Source of the DNA: Coptis chinensis
Lineage: Eukaryota; Streptophyta; Magnoliopsida; Ranunculales; Ranunculaceae
Length of the DNA stretch: 64,000 nt
Assembly (NCBI GenBank): GCA_015680905.1
Contig: CM027385.1
Location: 80,869,501 to 80,933,500 of the forward strand
Direction of reading: 5' to 3'
Part shown: piece after piece, positions 1-64,000 of the stretch
How the letters are laid out: the number at the start of each line of letters is the position of its first letter
How positions within the stretch are numbered: the stretch's first letter is position 1
Position numbers and translations under genes: made by a program
Notes under the pieces: model-generated
The model's database searches: none
What the model saw: only the letters and a program-made list of their open reading frames with translations
Told to the model about the DNA's origin: nothing

Positions 1-2804
1 AGGAGAAGCAGCGACGAGTATACACCTAGAAAGGTTTAGTAGGAGGACCACCAAAGGAGTATTAAAGATGTGAATAGGATAAACAGCCGAAGACGCCCGG
101 GGAAGACAAAGATTCCCGCCGCAGATGTATAAGGACCAAAATATGCACTATGCCGACAAATGTGACATCCAAGGTATGATAGAGGTTTAATTTACTAAAG
201 TGGATGATAACAACGATACCCCTCGACATTAGGGGAATACCTCCTAGAAAGACACAATCGAATGGATTTATCATCCAATTTGGTTCAGCGTGAAGCCTTT
301 TATCATGAACATAGCAAACAATACCCAAACACCGGGAATAACGGAAACGTAACACGACCGCATACAACTTGCGAGGGCCTTACCATTAACTCCCCTACCG
401 GTGCGCGGTTTCGGCGTAGATAAATGTAAGAACCGCGATAATGCGATGGGATCGGTGAACATGCATACCTTGCAACAAACACCGAACTACATCCATAAGA
501 CTGATTTTTTTCGTTTCAGAACAACACCATTTTGCTCGCGTAGGGCAAAGTCACTATCAAGGATACCGGCTGTTAAGACGGGCAACAAATTCGGTTGAAA
601 CATACTCCTTCGCATTATCGACCAAGTCCGGCGAACCACGATATTGAACGAAGTTTTAAATGAAGTTGGAGAAACCGAAAGTGAAAATAGGAGAACTTCG
701 ATGATTTCATGAAATAAATAGATCCAAGTACACCGAGTATGGTCATCTATAAAGGTCACGAAGCACCTATGGCCGAGAGGGTAGTCACAGGAGAATGGCC
801 CCAAACATCCGTATGAATCACATCAAACATACAAGGAGATCTAGAAAGGCAGGAATATAAGAATTAGCACACGTTTAGACAAAGTTAACAAGTATCACAA
901 TGAAAAGAGTATTTTTGCATGCTTTTATTAATTCAGAAATAAAGTACATAGATACTTGAAGTTGACATGGCCCAACCGAAAGCATGCCAACTTTTCAAAG
1001 ACTCGCCAAAAACAAATAACGGCCCGACATTACGCAACACACTAGCATGCAAACTCGACATCAGCGGAATGTGCATCGATGGGGGGATCTCCAAAGTAGT
1101 ATAACCAAGACGCCATAGCCCCCGCCAAAAATCTGCTTCCTCGCATCGAGGTTCAAGATAACAAGAATGGGGTAAGAAAACAACAGAACGTTGATAATCT
1201 TTAGCAAGACTAACTAAAGATAACGGAGCTTTAAATTGAGGAACATAAAGACCGACTCTAAAGAGATAGCAGGGATAATCGAACAAGACTTTACGGGTAA
1301 TAGTGGTGATGAGCCATCCAAGGCGGACATGATGTGAAAAGGGTGTGCTATCGACAATAATCTAGACTCACCAAATCATATGATCATTTGCCCTAATCAA
1401 GGACCCAACCGGATGGGAGGCGGGAACTAATATTGAACGCATGAGTGTACCCGCGGGCGCAGCAGTCATGGCGTATACTAGATGTCCCCCACGCGAGAGA
1501 CATAGCATGCATAAGTCGATCAATGCGTCTTTTGGGTAAAAGTCCCGAATCCCCGAACTCCCCAACGATGACTACCGTAAATATCAGTAATAGTCGCAAT
1601 ACGAGGTTTGCTGCCTCCTAAGCCCCTCAACCCCTTGGGACGGCTCGATGCAACCGATAGCAACTATCAATAAGGTGGTAGGCCGCCTCGCGAATGATCG
1701 CAAAAGCGCCCACCAGTGTTCCCGGATGGAACAAGAGAACTAAACTACCGTAAGACCCCAGGGGTCGAAGTAGTAGCAACAAACGCCATCCGATCGCCAG
1801 AAGACGGTGCATCGTAAAACCACCGAGAAGAAGTAATCCGAACACGACGCCATGTTTTCAATAATGGCATACGCCACCAAGAGATGGAAGAGGTGCAAGA
1901 TTGAGAACTTGAGCGCTAATGGCTTCAAAATCGTGAGTGAAGACCAATAAGGAACCGATGAACTCTCTGTTTCTCCTCACGCCAAGAAATGCCATAATAG
2001 TAGGTGTCATACCGCACACCGATAGGAAGTGTAAGAAAAGCTCCTCCCGAAGCTTCTTCAAGTACCCAAAGTAAGCTAAGATAGAAAGAGCCCCCTCAGG
2101 CCCGACCCAACTCACACGGAGCTCATAAATTAACCTCATTGTTCGTAGTAGCATACATTTCGGAGAAAGCAGCCCACAAACCATCAACAGGTCCTCATAA
2201 AAGGTAAACATCTCATAGACATCGCTCCATGAGTTGAACAACCAACTTAGAATCATACGCTTGGTCATGGACCAACTATTGTAGTGGTGGTCCCATTAAT
2301 GGACAAATCATCTTGTTGGGAACAAGCCAATCCATCTTCCCTTTGGCCCCAAAAATAGTTTTTAACGTAATCCAGCCCAAGAGTGGAAATTCCGCCCATT
2401 AAGAAGAGCGGTAGTAATTTTCTTCGAAGAAGAGAAATTATTCAACAAGGAGACATCATCCGTACCTTTAGAGTCGTTATCCGTCATGATAAGGGATATA
2501 GTGCAAAGAATAGTACCTTGATGTGAGAAAAAAAGTTATAATCGCCGGAAACCTGCCGGAAAAATGTGATAAACGCCGGAAACCTACCGGAAAACTGTGA
2601 TAAACGCCGGAAACCTACCGGAAAACAGTAGGAGGCAGCACAAGTCAGGCGCTCAGATGAGCAGCTCACTGGCACAGGTCAGGCGCAATATGCGTCGCTG
2701 CCCGAGCCAGGAAGAAGGAAGGGGGTGGCGGCTAGGGTGGTGGCTAAGGGTGGTGACTAGGGTTTGATCTCCTTACTTCTCTCTTCCTGTTTTTTCTGAT
2801 ACCA
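1..2804 (-). mobile_element. Ty1/copia LTR retrotransposon, internal part, fossil
   Basis: Read on the minus strand, the order is gag and then pol, as in copia elements. A gag-like stretch lies near 1.86-2.48 kb (motif SWLFNS, then YELR). An integrase core lies near 0.5-0.8 kb, with the hallmark FVTFIDDHTR followed by TWIYLF. The right end shows a primer-binding-site-like ATGGTATCAG on the minus strand next to 2804, so the 5' LTR should begin at 2805. The left part runs off the window. The frames are interrupted many times and the element is clearly dead. It lies just upstream of the first visible callose synthase exon, in the same direction as an intron or a truncation would need. Confidence 0.8.
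2543..2628. repeat. Three tandem 31-bp units inside the copia element
   Basis: The motif CGCCGGAAACCTACCGGAAA recurs at 2543, 2574 and 2605, a 31-bp period. It lies between the primer-binding-site end and the gag region of the copia fossil, in its untranslated leader. Confidence 0.7.
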
Positions 2805-3099
2805 TGTAGAAAGAGAGACAGTAAAAGTTAGGTCTCAAAGTAAGACCCATCACTATTCTCCTTTTTTTATTTTTGAACTTCAAAATAACCGTGATTTGTC
2901 TTATGGGAGAGCAGGTCATTGATGACTACCTTGTATACTTTTGAACAAGTCCATGTGTAGAGAAATAGTTTCCAAACATAATCTCTGGACTGTGGTTCTA
3001 TGTCATAAAACATTGATTACCAATCTACCATCAAGTGATGTAAATCTTTTTTTTCTTTCCTTTTTCTCTTTTTTTCCCCTCTCCTTGTTCTATTTTTAG
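2805..3099 (-). repeat. Probable copia LTR remnant plus intron sequence
   Basis: The stretch opens with TGTAGAAAGAGAG directly after the primer-binding-site-like sequence of the copia element, as an LTR would. I cannot place its other end. The last part, about 2900-3099, is pyrimidine-rich and ends in TTTTTAG. That is the acceptor of the first visible callose synthase exon, so part of this stretch is intron. Confidence 0.45.
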
Positions 3100-6000
3100 T
3101 GTTTTGACTCCATACTACAAAGAAGATGTTCTCTACTCAGAGGAAGAACTTAACTTGGAAAATGAGGATGGAATATCAACTTTGTTTTACCTTCAGAAGA
3201 TATATCCTGGTACGTATTGACGTCCAAACTTGATTTATCCTTTTCCTTCTTTTTTCTGTAATCGGTATAAATTGTTTGTTCTCTACCATAAAAAAATTAG
3301 ATGAGTGGAGCAATTTTATAGAACGTACAAAAGATGATAATGACCCTAAAGAACAGGTGGATTTAGTTCGTCAGTGGGTATCTTACAGGGGGCAGACACT
3401 TTTTAGAACAGGTTTGGCTTTACAAAGCACTTTCAGCTCTTTTCTCTAACAATATCTGTACAATATGTTACTTATTGTATACATCATCTTACCGTAGTTT
3501 TTCTCTGTTTCAGTGCGAGGGATGATGTATTATAGGCAGGCACTAGAGCTTCAATGTTTCCTAGATATGGCTGAAGATCCTGGTACGCCACCATTCCCAC
3601 AGATTTATCTGCTAGCTCTTACATATATGTGTCTCTAACTTGAAGTCGAATAAATTTAACATATATTCTTCTGTATGACTTAATTGAGTAGAAAAAGTTT
3701 ACCTTTCTTTGTACTTTTAACAATGGATTAACCAAAGAGTATTCTTCTTCTCCTTTCTCTAGAAATTTTTGGTGGCTACCGTGGCCACCGTGGCCACCGT
3801 CCAGTTGATATAAATCATCGGGAAGAAATGCCTTTTGCAATCCGTTCTCAAGCCGTGGCTGATATGAAGTTCACCTACGTTGTTTCCTGTCAGGTCTATG
3901 GTGCCCAGAAGAAATCTAACGAAAAAAGAGATCAGAGTTGTTACCAAAACATTCTCAGTCTCATGTTAATGTATGCTACATAATTGTTAATTAATGTGCA
4001 TAAAATTTATGTATTTCTAGGTAACATAATGTAACCAGAGATTAGGTGCAATCCTGTTGTTTGACTCAAGATCATTCCACTTTCTCTTTCCTCGAAATTG
4101 GACAGGTATCCATCACTTCGTGTCGCTTACATAGATGAGAGAGAAGAGACTGTTGGTGGGAAATCTGAAAAGTTATACTACTCTGTTCTTGTTAAAGGAG
4201 GAGATAAGTTCGACGAGGTATGGCACTCGGAAAACCGTCAATGCAAGTTACTTGAGAAATATTTGGCTTATATCAAGATTTAGTTTGAGAAGTATTTGGC
4301 TTATTTAAAAGATTTGTTCGTTTGAACTCTGAAGTATTAGGCATATATCAAGATTTGTTTGGTATGTGTGTATTTCACTGTGATGGATTGGTTTTGAATT
4401 TCAGGAAGTCTACCGTATCAAGCTCCCTGGTCGTCCAACAGATATTGGTGAAGGGAAACCTGAAAATCAAAATCATGCCATTGTATTCACTCGTGGGGAA
4501 GCACTTCAGACCATAGACATGAATCAGGCATTATTCTATTTCATTCCTCAATTAGTCAACATATTTATGTATCTGTGTTATTAATTGTCCATTTGTCCTA
4601 TACTCTATTTTCAGGATAATTACATTGAAGAAGCTTTTAAAATGAGGAACGTTTTGGAGGAGCTTCTGAAATCTCATCGTGGTGATCGGAAACCCACCAT
4701 CTTGGGTCTGCGAGAGCATATTTTTACTGGAAGGCTAGTTTTAACATAATTGCAGCATCATTTAGTGGTTTCAAGAGTTTTGAGTTTGTATTGTAACTAA
4801 TTGAGTGTAAAACTGTGAATCAGTATATCTTTCAATCCTTAATATTATCTATTTGCTGATATAGTCCATTTTGGTTCTTTCAACAGTGTTTCATCACTTG
4901 CTTGGTTCATGTCTAATCAGGAAACGAGTTTCGTTACTATTGGCCAGCGGATATTAGCCAGTCCTCTTAGGTATATTTATCATTATTTTTTTCCAGGATA
5001 TGTAGGGACTGATTATTTCTATGTAACATATACTATATTGTTGGTGCTAAGTTCTAGCTTTTTATAGTTGGTAGATAAGTTTCACGCAGTGGAGAGTTAT
5101 TATTTTCGTGTTACCAGATTACTTCAAATTTATAGATGTAAAAGTTTGACTTTCCATTTTTAGTAATATTAGGTGTAATATTTACTTCCTAAAGTGGTAA
5201 GCTCCCGCAGGAAGACCTTTTTGTGTTTCTGATCAGATAAGAGCTTTATGTTTTCTGTCAAGCTTCAGAGTTTGAATAACATTAGTTTCTTAAAGAGCCT
5301 GTAAAATTGATTTTCCTATGTAGGATCTCCATATGTGATTCCCTGATTATTGTTTACTTCTATCTTGCAGAGTCCGATTTCATTATGGACATCCTGATGT
5401 CTTTGACAGAATCTTTCACATAACAAGGGGAGGCATTAGCAAAGCTTCAAAAATTATTAATTTAAGTGAAGATATATTTTCAGGTAGGTTAAGGTTTCTC
5501 TAAACTAGTATTGATTACCATTAAAAATCAGACGATTAATAGTGGAAACTTTACAGGGTTTAATTCAACACTGCGTGGGGGATATGTAACTCATCATGAG
5601 TATATGCAAGTGGGAAAGGGACGAGATGTGGGAATGAATCAAATTTCACAGTTCAGGCGAAGGTAGCAAATGGTAATGGAGAGCAGACACTTAGTCGTGA
5701 TGTCTATAGCTTGGGGCGCCGCTTTGACTTCTATAGAATGTTATCATTCTACTTTACCACAGTTGGTTTCTACTTTAGTAGCATGGTACACGCCGAATAC
5801 ACTTTCTTCTTAAGACTACAGTATTTTTTTTATTTCATAATTAGAATATTTAGAAGATGATTAGATCTGATACTTAGAAGTCTGTATTAGTAGGGTAATT
5901 GTAATGTTTCTCTGGTATTCTGGAATGCTACGCCTTCTACGTGGAAACATTCCTCATGCAGTCATGCTTTAACATTTTTGAGAAAATTTTGTTGTAAGCT

Positions 6001-8089
6001 TTATTTCAGCATCTACTATGTTTCAGGTTACGGTGCTTACTGTGTATGTATTCCTATATGGGCGTCTATATTTGGTTCTGAGTGGTCTAGAAAGGGCTGT
6101 TCTCGAGGATCCAAGTGTTCGCGATAGCAAGGCTCTTGAAGCGGCTCTGGCTACCCAGTCAGTCTTTCAGCTGGGCTTATTACTGGTCCTTCCCATGGTT
6201 ATGGAAATTGGACTAGAAAGAGGGTTCCGTACTGCCTTGGGTGAATTTATAATCATGCAGCTGCAACTGGCCTCTGTGTTCTTCACGTTCCAGCTTGGCA
6301 CAAAAGCACATTATTTTGGTAGGACAATATTGCATGGAGGTTCAAAATACAGAGCAACTGGTCGAGGATTTGTTGTGTTTCATGCAAAGTTCGCTGATAA
6401 TTATAGGCTTTACTCACGGAGTCATTTCGTCAAGGGATTGGAACTCATGATTCTATTAATTGTGTACCAAGTTTATGGAAACGCTTACCGCAGTTCAAAT
6501 CTGTACTTATTTGTCACATTCTCCATGTGGTTCTTGGTTGCTTCCTGGTTGTTTGCCCCTTTTGTTTTTAATCCTTCCGGCTTTGAGTGGCAAAAGACTG
6601 TGGACGACTGGACAGATTGGAAAAGGTGGATGGGTAACCGCGGTGGTATTGGTATCCAACCTGATAGAAGTTGGGAGTCCTGGTGGGATTCAGAACAGGA
6701 ACACCTCAAATATACAGATATCAGGGGTCGTGTGCTAGAAATTATCCTGGCCTGTCGCTTCTTGATCTATCAATACGGGATTGTGTACCACCTTAACATA
6801 GCCCACCATGTCAAAAGTATACTGGTATGGTTGCGTTTCATCAGTTATGCTACTCTAAATCATATGTATAATATTTTACTGGACCTCATCACATTTTACT
6901 GTTTATTTTTCAGGTTTATGGACTTTCTTGGCTTGTCATGGCAACTGTGCTGCTGGTTCTTAAGGTAATGACATTCACAACCGTGAACTGTGTACTATGT
7001 TAAATGGGTATCCACAATTAAACATGAACTGTGGACTATATTAAAACTTAAGAGGGCATCCACTTTCAAGGACTTAATGTGTCAGTTATCGTGTTGGAGC
7101 ACGAGTCAGAACATGTCAAAATAATTGAATTTGTGTATCTAGAAATCAGCATGTCTGACTCATCATATAAGTCAGAAACAGAGACACTGTTGTGCCTTTG
7201 TTGCATTTCCTTTGGAAAATGTTCTGGTTAGAGTTGGCCTTTGTCTTATATATGCGCTTACGTGCAGGGAATCACACAGCCAACCCTATCTATCCCTTTT
7301 GTCATACTACTGGTGTAAAGATATATGTATTTACAACCATTACTTAGTTTTTTGCTTCTAAAATGTTGGTTCCTCCCACTTAAGTCTGATGCCATGGAAT
7401 TATTTTCTCTCTTTCCATTCAGATGGTTTCAATGGGTAGACGAAGATTTGGCACCGACTTCCAGCTAATGTTTAGAATCCTCAAAGGACTTCTATTTCTA
7501 GGCTTCATATCTGTCATGACCGTCTTATTTGTAGTTTGTGGCCTCACTATCTCAGACGTGTTTGCAGCGATACTTTGTTTCATGCCCACAGGGTGGGCCT
7601 TTATTCTCGTAAGTGATATTCTTCACCTAATTAATTCTAAGATAGGGACGTAAATGGTATTCACTATTTAGGTTTTGAAATGGCTGGTCCATGCAATCCT
7701 ATATTTTTAAAATTATGTGGAACATGACAAATGGTTCAAGTAGTAGAATGTCCAGTTCTGTGTTTGCAAAGTTATTTTTCCATCATTCTTGTTTACACTT
7801 CAAACTCGTTCATCAGTATTGATTCTTTTTCTTTTTTCTTCTCTTAAAGATTGGGCAAGCATGCAGATCCTTGCTGAAGTATATAGGATTCTGGGAATCG
7901 ATAAAAGAACTAGCACGAGCCTATGAGTATGTGATGGGGCTCCTAATCTTCATGCCTATAGTCATACTGTCATGGTTCCCCTTTGTATCAGAGTTTCAAA
8001 CTCGCTTGCTCTTCAACCAAGCATTCAGTAGAGGTCTACAGATCTCAATGATTCTTGCTGGGAAGAATCAGAGGGCAGCATCCACCTGA
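3100..8089 (+). CDS. Callose synthase (glucan synthase-like), C-terminal 14 exons, one frameshift
   Basis: Callose synthases are large plasma-membrane proteins that make beta-1,3-glucan from UDP-glucose for cell plates, plasmodesmata, sieve plates and wounds. Exons: 3100-3209, 3301-3411, 3514-3582, 3763-3970, 4106-4217, 4405-4527, 4615-4733, 4887-4970, 5371-5483, 5557-5785, 6027-6824, 6914-6964, 7423-7608, 7850-8089. Together they give about 850 residues: the end of the large cytosolic glucan synthase domain (WVSYRGQTL, GKPENQNHA, TILGLREHIFTGS, HYGHPDVFDR) and then the C-terminal membrane helices. The family is about 1,900 residues, so over half is missing upstream, where a copia element lies. 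The frame breaks at 5651-5656, where family members read QFEAKVANGNGEQ: one base is missing, and the frame is perfect on both sides. The introns after exons 6 and 7 start with GC. The sequence resembles the CALS7/CALS5 branch, but I would not fix the paralogue. It could be a pseudogene or a real gene with a sequencing error. Confidence 0.9.
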
Positions 8090-8312
8090 GCCGAAATTTT
8101 CATTCCACAGTTTTTTCCAGGCCTTGTACATTTCTCATTCTTTGACAGTGTTTATTCCTGTCACAATTTTTCTAATTGAATAGTAATTCTTGGGGATAAC
8201 TTAAATTATTCTTTTTGTATTTATGATCTGATGATTTTTATTTGTACTTTATTAACCGAATGCATTCCCAGTCATAGCAGAACTTCTTTTAGTTGTGTAT
8301 CAAGTAATATCT
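8090..8312 (+). other. Callose synthase 3' untranslated region
   Basis: The stretch is AT-rich, follows the TGA at 8087-8089 and has no reading frame of note. It holds the likely 3' UTR and poly(A) region. Confidence 0.5.
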
Positions 8313-8490
8313 GGGCTACCACGAGGATATCCCTATAGGGATGAGTGTTTCGAGACCGTTGGATCTGTCCGAAAATCAAAAACAAAAAGGAAGAGAAAGA
8401 ATATGGGTTTGTTTTGGATTTTCGGACAGTTAGATCTCGGATCCAACGGTCTCGGCTGGCGTCCTTATAGGGATATCCTCGTGGCGTCCC
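8313..8490. mobile_element. Fold-back MITE-like element, 178 bp
   Basis: The two halves are inverted copies. The left arm runs CCACGAGGATATCCCTATAG, then GAGACCGTTGGATC and GTCCGAAAATC. The reverse complement of the right arm gives the same blocks in the same order. The ends are GGG and CCC. The arms cover about 70 bp each, with a short purine-rich loop near 8380-8405. No transposase is present and I could not find a convincing target duplication, so the superfamily is open. Confidence 0.7.
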
Positions 8491-9180
8491 TATTAGCTAA
8501 AATCTGAATATAGTGATGAGAAGCCTGAGACAAATTTCTGCCACTGGTAAATGGTAATTGGTTGGTCTAAAGTCTAAACTGAGATTATTTAAAAGTAGCT
8601 AAAAGTTTAAAGGCACATTATGGCCAAGTCAAAATGTATCCAGCATATAGAAATGAAAAACATATGAGAGTAACATTAAAATTTAAAAGTGTTTCGAGTA
8701 CAAGTAATTGTGTACTTCATCTTTAACTGATTTATAAAGAAAAGTGACTGAAACAGAATTGTGATCTAGCTAGTGATGGACACAATTATACTGGAGATAT
8801 TATTGTCCAACTCTTGGATTCTACAGGTAAAAAAACTTGTATGTATAGTCAATTTTATGATAATCAGTGTCAAGCCATGTTATACAAAACATTTTTATAG
8901 ACAAGGAAACATATGGGCCCTAAGACATACACATTACATCTTTTTGATATGTGGATCTCAAACCCAAGCCCAATACGAAATGACTACGTCACAACCACGT
9001 AAGCCAATCTCGTCATTCCAAATCCAATCAACGGTCACAATCAAATCCGAAATAGTCAACACAAATCTCGATACTTTTGACTTTTAACTAACTTAACTAT
9101 ATAGTCAAAAGCTAACTCAACCGTAGTTAAACTTTAACCACTTTCTCTCTCTAAATTCTCAACTGAAAAAAGAGTACACA
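8491..9180. other. Intergenic region, probable bHLH promoter
   Basis: About 0.7 kb of AT-rich sequence with no coding signal. It separates the callose synthase 3' end from the leader of the bHLH gene and probably contains the promoter of that gene. I could not pick one TATA box. Confidence 0.4.
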
Positions 9181-9707
9181 TCTCTTTTTCACTACTTTGC
9201 AAATCTTACCTTCCATTGTTATAGACAACAAATCTTCAAATCCATTAAAAAGCTTTCATTTCTAGTTTGTGTTGAGCTCATTTTTGGATTCTACATGTAA
9301 AGATCTTCTAAAATATACAAGGTTTGTCTTCTAAATCACACTTTTCAATAGTGCCAACTGTTTATGAGCTGATTTTAGTCTCTGGGGCTGTCCAAGTTTT
9401 GATCTTTGATGGTTTTATGTTGATTTAGAAGTGTTTTATGAGACCCCTTTTGGTAAAATTTTCATTTATATGATTTTTACTTCATTTTTTTTTAGTTTAG
9501 TATTATTTGTTGTATAGTTGTAGCTCAATTTGAAATTTAGTGACTTGGGTTTTGTTTTGCTTTGTTATTGGAGCTCATTTGTTATATACTATTTGTTTCA
9601 GATATTGAGTTGAAGAAAAATCTATCAACATGCCTTGGACATCATTTGTTAATTACAACAGGAAGTGTATTTGTTGTGTCGTGTTTTTCCGCGTGATACT
9701 GTAAAGA

Positions 9708-9802
9708 CTGTAAGTTTAGTATCCAAGAACTTTGTCAATATATATATATTCTTTGGTTGTGTTTTTTAGCTTATTGAGATTGTTTTTTAAATGTACTGCT
9801 GC
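9708..9802 (+). other. Possible additional leader intron
   Basis: GTAAGTTT follows AAGACT near 9709, and TGCTGCAG ends near 9803, just before the uORF exon. These are good plant splice sites, which suggests a short intron in the bHLH 5' leader upstream of the conserved uORF. No transcript evidence is available. Confidence 0.4.
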
Positions 9803-9886
9803 AGGTGAATTTCTCTGGTTGAGTGACGGGGTTCTTTGCATTTGTGATTTTTTTTTTCGATTTCTACTGTTGTTGAAAAAGTTAGA

Positions 9887-11131
9887 ATGTACATTGCGAT
9901 CAATTTGAAGAGATACCAAAAAGTGAAGGAGGGAGGAAATATTACGATGAACGTGAGAATTATTGCTTATTACCAATTGTTGCAAATTTGTCAGGTAATT
10001 ATTTTTTCTTGTATCATTTTGTGTATTTTATAGCCTTGAATGAATTTGAATTATGCAGTAGTACAATAATATGATGTTCTATTTATTTAGTTTTAGAAGC
10101 ATCATTTGAGTTTATTCTTTTCTAAGATTAAAGCTATCTGTATTGTGGTGGAAGACTACTGTTGTATTTTCCCCGTAAGGTCTGGGCTTTGGAACAGTAA
10201 TTCAATTAATGGATTTATATGGGTACTGAAGTTAGAGATTTAACTATTTAAGGTATGATATACAACTAGTAAGCCTAGCGTAAGAACTGAGAACTCACTC
10301 TGGTTGTAGATTGTTGGATAAATCTAATTGGACTTTGTATTTCCCACTAAACTTAGGTCAACCAAATTCGTTAAACGGATGAATCAAAATCTTATAAGGA
10401 GTAACTAGTTGTGAACGAAAGTAGTTAGGTGGATCTTGATAAATGCCTTGAGCTTTGCGTAGGCACATAAAATATTAAAAGATAAAATTATTTGAGGACT
10501 TGGAGATTTAGTTTTGACCATACCTTACATCTATGAATGATAAAGCAAGATTGTCACTAGTCTAGAAAACTGTCCACTTGTATTTGGTACAGTAAAAAAT
10601 CAGCACAACTTGAAATAGGAAGAAGGTAAAACAACAATAGTTTGCATTTGACAGTAATGCTGTACCTAGAAGTTGAAGAGGAAGTAGGATTTTGGGGTTT
10701 TGAAGAAGCAACAATAGTTTTGGAGATATTGATTTTGTCATTTGGATACTTGGATTATTTTTCCCACTTTTGGTTTAAGATTAGAAGTGTTTCTATTGAT
10801 AAACTTGAGTTGTTTTTACTAACGAAAAACTGGATAATTATGGGAATAGAAGTCTTCCAGATCCCTATTCATGGATATTTTAGTATACCCTTTCTGGAGC
10901 CACCTAGTGAGAGTGTGAGACATGTTTATGTGATTATTATTTTATTTATTTATTTTTAATTTTAGTTTTTTTGTTCTTATGAGTGAGTTGTTGGGTTTTT
11001 GTATTTTGCAATACCTTAGTTTTGTGATTTTATCATCTTCATGTAGGTTCATTTTAACCGCTACTTATTATATCTTTCCCTTGATATGTCAGGCCAAGTA
11101 TTTCCGTCTGTTACTTAAGCCTGTCACGTAG
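9887..11131 (+). CDS. Conserved spliced upstream ORF of the SAC51-type bHLH gene (48 aa)
   Basis: The first exon, 9887-9994, encodes 36 codons from ATG (MYIAINLKRYQK at the start). It ends NVRIIAYYQLLQICQ at a GT donor. The second exon, 11093-11131, follows a TGTCAG acceptor and encodes AKYFRLLLKPVT plus TAG. The joined C-terminus, QICQAKYFRLLLKPVT, matches from memory the conserved peptide uORF of SAC51 and its homologues (CQAEYFRHLLKPVT type). In Arabidopsis this uORF represses translation of the bHLH frame and thermospermine relieves that repression. A TGA lies in frame shortly upstream, so the ATG at 9887 is the first usable start. The intron is 1,098 bp. The bHLH frame starts 272 bases after the uORF stop. 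Regulation by thermospermine here is inferred from the family. Confidence 0.9.
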
Positions 11132-11180
11132 TTTGTATATCGAAAAGCTCTGCATCTCAAGAACTGGTCTTCCTTGTATC

Positions 11181-11223
11181 ACAATTCACAAATAAGAAGT
11201 ATTACAATTCACAAATAAGAAGT
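11181..11223 (+). repeat. Two 23-bp direct repeats in the bHLH leader
   Basis: ACAATTCACAAATAAGAAGT is repeated with a 23-bp period between the conserved uORF stop and the main start codon. It contributes no ATG. Confidence 0.75.
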
Positions 11224-11244
11224 AAAAGTAATCAGAAATTGCGT

Positions 11245-11298
11245 ATGGCATCTTAAATTAGTGAAAAGGGCTTCCCTGCTGCCACGGTAATGGCATAA
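11245..11298 (+). promoter_or_regulatory. Two minimal uORFs before the bHLH start
   Basis: ATG GCA TCT TAA lies at 11245-11256 and ATG GCA TAA at 11290-11298. Both sit between the conserved uORF and the bHLH ATG at 11404. A ribosome resuming scanning would meet them first. Multiple uORFs are usual in SAC51-family leaders. Their effect here is not known. Confidence 0.6.
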
Positions 11299-11403
11299 AT
11301 CTCCCCTTTTACCTCCGGAACTTTAGATCACATCCTCTTCAGACCAAACAACTACTTTGTCAAAACAGCTTTACTCTGAATCTTAAGTGATATTCCTACA
11401 CTC

Positions 11404-12129
11404 ATGAGTGACAAACAATTTTTCCGAGAAAAGGCAGTGTCCCCTACTCGGTATCAAGTAGGTGCCTCTTATATGAATTATGGCCCTGTTGAACATGACC
11501 TAGGTCCTATCCTACCACTGGCTCCAGACTTGAGGCCCTTTCATGGGGTTGAATTCCAACCCTCAGAAGTATGTCCAAAGAACTTCATTATCTTTGATCA
11601 GACTAATAACAGAAGTCGCATCATGTACCACCCTGCTCTGACCCCCCAGAAGTTCAATTCCCCTGGCATTGATATGCATGCAGCATTTCTCGAAGATAAT
11701 GACACAAGGAAAAATACATGTACCGAGAACGCTGAATCTTCCTCTTTTTTGAAAGAGGATTCAAAAGATATCGATGCTTTAATGAGTTTGGAAGAAGATG
11801 AACTCGAAGAGGATGATGAGGTGGTTAGCACTGCACGGACTTTTGGCAGCTATGAATGTGGCTCCCCTGACTCATGCTCCAATTTTTGTTCCAAATCCCG
11901 CAAGCCGAGGTTTTCTTCGACTGAGAAGTCATGCTCTGGATGCTGCAGCAGCAGTGACGACAGTGAAAAGCAGCGACGGAGGATGAAGAAAATGGTTAAG
12001 GCACTGCGTTCAATTGTTCCCGGTGCCGACCAGATGAATACTGCCACTGTTATTGATGAAGCTGTTACTTACCTCAAGTCCTTAAAGGTTGAAGTGAAGA
12101 AACATGGGCTTGGGAATTTCAGTAATTGA
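11404..12129 (+). CDS. SACL: SAC51-family bHLH transcription factor (SACL type)
   Basis: A single-exon frame of 241 residues. An acidic run (SLEEDELEEDDEVV) lies near residues 127-141, followed by a Ser/Cys-rich stretch. A C-terminal bHLH lies near residues 187-232: EKQRRRMKKMVKALRSIVPG, then ATVIDEAVTYLKSLKVEV. The basic region lacks the usual His-Glu-Arg of E-box binders, as in the SAC51 family of atypical bHLH proteins. In Arabidopsis SAC51 and SACL1-3 control xylem differentiation and stem growth. They act downstream of thermospermine and partner with LHW-type bHLHs in SACL3 work. The leader carries the family's conserved uORF, which supports the assignment more firmly than the bHLH alone. 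The short length fits the SACL3/bHLH144 branch better than the longer SAC51 itself. The protein is probably nuclear. The main control appears to be translational through the uORFs. Confidence 0.88.
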   Translation: MSDKQFFREKAVSPTRYQVGASYMNYGPVEHDLGPILPLAPDLRPFHGVEFQPSEVCPKNFIIFDQTNNRSRIMYHPALTPQKFNSPGIDMHAAFLEDNDTRKNTCTENAESSSFLKEDSKDIDALMSLEEDELEEDDEVVSTARTFGSYECGSPDSCSNFCSKSRKPRFSSTEKSCSGCCSSSDDSEKQRRRMKKMVKALRSIVPGADQMNTATVIDEAVTYLKSLKVEVKKHGLGNFSN

Positions 12130-13324
12130 GTAAAGCGTTGCCACTGTAACAAAAGTCAAGTACTTTATTCTACAGATAGTATTTTTCATTATCATCTCTT
12201 TCCTTTATGTCTATTGATACACAGTTCAGTTGCAAGGAGACATTAAGGAGATCATAATACCGACTAAGATTGGAATTAGCGTGTGAAGAAGGCAAATGAT
12301 GCTTTTGGCAGTGGGCGTATGCCGGGTGGTAAGCAGCATTCTCTTAGAGCCAGTATGGTGGGGTTTCAGCTCCCCAACTTTATTGACTGATCTATGATTT
12401 GTTCTTTCGGATGAACGTGAGGGCTGGGAAATGAGTGTGAAGAGAGTCTACTATGTAATCTGCAAGTTATTTTCTTTTTCTTTTATCATTATTATGTCAA
12501 ACATCATTTCGGACTTGGTACTAATGATGTTACGACTTCTAGGTACCTTATCTTTTCTAAACGTGTTTATTTATATTTAATAAGTGCATTCACATACTAG
12601 TGTTCTGTCTGCATCTCTTTCTACCTTTGAAATATGAAGCCCACAAACATTTTATAATGTTGGTGGCTGTCCTAATCATTCTATCTAAATATGTACTTAA
12701 ATTGAAAATGGAGAACACTTTATGCGGGCTTGACATGAAGCTTACTTTTTGGGGTCGCTATGCAACGTTAAACATTAAAATTTCATTTATGCTTCATAAC
12801 ACAGAGACAGGATGCATATTGTTGCATGCATATAAACTATTCTGTGCTCTGTACTAACCAATAGCTAGCGGTGTTGGTGGAAAAAACTCCCTAAGTCTTT
12901 GGATTGAATATGTTTGGTATGTTCATGGCCAACTTTCAAACTTTATTATTGTCGATGCCAATGATGCATTGTCTTTTTACTTTTTCTGTCTCCAATCAAC
13001 TGTGCTTTGGATGGATGATGTAACTTGGCACTTTGAGACATGCCTGTTAGCTTCCCACTTTGGGTATCATTTGCTCCCCGATGTGGTTGGGGTGTAAAAC
13101 GGGTCTGTAAGCCATGAACTTGGTCGTATAAAATATTCGTTCTGTACTTGCTAAGATGGTTATGTCTCATCCTTATCTGAATAAAGCATTGTCAATCCGT
13201 GAATTTTTCATGCGAGTGTTTTCTTGGAAGTGAAAATGGCTGTGTTATACGGTTCTTTATCCAGTCCAGGAAAAGAGTAGTGTACTTGCTTGTTGTTTGC
13301 ATGAAACATCTATCCAACTACGTT

Positions 13325-13350
13325 CCCTAGTCCCTAGTCCCTAGTCCCTA
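13325..13350. repeat. CCCTAGT microsatellite
   Basis: The 7-bp unit CCCTAGT is repeated about 3.5 times. Confidence 0.8.
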
Positions 13351-13388
13351 CTTCCATTCCGGTTCAAGTGTTCATTTTTCATGTGCCT

Positions 13389-13500
13389 CAACCTTGCTAG
13401 ATGGGCTTGTCGATATGAGCCCATGGACTGTTCGACGTTTGTGTTTACTAATCCTTAATTCGTTACGCCCTTGTCTTTATAAGCCATCTAGTAAGGTTGC
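13389..13500. repeat. Small imperfect fold-back
   Basis: CAACCTTGCTAGATGGGCTT at 13389-13408 is nearly the inverse of 13481-13500, with two differences. The spacer is about 70 bp. It may be a MITE remnant, and nothing marks it as a microRNA precursor. Confidence 0.45.
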
Positions 13501-14404
13501 AGTCTATTGAGTAAATTCTAGCACTCTCATACAAATTGGGAGAGAAGCCACCTATAACTTTATGGGAGGAGACCTAAAGAGAGTAGTCGTTCCACATGCA
13601 GTTTTGAGTTTCCACAAAAAAGAATTTATTTGGCGTTTGTTTCAAGTATTGAATGCTTAATGGCGAGTGGATGAGCCCAAACATAATGCAAATGACGTTG
13701 GACATACTTCAGTACACAGGTTATCCTGTATTCCGCAATCAAACAACAACTGTCTGAAACAGCAACCAGCGATCAGATCCACCTAGCAAAAAAAAAAATG
13801 TATCCGTTAGTTTCTACTTTCTAGCTGATAGTGTATTGCACGCCTAATAATATTGATCCGTCCCTTTGTGCATTCAGACAAACTATGGAAACAGTTCGTT
13901 TTTTCTCTGTTCTTTGAACATTTCCTTTTTGTAGTAGGCTTACTTATGCCAATTTGGACAAGATTCACATCCAAAAGTGATGAATAATTTACAGTTTGTA
14001 AGGATTTCCTGACAGCATTACATTATGAAGCAATTAATTAGTTTTTTTCAAAATCAAGTTTGAAAACCAGGAGAGAGAGAGGGAGAACATGTATCATTGT
14101 AAAAGAACATTCAATTGAAAGATATTTCCAACCATATGCACAATTTTTACATCCCTAAAACAAAGCGCAGATCACTACGCTACACTTTCCCTTGATACAG
14201 ATGAGAGACAACGCCTAAACAGGAGTTAGGTATTGTCTACAAAAATAACAAACAAAGAGCAATGGTCCGAAACAGAAAACGCACAACTTCTCAACACTCA
14301 CATATGACTGCACACTTCAACATATCCCACCTAAAATGCAGCTTGAAAGAAACCGAATACAACCTCCAACAAATTTTTCCTTGGACCTTAACCTGGACAC
14401 AGCC

Positions 14405-20246
<5,842 letters not shown>

Positions 20247-20660
20247 TCTATTTAACTCTTATCAAAACACCCCATACCTGTAAAACAATTAATTACCCCA
20301 TACTTAAATTCATAACAAAATGAATATATATTTGATAAAAAATGGTCTAAAAAGCCCCACACTTACCAACCTTTCAAACCCAAATTAAACATCATATTCA
20401 ATCAAGGTTTAACGTTAATTTCATTATAAAGTTAACAGCACTAGATCTGAATCAAACCCATAAACTTAATATTATATTAGGGCTTTATTTAATCCAATAA
20501 TTCAATTAAAAAAAAAAAAAAAAAAAATTGAGAGAAGAAAAGAGGATGGGTGTGTATTACCTAGCTTGTTAGCTCGTTGGATGTGGTTAATGAGAAGAAG
20601 AAGAAGTCCATTGAAGCTCCATTGGCAGAGATAGAAAAAATGAGGAGATAGCTCCCAGAG
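20247..20660 (-). other. CBL 5' leader with an intron
   Basis: On the minus strand a donor AGCTAG/GTAATA lies near 20563 and an acceptor TTTTACAG near 20280. This gives a leader intron of about 280 bp between a noncoding first exon (about 20563-20660) and the ATG exon. The intron contains a poly(A) run on the plus strand near 20505-20527. The exon limits are inferred. Confidence 0.5.
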
Positions 20661-20671
20661 CTTCGTTGTAA

Positions 20672-20848
20672 CAATTTTTTTTTTTTTTTTTTTTATTTAG
20701 TGAAAATAATTAATAATGTGAATTAGTGATTATACTTAAGTGCTCCACGTTCTCATCTAAACTAACTTACACCACTATATTTAAGTGACTATGGACTCGG
20801 AAGTTTTGTCAGGGTGGGCATTCAAGTTGTAAAATTCTGTGTGGGCTT
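20672..20848. other. Poly(T) run and AT-rich intergenic DNA
   Basis: A run of about 22 T sits at 20672-20694. It is followed by plain AT-rich sequence up to the TRIM-like element. No gene is seen. Confidence 0.6.
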
Positions 20849-22861
20849 TGTTAACTATTGTATTCAATAATATGAAAATCCTAACTATTACCTAGGGTGT
20901 CAAAATGGCCCTCAAACCCTTAGCCCGCCCGCCCACCCTGACCCGGCCCATAGGCCGAAAAAGCCCTCAAAATGAGGCCCTCACACATTCGTGGGCTGGG
21001 CTGGGCCGACCCGGCCCTCAAGCCTTTGAGGGGAGGGTAAGGGCCTAGACTTCGAAACTTAAGCCCTCTCTTAAGCCCGACCCTCATTAGGCCCTCAACA
21101 TTTATTACATATATTTTAATAAATTTTTTTACAATATATTTCATTTTAACATTAATATGCTAAAAATCACTTAAAAAAACGTTTATCTATTAAGTTTGCC
21201 AACCTTATAATTTCATTATAATATTTTATGAAATGAATTTAATTGATCTTAATTGACTAATACAACTTTAACAAGTTTTTTAGTAGTTTGAAGCGTTTAA
21301 TTGTGAAGTGCATTCGATTTTATCATTTTTAACTAATGTTTCTAAATTTATTTTGTAAATCAAATGTATAACATAGTATCCGGCCTTCACGTTTGGCCCT
21401 CAAGCCCGGCCCTTCAAGCCCTCTCGAGAGGGTTGAGGGGCGGGTAAAGGCTTTGAGATTTAAGCATTGGCCCGACCCGGCCCAGCCCGACCCTCAAAGC
21501 ATGAGGGCTTCATTGTTTGAGAGCCGGGCCAGCCCGGCCCAACCCATTTGACACCACTACTATTACCTGCTTTATATACCACATACACTTGTAAAGACCT
21601 AACTACCCTTACATAATATCTTATATATCTAACACCCCCACTCAAACTCATGATGTCTAACATCAAGAGTTTGCCAACAACAAAAACAAAATACACTACA
21701 TTTCTTAGCCATTACGCTACTGCTACTGCTACTACATTGCCACTGTCGTTGTCATTGTCATCAACTATCATGTCATTGTCATTGCCATTGCCACATCATT
21801 ATCAAGCACGCCATTGTCATTGCCACTACCACATCATTTCTTTGCCATTGCCCACGCCATCAACTACCAATCAATACTACCTACCAAAGTTAAGGAAAGA
21901 ACACCGGCTATAATCCAAACGCCAGACACTAAGTACGGCCGCAAAACAATCCAAATATTACTCATCGCAAACTTCCAAATACTACCAACGATACCAACTT
22001 AACACTTCCCCACTCAAGTTAAGCATCCGTAATACTCAACTTGCTACTACCATGCCATTACCTTTGCCACTACTATGTCATCCGTAATATGAACAAAGAG
22101 AACTAGAACTGGATACCCAAATCGCAAAACAAAGATAACAAAACCACAAAACGAATGACCCAAAATGTGAACGGATAGCACAAAACGCGGAACTCGATAA
22201 CCCAATGGTAAAATGGGTCTAAACCGACCCATATAACCATAACGCCATCTCCTTGACCCATTTTCACTAACCCATAAAACACCCACATACTTTAAACAAT
22301 AACTTCTACATCCAAATCAACTTCCAATCATTAGCACCAAATCAAACAAATAATAAACATGGATCTACTAACACTAATTCAATAACTCCATTAGCTTCTC
22401 AAAACCAAATCATGAATCAGTCGAACTCTACACATTCACCATAACAAAACCGACCATAGATATCATACTCTCCCGAAACAACAAACCCCATAACTCACAA
22501 AGTCAAGAATCAATCTAACATCAAATTAGATCCATAAACCAAAGCATCCAATAACTAAAGCAATCACAAACCATCACAGCCAAATCAAATTGTTCAACAG
22601 TACTATGTATTGCAATTATCAAATTAGCGGAAACGAAATGCGAAAACAATACCCACCATTACCTTCTATAGCCCGGCGGCAGTGCTACCACCGCCGGAAA
22701 TCGAACTCAATTTCGTAACTACAAGGACCGAGACCTACGCTCTGATACCATGTTAACTATTATATTCAATAATATGAAAACCCTAACTATTACATGCTTT
22801 ATATACCACATACACTTGCAAAGACCTAACTTCCCCTACATAATATCTTATATATCTAACA
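20849..22861 (-). mobile_element. TRIM-like small LTR retrotransposon with a nested hAT element
   Basis: Two direct repeats of 111 bp, TGTTAAC to ATCTAACA, lie at 22751-22861 and, interrupted, at 20849-21634. On the minus strand a primer-binding site for initiator Met-tRNA (TGGTATCAGAGC, 22739-22750) abuts the right LTR, and a purine tract (GAGTGGGGG) precedes the left LTR. The element therefore reads right to left. The internal part is 1,116 bp with no recognisable gag or pol, which fits a TRIM. Flanks GGCTT and TGCTT give a near-perfect 5-bp target duplication. The LTRs differ at only a few positions, so the insertion is fairly young. It is non-autonomous by design. Confidence 0.85.
20893..21559. 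mobile_element. Non-autonomous hAT element, 667 bp, inside the TRIM LTR
   Basis: The ends are TAGGGTGTCAAAATGG and, inverted, TAGTGGTGTCAAATGG. An exact 8-bp duplication CTATTACC sits at 20885-20892 and 21560-21567, as hAT transposases produce. Subterminal GGCCC-rich repeats (GCCCGGCCC and similar) fill both ends. There is no transposase frame. The uninterrupted sister LTR at 22751-22861 shows the empty site directly. Confidence 0.92.
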
Positions 22862-23300
22862 TGCTTTAGTTAGTGTTTCCAATAAGTTATAAAATTTTGT
22901 GATTAATGAACTTTATTGTTGAAAAACACAAACTACAAAATTAGAACATATAATATTTCTAGTTCAAAAGGAATAAGTGAATAACATATGATTTCAATGT
23001 AGCCCAACATACAATACATGGGCTAATCTATAACATTTATGGTTGATACATTTAACATGATCTAGAAGTTAAACATGATCGTTTAACTTTTAACATAATC
23101 TAAAAGTTAAACATTATCGTTTAACATGATATAAAAGTTTAACATGATCTCAAAGTTTAACACGATCTAAAGTATAACGTTTATGACGTTTATGGTTGAT
23201 ACATTTAACATGATCTAAAAGTTAAACATGATACATGGGTTAAACATATATTAGCCCAACACACAATACATGGGCTAATATATAATGTTTTTTTTTAACT
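22862..23300. repeat. AT-rich stretch with short irregular repeats
   Basis: Variants of TTTAACATGATCTAAAAGTT recur about ten times between roughly 23045 and 23240. No gene is seen. Confidence 0.6.
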
Positions 23301-23335
23301 TGTGTTATTCAATATAATCCAAGAGATAGCGAGTG

Positions 23336-24030
23336 AAGTGATTTTGTTATTTGACAGAAGAGTTTTATTTGTTTTTTTTATATATAAATAAAAGTTTGGG
23401 TTTTTTAATTGTGAGTTGGTTTAATGTTTTTTGTTTTTTTTAATTGTTTGTAACGAATGGGGTAAGTATTACCAAAGAGTTTAATAAGGAGTTAGGTTAT
23501 TGGAAATTGTGAATGATTTTGTTATTTGGTAGAGGAGTTTTATTAGTTTTTTTATATATAGATAAAAGTTTATATTTTTTAATTGTGAGTTGGTTTAGTA
23601 CTTTTTGTTTTTTTAATTGTTTGTAACGAGTGGGGTAAGTATTGCCAAAGAGTTTAATAAGGAGTTGGGTTCTCGGGGATTGTGAGTGATTTTGTTATTT
23701 GGCATATGAGTTTTATTTGTTTTTTTAAATATAGATAAAAGTTTGGATTTTTTAATTGTGAGTTGGTTTAGTGTTTTGTTTTTTTTTTTATTGTTTGTAA
23801 CGAGTGGGGTAAGTATTGTCAAATAATTTAATAAGGAGTTGGGTTATCGGGGATTGTGAGTGATTTTGTTATTTGACAGAAGAGTTTTATTTGTTTTTTT
23901 AGATATAGATAAAAGTTTGGGGTTTGTAATTGTGAGTTGGTTTAGTGTTTTTTGTTTTTTTTTAATTGTTTGTAACGAGTGGGGTAAGTATTGTCAAAGA
24001 GTTTAATATAAGGAATTGGGTTCTAAAGTA
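23336..24030. repeat. Tandem array of about 174-bp units, four copies
   Basis: TGATTTTGTTATTTG recurs at 23339, 23514, 23687 and 23861, so the spacing is 173-175 bp. Each unit also carries AATTGTGAGTTGGTTTA and GTAACGAGTGGGGTAAGTAT in the same order. The unit length is close to one nucleosome repeat, as in many plant satellites. The 69-residue minus-strand frame here is a by-product of the repeat. Confidence 0.9.
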
Positions 24031-25043
24031 TTGAGGGATTAATTAAAATCGTGTGTTTATTTTTTTCTTAAATATGATTGGTTTATTTTTTGTCCTAAAT
24101 AAGTGACAACTAACTGAACTCTTTATTAGAAAGTTTATTATTTTGTGCCGATAATACTGTAGCCCCAAAAGGCAACCGCTTGGGTTGCTTTGCCTCAGAG
24201 GCGACACTACTTCTACTTTATTATATTTCCATCAATTGTCCTATGTTTTGCATGATTTTATATATTTGAATTTCACTTATTTAGAATTGGAAACTTAAAT
24301 TAATTATGGTTTTACACTAAGTACTGTTTAACTTAAACCCCATGTAACTCAAACATTTATACACTAATTATATGCGGTAAAAGTTTACTACAAGTGGAAA
24401 ATGACGAAAACAATGTAGTTAGATTATTATTTTTTTTTTTCTAATTTTGGTTTTGCAAATTTTCTTCTTATGCAATTTGTATTTCAATATGTATGCTTTT
24501 AAATCGACTTTTAATTTCAATTTGGTATTTTCAGAGTTTATGCATATATGATTACCAAAAAAAGAAAGGGTTATATATATATATATATATATGAGACCAA
24601 ATATTGGTTTTCATTGGGCTACATATTGCTGTGGGTTGAATTAGTTGGCACTTTACAAACTTTTTTAGGGGGCATTCAGCAGTCAGCACAAACAATTGAA
24701 GACAAAAAGCATTGTTCGATCCTCAATAACTTACTGTTCATATAAGGCAATTCAATAGGGAACTAATGGGCAAAACCTTGGAAATGCTCTAAGTCAAGGA
24801 AACTAGAAAAGGCTCCAACTGACCTCTTGTCAAACTCAGTTTCAAAGAGAAAAAAAAATGACTGTGTTTTCCCTATTTTGTCACAATGGCATGTTAGTAT
24901 GTCAACCTAGCTTAGTAGAGCTGTAGAGGTGCAACAATGTTGTTGTACCACGGCCCTATTGATTGGTTGCTAGTGTGGTTGACTATTAGCTAGTTTGGTC
25001 ATGGGATCAAGCCGTGGTAAAACACAAAAAAAAAAATGTTGCC
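24031..25043. other. Intergenic AT-rich DNA
   Basis: No convincing gene. It includes a (TA)n microsatellite near 24571-24592. Confidence 0.6.
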
Positions 25044-25105
25044 TCTATATATATATTATAACTCTCCCCCTCCTCAATTGAGGAAGCGTTGTTAGAGTGT
25101 CCACG
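25044..25105 (+). mobile_element. Helitron-like 5' terminus A, split by an LTR element
   Basis: TCTATATATATATTATAACT, then CTCCCCCTCCTCAATTGAGG and GTGTCCACG, resembles plant Helitron 5' ends. The continuation, CCACGTGTCC then ACTAATTACGATAAATCAGG, resumes at 32028 after the LTR element. A second copy at 33408-33495 is uninterrupted. Helitrons make no target duplication, so this terminus is inferred by likeness and by the second copy. Confidence 0.5.
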
Positions 25106-25999
25106 TGTCACAGCCCGAATTTCTAAACAATAACAAAGTGAATATTTGAAATATAATTATCTCAAACATCACTAGGTTCACTTGTTTAAAACCCGCACTA
25201 TGGCCGGAGTAATACTACACATACAAACCCTAATATCCATGTCATAAAAGAAACAACTTAAATAACAATAATCCCAACAATTTATCCGCAATCTCTTTAT
25301 TAAGATAACATCCTTCCAAATAAAACATCAAAACAAACTCTCCAAATAAAATTCATCACTACCATGTCCTTATGCCATGAAAAATAAACTACGTTATTAC
25401 ATTCTTCCAACCAAGAAAATCAAACCTAAAAGAAACTAACGGACCGCCCGTGCATCTAATCCCAATCACACGCCCAGGGTTCCATCGCTTTCCACCTATG
25501 TTCCTAAGAACACACCCACGCTTACAAAACAAAGCAAACATGGGTCAAAAATTTGAATTTCTTTGGTATGAGTAGACTAAACACATATAAACATTTTAAA
25601 CTTTTCTTATCCAACTAACACTTTAAATTCTATCATAACCTAATCATTCTCGGCTTGGAAGACAAGTAGTTCCGCTCATCTCAAACGCATAGTTTCTTCC
25701 CAAGCAAAACTTCCATTTTATTAACTTCCATCTCATTAACTTATTCTAATAACTCCTTTTTAATATCTAAATAATTGAATTACAACTTACCGATGTCCGT
25801 CGGCCAGATAAGGGTAGGACCCGGCCTCCACTTAAAATATTATTAAGTCCTACCCTCCTGCAAAAAAGAAAGTTAGAACTTGTATATATAATGGATGTAG
25901 ATATTCTATATGTATTCAAAGGTAAACCCAAGCACGCGCGTATAAACAAATCCATTTCTCTTATCAATTAATCAATTACTTTATCTTATACACCCACCC

Positions 26000-26320
26000 T
26001 TTAGTACCTTAGGTCATTCCCGCCACATTCAAGGAATACCTATCAAATCACTAACGGGCCATTCATGGCACATTCAATGAATGCCCTGGGTCATTCCTGC
26101 CACATTCAAGGAATGCCCAATCCTACATTCCCGTACACTCAAGGAATTCAACTAACCCGCAAGGCGAATACCTTAGTTCCTCTTTAGGGCAGTCCAAACT
26201 ATCTGGTCATTCATGGCACATTCAATGAATGCCTGGGTCATTCATGGCACATTCAATGAATACCCTTATATAACGCTAACGGGTCATTTATGGCACATTC
26301 AATAAATGCCCACCTAACAT
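26000..26320. repeat. Subrepeats within the left LTR (also near 30.1-30.4 kb)
   Basis: The unit GGTCATTCATGGCACATTCA, followed by ATGAATGCC, recurs about six times. It contains the near-palindrome CATTCAATGAATG. The same array is present in the right LTR. Confidence 0.75.
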
Positions 26321-28559
26321 ATGACTTCATCAGTCATAAACTCAATTCCAAAACTTGAGGCGTTGAGAGATCTAAAAAGGTTGCGGTAACTTTATTTACG
26401 CATTATTGAACTTTATTTTATGTATCATTTCAAAGAACGAATGAGTATCTTGATTCCTGTATTTTTGATTTACGCGTTATTAATTTCAGGGATGTCTTAG
26501 TGTCATAACGTTGCATATCATAAAATACTGCAAAATCACATATAGTTAATACACATACACACGTATATATAGAGGTCTTAGCCTAAAGCCAAGCATGCTA
26601 ATAGTCCTAGACTTATCCTATTAAACCGAATCATAATTTTAGGAAAAAGTCAAACTTTCGGGTCAACTGGTCAAAGTCAACCCTGGTCAAAGTCAAAGTC
26701 AAAGTCAGAGTCCACTCTGGTCAACAGTCAATATTGGTCAACCTAACCTAAACTCCAAAAACCCAAAAGCCCAAAGCACTAGGGCCCGTAGTCTAACTTA
26801 AGCCCAAAAACTAAAAGTCCAAAAGTAAAAAGAAATTAGCCCACGATTTTGGCCCAAGCCCAAAATCGTTTTTGGCTACTGTTCATCTCCTTCACCAAAC
26901 AAAACTTCCACCACCACCGACCATCACAACGGCCACCACCGGCCATCCATAAGTAAAACAAACCCAGCGGTTTGGTTCAGGAAGAAAAACCCTAGCTACC
27001 TATATCAACAATTCACCATTCTATGATACTGAGAAAATCCAAATCGACACCATTGATGCTCCACAGAGCTCCAATCGTGTCCTCTCCAGCACCCATACAA
27101 CCATTTACGAAACCTCACAACAAAACAATCAAACCCGACAACAGTTAAGCAACAACCAACATTTCGAATAGTTTACTGGAGGATGGGCGTGCCGCCATTA
27201 ATGGCTGCGTGGAGCTTTCCACAGCACTCACCACGAATCCACTCTCAATCCCTCGCGACAATCAACACTCATCTATCACCAACACATCCTAACAGTTCCA
27301 ACATCACCACAAATAAAAATAAAGAAATACTTCAAACACAAAACAGGAAGTACGGTTTGGGCTTTGGTGCTGATGGCGACGCCATCAACCACCGCTGTCC
27401 CGACAGTTTAAACTCTCAACTTGTCAGAGTAATAGAGTCGGCACCATTAACAGAGTCGTTACATACTGTTACTGTGACATTCCTATAAATCAGTCGACAA
27501 CATTAAAGGTTTTACACTGTACAGTATATCGTATTGGCTAAATAAAACATTATGTGAACAGTACCTCGTATCACAAAATCGATGGTAAACAAAAACAAAA
27601 CGTGAAATATCCACTCACAGTTCTAAACCGAACAGCTCCTACGAATTTCTCCGAGTCCGAGCCGTCGTGCTCCACCCTCCAGAAATCCAGCTTTCATCTC
27701 TGCCTCCATTTTTTTTTATTTTATTCTCTTCAAAACCCTATTATCTAGAACAGTGTGTTTATATACTTGGGTCCGAAACCCAAGCCCAACACCGACTCGG
27801 GCCCAAAACCAAGCCTTCCAATATCCCGAAGTCCAATCCAACGAATTTTTTAAAATAAACAATTAAATTAATTAATTAAATAGAAAAATACGATATAAAA
27901 ACGGGTGTTATAATATACACACACCTTAAAAGGATCTCGGCCCCGAGATTCAAGGTAGAGTGTAGATTAACCAAACAAACAAGACGTCAAACGAGTAAAA
28001 TAAGACATAATGTATACGCAAGTATACACACCTTAAAAGGAATACACATATACAATATCATATAGATAGACATACTAATATTCAAATCACATACTTTGAA
28101 AGTGTCTATATAATGATTGAACTGAAAAAGAAATACGTATATACGCTAGCATACACAACTCAAAAGAATAAACGTAATTAGTTTATTCAATTACCAACAC
28201 TTAATTAAAATCATTCTTTCACAGGTTTAGCAAAACCCATATCTTCAAGTTAAATCATACTAAGAAAAAGCAATGTAGTTCCTCTCACACCGAGGCAGTT
28301 AGTTCCACTCTTAGTATTCCCAACAAATCCAAAGCGTTTAAAAATAAATAAATAAATATATATATATATAACAATTTTCTTTTCAACGATCTTCCTTGTC
28401 AAAACTTTTCGTTTATAAAAAACTCATATGTTTCATCCACCACCTTAGTGTTTACACATATATCAACATTTCTCTCAATGTCTCACAAACACCACATGTT
28501 TGAAAATAAAAATATAAAACGTATAGACTGATTCATATTATCAACGGCCTATACTATGT

Positions 28560-28830
28560 CCACCATCACATAGGATCAAACACCTACAATGTGATGCATG
28601 CATCTTGGCTCACACCAACGATATGCAAGTATACTTTGGTTCACACACCAACGATGCATGCATACTAACTCTACTACCATCACATAGGATCAAACACCAA
28701 CGATGCGTGGTATGCACACTGGATCACACACCAACGATGTACATGTATACACTGGATCAAACTCCAACGATGCATACCGAGAGATGTTATGTATATTGGA
28801 TCACACACCAACGATATACATAACTTGGAC
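28560..28830. repeat. Tandem repeats in the interior of the LARD element
   Basis: Variants of GGATCACACACCAACGATG recur roughly every 35-45 bp, about seven times. They create the repetitive HTND-type frames seen here, which are not real proteins. Confidence 0.75.
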
Positions 28831-31800
28831 AATATCAAATATTTCAAATCCAACCTTTATCAAAAGGGTTTCTTTATTCCTTGGGGTAATTCCAATTTAC
28901 TCCAATATGAAATTTTAAAAATAACAATTTATTCTTTAGCCACTACTTACTTAAAAATAGAAAACTCAGTTAGGAAAACAACACTATAACATGCAAAAAT
29001 TCGATTATAAATTTCATAAGAAATTAACCGTTAAAACAAGCATTTTATTTTCCTAATCTTATCCCAACATTCCACTATAAAAGTATACACAAAACAACAA
29101 GCCAAACCAAATACCACAAAGAAACACTCCTACTACCCATTCACCACAATCCGAGGATCACCTAGACCTTCACTATCTAGGCTAACCTGGCTCCGATACC
29201 AAAATGTCACAGCCCGAATTTCTAAACAATAACAAAGTGAATATTTGAAATATAATTATCTCAAACATCACTAGGTTCACTTGTTTAAAAACCCAGACTA
29301 TGACGGAGAATACTACACATACAAACCCTAATATCCATGTCATAAAAGAAACAACTTAAATAACAATAATCCCAACAATTTATCCGCAATCTCTTTATTA
29401 AGATAACATCCTTCCAAATAAAACATCAAAACAAACTCTCCAAATAAAATTCATCACTACCATGTCCTTATGCCATGAAAAATAAACTACGTTATTACAT
29501 TCTTCCAACCAAGAAAATCAAACCTAAAAGAAACTAACGGACCGCTCGGGGCAGTAATCTAATAATCACACCCGGTTCCATCGCCTTCCACCTATGTTCT
29601 AAGAACACACCCACGCTGCCAAAACAAAGCAACATGGGTCAAAGAATTTGAATTTCTTTGGTATGAGTAGAACTAAACACATATAAACATTTTAAACTTT
29701 TCTTATCCAACTAACACTTTAAATTCTATCATAACCTAATCATTCTCGACTTGAAGACAAGTAGTTCCATCATCTCAAAGCGGCATAGTTTCTTCCCAAG
29801 CAAAACTTCCATTTTATTAACTTCCATCTCATTAACTTATTCTAATAACTCCTTTTTAATATCTAAATAATTGAATTACAACTTACCGATGTCGCCACAC
29901 AGATAAGGGTAGGACTGGCCCCTCAAGACAAAATATTATTAAGTCCTACCCTCCCATAAAAGAAAGTTAGAACTTGTATATATAAGCGGATGTAGATATT
30001 TTATATGTATTCAAAGGTAAACCCAAGCACGCTACAGATAAACAAATCCATTTCTCTTATCAATTAATCAATTACTTTTATCTTATACACCCACCCTTTA
30101 GTACCTTAGGTCATTCCGCATACATTCAAGGAATACCTATCAAATCACTAACGGGCCATTCATGGCACATTCAATGAATGCCCCGGGTCATTCCTCGCCA
30201 CATTCAAGGAATGCCCAATCCTACATTCCCATTACACTCAAGGAATTCAACTAACCCATTCAAGGCTAATACCTTAGTTCCTCTTTAGGGCAGTCCAAAC
30301 TATCTGGTCATTCATGGCACATTCAATGAATGCCTGGGTCATTCATGGCACATTCAATGAATACCCTTATATAACGCTAACGGGTCATTTATGGCACATT
30401 CAATAAATGCCCACCTAACATATACTTCATCGGGCCATAAACTCAATTCCAAAACTTGAGGCGTTGAGAGATCTAAAAGGTTCGCGGTAACTTTATTTAC
30501 GATTATTGAACTTTATTTTATGTATCATTTCAAAGAACTAATGAGTATCTTGATTCTCGTATTTTTGATTTCTGGCGTTATTAATTGGGGGGATGTCTTA
30601 ATGTCATAACGTTGATATCATAAAATAATTGCAAAATCACATATAGTTAATACACATACACACGTATATATATAGAGGTCTTAGCCTAAAGCCAAGCATG
30701 CTAATAGTCCTAGACTTATCCTATTAAACCGAATCATAATTTTAGGAAAAAGTCAAACTTTGGTCAATCGGGTCAAAGTCAACCCCGGGTCAAAGTCAAA
30801 GTCAAAGTCGAGTCCACTCGTCAATAAATCAATATTGGTCAACCTAACCTAAACTCCAAAACCCAAAAGCCCAAAGCACTAGGGCCCGTAGTCTAACTTA
30901 AGCCCAAAAACTAAAAGTCCAAAAGTAAAAAGAAATTAGCCCACGATTTTGGCCCAAGCCCAAAATCGTTTTTGGCTACTGTTCATCTCCTTCACCAAAC
31001 AAAACTTCCACCACCACCGACCATCACAACGGCCACCACCGGCCATCCATAAGTAAAACAAACCCAATGGGTTTGGTTCAGAAGAAAAACCCTAGCTACC
31101 TATATCAACAATTCACCATTCTATGATACTGAGAAAATCCAAATCGACACCATTGATGCTCCACAGAGCTCCAATCGTGTCCTCTCCAGCACCCATACAA
31201 CCATTTACGAAACCTCACAACAAAACAATCAAACCCGACAACAGTTAAGCAACAACCAACATTTCGAATAGTTTACTGGAGGATGGGCGTGCCGCCATTA
31301 ATGGCTGCGTGGAGCTTTCCACAGCACTCACCACGAATCCACTCTCAATCCCTCGCGACAATCAACACTCATCTATCACCAACACATCCTAACGCCCAAC
31401 ATCACCACAAATAAAAATAAAGAAATACTTCAAACACAAAACAGGAAGTACGGTTTGGCTTTTTGCCGCGACGGGCGACGCCATCAACATCAACCACCGT
31501 CTCCGACAGCTTTAAACTCTCAACTTGTCGAGTAATAGAGTCGGCACCATTACCGTGAGTCGTTACATCGCATATCGCGGACATTCCTATAAATCGGCCG
31601 ACAACATTAAAGGTTTTATTAATCGCAGACAAGATATCAGATTGGCTAAATAAAACATTATGTGAAATAAAGACCTCTGTATCACAAAATCGATGGTAAA
31701 CAAAAACAAAACGCGGAAATATCCACTCACGCTTTAAACCTAACAGCCTCCTACTTAATTTCTCCGAGTCCGAGCCGCCGTGGCTCCACCCTCCGTAAAT

Positions 31801-32032
31801 CGGCTTTTTCATCTCGCTTCCATTTTTTTATTTTATTCTCTTCTTCAAAACCCTATTATCTGTAATGTTTATATCTTTGGTCCTAAAACCCAAGCCCAAC
31901 ACCGACTTCTGCCCAAAACCCAAGTCCCCACGTGATCCCGAGTCCGTCAATCCAACGAATTTTTAAAATAAACAATTAAATTAATTAATTAAATGAAAAT
32001 ACGTGATAAAACACGCGGGGTGTTATACCACG

Positions 32033-32824
32033 TGTCCAGACTAATTACGATAAATCAGGAGAAAAAAAACTGCCGAGAAAAAAAGAAAAAATGAGCTGCG
32101 AGAAAACCCACCGTACCTCTTCCTTCCCAAAACCCTTCGTCTTTCTTCCTCTCCCAAAACCCTTCCTCTGTTTATCGAATATCGAAAAAGAAAAATCCCT
32201 TCCTCTAAACCAAACATTAAATTTTACGGAAACCTTATCAGAAAACCTCTTCTCCTTCGTTTCCTTTCAATTGTTTGACGAAGCCGATGACTCAGTCTTC
32301 AAACCACTCACCTCAACCCCACTATGGAAGGAAATTTTAGTTAATTAAACATCATTTATGTTACCATATTCGGTTTTCTGCTCTTTGATACACTGATTTT
32401 ATAAGATTTGTATTTGCCTTTTTAGTTTTTACTACATCTCTTGATTGAGATAATGGTTTTTGGCTTACTACTGCAAGGCCTAATAGGGACTCAGCTTAAG
32501 CAACAAATATACTTCTTGATCCATCGAAATAACAGGCAATTAATTTGTTTAGTTCCTTTTTGTTGTTTCGAGTGTTCATGTATAGTAGATGTTTAATTAA
32601 TGTGTAAGTCATTCATGTGACACACTTTATAAAGATGAATTTTATTTATAGTATTGAAACCAACACATACCATTATCGAAAAAGATCGTCACATGGGATG
32701 CCTCATTCCCAAGAAAAATAAAATGATAATTCAAATCCTTTTAAGATGAGCAATTAAGTCGAGATTAATCACTACCCAAGTATTTGTTGAGAAAGTCTGA
32801 TGTTGAGAAAGGTTATCCGAAGAT
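32033..32824. other. Helitron-like sequence after the LTR element; no recognised gene
   Basis: The first 30 bases continue Helitron-like terminus A. An 85-codon frame at 32091-32348 (MSCEKTHRTSSFPKPF at the start) has a start codon in a leader-like context but no family likeness that I recognise. It may be the 5' end of a captured gene. The rest is AT-rich. Confidence 0.4.
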
Positions 32825-33404
32825 TAAATTCTGATGTTGAGAAAGGTTTACCCCCTAAAAAGGAAACAATACTTAAGGTAGGGATGTCCCAATTGCTGAA
32901 GCAGTTTTACCGAGCTTTGTTGTAGAAGGATCTTGAGGTTGTTAATGCTGGTGGAGAGCGTAAACGTCTTCTGAATATAGCTATGCAGCTTCGTAAATGT
33001 TGTAACCATCCATATCTATTCCAAGGCACTGAGCCTGGCCCTCCTTATACTACAGGAGACCATCTTATTACCAGTGCAGGTACATTTTATTTCTGTAATG
33101 CTTCTTGATTTATTGGGATTTAATGATCAATCAACTTACTTCCAATTTATCCCCCCTCCCTCCCTCCACCAAAGGGAAAATGGTTCTTTTGGATAATCTA
33201 CTTCCAAAGCTGAAAGAACGAGATTTGAGGGTCCTAATATTTTACCAGTATTTGTCCCATGCTCTATGGCGTTTTACTTTTCTCAAAATAGTTCTCATTC
33301 ATGGTGTAGTGATTTCCTTTTATTATTTGGCCTTTGGCACATTTACTTTGTAATTAGATGACTAGACTGCTAGACATTTTGGAAGACTATTCAGTGTTAC
33401 GTGG
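32825..33404 (+). pseudogene. ISWI chromatin remodeler fragment (CHR11/CHR17-like)
   Basis: Three exon pieces in order match the centre of the SNF2 ATPase of plant ISWI proteins. 32825-33079 encodes LPPKKETILKVGMSQ, then [20 protein letters not shown] and [20 protein letters not shown]. 33175-33247 encodes GKMVLLDNLLPKLKERD. 33358-33404 encodes MTRLLDILEDYSVLRG. Introns are kept between them, so this is a genomic, not processed, copy. A stop interrupts the first piece (LL*KDLEVV where family members have Gln), and part of the preceding sequence is locally duplicated near 32800-32835. The copy is cut off at 33404 exactly where Helitron-like terminus B begins. Confidence 0.88.
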
Positions 33405-33500
33405 GTAGTATATATTATAGCTCTCCCCTCCTCAATTGAGAAAGCGTTGCTAGAGGGTCCACGTGTCCCTACTAATTACGATAAATCAGGAGAGTTGCTA
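33405..33500 (+). mobile_element. Helitron-like 5' terminus B (intact copy)
   Basis: TATATATTATAGCTCTCCCC, then CTCAATTGAG, GGTCCACGTGTCC and CTAATTACGATAAATCAGG, matches terminus A (25044-25105 joined to 32028-32060). No LTR element lies within this copy, so it shows the unoccupied target with a single CCACG. It abuts the truncated ISWI exon. Confidence 0.55.
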
Positions 33501-34137
33501 GAGTGAAAAAAAAATTGCGGATAAGATTCTAAACCCACGAGTCCCCCAAAACCTTCTTTCTCCTTATCTCTTTTTGCAAATTGTCCCATAAGTATCGTTT
33601 TATCTTCCCATCTTAAACAGGGACTTTCGGATTTTCCCACCAACAGAGATAAAGGCAAGTGCATTCCTTTCATTTCGAGATTGAACAGCAGCTGGTTGAA
33701 TTAGTCGAAGAAGAATTGAAGTCGAGTCAGTTGGGATGGAATAGGCCCAACTGAACTAATTGCTTCTATTCCAAATAGGGCTCGGAAGAAATTCTCATCC
33801 AGATGCTATCAATATCGTTAAGACTACTGATTTGCTTCATTTATGCTCTTCTCTGTTTACGGGGAATTTGATAGGATAGAGATCGGTCTTATAAGATTGC
33901 CTTTAGCCACCCCATCCTAACTCTAGCTAGCCTAATTGAAATGGTGTTGGAGCAAAAAAGACAATTTATACCCACTATAGACTACTCCATTGATAAGAAC
34001 AGTCTTCCTCCGATGTGATTCGCAAGGATGAACTTTATGTTGGAATTATATTCTATCGAATTTATGCTAGATAAAACCATAGTGCTATTTCTCCATCTAA
34101 AAGAAGATAGAATATATTCACGATTTGTATGCATATC
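33501..34137. other. Unrecognised stretch within the mosaic
   Basis: About 640 bp with only short frames. Its base composition is less AT-rich than the neighbourhood, which could mean captured leader or organelle-like sequence. I do not recognise it. Confidence 0.3.
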
Positions 34138-34200
34138 TTGACAGAACAAAATTGTATAAGCTTAAGCTTGGAGAGATTGTTACAACTATTCCTACCATTG
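34138..34200 (+). pseudogene. ARF-type small GTPase exon fragment
   Basis: The frame LYKLKLGEIVTTIPTIG is the well-known segment of ADP-ribosylation factor 1, from just after the P-loop lysine to switch I. It ends at the same exon border as plant ARF1 genes and is followed by GCAAGTAAG. The P-loop itself is replaced upstream. There is no continuation (the family goes on FNVETVEYKN), so this is an isolated exon piece. Confidence 0.8.
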
Positions 34201-34837
34201 GCAAGTAAGTTAAATTTTCAATATTTGTGGCTATTTGATTTATTATATATATTGTTAAGCCTTTTTGAGTGACGAGGGTTGTGAATTATTTTTGTTGCAG
34301 AGAGGACATTAGAATTCTTTGGAAATGATGTCAGTGTTCTTTTTGGTGTTGGGTCTTGGTGGACTTGCTCTTGGATTGGTTTTTACCGTGGGTTGGATTT
34401 TCTACTTCATAGGTTACTCCACTGGTGATCCAAATAACCATATGAAGGCTGGGTATGAAATTATGAATTAAATCCTTTTAATTTAGCATCATTTTCATCA
34501 ATTGTCAAGTTAGATGTAACATTTAGGATCTAGATATCTGAAAGCATCTACTGCTTAATGGTTACTTAAAATGTAAGTCACATAGTAACACTGATATTAG
34601 AGGGTACTGAATTAGGCAGCAATCTTCTAGGTATCATGTATTATCGTTTGGCTGTAGAGGAGTTTTATTGAACAAATCAATTAGAACATTGTTATCACTT
34701 TGGATTTTCATCACATAGACATTAGTCGAGCTTTGATGCCTACAATCACATTTTTCTTTGAATTGATAGTTTATTCCTAGCATTTAACTGAATTGTATTA
34801 ACTTATATTTGTTGTCATATAACAAATTGTTTTATAG
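34201..34837. other. Unassigned part of the mosaic
   Basis: After a TTGCAG acceptor-like site near 34300, a frame encodes a hydrophobic run (FFLVLGLGGLALGLVFTVGW) and then YSTGDPNN. It may be another captured exon of a membrane protein. I do not recognise it. The rest is AT-rich intron-like sequence. Confidence 0.3.
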
Positions 34838-35518
34838 ACTGTTTGAATGTTGATGTTGTGGCGTTGGGAAATATGGTTTATGTTCGTTTTCTTTCTGTTG
34901 CTGGGACGAGAAATATAAATTGGAATTCAGCATCACAAGTGTGGAATAAACTTCCTAATTTGATTGGTTTAGCCGTTTCGAGGACTGGAATTTTTCCAAC
35001 CGAGGTTTTGAAACTGTTGTCGTTAACAGAAAGCTTGAAGGTCATGTGTGCTCTGAACTATCCATCTCTTGAAGCAAAATGATTTTGTGAGATATAGTAT
35101 AAGAGATAAGTTGTTACTTGCCTTCTTCAAGGACACATTTAAAGGAGTTGTTTAAGCTATTTGCCGATAATATAAAGGACAGGAGTGTGTTTGTAGATTG
35201 GAGTGATAAAGAAAATTGGGGACAAGTACTTGAATCCAATTATGATTTGGCTAGAGTCGATTCTTTCTCAGTCACTTTTACGCATTGTTGAGAGCAATCC
35301 ACAGTGGTTAGGTGAGTTCTGGATCAGTCAAGGTGTTGCGTTGTTGTTAAGTTTAGTGCAGAGCTTTCAGGAAGACGTCCAAGAAAGAGCAGCAACAGGA
35401 TTGACAACTTTTGTTGTCATTTGAAAATGCTACTGTTGAGTCCAATGGTGGAATAAGGCTCCTTCTGGACCTTGCAAAATCTTCTTCTCGGGAGGGCCTT
35501 CAGTCTGAAGCAACCAAG
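34838..35518 (+). pseudogene. ARABIDILLO (F-box/armadillo protein) fragment
   Basis: ARABIDILLO proteins are nuclear armadillo-repeat F-box-type proteins that promote lateral roots in Arabidopsis. After a TTTATAG acceptor the sequence encodes VDVVALGNMVYVRFLSVAGT, KLPNLIGLAVSRTG and LKVMCALNYPSLE. After a broken stretch it encodes NPIMIWLESILSQSLLRI, QGVALLLSLVQS, QEDVQERAATGLTTFVVI and GGIRLLLDLAKSS, ending at a GT donor. These match the junction between the LRR-like region and the first armadillo repeats. At least two stops or frame changes (near 35080 and 35421) rule out function. Confidence 0.85.
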
Positions 35519-38500
35519 GTTAGCTTCTTTGTTCCATTTTTAAAAGATCGAGGATATGGATGCATAAAATAACTATTTGGCATTAGATTCATTAAGGACT
35601 CATAGAATTTAGTAATAAGTTGGCAATATATATGTATTATTTATTTAATTTCATAGTTGAATAGTTTGAACATGTGATTTTTTATTAAAAGATGAAGCAA
35701 TTTGTTTAGGGACAATTGACAAGTAATATATTTGTTATGAACCAATCCTTGGTTAGCGAACTAGATTTTTACTTTATTAATTCCTTATTGTACGTTATGA
35801 ACTAATCCATTGTTTATCATGTATTCATGTTTGCCTATTTGTTATTGAAGCTTAACTGAAAATAACTACACACTTTTATGATTGGTAGACCATGTGGTTT
35901 AATTTGTTTTAATAAATTGAGAATCAGTTTGGTCAACATTCTACTTACGCCTCTCACGCTTATATTGCATGCGTAAGCCCTCCTGTCTGATGCTCTCAAA
36001 AAATTTAAATCTTAATTTCAAGCTTCTTCTAATGGAAGCATCAATCTCTTAACATATACCACGACGTGACATAATGTGCTAAGAACTATGCATATTGGAT
36101 TTGACTTTCCCCTTCATAAATGATTCCGCTTAAACCAAAGTAGAGACAAACAGCATATTCAGAAGCATTCTCCATTAATATCATATCGAGTCATCAAGTT
36201 TTGGTGAGCATATTATTTTTTTATTTCCTTTCAATATTGATTCACTGAGTTTTATATCTTTTCAGATTGTTATACAATTTGATTATCGAAAAACAAAAAA
36301 AGATTGTTATATCTCATTGTTGGATAATTGAACTTTTAGTCAGAGAGAGAGTCTATCTTTTACTTCATTACATTTCTTCAATAATGTATTTGGAGATTTG
36401 GTTATCTTGCTTTGTTCCATAATGCCTAGGAGTAACCATATGTTGATGTTGAACTTATAGTCATTGAGTGTAATCCTAGACGTATACTAATAACGGAAAA
36501 CCTACAACAAAATATTTGCGTTTGTAATCATTAGTCTATCAAATAGTAACAGTGGAGAACCACAATGCAATATTTGACTACTTCTGTCAGGTTTCAATGA
36601 GGGGGTTTGCTTTGAGAAACTACTTGACTATTATTTTTAACTTCTCTTTCTTTAGTTTATGATGAAACTAATTAACCAAATTTACAGATAAAAAATAACC
36701 TTGAAACAACACGTGTTGAACTTGAACAAAGTGAACAACTTTGATTCATTTGTAGAATGACAAGTAAAGTATATTGCATTAGAAGTTTTATATATTAACG
36801 TGGAGTAACAAGACGAATTTGTTTCCATTTTTATAATTACAGGGAAACACTCAATACCCATGTAGGATTACATAACCTCAATTAGCTCAACACAAAAAGA
36901 CATGTAGCACCTATATAAGTCGTATGAGGTACAAGAGTGGTAGATGATTCACTTTGGGCTGAAAGAACTCCTCTCGGGGAAGCATAAATATGACGGGAAC
37001 TACCAGGTATGATGTTGCTTACAATATTAATTCCATCCTTTGGGTCTTCCAATCTTATGGTCAATTGGTGAGAATTATTCCTCCTCTCCATGCAGAATCA
37101 AACAGTAGTACCTTTATCAGATAGCTTTAGGTAGCTTATCAAACCAATTTGGTTTTTTTAATGATAAGGTTATCAAACCTAAATCATTTTCTTTCATGCA
37201 ACAACTTTTTTTTTAATGATAAGCTAGGGTTGAGTAGACCCCTCCTGCATTAATTTGCAAATTTAAGACACACCTTATTACCTGATATAGATCACCTTTT
37301 TTAACAGTAGTGAGGTCCCTATCCAAGTGAAGGTATATAATACATGACATGATGGTATAAAGAATCATTCTGTCCAACAAATATTCTGCTACCTACAAAG
37401 TTAATCTCTCTAAATGTGTGTGTGATAGCAAAAATTTTAAAACTACTACATAATATAGTTCAACAACTTAGGTTCTTATTGATTAACCGATTTTTTATTG
37501 TTAATGTTGCAATCTGAATAGTGATTAAATAGTGTTTTGATGTTAACATCAAAAACAGGTAATGGGATAGAATTAAAAGCTAGCAGCTTAATGACCAATA
37601 AGCACCACTTTTCATAGGCGTACCACCTGATTTTTTATTTTATTTTTTTGGTTTTGTTAAACTGTATATGTCATTGTACATATACAACATCATCCCCTAG
37701 AACTGATGCATATATATACGTACACACACAAAACAAGTAAATTTGACATGTAAAGGAGGCGTGGTAGCTAATGGGTGACTGATCTCTGATGCTTTGTATT
37801 TCACAGCATGTGGCATATGGGGAGAATTGAAGAACATAAACAAGGATGGTAAGCAAATGCATCTTTTATTTCCTATTGTTGCATTATGGTATCTTTTATA
37901 ATGCAACTACTATTCTAATGAGTTTGATTCGATTTATAGCTATAATAAGTACCATACCAACATAAAAATCCATCTATAAGTAGTTATTCAAGTCACTTAC
38001 TCATTCATTGCTTTTCTTTTAGAACTGAGTAAGATTTCAGCTGTTAGATTTTTGTCATGCCACTTGTTTTGTTTTGGTTAATATTCTCTAAAACAAGAAA
38101 TTAACATATAAAATTATACTTCCAAGACTAAGAATTTCATTTCATATCCGTGTGTAATACACTACTACTACTGGGAAAACAAAATCATAAGTTACAATTT
38201 CAGTAACTTGATTTCTGTTTCAAACAATGAAGGAGAAGTTTCTCAAGAGAGTATAGAAACTGTGCATGGAGGAGGAGAAAGTATGCATATATAGTTCACT
38301 AGGCCTCTGTTGTCAATCAATGAACTAAAGGTTAAGCTTTACACAATCTAATTAGGTTAGTGTCACATGTTTGCCGGTTATATATGATCAAGGAAGCTTT
38401 GTTGAAGTTGCATAATGATGTCATTGATCTTTTCTAGACAGAGATTTTATTATTTGGTACATAATCACTCCTTTCATTAATTAACCATCCTATTAGCCAA

Positions 38501-39020
38501 CTTATTTATTTATGATTAGCCAAATTATTTACTTTGCAAGTCATGAGCACAATACTATCACTGAAATGAAAGTGTAGATGAGTTCAATTCCTCCATTGTT
38601 GAGGCCGAATAGAGCACCAAAGGGTTGTAGATCAAAATACTTGATCCGGTTCAACAGATATAAGGGAATTGTATTATGATGGACTGTAATTAGCGATGTT
38701 GGAATTTATATATAGGACCTCTCAATAGCATTATCTGAACTATATATATTCGTCATTTTTGTTGTCGCATTGAATTAAAATTGTCTGAGGTGATTCTGCC
38801 AGGTGATTTTGTCTCATTGAATCAAAATTATGTGAATATAGGACCCTCTTAGGGTGATTTGTCTTTCTTTTTTGTGTTTTTACATTGGGATGATTATGAG
38901 GATTATGATGTCAATAAGATGATGTTATCATTTGCAATATTGTTGGTGGCAACATAGTTGACTCGAGGGAAAGTATTGAAGGTGGCAGCACCAGGGTAGG
39001 CTTGACGAATCTTCTTCACA
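35519..39020. other. 3.5 kb without a recognisable gene
   Basis: AT-rich throughout. A 69-codon minus frame at 36882-37091 (MERRNNSHQLTIRLEDPKDG at the start) is less AT-rich than its surroundings and could be one more captured exon, but I do not recognise it. No other support for genes. Confidence 0.5.
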
Positions 39021-39837
39021 TTGTATTTGACTTCAAAGTTGACTTTTTCAATGTTTGTCCAAATTTATCTTATTTTGTTGTTGATGTCTAGCAGAGAGAA
39101 GCACCTTCCAATCCATCTATTGGTGCCCCACGCCATCATATCTCATTCACTTTGCTATGTGAGATGCACTATGGAGTTTAAGGTCACTTTGAAGAGTCTT
39201 CGTAATGTGGTTTCTACATCTACTCGGGATTCATCTGTGGATGATCAACCTCAAAGGATAAGCTCAGTTGCAAGATTTCCAAGTGCTGTGACAACTATTT
39301 TCAAAGTTGCAGCTGAAGCGGCTGAAGACGTTACTGAGGTCAGAGGTTTTGCAAATGTGTTTGATCGGTTGGGTCATGGTCTAAATGTATCAAGGGTGAC
39401 AAACTACGGGTCAGAAGTTAAAGCAACCCCTATGGAAGATGCAGAGTATGAAGATTTTAATGACAATGTTATAGAAACTCAGTCCACTCATCCTAAAAGA
39501 AACAAGTATGTTGAAGAGGAACACTAGTACAGCCTACGATTCTGCTTCTGATAATGAGGGTTATGATGATGTGAATGTTGGGCATAGGGTAATGAGTGCT
39601 TCTCAGACCGGCACATCTTTTGGAAACAAGGACGATGATTCCCTGATGGTGCAGTATAGTGTAGCCAATGACACAAATGAACTTGCAAGAAACAAGGTAA
39701 AGGATCAGAATCCAACTGCTACTGGAGCGACCACAGTGAATGTAAATACGTGGAAACCACCACATTACCAGGCAGCACAAGAGATGAAAGAATTTAAGAA
39801 TCTGGAGGGTGTTCAAAACAGAGTGACACTGGTGTTC
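39021..39837 (+). pseudogene. Unrecognised protein-coding fragment, frame-broken
   Basis: A frame at 39021-39527 ends EDAEYEDFNDNVIETQSTHP. A second frame, overlapping from 39508, goes on AYDSASDNEGYDDVNVG and NVNTWKPPHYQAAQE. The style is continuous: acidic, Ser/Asp-rich, low-complexity, codon use well above the AT-rich background. The two therefore look like halves of one host protein with a frameshift near 39520. I do not recognise the family. It sits in the mosaic of captured fragments and runs straight into a FAR1-like piece. Confidence 0.5.
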
Positions 39838-40012
39838 AGAACATATGGGGGTAGGCTAACACCTGAGGAGCAAAAGGTTTTGTTTCAGATGACCTTACGT
39901 GGAGTCAAGCCAAAACAGGTTCTTAATGTCATCAAAGAGCGAGATCCAAATAATTCTTCTAAGTTGCAACACATATACAATGCACGTGCCAAATTAATAA
40001 ATGTTGAAAAGA
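39838..40012 (+). pseudogene. FAR1/MULE transposase-like segment
   Basis: In the same frame as the preceding fragment, the sequence LTPEEQKVLFQMTLRGVKPK, then QVLNVIKERDPNNSS and IYNARAKL, resembles the segment before the transposase core of plant MULE/FAR1-related proteins (KP-IL-TLKE...N-YNAR pattern). Only about 55 residues are present. The match is by pattern from memory. Confidence 0.5.
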
Positions 40013-40021
40013 ATGGAAGCT

Positions 40022-40729
40022 GTCCCCAACTCTCCTTCTTTCCAACATGTACCAGCACCCCAACACGATCACCCCTGGTGTTGATGGCCAAGGACAACCT
40101 ATTGACCCTCGCAAGATCCAGGAATACTTTGAAGACTTTTACGAGGATATCTATGAGGAGCTCCACAAGTTTGGCGAGATTGAGAGTCTCAACATTTGCA
40201 ACAACCTCGCTGATCACATGGTTGGCAATGTCTATGTTCAGTTCACTGAGGAAGACCAGGCTGCTGCTGCTTTGAAAGCCTTGCAGGGCCATTTCTATTC
40301 TGGCAGCCCCATTATTGCTGATTTCTCCCCCGTTACCGACTTCCGTGAGGCTATGTGCCGACAATTTGAGGAGAACAACTGCAACCGAGGTGGTTACTAT
40401 AATTTTATGCACGTCAAACAAATTGGCAGGGACTTGAGGAAAAAACTTTATGGATCCTACCACCGTCGCTCTAGGGGGAGTCGTAGTCGAAGCAGGAGTA
40501 TGAGCCCACACCGCAGAAGACACTCAGAGGGGCTTGGGACTATCGAGATCGAGGGGATTACTATGGAAATTGCCGAAGAAGTGCTGACAGGCATGGTAGA
40601 TATGACAGCGATGGTGGGAGAAGACGACATGGGAGCCCAAGGCACACCGGAAGTTCTGCAAAGGAGGGGAGTGAGGAACGGAGGGCGAAGATTGAAGAGT
40701 GGAACAAGGAAAGGGAGGGGAGGTACTGA
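40022..40729 (+). pseudogene. U2AF small subunit (U2AF35) fragment
   Basis: U2AF35 reads the AG of 3' splice sites. The frame begins [20 protein letters not shown], as in plant U2AF35 after its first zinc finger. It runs through the UHM domain ([57 protein letters not shown]) and the second CCCH finger ([19 protein letters not shown]) into the RS tail. In that finger one Cys position is Tyr. The frame shifts near 40530. The original frame then ends in [13 protein letters not shown] and TGA at 40727-40729. The N-terminal third is missing, so this is a 5'-truncated copy. Plant U2AF35 coding regions are normally intronless, so the lack of introns does not prove retroposition. Confidence 0.88.
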
Positions 40730-42130
40730 TTCAGAGAAGTCATAGAACATGTTACATTAACAAACTGAATAAAGATGGCACGCACTATGTACGTAAGTTG
40801 GCACAGGCCAACATGCAGAATGCGAACCTCCTAGCTAGGCAGACTGGAAAACTAATCTTCACATTTGTAGTACCCTTCAATCAAAAAAATCCTACTTCCA
40901 GAACATGACTGTGGACTCTTTGGCTCTCTGCTCTAATCCATAACATGACTCTTACCTCTTTAGCATGCCTGCAAGTTCCAGATATCCGAACTTGAACCCA
41001 TGGAATGTGCCCATCTCCTCTAAAGCCCATGTGTTATTATTTTATGACATGGTTATGAATTTCATTTCAACCTTCATACCAATCCTACTACCATAATACA
41101 AAATACTGTTTTGGTCAGAATTTTGATGGCTGAAAAATGGGAATATGTTAATTAACACTGCCATATTACTTGGAGAAGTTCCAAAGATCCCTTACAAAGA
41201 TCGAGGACTCGAGGGGTTCCAAGGTTGTGCCACAGATCCTTCGTATGTGTATTACACACAAACTGATTCTACGCAAATCAGAACTACACTATATGTCAAA
41301 TGGGAATGAGGCTGCAATAGATTTGAATTGCTGGAGCCTCATTATCGTATTTTCAGCATATTACCTTAAAACACTAACCGCCAAACTCTTAATGGATTAG
41401 TTAATTGATATGTATTAGTTATTGGATATGGAGTTCATGAATATGGATTAGTTAATGGATCAATGACAAAATTCTTATGCTACACAACTGCTGTCATATT
41501 AAAATATATATAAATACATCAATATTCGGAAGCATTAAACAAAAACCAAACAAATCATAAGAAAACACATCAATATTCACGAAACACACACCATCATTGA
41601 AAGGTTTACGAATTCCTTCCACTAAAGGTTCGTTTTTTTTCATGGACTGAAGGTTTTTCCCTGGTACACCATCCTAGAAAGGACTCCAAATTCTTTCCAC
41701 TGAATGTTAGTAATTTTTCCCCCTGGTAATAATAAGAAGGAAAAATTCTACAGCAGATATACAAATTTGAGGTTTTAGACGTCAACCGCAAAGAAATCAT
41801 TACTAAACGTGAAGAGCTGCATGAAGCAAGTACTAGATAAAAACAACTTCATCAATATATTGAACACTTGAGAAAAGAAAATGCCTATTTATAGGCAATA
41901 AATGAAGCATTGGTTATAGGAGGACCAAATTGGGAAATGGACTACCTAAGCATTTCAAATAATTTATCAGAATTGGATGAGAATTAGCGTATTGTTAGAT
42001 CTAACAAAATTTATTTTTTAAGTTATTTTTTAGCTGAATTTTCTATTGGATGAGGATTAGCATAGTATTAGATCCATCAAATTTTTTGTTTATCCATTAT
42101 GCCAATTTTTTAGTTTATCTATATTCTAAC
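40730..42130. other. Intergenic part of the mosaic
   Basis: 1.4 kb, AT-rich, with no convincing gene. Confidence 0.5.
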
Positions 42131-42133
42131 TTA

Positions 42134-42690
42134 TTACTTGCATTTTGGGCACGCTCGATGAGCGCGATGCGCATGTTTGTTTTTCGTGCTTATTTTATAA
42201 TACCTATCTGAAACGATGAGCATGAAATTTATTCTGGCACGCGCGATGCGCCTGTTTTTTTTTTGCGTACTTAGTTTATGATAACTATCTAAAACCGAAA
42301 TCAATCGGGTTAATAAAAAAACCCTGATTCCAAAATTCAAATTTGAATCGATCATAAAAATTTAAATTGCCGACCCGATTTGTTGCTCTAGATGTAAAGA
42401 GATCTCACTAACACACTAATTTAGACTGAATATGTTAAATTTGTCGGGATAAAAAATAAATAAAACGCATGATATGATGCGCATGTTTTTTTTTCGCTAT
42501 TATTTTATGCTACATTTTCGAAACCAAAATCAATCGGGATAATAAAAAACTCCGAGTTCAAAATTTAAATTCGAATCAAACATAAAAATCTAAATTCCCG
42601 ACATGATTTGTTGCTATAGATGTAAAGAGGTCCAACTAACATACTAATTTAGACTAATTGTATTAAATTTGCGTAAAAAAAATAATAAAA
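42134..42690. repeat. Helitron-type subterminal repeats
   Basis: Two copies of a unit of about 240 bp lie at roughly 42290-42480 and 42525-42690. Each carries AATCAATCGGG, then AAATTCRAATC, CCGAC, ATTTGTTGCTMTAGATGTAA and TAATTTAGACT. GCGATGCGCATG-like motifs (42160, 42240, 42473) separate them. This lies 0.5 kb inside the Helitron-like 3' end. Confidence 0.7.
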
Positions 42691-43146
42691 CAAAAAAATG
42701 GCAGAAACTGTAATATTGGTGTTTGGTCAACTGTCCAAACCGGGTCAACTATCTTAACCGGGTCAGATTTGTCCAAAAAATTCTGATGTGATGGTGACAA
42801 CTCAATCAGTTCATTTACATTTACACCCATACAAAAAAGACAAAATAACAATAAAACAAAGATGATATGAACTATAATATCAGTATTTGGCAAGGATAAA
42901 ATAAAAATGGCATGAACCGTAATATCGGTATTTGGCAAGAGACAAATTCAAGAAAAAAAAATCCGGTCAATGGAAAAAGATAATGTTACGAGAGAAGTTT
43001 TGTTTACAAGGTAAAGATATCTTTACTACGTAATAAAGAGGTCATGGTGTCAGCACTTTTTATCTCTTTTCCGCTTGCTTTCTGCCTTTGCTTTTTTGTT
43101 ATTTTTTTTGTCCTTTTTCAGTTTTAATATTGGTTTTGTCTCTCTA

Positions 43147-43177
43147 GCCCACGTGTATAACACGTGCTCAATGCTAA
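43147..43177 (+). mobile_element. Helitron-like 3' terminus (hairpin plus CTAA)
   Basis: CACGTGT-ATA-ACACGTG (43150-43166) is a perfect 7-bp stem with a 3-base loop. It is followed 7 bases later by CTAA and then T. Helitrons end in a short GC-rich hairpin about 10 bases before CTRR and insert before T. The order and spacing fit well. It is the only such end found downstream of the two 5' termini. Confidence 0.6.
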
Positions 43178-43508
43178 TTCAAAATTATTAACGTGTTAAC
43201 TGAAAAAAATAAAGTACCATTAACATATCTGCACTATTAGATTATGAAATTGGTTGTCACTTGGCATATAATTAGTATCTTAACCTGGCTTGTAACAGCT
43301 ACAACTATATAAAATCTTATTGTAAACTATTATATCAATGTCCATTCTCCTAAGCAAAACCTTAATTATACAAAACTCCACTTCCAACCTGTATGTTAAC
43401 TAAACTAGATTATTGTAACTTTCCACTTCAACAAGAGTTCAAGTCACACACTTCAAAACTTCACAACGTCCACAAACGTTGACTTGCCAGTTTGCTAACC
43501 ACTCAAAT

Positions 43509-43518
43509 CTATATATAG
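43509..43518 (+). promoter_or_regulatory. TATA box of the solanesyl diphosphate synthase gene
   Basis: CTATATATAG lies 387 bp upstream of the start codon. A leader of about 350 bp containing the TA/TG microsatellite would follow. Confidence 0.45.
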
Positions 43519-43550
43519 ATTTCATTTTCACTTTCTTGCACTTTTACTCA

Positions 43551-43556
43551 TATGTA

Positions 43557-43609
<53 letters not shown>

Positions 43610-43619
43610 CAGTGTGTGT
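43551..43619. repeat. (TA)n(TG)n microsatellite
   Basis: About 15 TA units are followed by about 8 TG units and a second short TG run, within the probable leader or promoter of the next gene. It is likely polymorphic. Confidence 0.9.
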
Positions 43620-43895
43620 TCTTGTTACTATTTACAGTACGATAAGGAAAATCATTTGAGTCACAGCAGTACGTGTGGCCCTTAAAGATCCACCCCAAAC
43701 ACTTCTCAACCAGCTAGCATCTATTTTCTTTCGTACGTTGTTCTTTTTAAAACGTTTTCTCTTTCAGCTTATGTGTACGCATACATTATGTTAGTTCAAC
43801 TTATACTATATATATATCAAGATTATATTCATACTTGTTTAGTTACTTGGCACTGTTTGTTGTTGGGCATTTGAATATATATTTGATAGTTTAGA

Positions 43896-46539
43896 ATGAT
43901 GTCTTTGACATGTAGAAACTTTGATATAAGTAGAACTAGATTGGATTTATTTGCTTGTGGCTGTACTTCTTATTCTAATAAGAATTATGCAAGAAAGTGT
44001 GGAGGAAGGAAATTGATGTGTAATAATCCATTGAGTGATGTTGGAAGATGTCGTGCATTTTCGGCGGCGAAGACACCTGAGGCTGTATTGAATGGTATTG
44101 TCTTCACACTTTGATTTTTTTAATGTTTGATGAAAGTTGTTTACCAGATTTTGTATTGTTCATTTGGTGTGATGATAAACTTGTATTTTTTTTCAGTTGT
44201 TGATAAAGATCCAGAGTCAGTAATAAGCACTATTACAAAGTCAACAACTAGCCCCAGTTCAATAACATCTTTGTTGGAAGTGGTTGCTGATGACCTCCAA
44301 ACTTTGAATAACAATCTCCAGTCAGTGAGTGTTCTGTTTTATAATTTGATATCACGTATGGTCAAATTTTAGTTGATATCACCGTTTGCAATTCGCAATT
44401 CCACACTGTCTTTTAATGAAAACCGGTGGTGGAAGTAGTGTGTAGCTTTGTATTTATGCATTTTCTGTCAGGCAATCAGTCGAAAAGAAAAGAATAAATT
44501 ATTCACACCCACGCTTGAATGAGACCTGATATGAGAGTTCTTCAATCTTTTTTGTTTTACTGAATTTACCCAATATGGTTTCCTTGATTGTCCTGTTCCA
44601 CCATGGGCCCATTTGAACACGAATCATTAGCATATTCCATTGTTGATTTGCTATTGCAAGCACTCCTAATATCTTCCCCCAATTTATTATTGGAAATGAT
44701 GCTATGCAGATTGTAGGGGCAGAAAACCCAGTTTTAATATCTGCAGCTGAACAAATTTTTAGTGCTGGTGGAAAGAGGCTGCGGCCAGCTTTAGTATTCC
44801 TTGTGTCAAGAGCCACTGCAGAAATTGCACATTTGAAGTGAGTTTGAAAGTTGTAATTTTCTCTTGACAAGTATTAGAAGCGCGTGATTTTAGATAAGAT
44901 ACGGTGTTAACTATGTGTTCTATTCTAATTGCAGGGAACTTACCCCAAAACATCGGCGCCTAGCAGAGATCATTGAGATGATCCATACAGCAAGTCTAAT
45001 ACATGATGATGTACTGGATGACAGCAGCATCCGAAGGGGTAGGTCTTACAACTTATGAAACTCTTCTGCATGATCTCTCAAGTTGATTGATTATTTGATT
45101 TACAAATATGGTAAAGCTTTGACTACAAAGTACACCAAAAAGGAGTATAACCAGTGCCAGGGAAAATCTTCTCTAAAACCTACTGACAAGACACATCGGA
45201 TAGATAGATGTATTTCTTAGTATCTTTGATGAAGCAATTGTACTTACACAACTTCGGATGCCCATCCAAAGATTTTGGAGATTTTATTGCTCCAGGAAAA
45301 GTATATCCTGCTAGCATTGTCAGTGCGTTTATCCCCAACTAGTTGGGACCTCAACATTACACCTACTACTCACCTTATATCTGAGCCACATCTTTATATG
45401 AGGAACATGTGATCAAACCTTTTGTTCGTAAATTCATGTCATGTTTAGTTATCTCAGCTTTCGACCCAACCCGCCCTCCTTCTTGCTTGTGCTGATACTG
45501 GTCCTTGTGTACGTTCTTAAGTCATCCTGGTAGATTTCAAATTTGATTATTCTTCTATTTGAGTTACTCCTAGACCACTTGGTTGTGCCAGTTTCATTCC
45601 TCCATCTCAAAGTCCTCAGTTCTGCTACAACCATTTTACCCCTGCTAGAAGTCTATAGCTTACTGATTTTCAACTTCTGGTAGAAATTTTATTCTTATTG
45701 CGCAATGCCTCATTGTAAGTTCGTCAATACCTGACATGAATGCAATTTGTCTCTCAGGAAAGGAGACCATTCACCAAATATATGGTACAAGGGTGGCAAT
45801 TCTTGCAGGAGATTTCATGTTTGCTCAATCATCATGGTATCTTGCGAATCTTGAAAACCTTGAAGTCATAAAGCTAATCAGCCAGGTATGCATCTCAAAC
45901 TGCTTCGGTTTCTTGGTGTCAGACAATTTGACCAACATTTACGTTGACAAGTTTTGTTTCCTTCTACATGTACTCGGTGACCATTTGCAGGTCATTAAGG
46001 ATTTCGCAAGTGGTGAAATAAAACAAGCATCAAGCCTTTTTGATTGTGAAGTTACACTTGAGGAGTATCTGATGAAAAGCTACTATAAAACAGCATCCTT
46101 AATTGCCGCAAGCACCAGAGGTGCTGCTATATTTAGTGGAATGGATGTCAGTGTTTGTGAACAGATGTACCAATTCGGAAAGAACCTTGGATTATCATTC
46201 CAAGTAGTTGATGACATTTTGGATTTCACACAATCAGAAGAACAGCTGGGGAAGCCAGCTGGCACTGACTTGCAAAAAGGAAATTTAACTGCTCCTGTCA
46301 TTTTTGCTTTAGAAAATGAGCCAAGGCTGCGAGATATCATTGACACTGAGTTCAGTGAAGATGGTTCCTTCAACGAAGCTGTCAAATTAATTATCAAGTG
46401 TGGGGGGATTTCTAGAGCACAAGATTTAGCAAAAGAAAAAGCTGATCTAGCATTGCTGAACCTTCAGTGCCTTCCTAAGAGTGAGTTCAAATCTACACTT
46501 GAAGGGATGGTGAAGTATAATCTCGAAAGAATTGAATAG
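43896..46539 (+). CDS. SPS: Solanesyl diphosphate synthase, plastid type
   Basis: This trans-long-chain prenyl diphosphate synthase adds isopentenyl units to make the C45 solanesyl tail of plastoquinone-9. Exons: 43896-44094, 44197-44324, 44710-44837, 44935-45038, 45758-45885, 45991-46539. All introns are GT-AG and in phase, giving 411 residues, the usual length. Residues 1 to about 70 are Ser/Arg/Cys-rich with few acidic residues, consistent with a plastid transit peptide. The catalytic core carries [10 protein letters not shown], the first Asp-rich motif DDVLD (176-180) and the second DDILD (303-307) followed by [17 protein letters not shown]. The first residues upstream of DDVLD are small/medium (TASLIH), typical of long-chain enzymes. 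The frame is intact and the sequence is close to Arabidopsis SPS1/SPS2. A geranyl diphosphate synthase label, used in older annotations, is less likely. Confidence 0.95.
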
Positions 46540-47540
46540 ATGAACAATTTATCAAACTCAACCCAAGGACCATATCTGTGATTGGATTCTCACAATACTT
46601 CTCTATATGTGCTTCAACAATACTAAACCGTGCATCTATTCGAGCCTCAACAGGCTGCTCTGATACTGGTTATATATACAAGGTGTCAAGTCATATTAGC
46701 CACCCTTATTGTGATTGTATTCTATTACAGCGCTCACGCTGGATGAGCTCACAGAAATCTAATAAATGTTGAACATTTCATTGTTTATAAAATAGGCAAA
46801 TTGTTTGGTGAAAGGATATTGGATCATGAAAACCTTCCATTATAAAGGCCCATTACGAGATAACAAAATGTTGTACACAGAAAAAGCAAGCCCATGGGAC
46901 AAAATTGGGGATTAAACCAATTAATTTAGCATCTAGTTTGGTCGGCACATAATCATGGTTTAAAGACAAACCGGGTTTACTACTAATGAAAGAAGATATT
47001 ATCTTCATTTAAGTTTTTATCAATTAAATCAAAATCTCACGCGATTTTTCAATTTTGTTTTTGACCTTCAACACTCTCACATTTTATGTTAGGACTAACA
47101 TGAGAAATTTCATTTATTTCATGTTGTATACATACATAGAGGTGTTTGCATGTTTGTTGGACACATGTATACTGGTGTGTGCATGTGTGGTAGTAGCGTT
47201 TGTATATTTGTTACACACATGCATAATTGTGTGTGCATGTGTGGTATATATTAGTGTTTGCATGTATATCAAAAAAGGTCATAATTTGTATTAATAAAAA
47301 ATAACTTATTGACATAAGCCCGAAAATATCCTTATAGCGAAATTATTAATGATAGATGTTGATGTTAGGTCGTTTTTGTCCTAAAACCGTAATTATTAGT
47401 CAAGACCTAAAACCGAAATTTTTGGTCAAAATTTATGTATTTGGGCCTACATTTATGAATGTTGTACCCAACAAAGCCCAAGTTGAAGAGTCAAGGCCCA
47501 AAAGAGAAAAGTCAAGTGAACATTCATCTTCTTCTTCCTC
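46540..47540. other. Intergenic region, SPS 3' end and ELC promoter
   Basis: One kb. TGTGTGCATGTGTGGTA-type repeats occur near 47130-47270. No gene seen. Confidence 0.55.
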
Positions 47541-47541
47541 A

Positions 47542-47549
47542 TATAAATA
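47542..47549 (+). promoter_or_regulatory. TATA box of the ELC gene
   Basis: TATAAATA lies 84 bp upstream of the ATG at 47626. A CTAGGGTTT element, common in leaders of plant housekeeping genes, lies at about 47586. Confidence 0.6.
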
Positions 47550-47625
47550 ACTCTTAAAACACATAATTTTGTCCAAATCAGAAATCTAGGGTTTACCAAT
47601 TTTTCTGAATTTTGAGCAATTGACG

Positions 47626-48864
47626 ATGTCACCACCACCAAACCCACAATTCACTTCACAATTTCTAAGCAACGTTCTCTGCCAACGTGGCCCATCATCA
47701 CTCCCATACACAGAAGATGCAAAATGGCTTATAAGACAACACCTAGTTTCATTAACAGAAACACACCCATCACTACAACCGAAAACAGCTACATACAATC
47801 ATAACGATGGCACAACGGTAAATTTACTTCAAGTTGATGGTACTATTCCAATGGTTTATCAGTCTGTTACTTATAATATACCTATTATTATTTGGTTAAT
47901 GGAGACTTATCCTCGTTCTTCGCCTTGTGTTTATGTTGCCCCGACTAGGGATATGATTATTAAACGACCACATCCACATGTTAATCCTTCTGGGATTGTT
48001 TCCATACCGTATTTGCATAATTGGGTATACCCAAGCTCCAATTTAGTTGATATGGTTAGGAATTTAAGTCATTTGTTTGGTCGCGAACCGCCTTTGTATA
48101 CTAGGCAATCGCAATCGCAATCGCAGTTGAGGCCGAATGAAAATAGCTTAGCTACCACGAACAGTAGTGGTTTGGAAGTGGGCGTGTCGAATTTGGGGAA
48201 TTCTAGGCCGACTAGTATTCCGCCGAGGGCTTATTCGTCTTTGTCTTCACCTTATGGAGGTGGTGGAGGTAGGTTTCCGGCTTCTCCGCAAAGGCAGAAT
48301 ACGGATGATCCGAATGAGGTTTATAGGAAGAATGCGATTAATAAGTTGGTGGATAGTTTACATGGAGATATTACGACGTTGAGAAAGAATAGAGAGGTGG
48401 AAATGGAAGGTTTGATTAGTGCGCAGACGGTTTTGAGACAACGAGAGGAGGTGTTGGCAAAGGGGTTGAGAGAGATGGTAGGGGAGAAGGAAGGTTTGGA
48501 GCAGCAACTGCAGATGGTGTTGATGAATACGGATATTTTGGAAGGGTGGTTGAGGGATAATGAAGGGAAGATGGGGATGAAGACTGGGAATGTGGATACT
48601 GATGAGGCTTTTGTGCCATGTGATGCTCTTTCGAAACAGATGTTAGAGTCTACTGCATCGGATTTGGCTATTGAAGATGCAATTTATTCTCTGGATAAAG
48701 CTGCGCAGGAAGGTTCTATACCTGTTGATCAATATTTGAAGAACATTAGGTCTCTATCGAGGGAACAGTTCTTTCACCGGGCTACTGCTGCAAAGGTTAG
48801 AGCTGCTCAAATGCAAGCTCAGGTTGTTAGCATGGCAGCTAGAGCGCCACAGTATGCAATGTGA
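47626..48864 (+). CDS. ELC: ELC/VPS23 (TSG101) ubiquitin receptor of ESCRT-I
   Basis: TSG101/VPS23 is the ESCRT-I subunit that binds ubiquitinated cargo on endosomes and passes it towards multivesicular bodies. The frame is one exon of 412 residues from ATG 47626. The frame stays open six bases further upstream but has no ATG there. The UEV domain (about residues 15-160) includes [40 protein letters not shown] and [18 protein letters not shown]. It lacks the catalytic Cys of true E2 enzymes, as expected. A Ser/Pro/Gln linker follows, then a coiled coil (about 235-315), then the C-terminal steadiness box ([40 protein letters not shown]). The lack of introns matches Arabidopsis ELC. Intact. Neighbouring genes are unrelated. 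Confidence 0.95.
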
Positions 48865-51013
48865 CGGAGTGCAATAAATCTATGGTGGTCATCTCTAGAT
48901 TGATGGGCTGTATTTAATGTGATGTGTTTGAGATTTGGATCGAGGATCTTCTTTTGCAGCATACAGGTCTCATTTTTGCTTTTCTTGGTTATTTGGTTAT
49001 TAAAATTTACTGTTTGATGGTCAGTTGTGAAATTCATCAAGTCTCTTATGTACATGTTACACACTTTAGAATATATATTTGTTTTTCTCAATTTGTTTTG
49101 AGAGGAGTACACGTATATGTCAAACAGTTTATAGTCATAAAAATTCCATGTATTTGAATGAATTCTGCAACTGGTGGTTGCACTACCATTTCTATGCCAC
49201 ATTGCTTTCGAATTGTTTGGTACATTTGGTTGTTTTGATGACAGTGAATGTACAGTATTCCCTGTTTAGTTATTAGTGGAATGTTGCAAGAGTATTGATT
49301 TCGATGTCATCATTAGATATAGAAATACACTTGGATACTTTGCCCTCGCCTGCAGGTACCAAAAGTATTGTTATAAAGTGTGAAACCTCTTGTTATACAA
49401 ATATGTTTTCCCATCACAAGTTTTGTCATCAATACCCAAGTATCTTATTAGAATTTACCTGTTGCTCGCCGTCTTATCTTTTAGACGTCCCTTTTCTAAG
49501 AATCTGTTAGTTTGCCTAATAGTTGGAAGAAACAGGCTTTAGTTGTGATGAAAGACGTAAGTTTGATCTATTACCCAATTTAGATAAATAAAATAGCCGT
49601 AGTGGTTCACATTGTACGATTTTAGAAATTTTGGAACGAGCTGAGAAGATCATTTTTACATAAATAGCCTATTTAGTATAGCTTCAACTTTAAGAAAAAT
49701 CTATGAGCGTAGTTCAGTTACTTTTCAGTATCAGTTTGGCACCTTGGCCAGTGTCAAGTTCTTAAGGCAGTGGGAGATTCTGTTCATTTCTATTATTGAT
49801 AATGTGACAATAAATGATATGGTGCCTCGTGTTACTTGGGACCTGCTGTGATGTGTGCCAACCGATTTATAAGTACTCTGTTGATGGCCTCATCAACTTC
49901 ACTTGAAGACACTAGTGTTTTTTCAGTGCTGTATGTTTCAGGGTAACCGTGAGATAATTTTCTATTTTGAGAATTATTATTATTTTTTTTCTTTCAAAGT
50001 GGGATCCCGCATCAATTCCATATATACGTAAAGCAGGGTTATCGACTTATTGTAGTGCTGTCCAACGAATAGGGTGCCTCTTTGTAGCAAGCTAGCTGAA
50101 ACGTTAATGGATATAAAGTAGCATGTTGAGTTTGAGTTTGCATTTCCAATTCCATTAATCTCACACAGCTTGTTTTCGTGGACTGTTGGTGTTATATAGA
50201 TGTTGTCTCTCTGGCTCTCTCTCAGAATACATCAATTGTGGTAATTTTCTCTGAAGCAATTATCGTTTTATTCATGTCCACAACGGTAAGATTGGCATTG
50301 CTTGTCGGACTTAACATCTCTAATGGGCTTCAATCCAGTGTCAAGTAAAAGACAAAGACTGTTACTGCTGGTCGGATAAAATGAGCCGTTGGATGAGCAG
50401 GAAGAGTATTCAAGTAGGAAATACCAATTTAATGTTTCAAACTTTCAATGAATCTGAAAGTCTCAAGTAAGCTTACAAAGTTAGAGGCCACAAGTTTTAA
50501 CATTTCAAAATTATAACACAAGGTTTGACAATCGAAATTTACAAGTTTTGATAAAATGGGGACTAAATTTTTTTTTCATTCAATTTGGGGACCAAACTTT
50601 AAAATTTTTACAATGTAGGGACTAGTTACACATGTAGTCTAAATTTCTCACACGGTGTTTCATAATTCACAAGTTACATACCGTACTAACATTCTACAAC
50701 CTCATAACCATGCTACAATCTCATGACCATAGAAATTAATTCGAATTGTTAAACACCGTGTGAGAAATTTAGATATCATGTTACACATGTCCCCACATTG
50801 CAAAAATTAAAAAATTTGGTTTCCAAATTGACCGAAAAAAATTTAGTCTCCATATTGTCAAAATTTGTAAAGTTGAATGCCTTTTTTAATAGTTTTTCGT
50901 TTGGGATAACATATTTGATGTTGGATACTAGCCCAGCCCATCTTCACCTTATTATTATTAAGTAATAATACCGATATATAATAGACCGATATCGAGATTT
51001 TGAAATTTCAAGG
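48865..51013. other. Intergenic region
   Basis: 2.1 kb with the ELC 3' UTR, AT-rich DNA and one fold-back element (50538-50872). The small frames near 48.9-49.5 kb have no coding look. Confidence 0.55.
50538..50872. mobile_element. Fold-back MITE-like element, about 335 bp
   Basis: The left arm (50538-50660) reads TTTACAAGTTTTGATAAAAT, then GGGGACTAAATTT, GGGGACCAAA and AAATTTCTCACACGGTGTTT. The right arm (50751-50872) is its inverse with scattered differences. The loop is about 90 bp with CTACAATCTCATGACCAT-like repeats. I found no clear target duplication. Confidence 0.75.
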
Positions 51014-51020
51014 TATAAAA
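51014..51020 (+). promoter_or_regulatory. TATA box of the IMP1-like gene
   Basis: TATAAAA lies 48 bp upstream of the ATG, which implies a very short leader. Confidence 0.45.
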
Positions 51021-51061
51021 AGCAAAGTTAAAAAAGAGGAGGAGGCAAAGAAAAGAGTGAA

Positions 51062-53148
51062 ATGGTACTTGTTAGAAATCTACAGCAATGGAAAAGCTTA
51101 GCAAAAGAAGCAGTAGATCAAACTATGTTGGTCGCAAAGTTCTTCTGCTTGCTCCACGTCACTGACAAATACGTCATCTCTTCAATCCTCGTAATAAACT
51201 CTCTTATTTATTTATTTATTTAATTATTTATTAAAGTTTAATAAAAAAAAAAAGAGTTTTGATATGGTGGGTTGCAGGTGCAAGGACCAAGTATGTACCC
51301 AACATTAAATCACACGGGTGATGTGATATTAGTTGAAAAAATATCAACTAAGTTAGGAAAAGTGGGGCCCGGTGACATTGTTATTGTCAGGGCACCTGAT
51401 AATCCTAGAAAGACTATTACCAAGCGTGTTTTGGGTATGGAAGGTGACTGTGTCTCTTTTCTTGTTGACCCGGCTCATAGTGAATGTACCAAGTCTATTG
51501 TGGTAATAAAATGAGTAATGTCCTATTTTATTTTACGTGTTTTTTAATGGACTAAGTGTAGTTTGATGTTGAGGTTGCATGGTTTATAGGTACCAAAGGG
51601 ACATGTATGGGTGCAAGGGGATAATGTATATGCTTCAGTTGACTCACGTTACTTTGGACCTGTTCCTTATGCTCTTGTACAAGGCAAAGTGATGTGCAGG
51701 GTAAGTTTCATTGAGATTGTGAAAATGTGATGATATCTTATGTTTGTACACTTTTGCATGTTTTGTGGGGAGAATTTTTTGGTTTATTTATCAATGCAGT
51801 GAATAGGCTTTGAATCACAAATAAGTAAGAAAAGTAGTTTGTGATTTCAGATACAAAATCAGTTAATGACAATTTTTTTTTTTCTTTCACTTTTAGTTTT
51901 TTTTTATATCCATTATAATAATGAACAAAGTAAAACAATTTTAGGTATTAATTAGTAACTCTTTGAGTTCACAGCCAATGCAGAGAGAATTCTAGAAATG
52001 TATGATTAACTATTCTGTCGCCAGATGCCGTGCGTAGTGTGATAAACTATCGTGAGGAAGAACTTACAGGTATGGTAAACACTACATATATATAATCTAG
52101 TACCTTAGGACCTTAAACCCAGTTAAAAATCTTCCTTGGTAATTATTACTGAGAATGGGATGCTCAAGAACGGAGGTCATTATTATCTTGTTTTTGTTAA
52201 CTGATTTGGTAACCCCAATATCTCACATACAACAACAGAAAATATCGGAACTAAAGTCAACAGAACAATGTATCTCACCTACTACCAAACAAAATATTAG
52301 TCTATACGACGGAACTATACTATGAAAAGTATTTATAGCGATCGATGAAACGGTAGGAATCAAATGAGAACAACATGAGACTCAAAGGAGGAAAATAGTA
52401 TGCCAGACTCATGTGAATATTGTGATAACTACTATTACTTGGATGATATTGTTGCTTCTAACCAAATAGCTTTGAAGATAAAAGATTTATGTGATTGACG
52501 TTTGGAGTTCAGATAATAAGCTACTAATTCATATTAGGTATAACTACCACATAGTCCTTTAGCTCAGTTGATAGTTAATAATAGATATTGATTAGCCCCC
52601 GTGTGTGGACAAACATTGCATGTAGTGGAGGCTTCTGGTTTTGTTATCTTCCGTAAGGTAAAGTGCTTTGCAGGGTAAGCTTCAGTTCCTGTTTTGCTCC
52701 ATTTCAATAGAATTTGAGGCTGTACAGTTTGTGTTTCCTTGTATGAGTTGGTTTATGTTTTCCTGGTATTCTGGTAATAAACAATTAATTGATCATTGAT
52801 ATGTGTTCTCTTGTTCTTTGAAAAAAGAAAAAAATATATTGCTAATTTTCTTAAGCTAGTTTTAGGTTTGGGAAGAATTCTAGAATAATTTTACAATGAT
52901 GTTTCACCTTTCTAGCTATCTTCAATCTTATGAAGTAATTTAACATAATAAATGAGTAATTGTGGCCACCCCTTGGTTTTTTATCATTATTGGTAACCTT
53001 CACAGGTAAAGATTAGATTAAGCTGAAGAAATACATTATGTGGATTATTGAACTCTCGAAGGTTAAAACTTATCCCTTCAAATGTTTCTTCTGCTAGATA
53101 TGGCCTCCTCATGGTTTCGGATCTTTGAGACAAGGAGTATGGGAGTGA
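51062..53148 (+). CDS. Mitochondrial inner membrane protease subunit 1-like signal peptidase (S26 family)
   Basis: These Ser/Lys proteases, anchored in the mitochondrial inner membrane, trim sorting signals from intermembrane-space proteins. Exons: 51062-51190, 51278-51502, 51590-51700, 53098-53148. All are GT-AG and in phase, giving 171 residues. An N-terminal helix ([12 protein letters not shown]) precedes the active-site box QGPSMYPT with Ser48. The Lys box [12 protein letters not shown] contains Lys92. The conserved [11 protein letters not shown] and SRYFGPVP follow, with the end at [15 protein letters not shown]. The order and length match plant IMP1-like genes (for example At1g53530). 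The 1.4-kb last intron holds a weak decayed echo of the exon 3 end near 52650. Intact. I cannot tell from sequence whether it is the IMP1a or IMP1b type. Confidence 0.93.
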
Positions 53149-55604
53149 TTATGTAAAAGGTACATCTTTGCTTACCGTTGGTCCCCCACTGGCCCCCTCT
53201 CCCAACACACATACACACCCCAATTTTGATACCTTTGTAGATCTAACTTGGTATTCTGCTAGTCATATATATCATACCACTGCAGTTTTTATATTAAGGC
53301 CTGATAGCATGGTTTACTTTGAGGATGTGTGTGTGTGTGTGTGTCTGCAAGCTTTGTGAAGGAACTTTTGCACTTAATTCTTGTTTATAATATAGCCGTT
53401 ACATATTTGTGACATCGTTTGTGATGTCTGTTTGTGTGCTTCTGGCTGCAGTGATGCGCTTGCTATTCATAGTAAAAGAACCTTAGAATGTAAATCACTG
53501 GCACAGCCAAATCCTCTGTCACTAGAATGTGACTTCTGATATTACAATTGGTAATGTTCTCATGCAATTTAGTTAGGGAAGTGTCGGACTTTGGTTTCGC
53601 ATAAATCAGACCCTGTTCTGGTTTGCTCCTTGTCAATATATATGCTCTCACCGCCAGAAAAACTCGTGGAGCCATTATGTTGGTTGAATGAGGAATTGGA
53701 ACAAGTGTTTCGGCTACTATTTCCCCCTTACTTGAGGCTTAGCACATCTAAGTATACTGATTGCATATTTGTCAGTCTACTCGATTTCCATTACTTGACT
53801 TGACATTGTTTTCTGCAGGCTGTGCAGGTAACAACCAACATTGCTCATGTTTTTATGCTATCCCTAGAATTTTGTTGATATATATTTTTTCAGTAAGTTG
53901 TATGTATATTGTTATGCTATCCCTAGAATTTTGTTGATATATGTTTTTATGCTATCCCTTCTTTTTGTTACACAGATCTGATATTGGTTGTTGCAACAGA
54001 ATGCACAACTGCTAGAATATTCATTTAAATGGCTGACATTCAAGTCCGGAGGGCAGAAGAACTAATAAGAAGTGCAAATGTCAACTTGTAATAGTACCAG
54101 CTAAAATTTAGTCATAGGGTTGGTTGCAGATTTTCAATGTGTGCAACCTGTAGTACGCCTGATAAACCATTTTTTTTTGAGATAAGTTGGCGATGAGGCA
54201 TTCGACTTTCTTGGCTCTTCTGTGCATTGTACAAGCTGAAACAGAAATGAATGTACGAGGAATTTGTTTTCAGATATTTGCTCGTGTTCAGTAAATCCTT
54301 TTTTACTTTTAATGAAAACTTTAATTATTTTGTGAGAAAGACACGTTAGAGATGAAAAACGTCAACTAAAACTTGTAGTAAACCCTGAGGAATGTAAATT
54401 GAATGTTTTTACATAGTTGGAAAAACTTCATGTTTCAACTGAAATTTTCTTATCTTTGAGTGGTGTGATAAATACATATTACTACTGATTATATAGTCTA
54501 TCCGGTCAAAGGGTTGGGAAGAGTGCAGATTCAATCTAGGTCAAACCATTTGATACAAATTTAAGCTTCTGATGCGAGCGCAAACTTCAACGAAGAGTGT
54601 CACTAAATTATAATGCAAGTCAGAGCCAATTTTCAGGCAAGTAATACTTCTATGTAGCGAAAGAACTATGAGAATACTCGTAAGACCTGGTAAACACTGG
54701 GACTTGGCTAAATTAATAGAAAAAATTCAGCTACAAAACTAAGTCATATACATATGCTCAGTGACAATAGAGATCCCATGGAACGACACAAAGAGGTGCA
54801 CAAACACATCGGTTTTTTGGGGACTATCACAGCTTTAGAAATGCTGATTTCTTGTAACTGATGATGTTGAAAAGTGGAAAACAAAATATCACAAATTTAG
54901 TACAACCACATGCAAGATCTGCATACAAGTTTGATGACTGATATCACTTACATTGTTTTTCTTTATGTCAAAGATGTTTCTTTTACCAAAAATTCATGCC
55001 ACATGAATCTGCTGCCTGAAAGGTTCTCAATTTTTTTAGCCCAAAATCTGATCCCTGCACATCATACCAACTTTCTGCACAAAATGATGGCGATGATCCT
55101 TGGAATTCTTTACAGGTTCTAGGTAGAACGGAGGACGTCAAGTTGGCCTCTTTACTCCAGACCACAGTTTACTGCAAGAGATTTTTATTTTCAATCTTAA
55201 CAAGGCGACTAAGCTAGAGAACAGGCAATTTGACTAGCCGAGATAATCAGGATCAAACACTTCCGAAACAGCCCATATTTTGGACGCAAGGTTCTTCACT
55301 AGATGGAAACTTACACAAATGATTTACAATGACGTGAAGCCGATAACTCCAAAACAACTCTAGTATTTTTTTCTTTCCAACTGCCAGAAATTTGTGGCTA
55401 TTTACACGAGCAAAATGCCAAGAAGCATGGCGCAAGGCAACGATTAAAACCCTGCAGTCGTGGTCTGGATGCTTGTCATGGAGGAACTACTCCAGCCTCA
55501 CCATTTCCACTGTAAGCAGAAACATTTACTGATAAAGCAGTTGGGCCTTTCATGTTTCCTCCAAGAAGTTTGGGAAAACAATTTATCATGTATATAATGC
55601 TCAT
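53149..55604. other. Intergenic region between convergent genes
   Basis: 2.4 kb holding the 3' UTRs of the protease gene (+) and of the TOM1-like gene (-). A (GT)n run lies at about 53326-53343, and GTTATGCTATCCCTAGAATT is directly repeated near 53855 and 53911. No gene seen. Confidence 0.55.
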
Positions 55605-58600
55605 TTAGATGGGACTTGCTCTTGATGCCTGCAATTATAATGTCAAGTTAGGTCGGTTTGTGCTTCAAACATAACTAATTAACTAGAATAACAATGCAGG
55701 GGGTGTGCTAAAGCTAACATGTAAACCTGATTCTGGGAGGAAGTTGCAGTAGTCCAGCGCTGAGAATTATGCATCGCCGCTGTTGTGTCACTCATGAAGG
55801 TCACTATGCTCGATTGTCTTTCACTATCAATTGCAACTGCAGGCGGCAATTCCCTCATAATCCATAACACATAAGCTGAGGGTACAGATGAACCTGGCGA
55901 ACATCACAAAGATGGAACCTTAGATTCATAGAAATTTCTAAAAGTTTTTAGTTATCAGGTACATGTTCTTCACCGAAGGAATTTCTCTATGGAAAGTAGA
56001 AGGCTTTGGTCGACAACCATTAAGAACCTTCATTTTTGTGACAATCATCTTATGTCCTGTCAGGCAGCTTCATGTGTAAACCATTTTCCTACTTCAGAGC
56101 AGGAAGTCTAAATTGTCTTTGCTATTTTTTAATCAGGAAGTCCACTTTTTGCGATTTCATATCAGAAGCCGTATTATACCCCACATGTCGAATAAATGGA
56201 GTACACTTTATTATAACATGTTAACTACAATTATGAGGACAAAGACGTCCAAGAGATTGTACCCTTCTTGAGCACCACCCCAGTTTCTCAAGTGGATATA
56301 AAGTAAAACAGAAGAGCGACGTCTGAAAGCCACAATCAGTTCATTCAGTTGGACAATGATGATATTGTTGTTTCCAATTTAAACCGAGTTAAGACAAACC
56401 AACCCATAGATGCACATCTAATTGGCAAAAAAAAAAGAAAAAGAAAGAAAGAGGGGATAATATAAAAGGTACCATAAAACCCAAAACTATGTTTCTAAAA
56501 CTGACTTGTTAAGTGAATAAGTTCGTAAAGGTAGTAATTTGGGGCAGATGTAGAAAAGCACCATTGCCCCTTATCAGGTATTAGTCCATCTAGTAATATC
56601 AAAGTATGCACTACTTCTTCCTTGACAGGTATGGGGTCCTTATGGAGCTTAAGTGATTAAAAATGTAACTTCTTAGCTAGAGGTATTTTGCATCAATTAC
56701 GAATATTTATGTTAAAGCAGTCAAAGATTGTTAAATAGTTATGATCAAGCAATGGCATTTTGATCATTCATATAAAAAAAAATGAAGACGTGGGAGAAAA
56801 ACAAAGTACCTATAAAGTAATACAAAAAAACCAGAATCGACGTTAGTATTCCATTCACGTCCCTTGGATGCCAATGGTACAGAAGCTGCAATTAAGAAAA
56901 CAACTTAGAGAGGGTATATGCATGCCAAGCTTAAAAACTGTAAGACAATCAAGATTGTCAGACCTCCAAAAGAGATACATACAGGTATATTTGTACTAAG
57001 TGCTACTACTGCACTTGATGTGAAGCAAACAACACATACAATTGCCAAACCTGCAACCTGTAACAAAAAAAAAGAAACTCCAAGATATCAGAAACCATGA
57101 CAGCTCATAAGCAATGATAGCCAGATACTTCAACATGGCGCTGTATCATCTTTGATGTGGGTCCATGCCATCTTGGAGCGGTATCACCCCGTATCTGAGC
57201 ATCATAGTAGATCCACACTAAATGTTGGTTCAATGTATGAATGGGACCATGAGAGAAAAGAAAATGATACTAATAAAGAAAAAGATTTCAAATATTGGGT
57301 ATGATGCTCCAAAAAAAAAATGCTACTCCCATCCTAGCACTTGTAGTTGCACCCCAGAGCTGAGGCGAAGAATTGTAACTAGAGAATTAACAAGTAAAAA
57401 GTAGATACCTTCCACATTTCAAATGAAGCTTTATCAGATCGAACTTTGCTCATTTTCAAGAAAAGTACCAGCCCTAGATGTCAAAAATGCAGCAAGCATG
57501 TATTTGAGTAACAACAATAAAGGTATCAGAAGCATAAGTTTCAAAAGATGAGGTTTAAACATGATTTAGAGGACTGAAAAACCTATCCTAAATGAGAAAC
57601 AAAATTTTCTGTATGCAAACACACAGCATATATTCCTAAGTTGGTGATGTTTAACGTCTAAAGGCTTGTAACATTCAAGGGTCAACAAAAACTTAAAATA
57701 AAAGACAGTAATGGATCAAGGGTCAAGGAATTAGGAGATAACAAAAATGAAGGGACTCATTCAGTTTGGTCGCTGTGGGGAGGAGTTGAGAGATATCCCA
57801 CTCAAGCACTTCCTATTCAGATGGGAGATTATTATAGGTGGCTGAATGGAATCAAGATATTATCGTATAAATGGTTGTTTTAGTTGCTATTTTCTTTCTC
57901 CTTTCAATCTTTATACCGTAGGGCTTAGGTCACCTCATCGGATAATTTTTTTAAATGAAAAAAGATTTGGTCACACAAACAGCTACAGCAAATAAAGGAA
58001 ACTAAAAGTTAAATGTACATAAGACGACATTTGCTCACCATAAACGGCTAAGGCTCCAGCTAATAGAAGGATTGCTATGGCAAAAAAATATATGTACACC
58101 TGCACAGTGGCAGCACTAACTGGATTAATGGACACATAATTTTAAACCCAAAAACCAATTTGATTATCACCAATGTATTTACAATATTAACATATTTCAT
58201 TAGTTGATTTCAACTTCCAGAAGAAACAAAGAATTCACGGGGAATTAGTGAACCTCTGTATTTAACATTTTTTAAATTGAACTGAGAAGAATGGGATCAA
58301 GATAATAGCTGTCTTTCTTTTAGCTAATTTTTTCATCAATGCGAACTTTGTAATAAGTAGTAATAGAAATGAAGGCAAAGGCAAAGGGAATCCTACAGCG
58401 TGGGAGCTACTCACAGGATTCCAAATCTAATAATAGAGCTGACGAACACAATTGGCCTATGTATACAGTGATAAAAACATCAATAGAAAAAACAGGTGAA
58501 AAGAGTTTATGCTTTTTTTTTGCTTGGTAGGTTTTATCTATTGTATATAAGAAAAAAGAAAGTTACAGTACTGGTGGATAGTTCCTCATATTGAGCTCAT

Positions 58601-60815
58601 GTTACAAACCTAAAATACAGGGCATTGGGATCCTCCCATTTATACAACCATGGGGGATTTCCTACATAAACACATACTTCATCCTTATCTAAGCTGGAAC
58701 CTGTCATTGCAACAATATCTGCCGCAAAATTAGCTTCTCCCACGTGTGAGAGAGCATACATCTTTGCATCTTGCTTTTACACTTAAGTTCGTGTATTGCA
58801 TGGGCTGTGCAAACTGTAACAGGTATAAAGAGGGAGCGACTGTGCTCTTCAACATTGAAATAAAATATAAGTAAAATAATAGATTGGTTCACCTCTTTAA
58901 TCTTAAAACAAATGTAACAACAGGAGACTCATTCAAACGAGAAGTTAATTACGATGTAACAACATGCATCTACAGTCTATATAAAGATTGGACTCGAATG
59001 TCCACATGCAAAATACTAAAATACAAACATTAACGTATTCATAATAAATATGTACAGTCAATTTTGATCGTTTAATTCATAAACAATAATGATATATTAG
59101 TGCGTGGATCATCCGATCGTAACAATGCGTCAATGTGATCACATATTCCAACCAGAATCTTGTGTTTAAGAGAGTTTGGTGAACTGAAACAGGTTGTTTC
59201 TGGTTACAACCCCATATCCTCAGTCAATCCCTGTTCTCTATTTCCACCTGTTTGGGGTTGCAGAACAAACCAGCGCATTTATTGGAACCTTTTCGAAAAT
59301 TGACATATTCAGGACCACATAAGCAGAGATCATTGAGGAGATCACTGAAGCTTGTTAACTATGTTGCCTATTTTTTATTTTATTTTTGGATTGGTAAGCC
59401 TGTTTTAAATGGGATCAGTAACTCTTTGATGCTGGTGGGGTTCGAGCCCCAAACCTCTGGTATCATCACCCAAAGGTTTTACCGACTTTGCTAGTCGGCA
59501 CCTGCACTATCCTGCCTATTGCGGTTTAAACAGATTTTTTTCTGACATTCTAGGTCTGAGTTGAGGCTGCAAGCCACAAATTTTAACTTATACAAAGTTT
59601 AATAAGCATAGAAAAGCAGACACAGGATCGCTTAACAATAAAAAAATATCCAAGTTTCAACTGGGTAGATTTGTTCATACCCGAGCCACTATGGAGGAAT
59701 CAATAGAATTCTTTCCCGTACCAATCCAAATTAGCACAGCAAATGCCATCATCATTACAAAGATTAGAAAAACCACCTGGTATAAAACAAGAGAATAATT
59801 TGATTTGGTTATAAAAGAGAATTTAGATCTAACATATTCCAGAGTAGAGAATATTGACTATAGTATTTACATTTGCGTACCAAGATGACAAATTTCTGTC
59901 GGCTTCCAACATGACCAAAATGTAATGGACAACATTTTCTATGATGGCCCAAGGTAGATAAACCAGGTGCTGTCTTTGACTTATCCAACAACCCAACTTG
60001 ACAAGTATCTTCTTCATCCTCTTCTTCTTCATCATTTGCTTGATGGCACAGATCAACCCTACAAATTCATACATAAACACATAATAGAACATCCGCATGC
60101 CTAGTCCCAATTGTTCAAAATCAGCAATAAATTTATAAACAAATTTACCAGAACGATAGTAGCAGAAGAAAAGTTGCTTGAAACAGAATTGTTGGACAGG
60201 CTGCAGTAACAAAAAACAAAAAAAAACTTTTGATAAGTGAATCGAAACTGAGCTTAAAGCCGGTAGATATCTGGCACAATAACTTACACATTAAGACGAA
60301 TCCACAAGCATGAGACCAACACAACCATCTCTTGCAAGTAGATACGAGATTCGATATAAAATACACAAAGTTGCCTGCCCAGATACACAACTTATAAATT
60401 ACAAAAAACAAAAAATGTGTCATAATGCACCAGGTGTTCAGTGTTCACTTACCTACGTTTGAAAAGCCAATCATGAGATGGAACACCTTCAAAAAATTGG
60501 ATGCACACTAGTATTAAAAATTAAAAACCATCTCAAAGTATTACTACTGATGACCAAACTACAAATATGAAATATGAAATATGAAATAGACCTTCTGACG
60601 AGTCCAGCCAAGTCGTCGGTTCCTCATTTGCATCCTTATCAACTAAAAAACAATCACATTTGCTAAGCATTCAATTAATTAATTAATTAATTAAAAAAAT
60701 AAGGATGGATGAGAACCTGATAGAATGCAAATGTGGAAATAATGAGACCATCGATAAATGCTAAAGCAATAGTGACAGATAATAAACCAGTAGAAAAACA
60801 ACGATCGCTCTCCAT
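55605..60815 (-). CDS. TOM1/THH1-family seven-helix membrane protein (DUF1084)
   Basis: Exons in transcript order: 60717-60815, 60592-60642, 60453-60486, 60288-60374, 60149-60200, 59881-60058, 59681-59776, 58039-58099, 57409-57473, 56983-57057, 56810-56885, 55727-55893, 55605-55628. All 13 join in phase with GT-AG introns, giving 354 residues. The family motif GWTRQKVFHLMIG is in exons 2-3. Several hydrophobic helices follow. An acidic loop (NDEEEEDEEDT) and a Cys pair (RKCCPLHF) lie between helices. The last exons carry YVLWIMRELPPA and a Ser/Thr-rich tail ending QASRASPI. This matches the Arabidopsis At4g21570 type, a relative of TOM1/TOM3/THH1. TOM1 and TOM3 are host factors of tobamovirus replication on the tonoplast. 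The role of this branch is not settled. Intact. Confidence 0.92.
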
Positions 60816-61121
60816 TCTTGTATTCTCTAAAAAAATTAAAAAAAAAATAGATCGGTCTGATTTTGGTTTAACAAAATTTTATTTCACCATGGTCGGCTAC
60901 TTAGTCTACCGGCATATTCATTATGCCGGCACTTTAAAGTTTCTAGATGGCTGAGCTGGTCTATACTCTATATATACAGAAAAAGAGGAAAAGTCTTTTT
61001 TCAGCTCATGTTATTATGTATCAAATATATTACAAGGGTTTAGTTAATAACGTTTTTAAGTGGGGATGAATCTTCATTGGTCCAAAGTATGGGAAGATCT
61101 TATTCGATATATAATTATATA
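60816..61121. other. Upstream region of the TOM1-like gene
   Basis: Probable leader and promoter on the minus strand. A small palindrome ACCGGCATATTCATTATGCCGG lies near 60909. No other gene. Confidence 0.45.
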
Positions 61122-61370
61122 GGGTTAGTTAGCCCTTACAAGGGTTTTACCGTTTTTAATTGAATCTTCATTAGTTGCAATTAGTGTTATCCTCTCGTTT
61201 TCAAAAATATTAGTGATACTCCCCAATTACAAGATCCAACAAGATGAATTTTTTTTTTCAGATGAAAAAATCTGACCGTTAGATCACTCCAAATGGGGTA
61301 TTACTAATATTTTTGAAAAAATGGGGATAACACTAATTGCAACTAGTAATGGGGTAAATCTAACTAACCC
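61122..61370. mobile_element. MULE-type MITE, 249 bp, with 9-bp target duplication
   Basis: Terminal inverted repeats GGGTTAGTTAG and CTAACTAACCC. An exact 9-bp duplication AATTATATA lies at 61113-61121 and 61371-61379, the length made by Mutator-like transposases. The arms continue inward (TAGTTGCAATTAGTGTTATC, then AAAAATATTAGT) so the whole unit folds back. No coding capacity. Confidence 0.88.
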
Positions 61371-61712
61371 AATTATATATGTCTCAAATAGTCAAATCAC
61401 AAACTTAAGGGCAGTAATGCTAATGTAATAAATGGGGAGATAAGAAAATGTAAATTTTTGTATTTGAGTCATAATACTTAGTCGATGAACAATTGAATGC
61501 CATTGCTTTCTTATTACATTCAAAATCTTTTGATTTCATTAGAAGATCTCAATTCAAGCGTTTTTTATATTATAATTCCAAAAAAAATCTGAAGAACTTG
61601 ACCAATCTGATATAATCCGAATTGGTCGGGCTAGAATTTTTAAATTGAAAATTTAAAGACCGACTAGGATTTGGTCTAGGTTTGGATTGAAACATTTGAA
61701 ATTTGGATTGGG
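61371..61712. other. AT-rich spacer
   Basis: 340 bp between the MITE and the CBL copy. Contains TTTAAATTGAAAATTTAAA-like palindromes. No gene. Confidence 0.5.
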
Positions 61713-63503
<1,791 letters not shown>

Positions 63504-64000
63504 GGTTCAGTTTTACGCCAAGTTACAACTTTCTGCTTCTTACTACGCCAAGTTATAACTTTTTGTTTCTTACTACGCCAAGTTACAAGATTTCCACCGA
63601 GAAAAGTGAAATATCCTGATATAGAACGTCTATCAGTTTTATCACCAGCCCAATCTGCATCTGTGTATCCAACAATGTCCAATACATTATACTTTCCAAA
63701 TAGTAAATCGTTGCCGGTGCCTTCTTCAAATACTTCAAGATACGAGAGACTGCAACCATATGTTCTTCACTAGGACAATGTATAAACTGACTAATAACCA
63801 CACTCACAGCATAAGCAATATCAGGTCTAGTATGAGAGAGATAAATTAACCTTCCTACAAGACGATGATACCTTCTTTTATCAGTAGGAACTTAATCAGG
63901 ATGAATGGCGAGTCCATGATTCATCTCAATGGGTGTCTCCATTGGTTTGCAATCTAATATTCCTGTTTCAGCAAGCAAATCTAGGACATACTTCTTCTGT
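63504..64000 (-). mobile_element. Ty1/copia fossil, RT end and RNase H part
   Basis: On the minus strand the sequence encodes the copia RNase H signature [11 protein letters not shown] with RRSISGYF, preceded by the end of the reverse transcriptase ([13 protein letters not shown]). A short TWRSKKQKV segment is locally repeated three times near 63535-63600. The element is truncated at the border with the CBL copy and runs off the right edge of the window. It is a broken fossil. Confidence 0.85.

Follow-up and report, generated by a model that had tools for sequence, protein, structure and literature searches.

A probable uORF encoded in two exons

The locus described here raises the question of whether a conserved peptide uORF of the SAC51 family can be encoded in two separate exons, and whether such a uORF precedes a gene of that family and would regulate its translation. 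The DNA under study (64,000 nucleotides from Coptis chinensis, hereafter the window) had been annotated initially from its letters alone, and a 36-codon exon was proposed to join, over an intron of 1,098 bp, to a short C-terminal exon.

The join was found exactly as proposed. The first part of the uORF (candidate HG15.3 type, see below) occupies positions 9887-9994 on the forward strand, as do all parts of the gene described in the following, and its 36 codons translate as MYIAINLKRYQKVKEGGNITMNVRIIAYYQLLQICQ. The second part, at 11093-11131, forms the beginning of exon 4 of the leader and adds codons 37-48 followed by the stop (AKYFRLLLKPVT-stop), bringing the spliced uORF to a total of 48 aa. 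The intervening GT-AG intron (leader intron 3, 9995-11092; 39% T) interrupts the frame in phase 0, the exon and intron borders reading CAG/GTAATT...TATGTCAG/GCC. When the donor following position 9994 was joined to 13 acceptors, the AKYFRLLLKPVT end was given by the acceptor at 11093 only. When sites were scored with an approximate plant splice matrix, entered by hand, the donor at 9995 ranked first among the 158 GT dinucleotides, and the acceptor at 11093 first among the 139 AG dinucleotides, of the region 9101-11403.

The 48-aa frame contains both an outer ATG, at 9887, and an inner in-frame ATG (9947-9949, with A at -3). The latter opens an internal uORF of 28 aa, which would be the counterpart of uORF6 of Arabidopsis SAC51. 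Translation from 9887 with intron 3 retained also gives a peptide of 48 aa, with a different C-terminus. Genomic ORF scans miss uORFs of this kind, whose halves are here separated by 1.1 kb. The initial annotation went further and held the peptide to be invisible unless the two exons are joined. The split frame is present as proposed; however, an unspliced ORF of 50 codons starting with ATG (10979-11131) carries the same C-terminus, so that this part of the claim has to be relaxed.

The main ORF and its probable family

The main ORF (11404-12129) is uninterrupted within exon 4 and encodes a protein of 241 aa. Its top Pfam match, over residues 184-230, is bHLH_SAC51 (PF23173; E 6.5e-6), with a score of 26.5 bits, below the curated cutoff of 28.5. 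The general HLH model gave 17 bits, below its cutoff of 20.7. When the protein was compared by sequence with solved structures, allowing E values up to 1, the only matches were MYC2 (E 0.00078) and CLOCK (E 0.11). We regard the main ORF as a good candidate for a SAC51-type bHLH protein, though its score remains under the Pfam cutoff.

A tblastn search of the window for a second copy of the gene returned the gene's own pieces only, all other matches having E values of at least 0.84. The main ORF was also used to scan viral contigs (70 pattern matches) and GTDB genome contigs (149 pattern matches), and no relative was confirmed in either set, as expected for a plant gene.

Predicted leader organisation and a candidate companion uORF

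The predicted layout of the gene comprises four exons and three leader introns, with the main ORF entirely in exon 4. Exons 1 to 3 were picked by eye from the scored splice sites, and the 5' end at 9110 was assumed. Probable leader exon 1 (9110-9321) ends at the donor AAG/GTTTGT at 9322 (rank 5 of 158). Probable leader exon 2 (9602-9709) lies between the acceptor TTTCAG/ATA at 9602 (rank 5 of 139) and the donor ACT/GTAAGT at 9710 (rank 8 of 158). Probable leader exon 3 (9805-9994) follows the acceptor CTGCAG/GTG at 9805 (rank 3 of 139) and ends at the top-ranking donor described above. Equally high-scoring sites are left unused by this model, namely the donors at 9805, 10253 and 10626 (ranks 2 to 4) and the acceptor at 11047 (rank 4). 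For a further intron downstream of the uORF stop and ahead of the main ORF, inspection by eye gave a single candidate pair, donor 11287 with acceptor 11327 or 11343; it would delimit 40-56 nt and was rejected as too short.

The spliced leader model contains six upstream ATGs. A bare ATG-stop in exon 1 is followed by a 24-aa uORF, by the 48-aa uORF and by the inner start of the 28-aa form, and exon 4 adds two tiny uORFs of 3 and 2 aa. The 24-aa uORF (9630-9704, MPWTSFVNYNRKCICCVVFFRVIL-stop) ends in CVVFFRVIL, in which 8 of the nine residues are hydrophobic (residue set AVLIMFWC, chosen by us).

As described by Hayden and Jorgensen (2007, PMC2075485), the HG15.1 uORFs are 18-27 aa long with 8 of the 9 C-terminal residues hydrophobic, while those of HG15.3 are 43-54 aa long and have 13 of their 14 C-terminal residues fully conserved between Arabidopsis and rice. 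Both the length and the hydrophobic end of the 24-aa uORF agree with HG15.1, making it the candidate for the first conserved uORF, and the 48-aa uORF falls within the HG15.3 length range. The initial annotation was silent on the 24-aa uORF, which therefore provides a partly independent check. Direct observations on the window are the reading frames, the splice signals, the family that the main ORF matches best and the layout with two uORFs.

Comparison with known SAC51-family leaders

The Arabidopsis SAC51 gene described by Kakehi et al. (2015, PMC4308196) consists of four exons separated by three leader introns, and its coding region lies entirely in exon 4; its uORFs measure 20, 16, 48, 53 and 6 aa, the first and the fourth being conserved. 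As far as it can be predicted, the leader in the window allows the same exon plan as that of Arabidopsis SAC51 (At5g64340), whose uORF1 belongs to HG15.1 and whose uORF4/uORF6 belong to HG15.3. The two candidate conserved uORFs are predicted to stand in the same order, and here too the longer of them contains a second in-frame ATG. The lengths differ, being 48 aa in the window against 53 aa in Arabidopsis for the longer uORF and 24 against 20 aa for the shorter one, and the unconserved 16- and 48-aa uORFs of Arabidopsis SAC51 are without counterparts in our leader model.

A second difference concerns the position of the long uORF. In the window this uORF extends beyond the last leader intron and is predicted to stop in exon 4, after the final junction of the model, whereas the uORFs of Arabidopsis SAC51 are placed, as printed by Ishitsuka et al. 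(2019, PMC6504692), in exons 2 and 3. The position of the uORF relative to the last leader intron is the description of one member and no defining feature of HG15.3. In the account of Kakehi et al. (PMC4308196), an exon junction downstream of uORF4 is invoked for the decay of Arabidopsis SAC51 mRNA; given where the uORF of the window stops, this junction-dependent route should be absent.

An intron in the uORF region may have a parallel in rice. Hayden and Jorgensen (PMC2075485, Table 3) list two starred rice HG15 uORFs, of LOC_Os01g43680 and LOC_Os03g39432, whose coordinates span 1,065 and 225 bp, respectively. Both spans exceed the 165 bp needed for 54 codons and a stop, and the other starred rice entries (7 of 7) fit the peptide lengths of their groups. 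A likely explanation of these spans is an intron that interrupts or separates the conserved uORFs of rice HG15; alternatively, the coordinates could cover several uORFs. The likeness to the window would consist in a possible intron in the uORF region, the same codon position not being implied. An intron inside the uORF, unlike the arrangement printed for Arabidopsis, may then occur in rice and is not necessarily new. Text searches of the accessible literature returned no match to nine peptide fragments, the published alignments being in figures, and nothing on introns inside uORFs.

With respect to paralogy, the gene is perhaps SACL3-like. SACL3/bHLH144 of Arabidopsis (At1g29950) is adjacent by locus number to At1g29960, listed as one of six Arabidopsis Imp homologs (PMC5594102), and the window contains an S26-type peptidase exon (51263-51511; Peptidase_S26, E 5.9e-14) 39 kb downstream of the main ORF. 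The 83 aa tested from this exon correspond to signal peptidase I by NCBIfam, the term "IMP-like" being our own reading. This neighbour hints at SACL3 as the paralogue and is no proof. Arabidopsis SACL3 is without an internal uORF start. The gene of the window has one, as do the SACL3 leaders of soybean and rice that Ishitsuka et al. (PMC6504692) describe as responsive.

Taken together, the bHLH_SAC51 top match (2 bits under the cutoff), the 48-aa length, the inner ATG, the companion uORF and the possible four-exon layout support the proposal of a conserved SAC51-family uORF. Two elements of that proposal, namely the likeness of the C-terminus to the family peptide and the drift of the N-terminal half, are presumptive. 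In conclusion, the window very probably holds a gene of the SAC51 (bHLH142-145) family with the translational switch of the family in its leader, and the split uORF together with the downstream gene is most likely a further member of the known SAC51-uORF kind.

Expected mode of action

We infer the ribosome stall, the thermospermine response and the role in xylem from published work on relatives. Splicing of the three leader introns would yield an mRNA carrying the 24-aa uORF and then the 48-aa uORF with its second in-frame start. By analogy, ribosomes translating the 48-aa peptide, or the 28-aa version begun at the inner start, would be held at or near the stop by the C-terminal sequence, and this hold would keep the output of the main ORF low. 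Thermospermine would act on the ribosome and relieve the hold, more SAC51-type protein would be made, and the formation of xylem, the water-conducting tissue, would be restrained.

Published results agree with several of these steps. The conserved uORF is reported to lower translation of the main ORF and thermospermine to lift this effect (PMC6504692, PMC12436307, PMC4308196), and suppressor mutations in RPL10, RPL4 and RACK1 implicate the ribosome (PMC6504692). In every leader that Ishitsuka et al. report as thermospermine-responsive, the outer and the inner uORF start are both present (PMC6504692); the leader in the window has both, and a response to thermospermine is therefore predicted. 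Other results described in the same paper fit less simply and count against a simple peptide switch: the response is kept in the sac51-d construct, which has a stop in uORF4, and after loss of either start singly; in wheat-germ extract, moreover, translation was lowered by the leader whether or not its uORF starts were present, and thermospermine had no effect (PMC6504692).

An extension of this scheme would have splicing put the arrest peptide together, with the intron itself a part of the switch; this appears unlikely to us. If true, the C-terminal arrest sequence would be encoded, from the start at 9887, only by mRNA spliced at 9994/11093. If it is true that no junction follows the stop, the mRNA would escape the decay proposed for Arabidopsis SAC51 and would be regulated at translation alone. 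A stop in the last exon, if general in this branch, would separate the translational block from nonsense-mediated decay; in Arabidopsis the two are confounded.

Alternative explanations

The sharing of one C-terminus by the split uORF and the contiguous ORF could mean that the functional uORF is contiguous: a transcript left unspliced, or one started within the intron, would use the 50 codons at 10979-11131, which end in the same ICQAKYFRLLLKPVT. The frame is open from the ATG at 10979 to the stop common to both, and the last 15 residues are in common. In addition, the residues preceding the acceptor (ATYYIFPLICQ) resemble those preceding the donor (IAYYQLLQICQ) in the same frame, with 5 of 11 residues and 18 of 33 bases alike. 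This residue likeness is reached by 3 of the 692 CAG sites of the window, two of which are the exon end itself and the acceptor, a figure computed after the likeness had been noticed; the base count is reached by 9 of the 692.

The sequence at 10979-11092 is nevertheless intron-like in composition, with 48% T compared to 29% in the 36-codon exon, and splicing at the two top-ranked sites of the region would remove it. The contiguous ORF is also without an internal ATG. When 5,000 points were drawn at random from intron 3, 520 of them had at least 38 open codons upstream, so that the openness of the contiguous frame is weak evidence. We therefore take the split form as the real one and consider use of the contiguous ORF very unlikely.

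A uORF of the split form could also be real while the switch resides in a riboswitch-like structure of the leader RNA and not in the nascent peptide. A thermospermine riboswitch is left open by Ishitsuka et al., in whose wheat-germ assays the leader effect was independent of the uORF starts and heating of the RNA raised translation (PMC6504692). Folding of the leader, by contrast, gave no extra stability over shuffled sequences (z -0.42, 60 shuffles), and the same holds for the uORF (z +0.54, 200 shuffles) and for its second half with the following sequence (z -0.19, 200 shuffles). Rfam gave no match at gathering score within the window, and the Ka/Ks values of 0.37 and 0.16 reported for HG15.3 by Hayden and Jorgensen (PMC2075485) argue against a purely structural role. 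A tRNA search of the window found none. We judge an RNA switch to be very unlikely as well; it overlaps with the favoured explanation on the identity of the gene, and the likelihoods expressed here for the different readings therefore need not add up to certainty.

To return to the SAC51-type leader with a split peptide uORF, its features were compared with 20,000 dinucleotide-shuffled versions of the spliced leader. An HG15.1-type uORF alone (18-27 aa, with 8 or more hydrophobic residues among the last 9) occurred in 243 shuffles. An ORF of 43-54 aa occurred in 5,978, and in 2,662 when an internal Met was included, so that the length of the uORF proves nothing on its own. The pair in the observed order, an HG15.1-type uORF followed by one of 43-54 aa, was obtained in 27 shuffles, and in 13 with the internal Met. 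That the leader frames are chance ORFs under no selection, and the family resemblance of the peptide spurious, is very unlikely. The long ORF is common in shuffles and the peptide resemblance is presumptive, but a pair with the published lengths and the hydrophobic end is rare, and it precedes a SAC51-type main ORF, in a leader compatible with the exon plan of the family.

Other features of the window

Upstream of the gene and on the same strand, positions 5982-6965 cover part of a gene for callose (1,3-beta-glucan) synthase (Glucan_synthase, E 7.1e-53); three shorter frames up to 8504, possible later exons of it, gave no Pfam match. Several repeats are present downstream. An inverted repeat of about 1.85 kb (14714-16556 and 61713-63515; 91% identity) has one 29-residue protein stretch common to both copies, and in the first copy this stretch matches Pfam EF-hand_5 (E 6.3e-7), presumably as the end of a calcineurin B-like gene. 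A direct repeat of about 2.8 kb (25106-27912 and 29205-32027) shows 92% identity, and the two ORFs tested from it gave no Pfam match. A tandem array with units of about 176 bp, 88-92% alike, occupies 23333-24024. On the reverse strand, frames at 63422-63891 resemble by eye the polymerase ends of Copia-type retrotransposons, the two frames tested being without a Pfam match.

The window also contains a gene for an RRM protein (40008-40742), which resembles the U2AF small subunit, and a polyprenyl synthase (45667-46536), nearest to solanesyl diphosphate synthase with 339 bits, below the cutoff of 383. Finally, a gene for a UEV/Vps23 core protein, which we assume to be ELCH-like, lies at 47590-48861.
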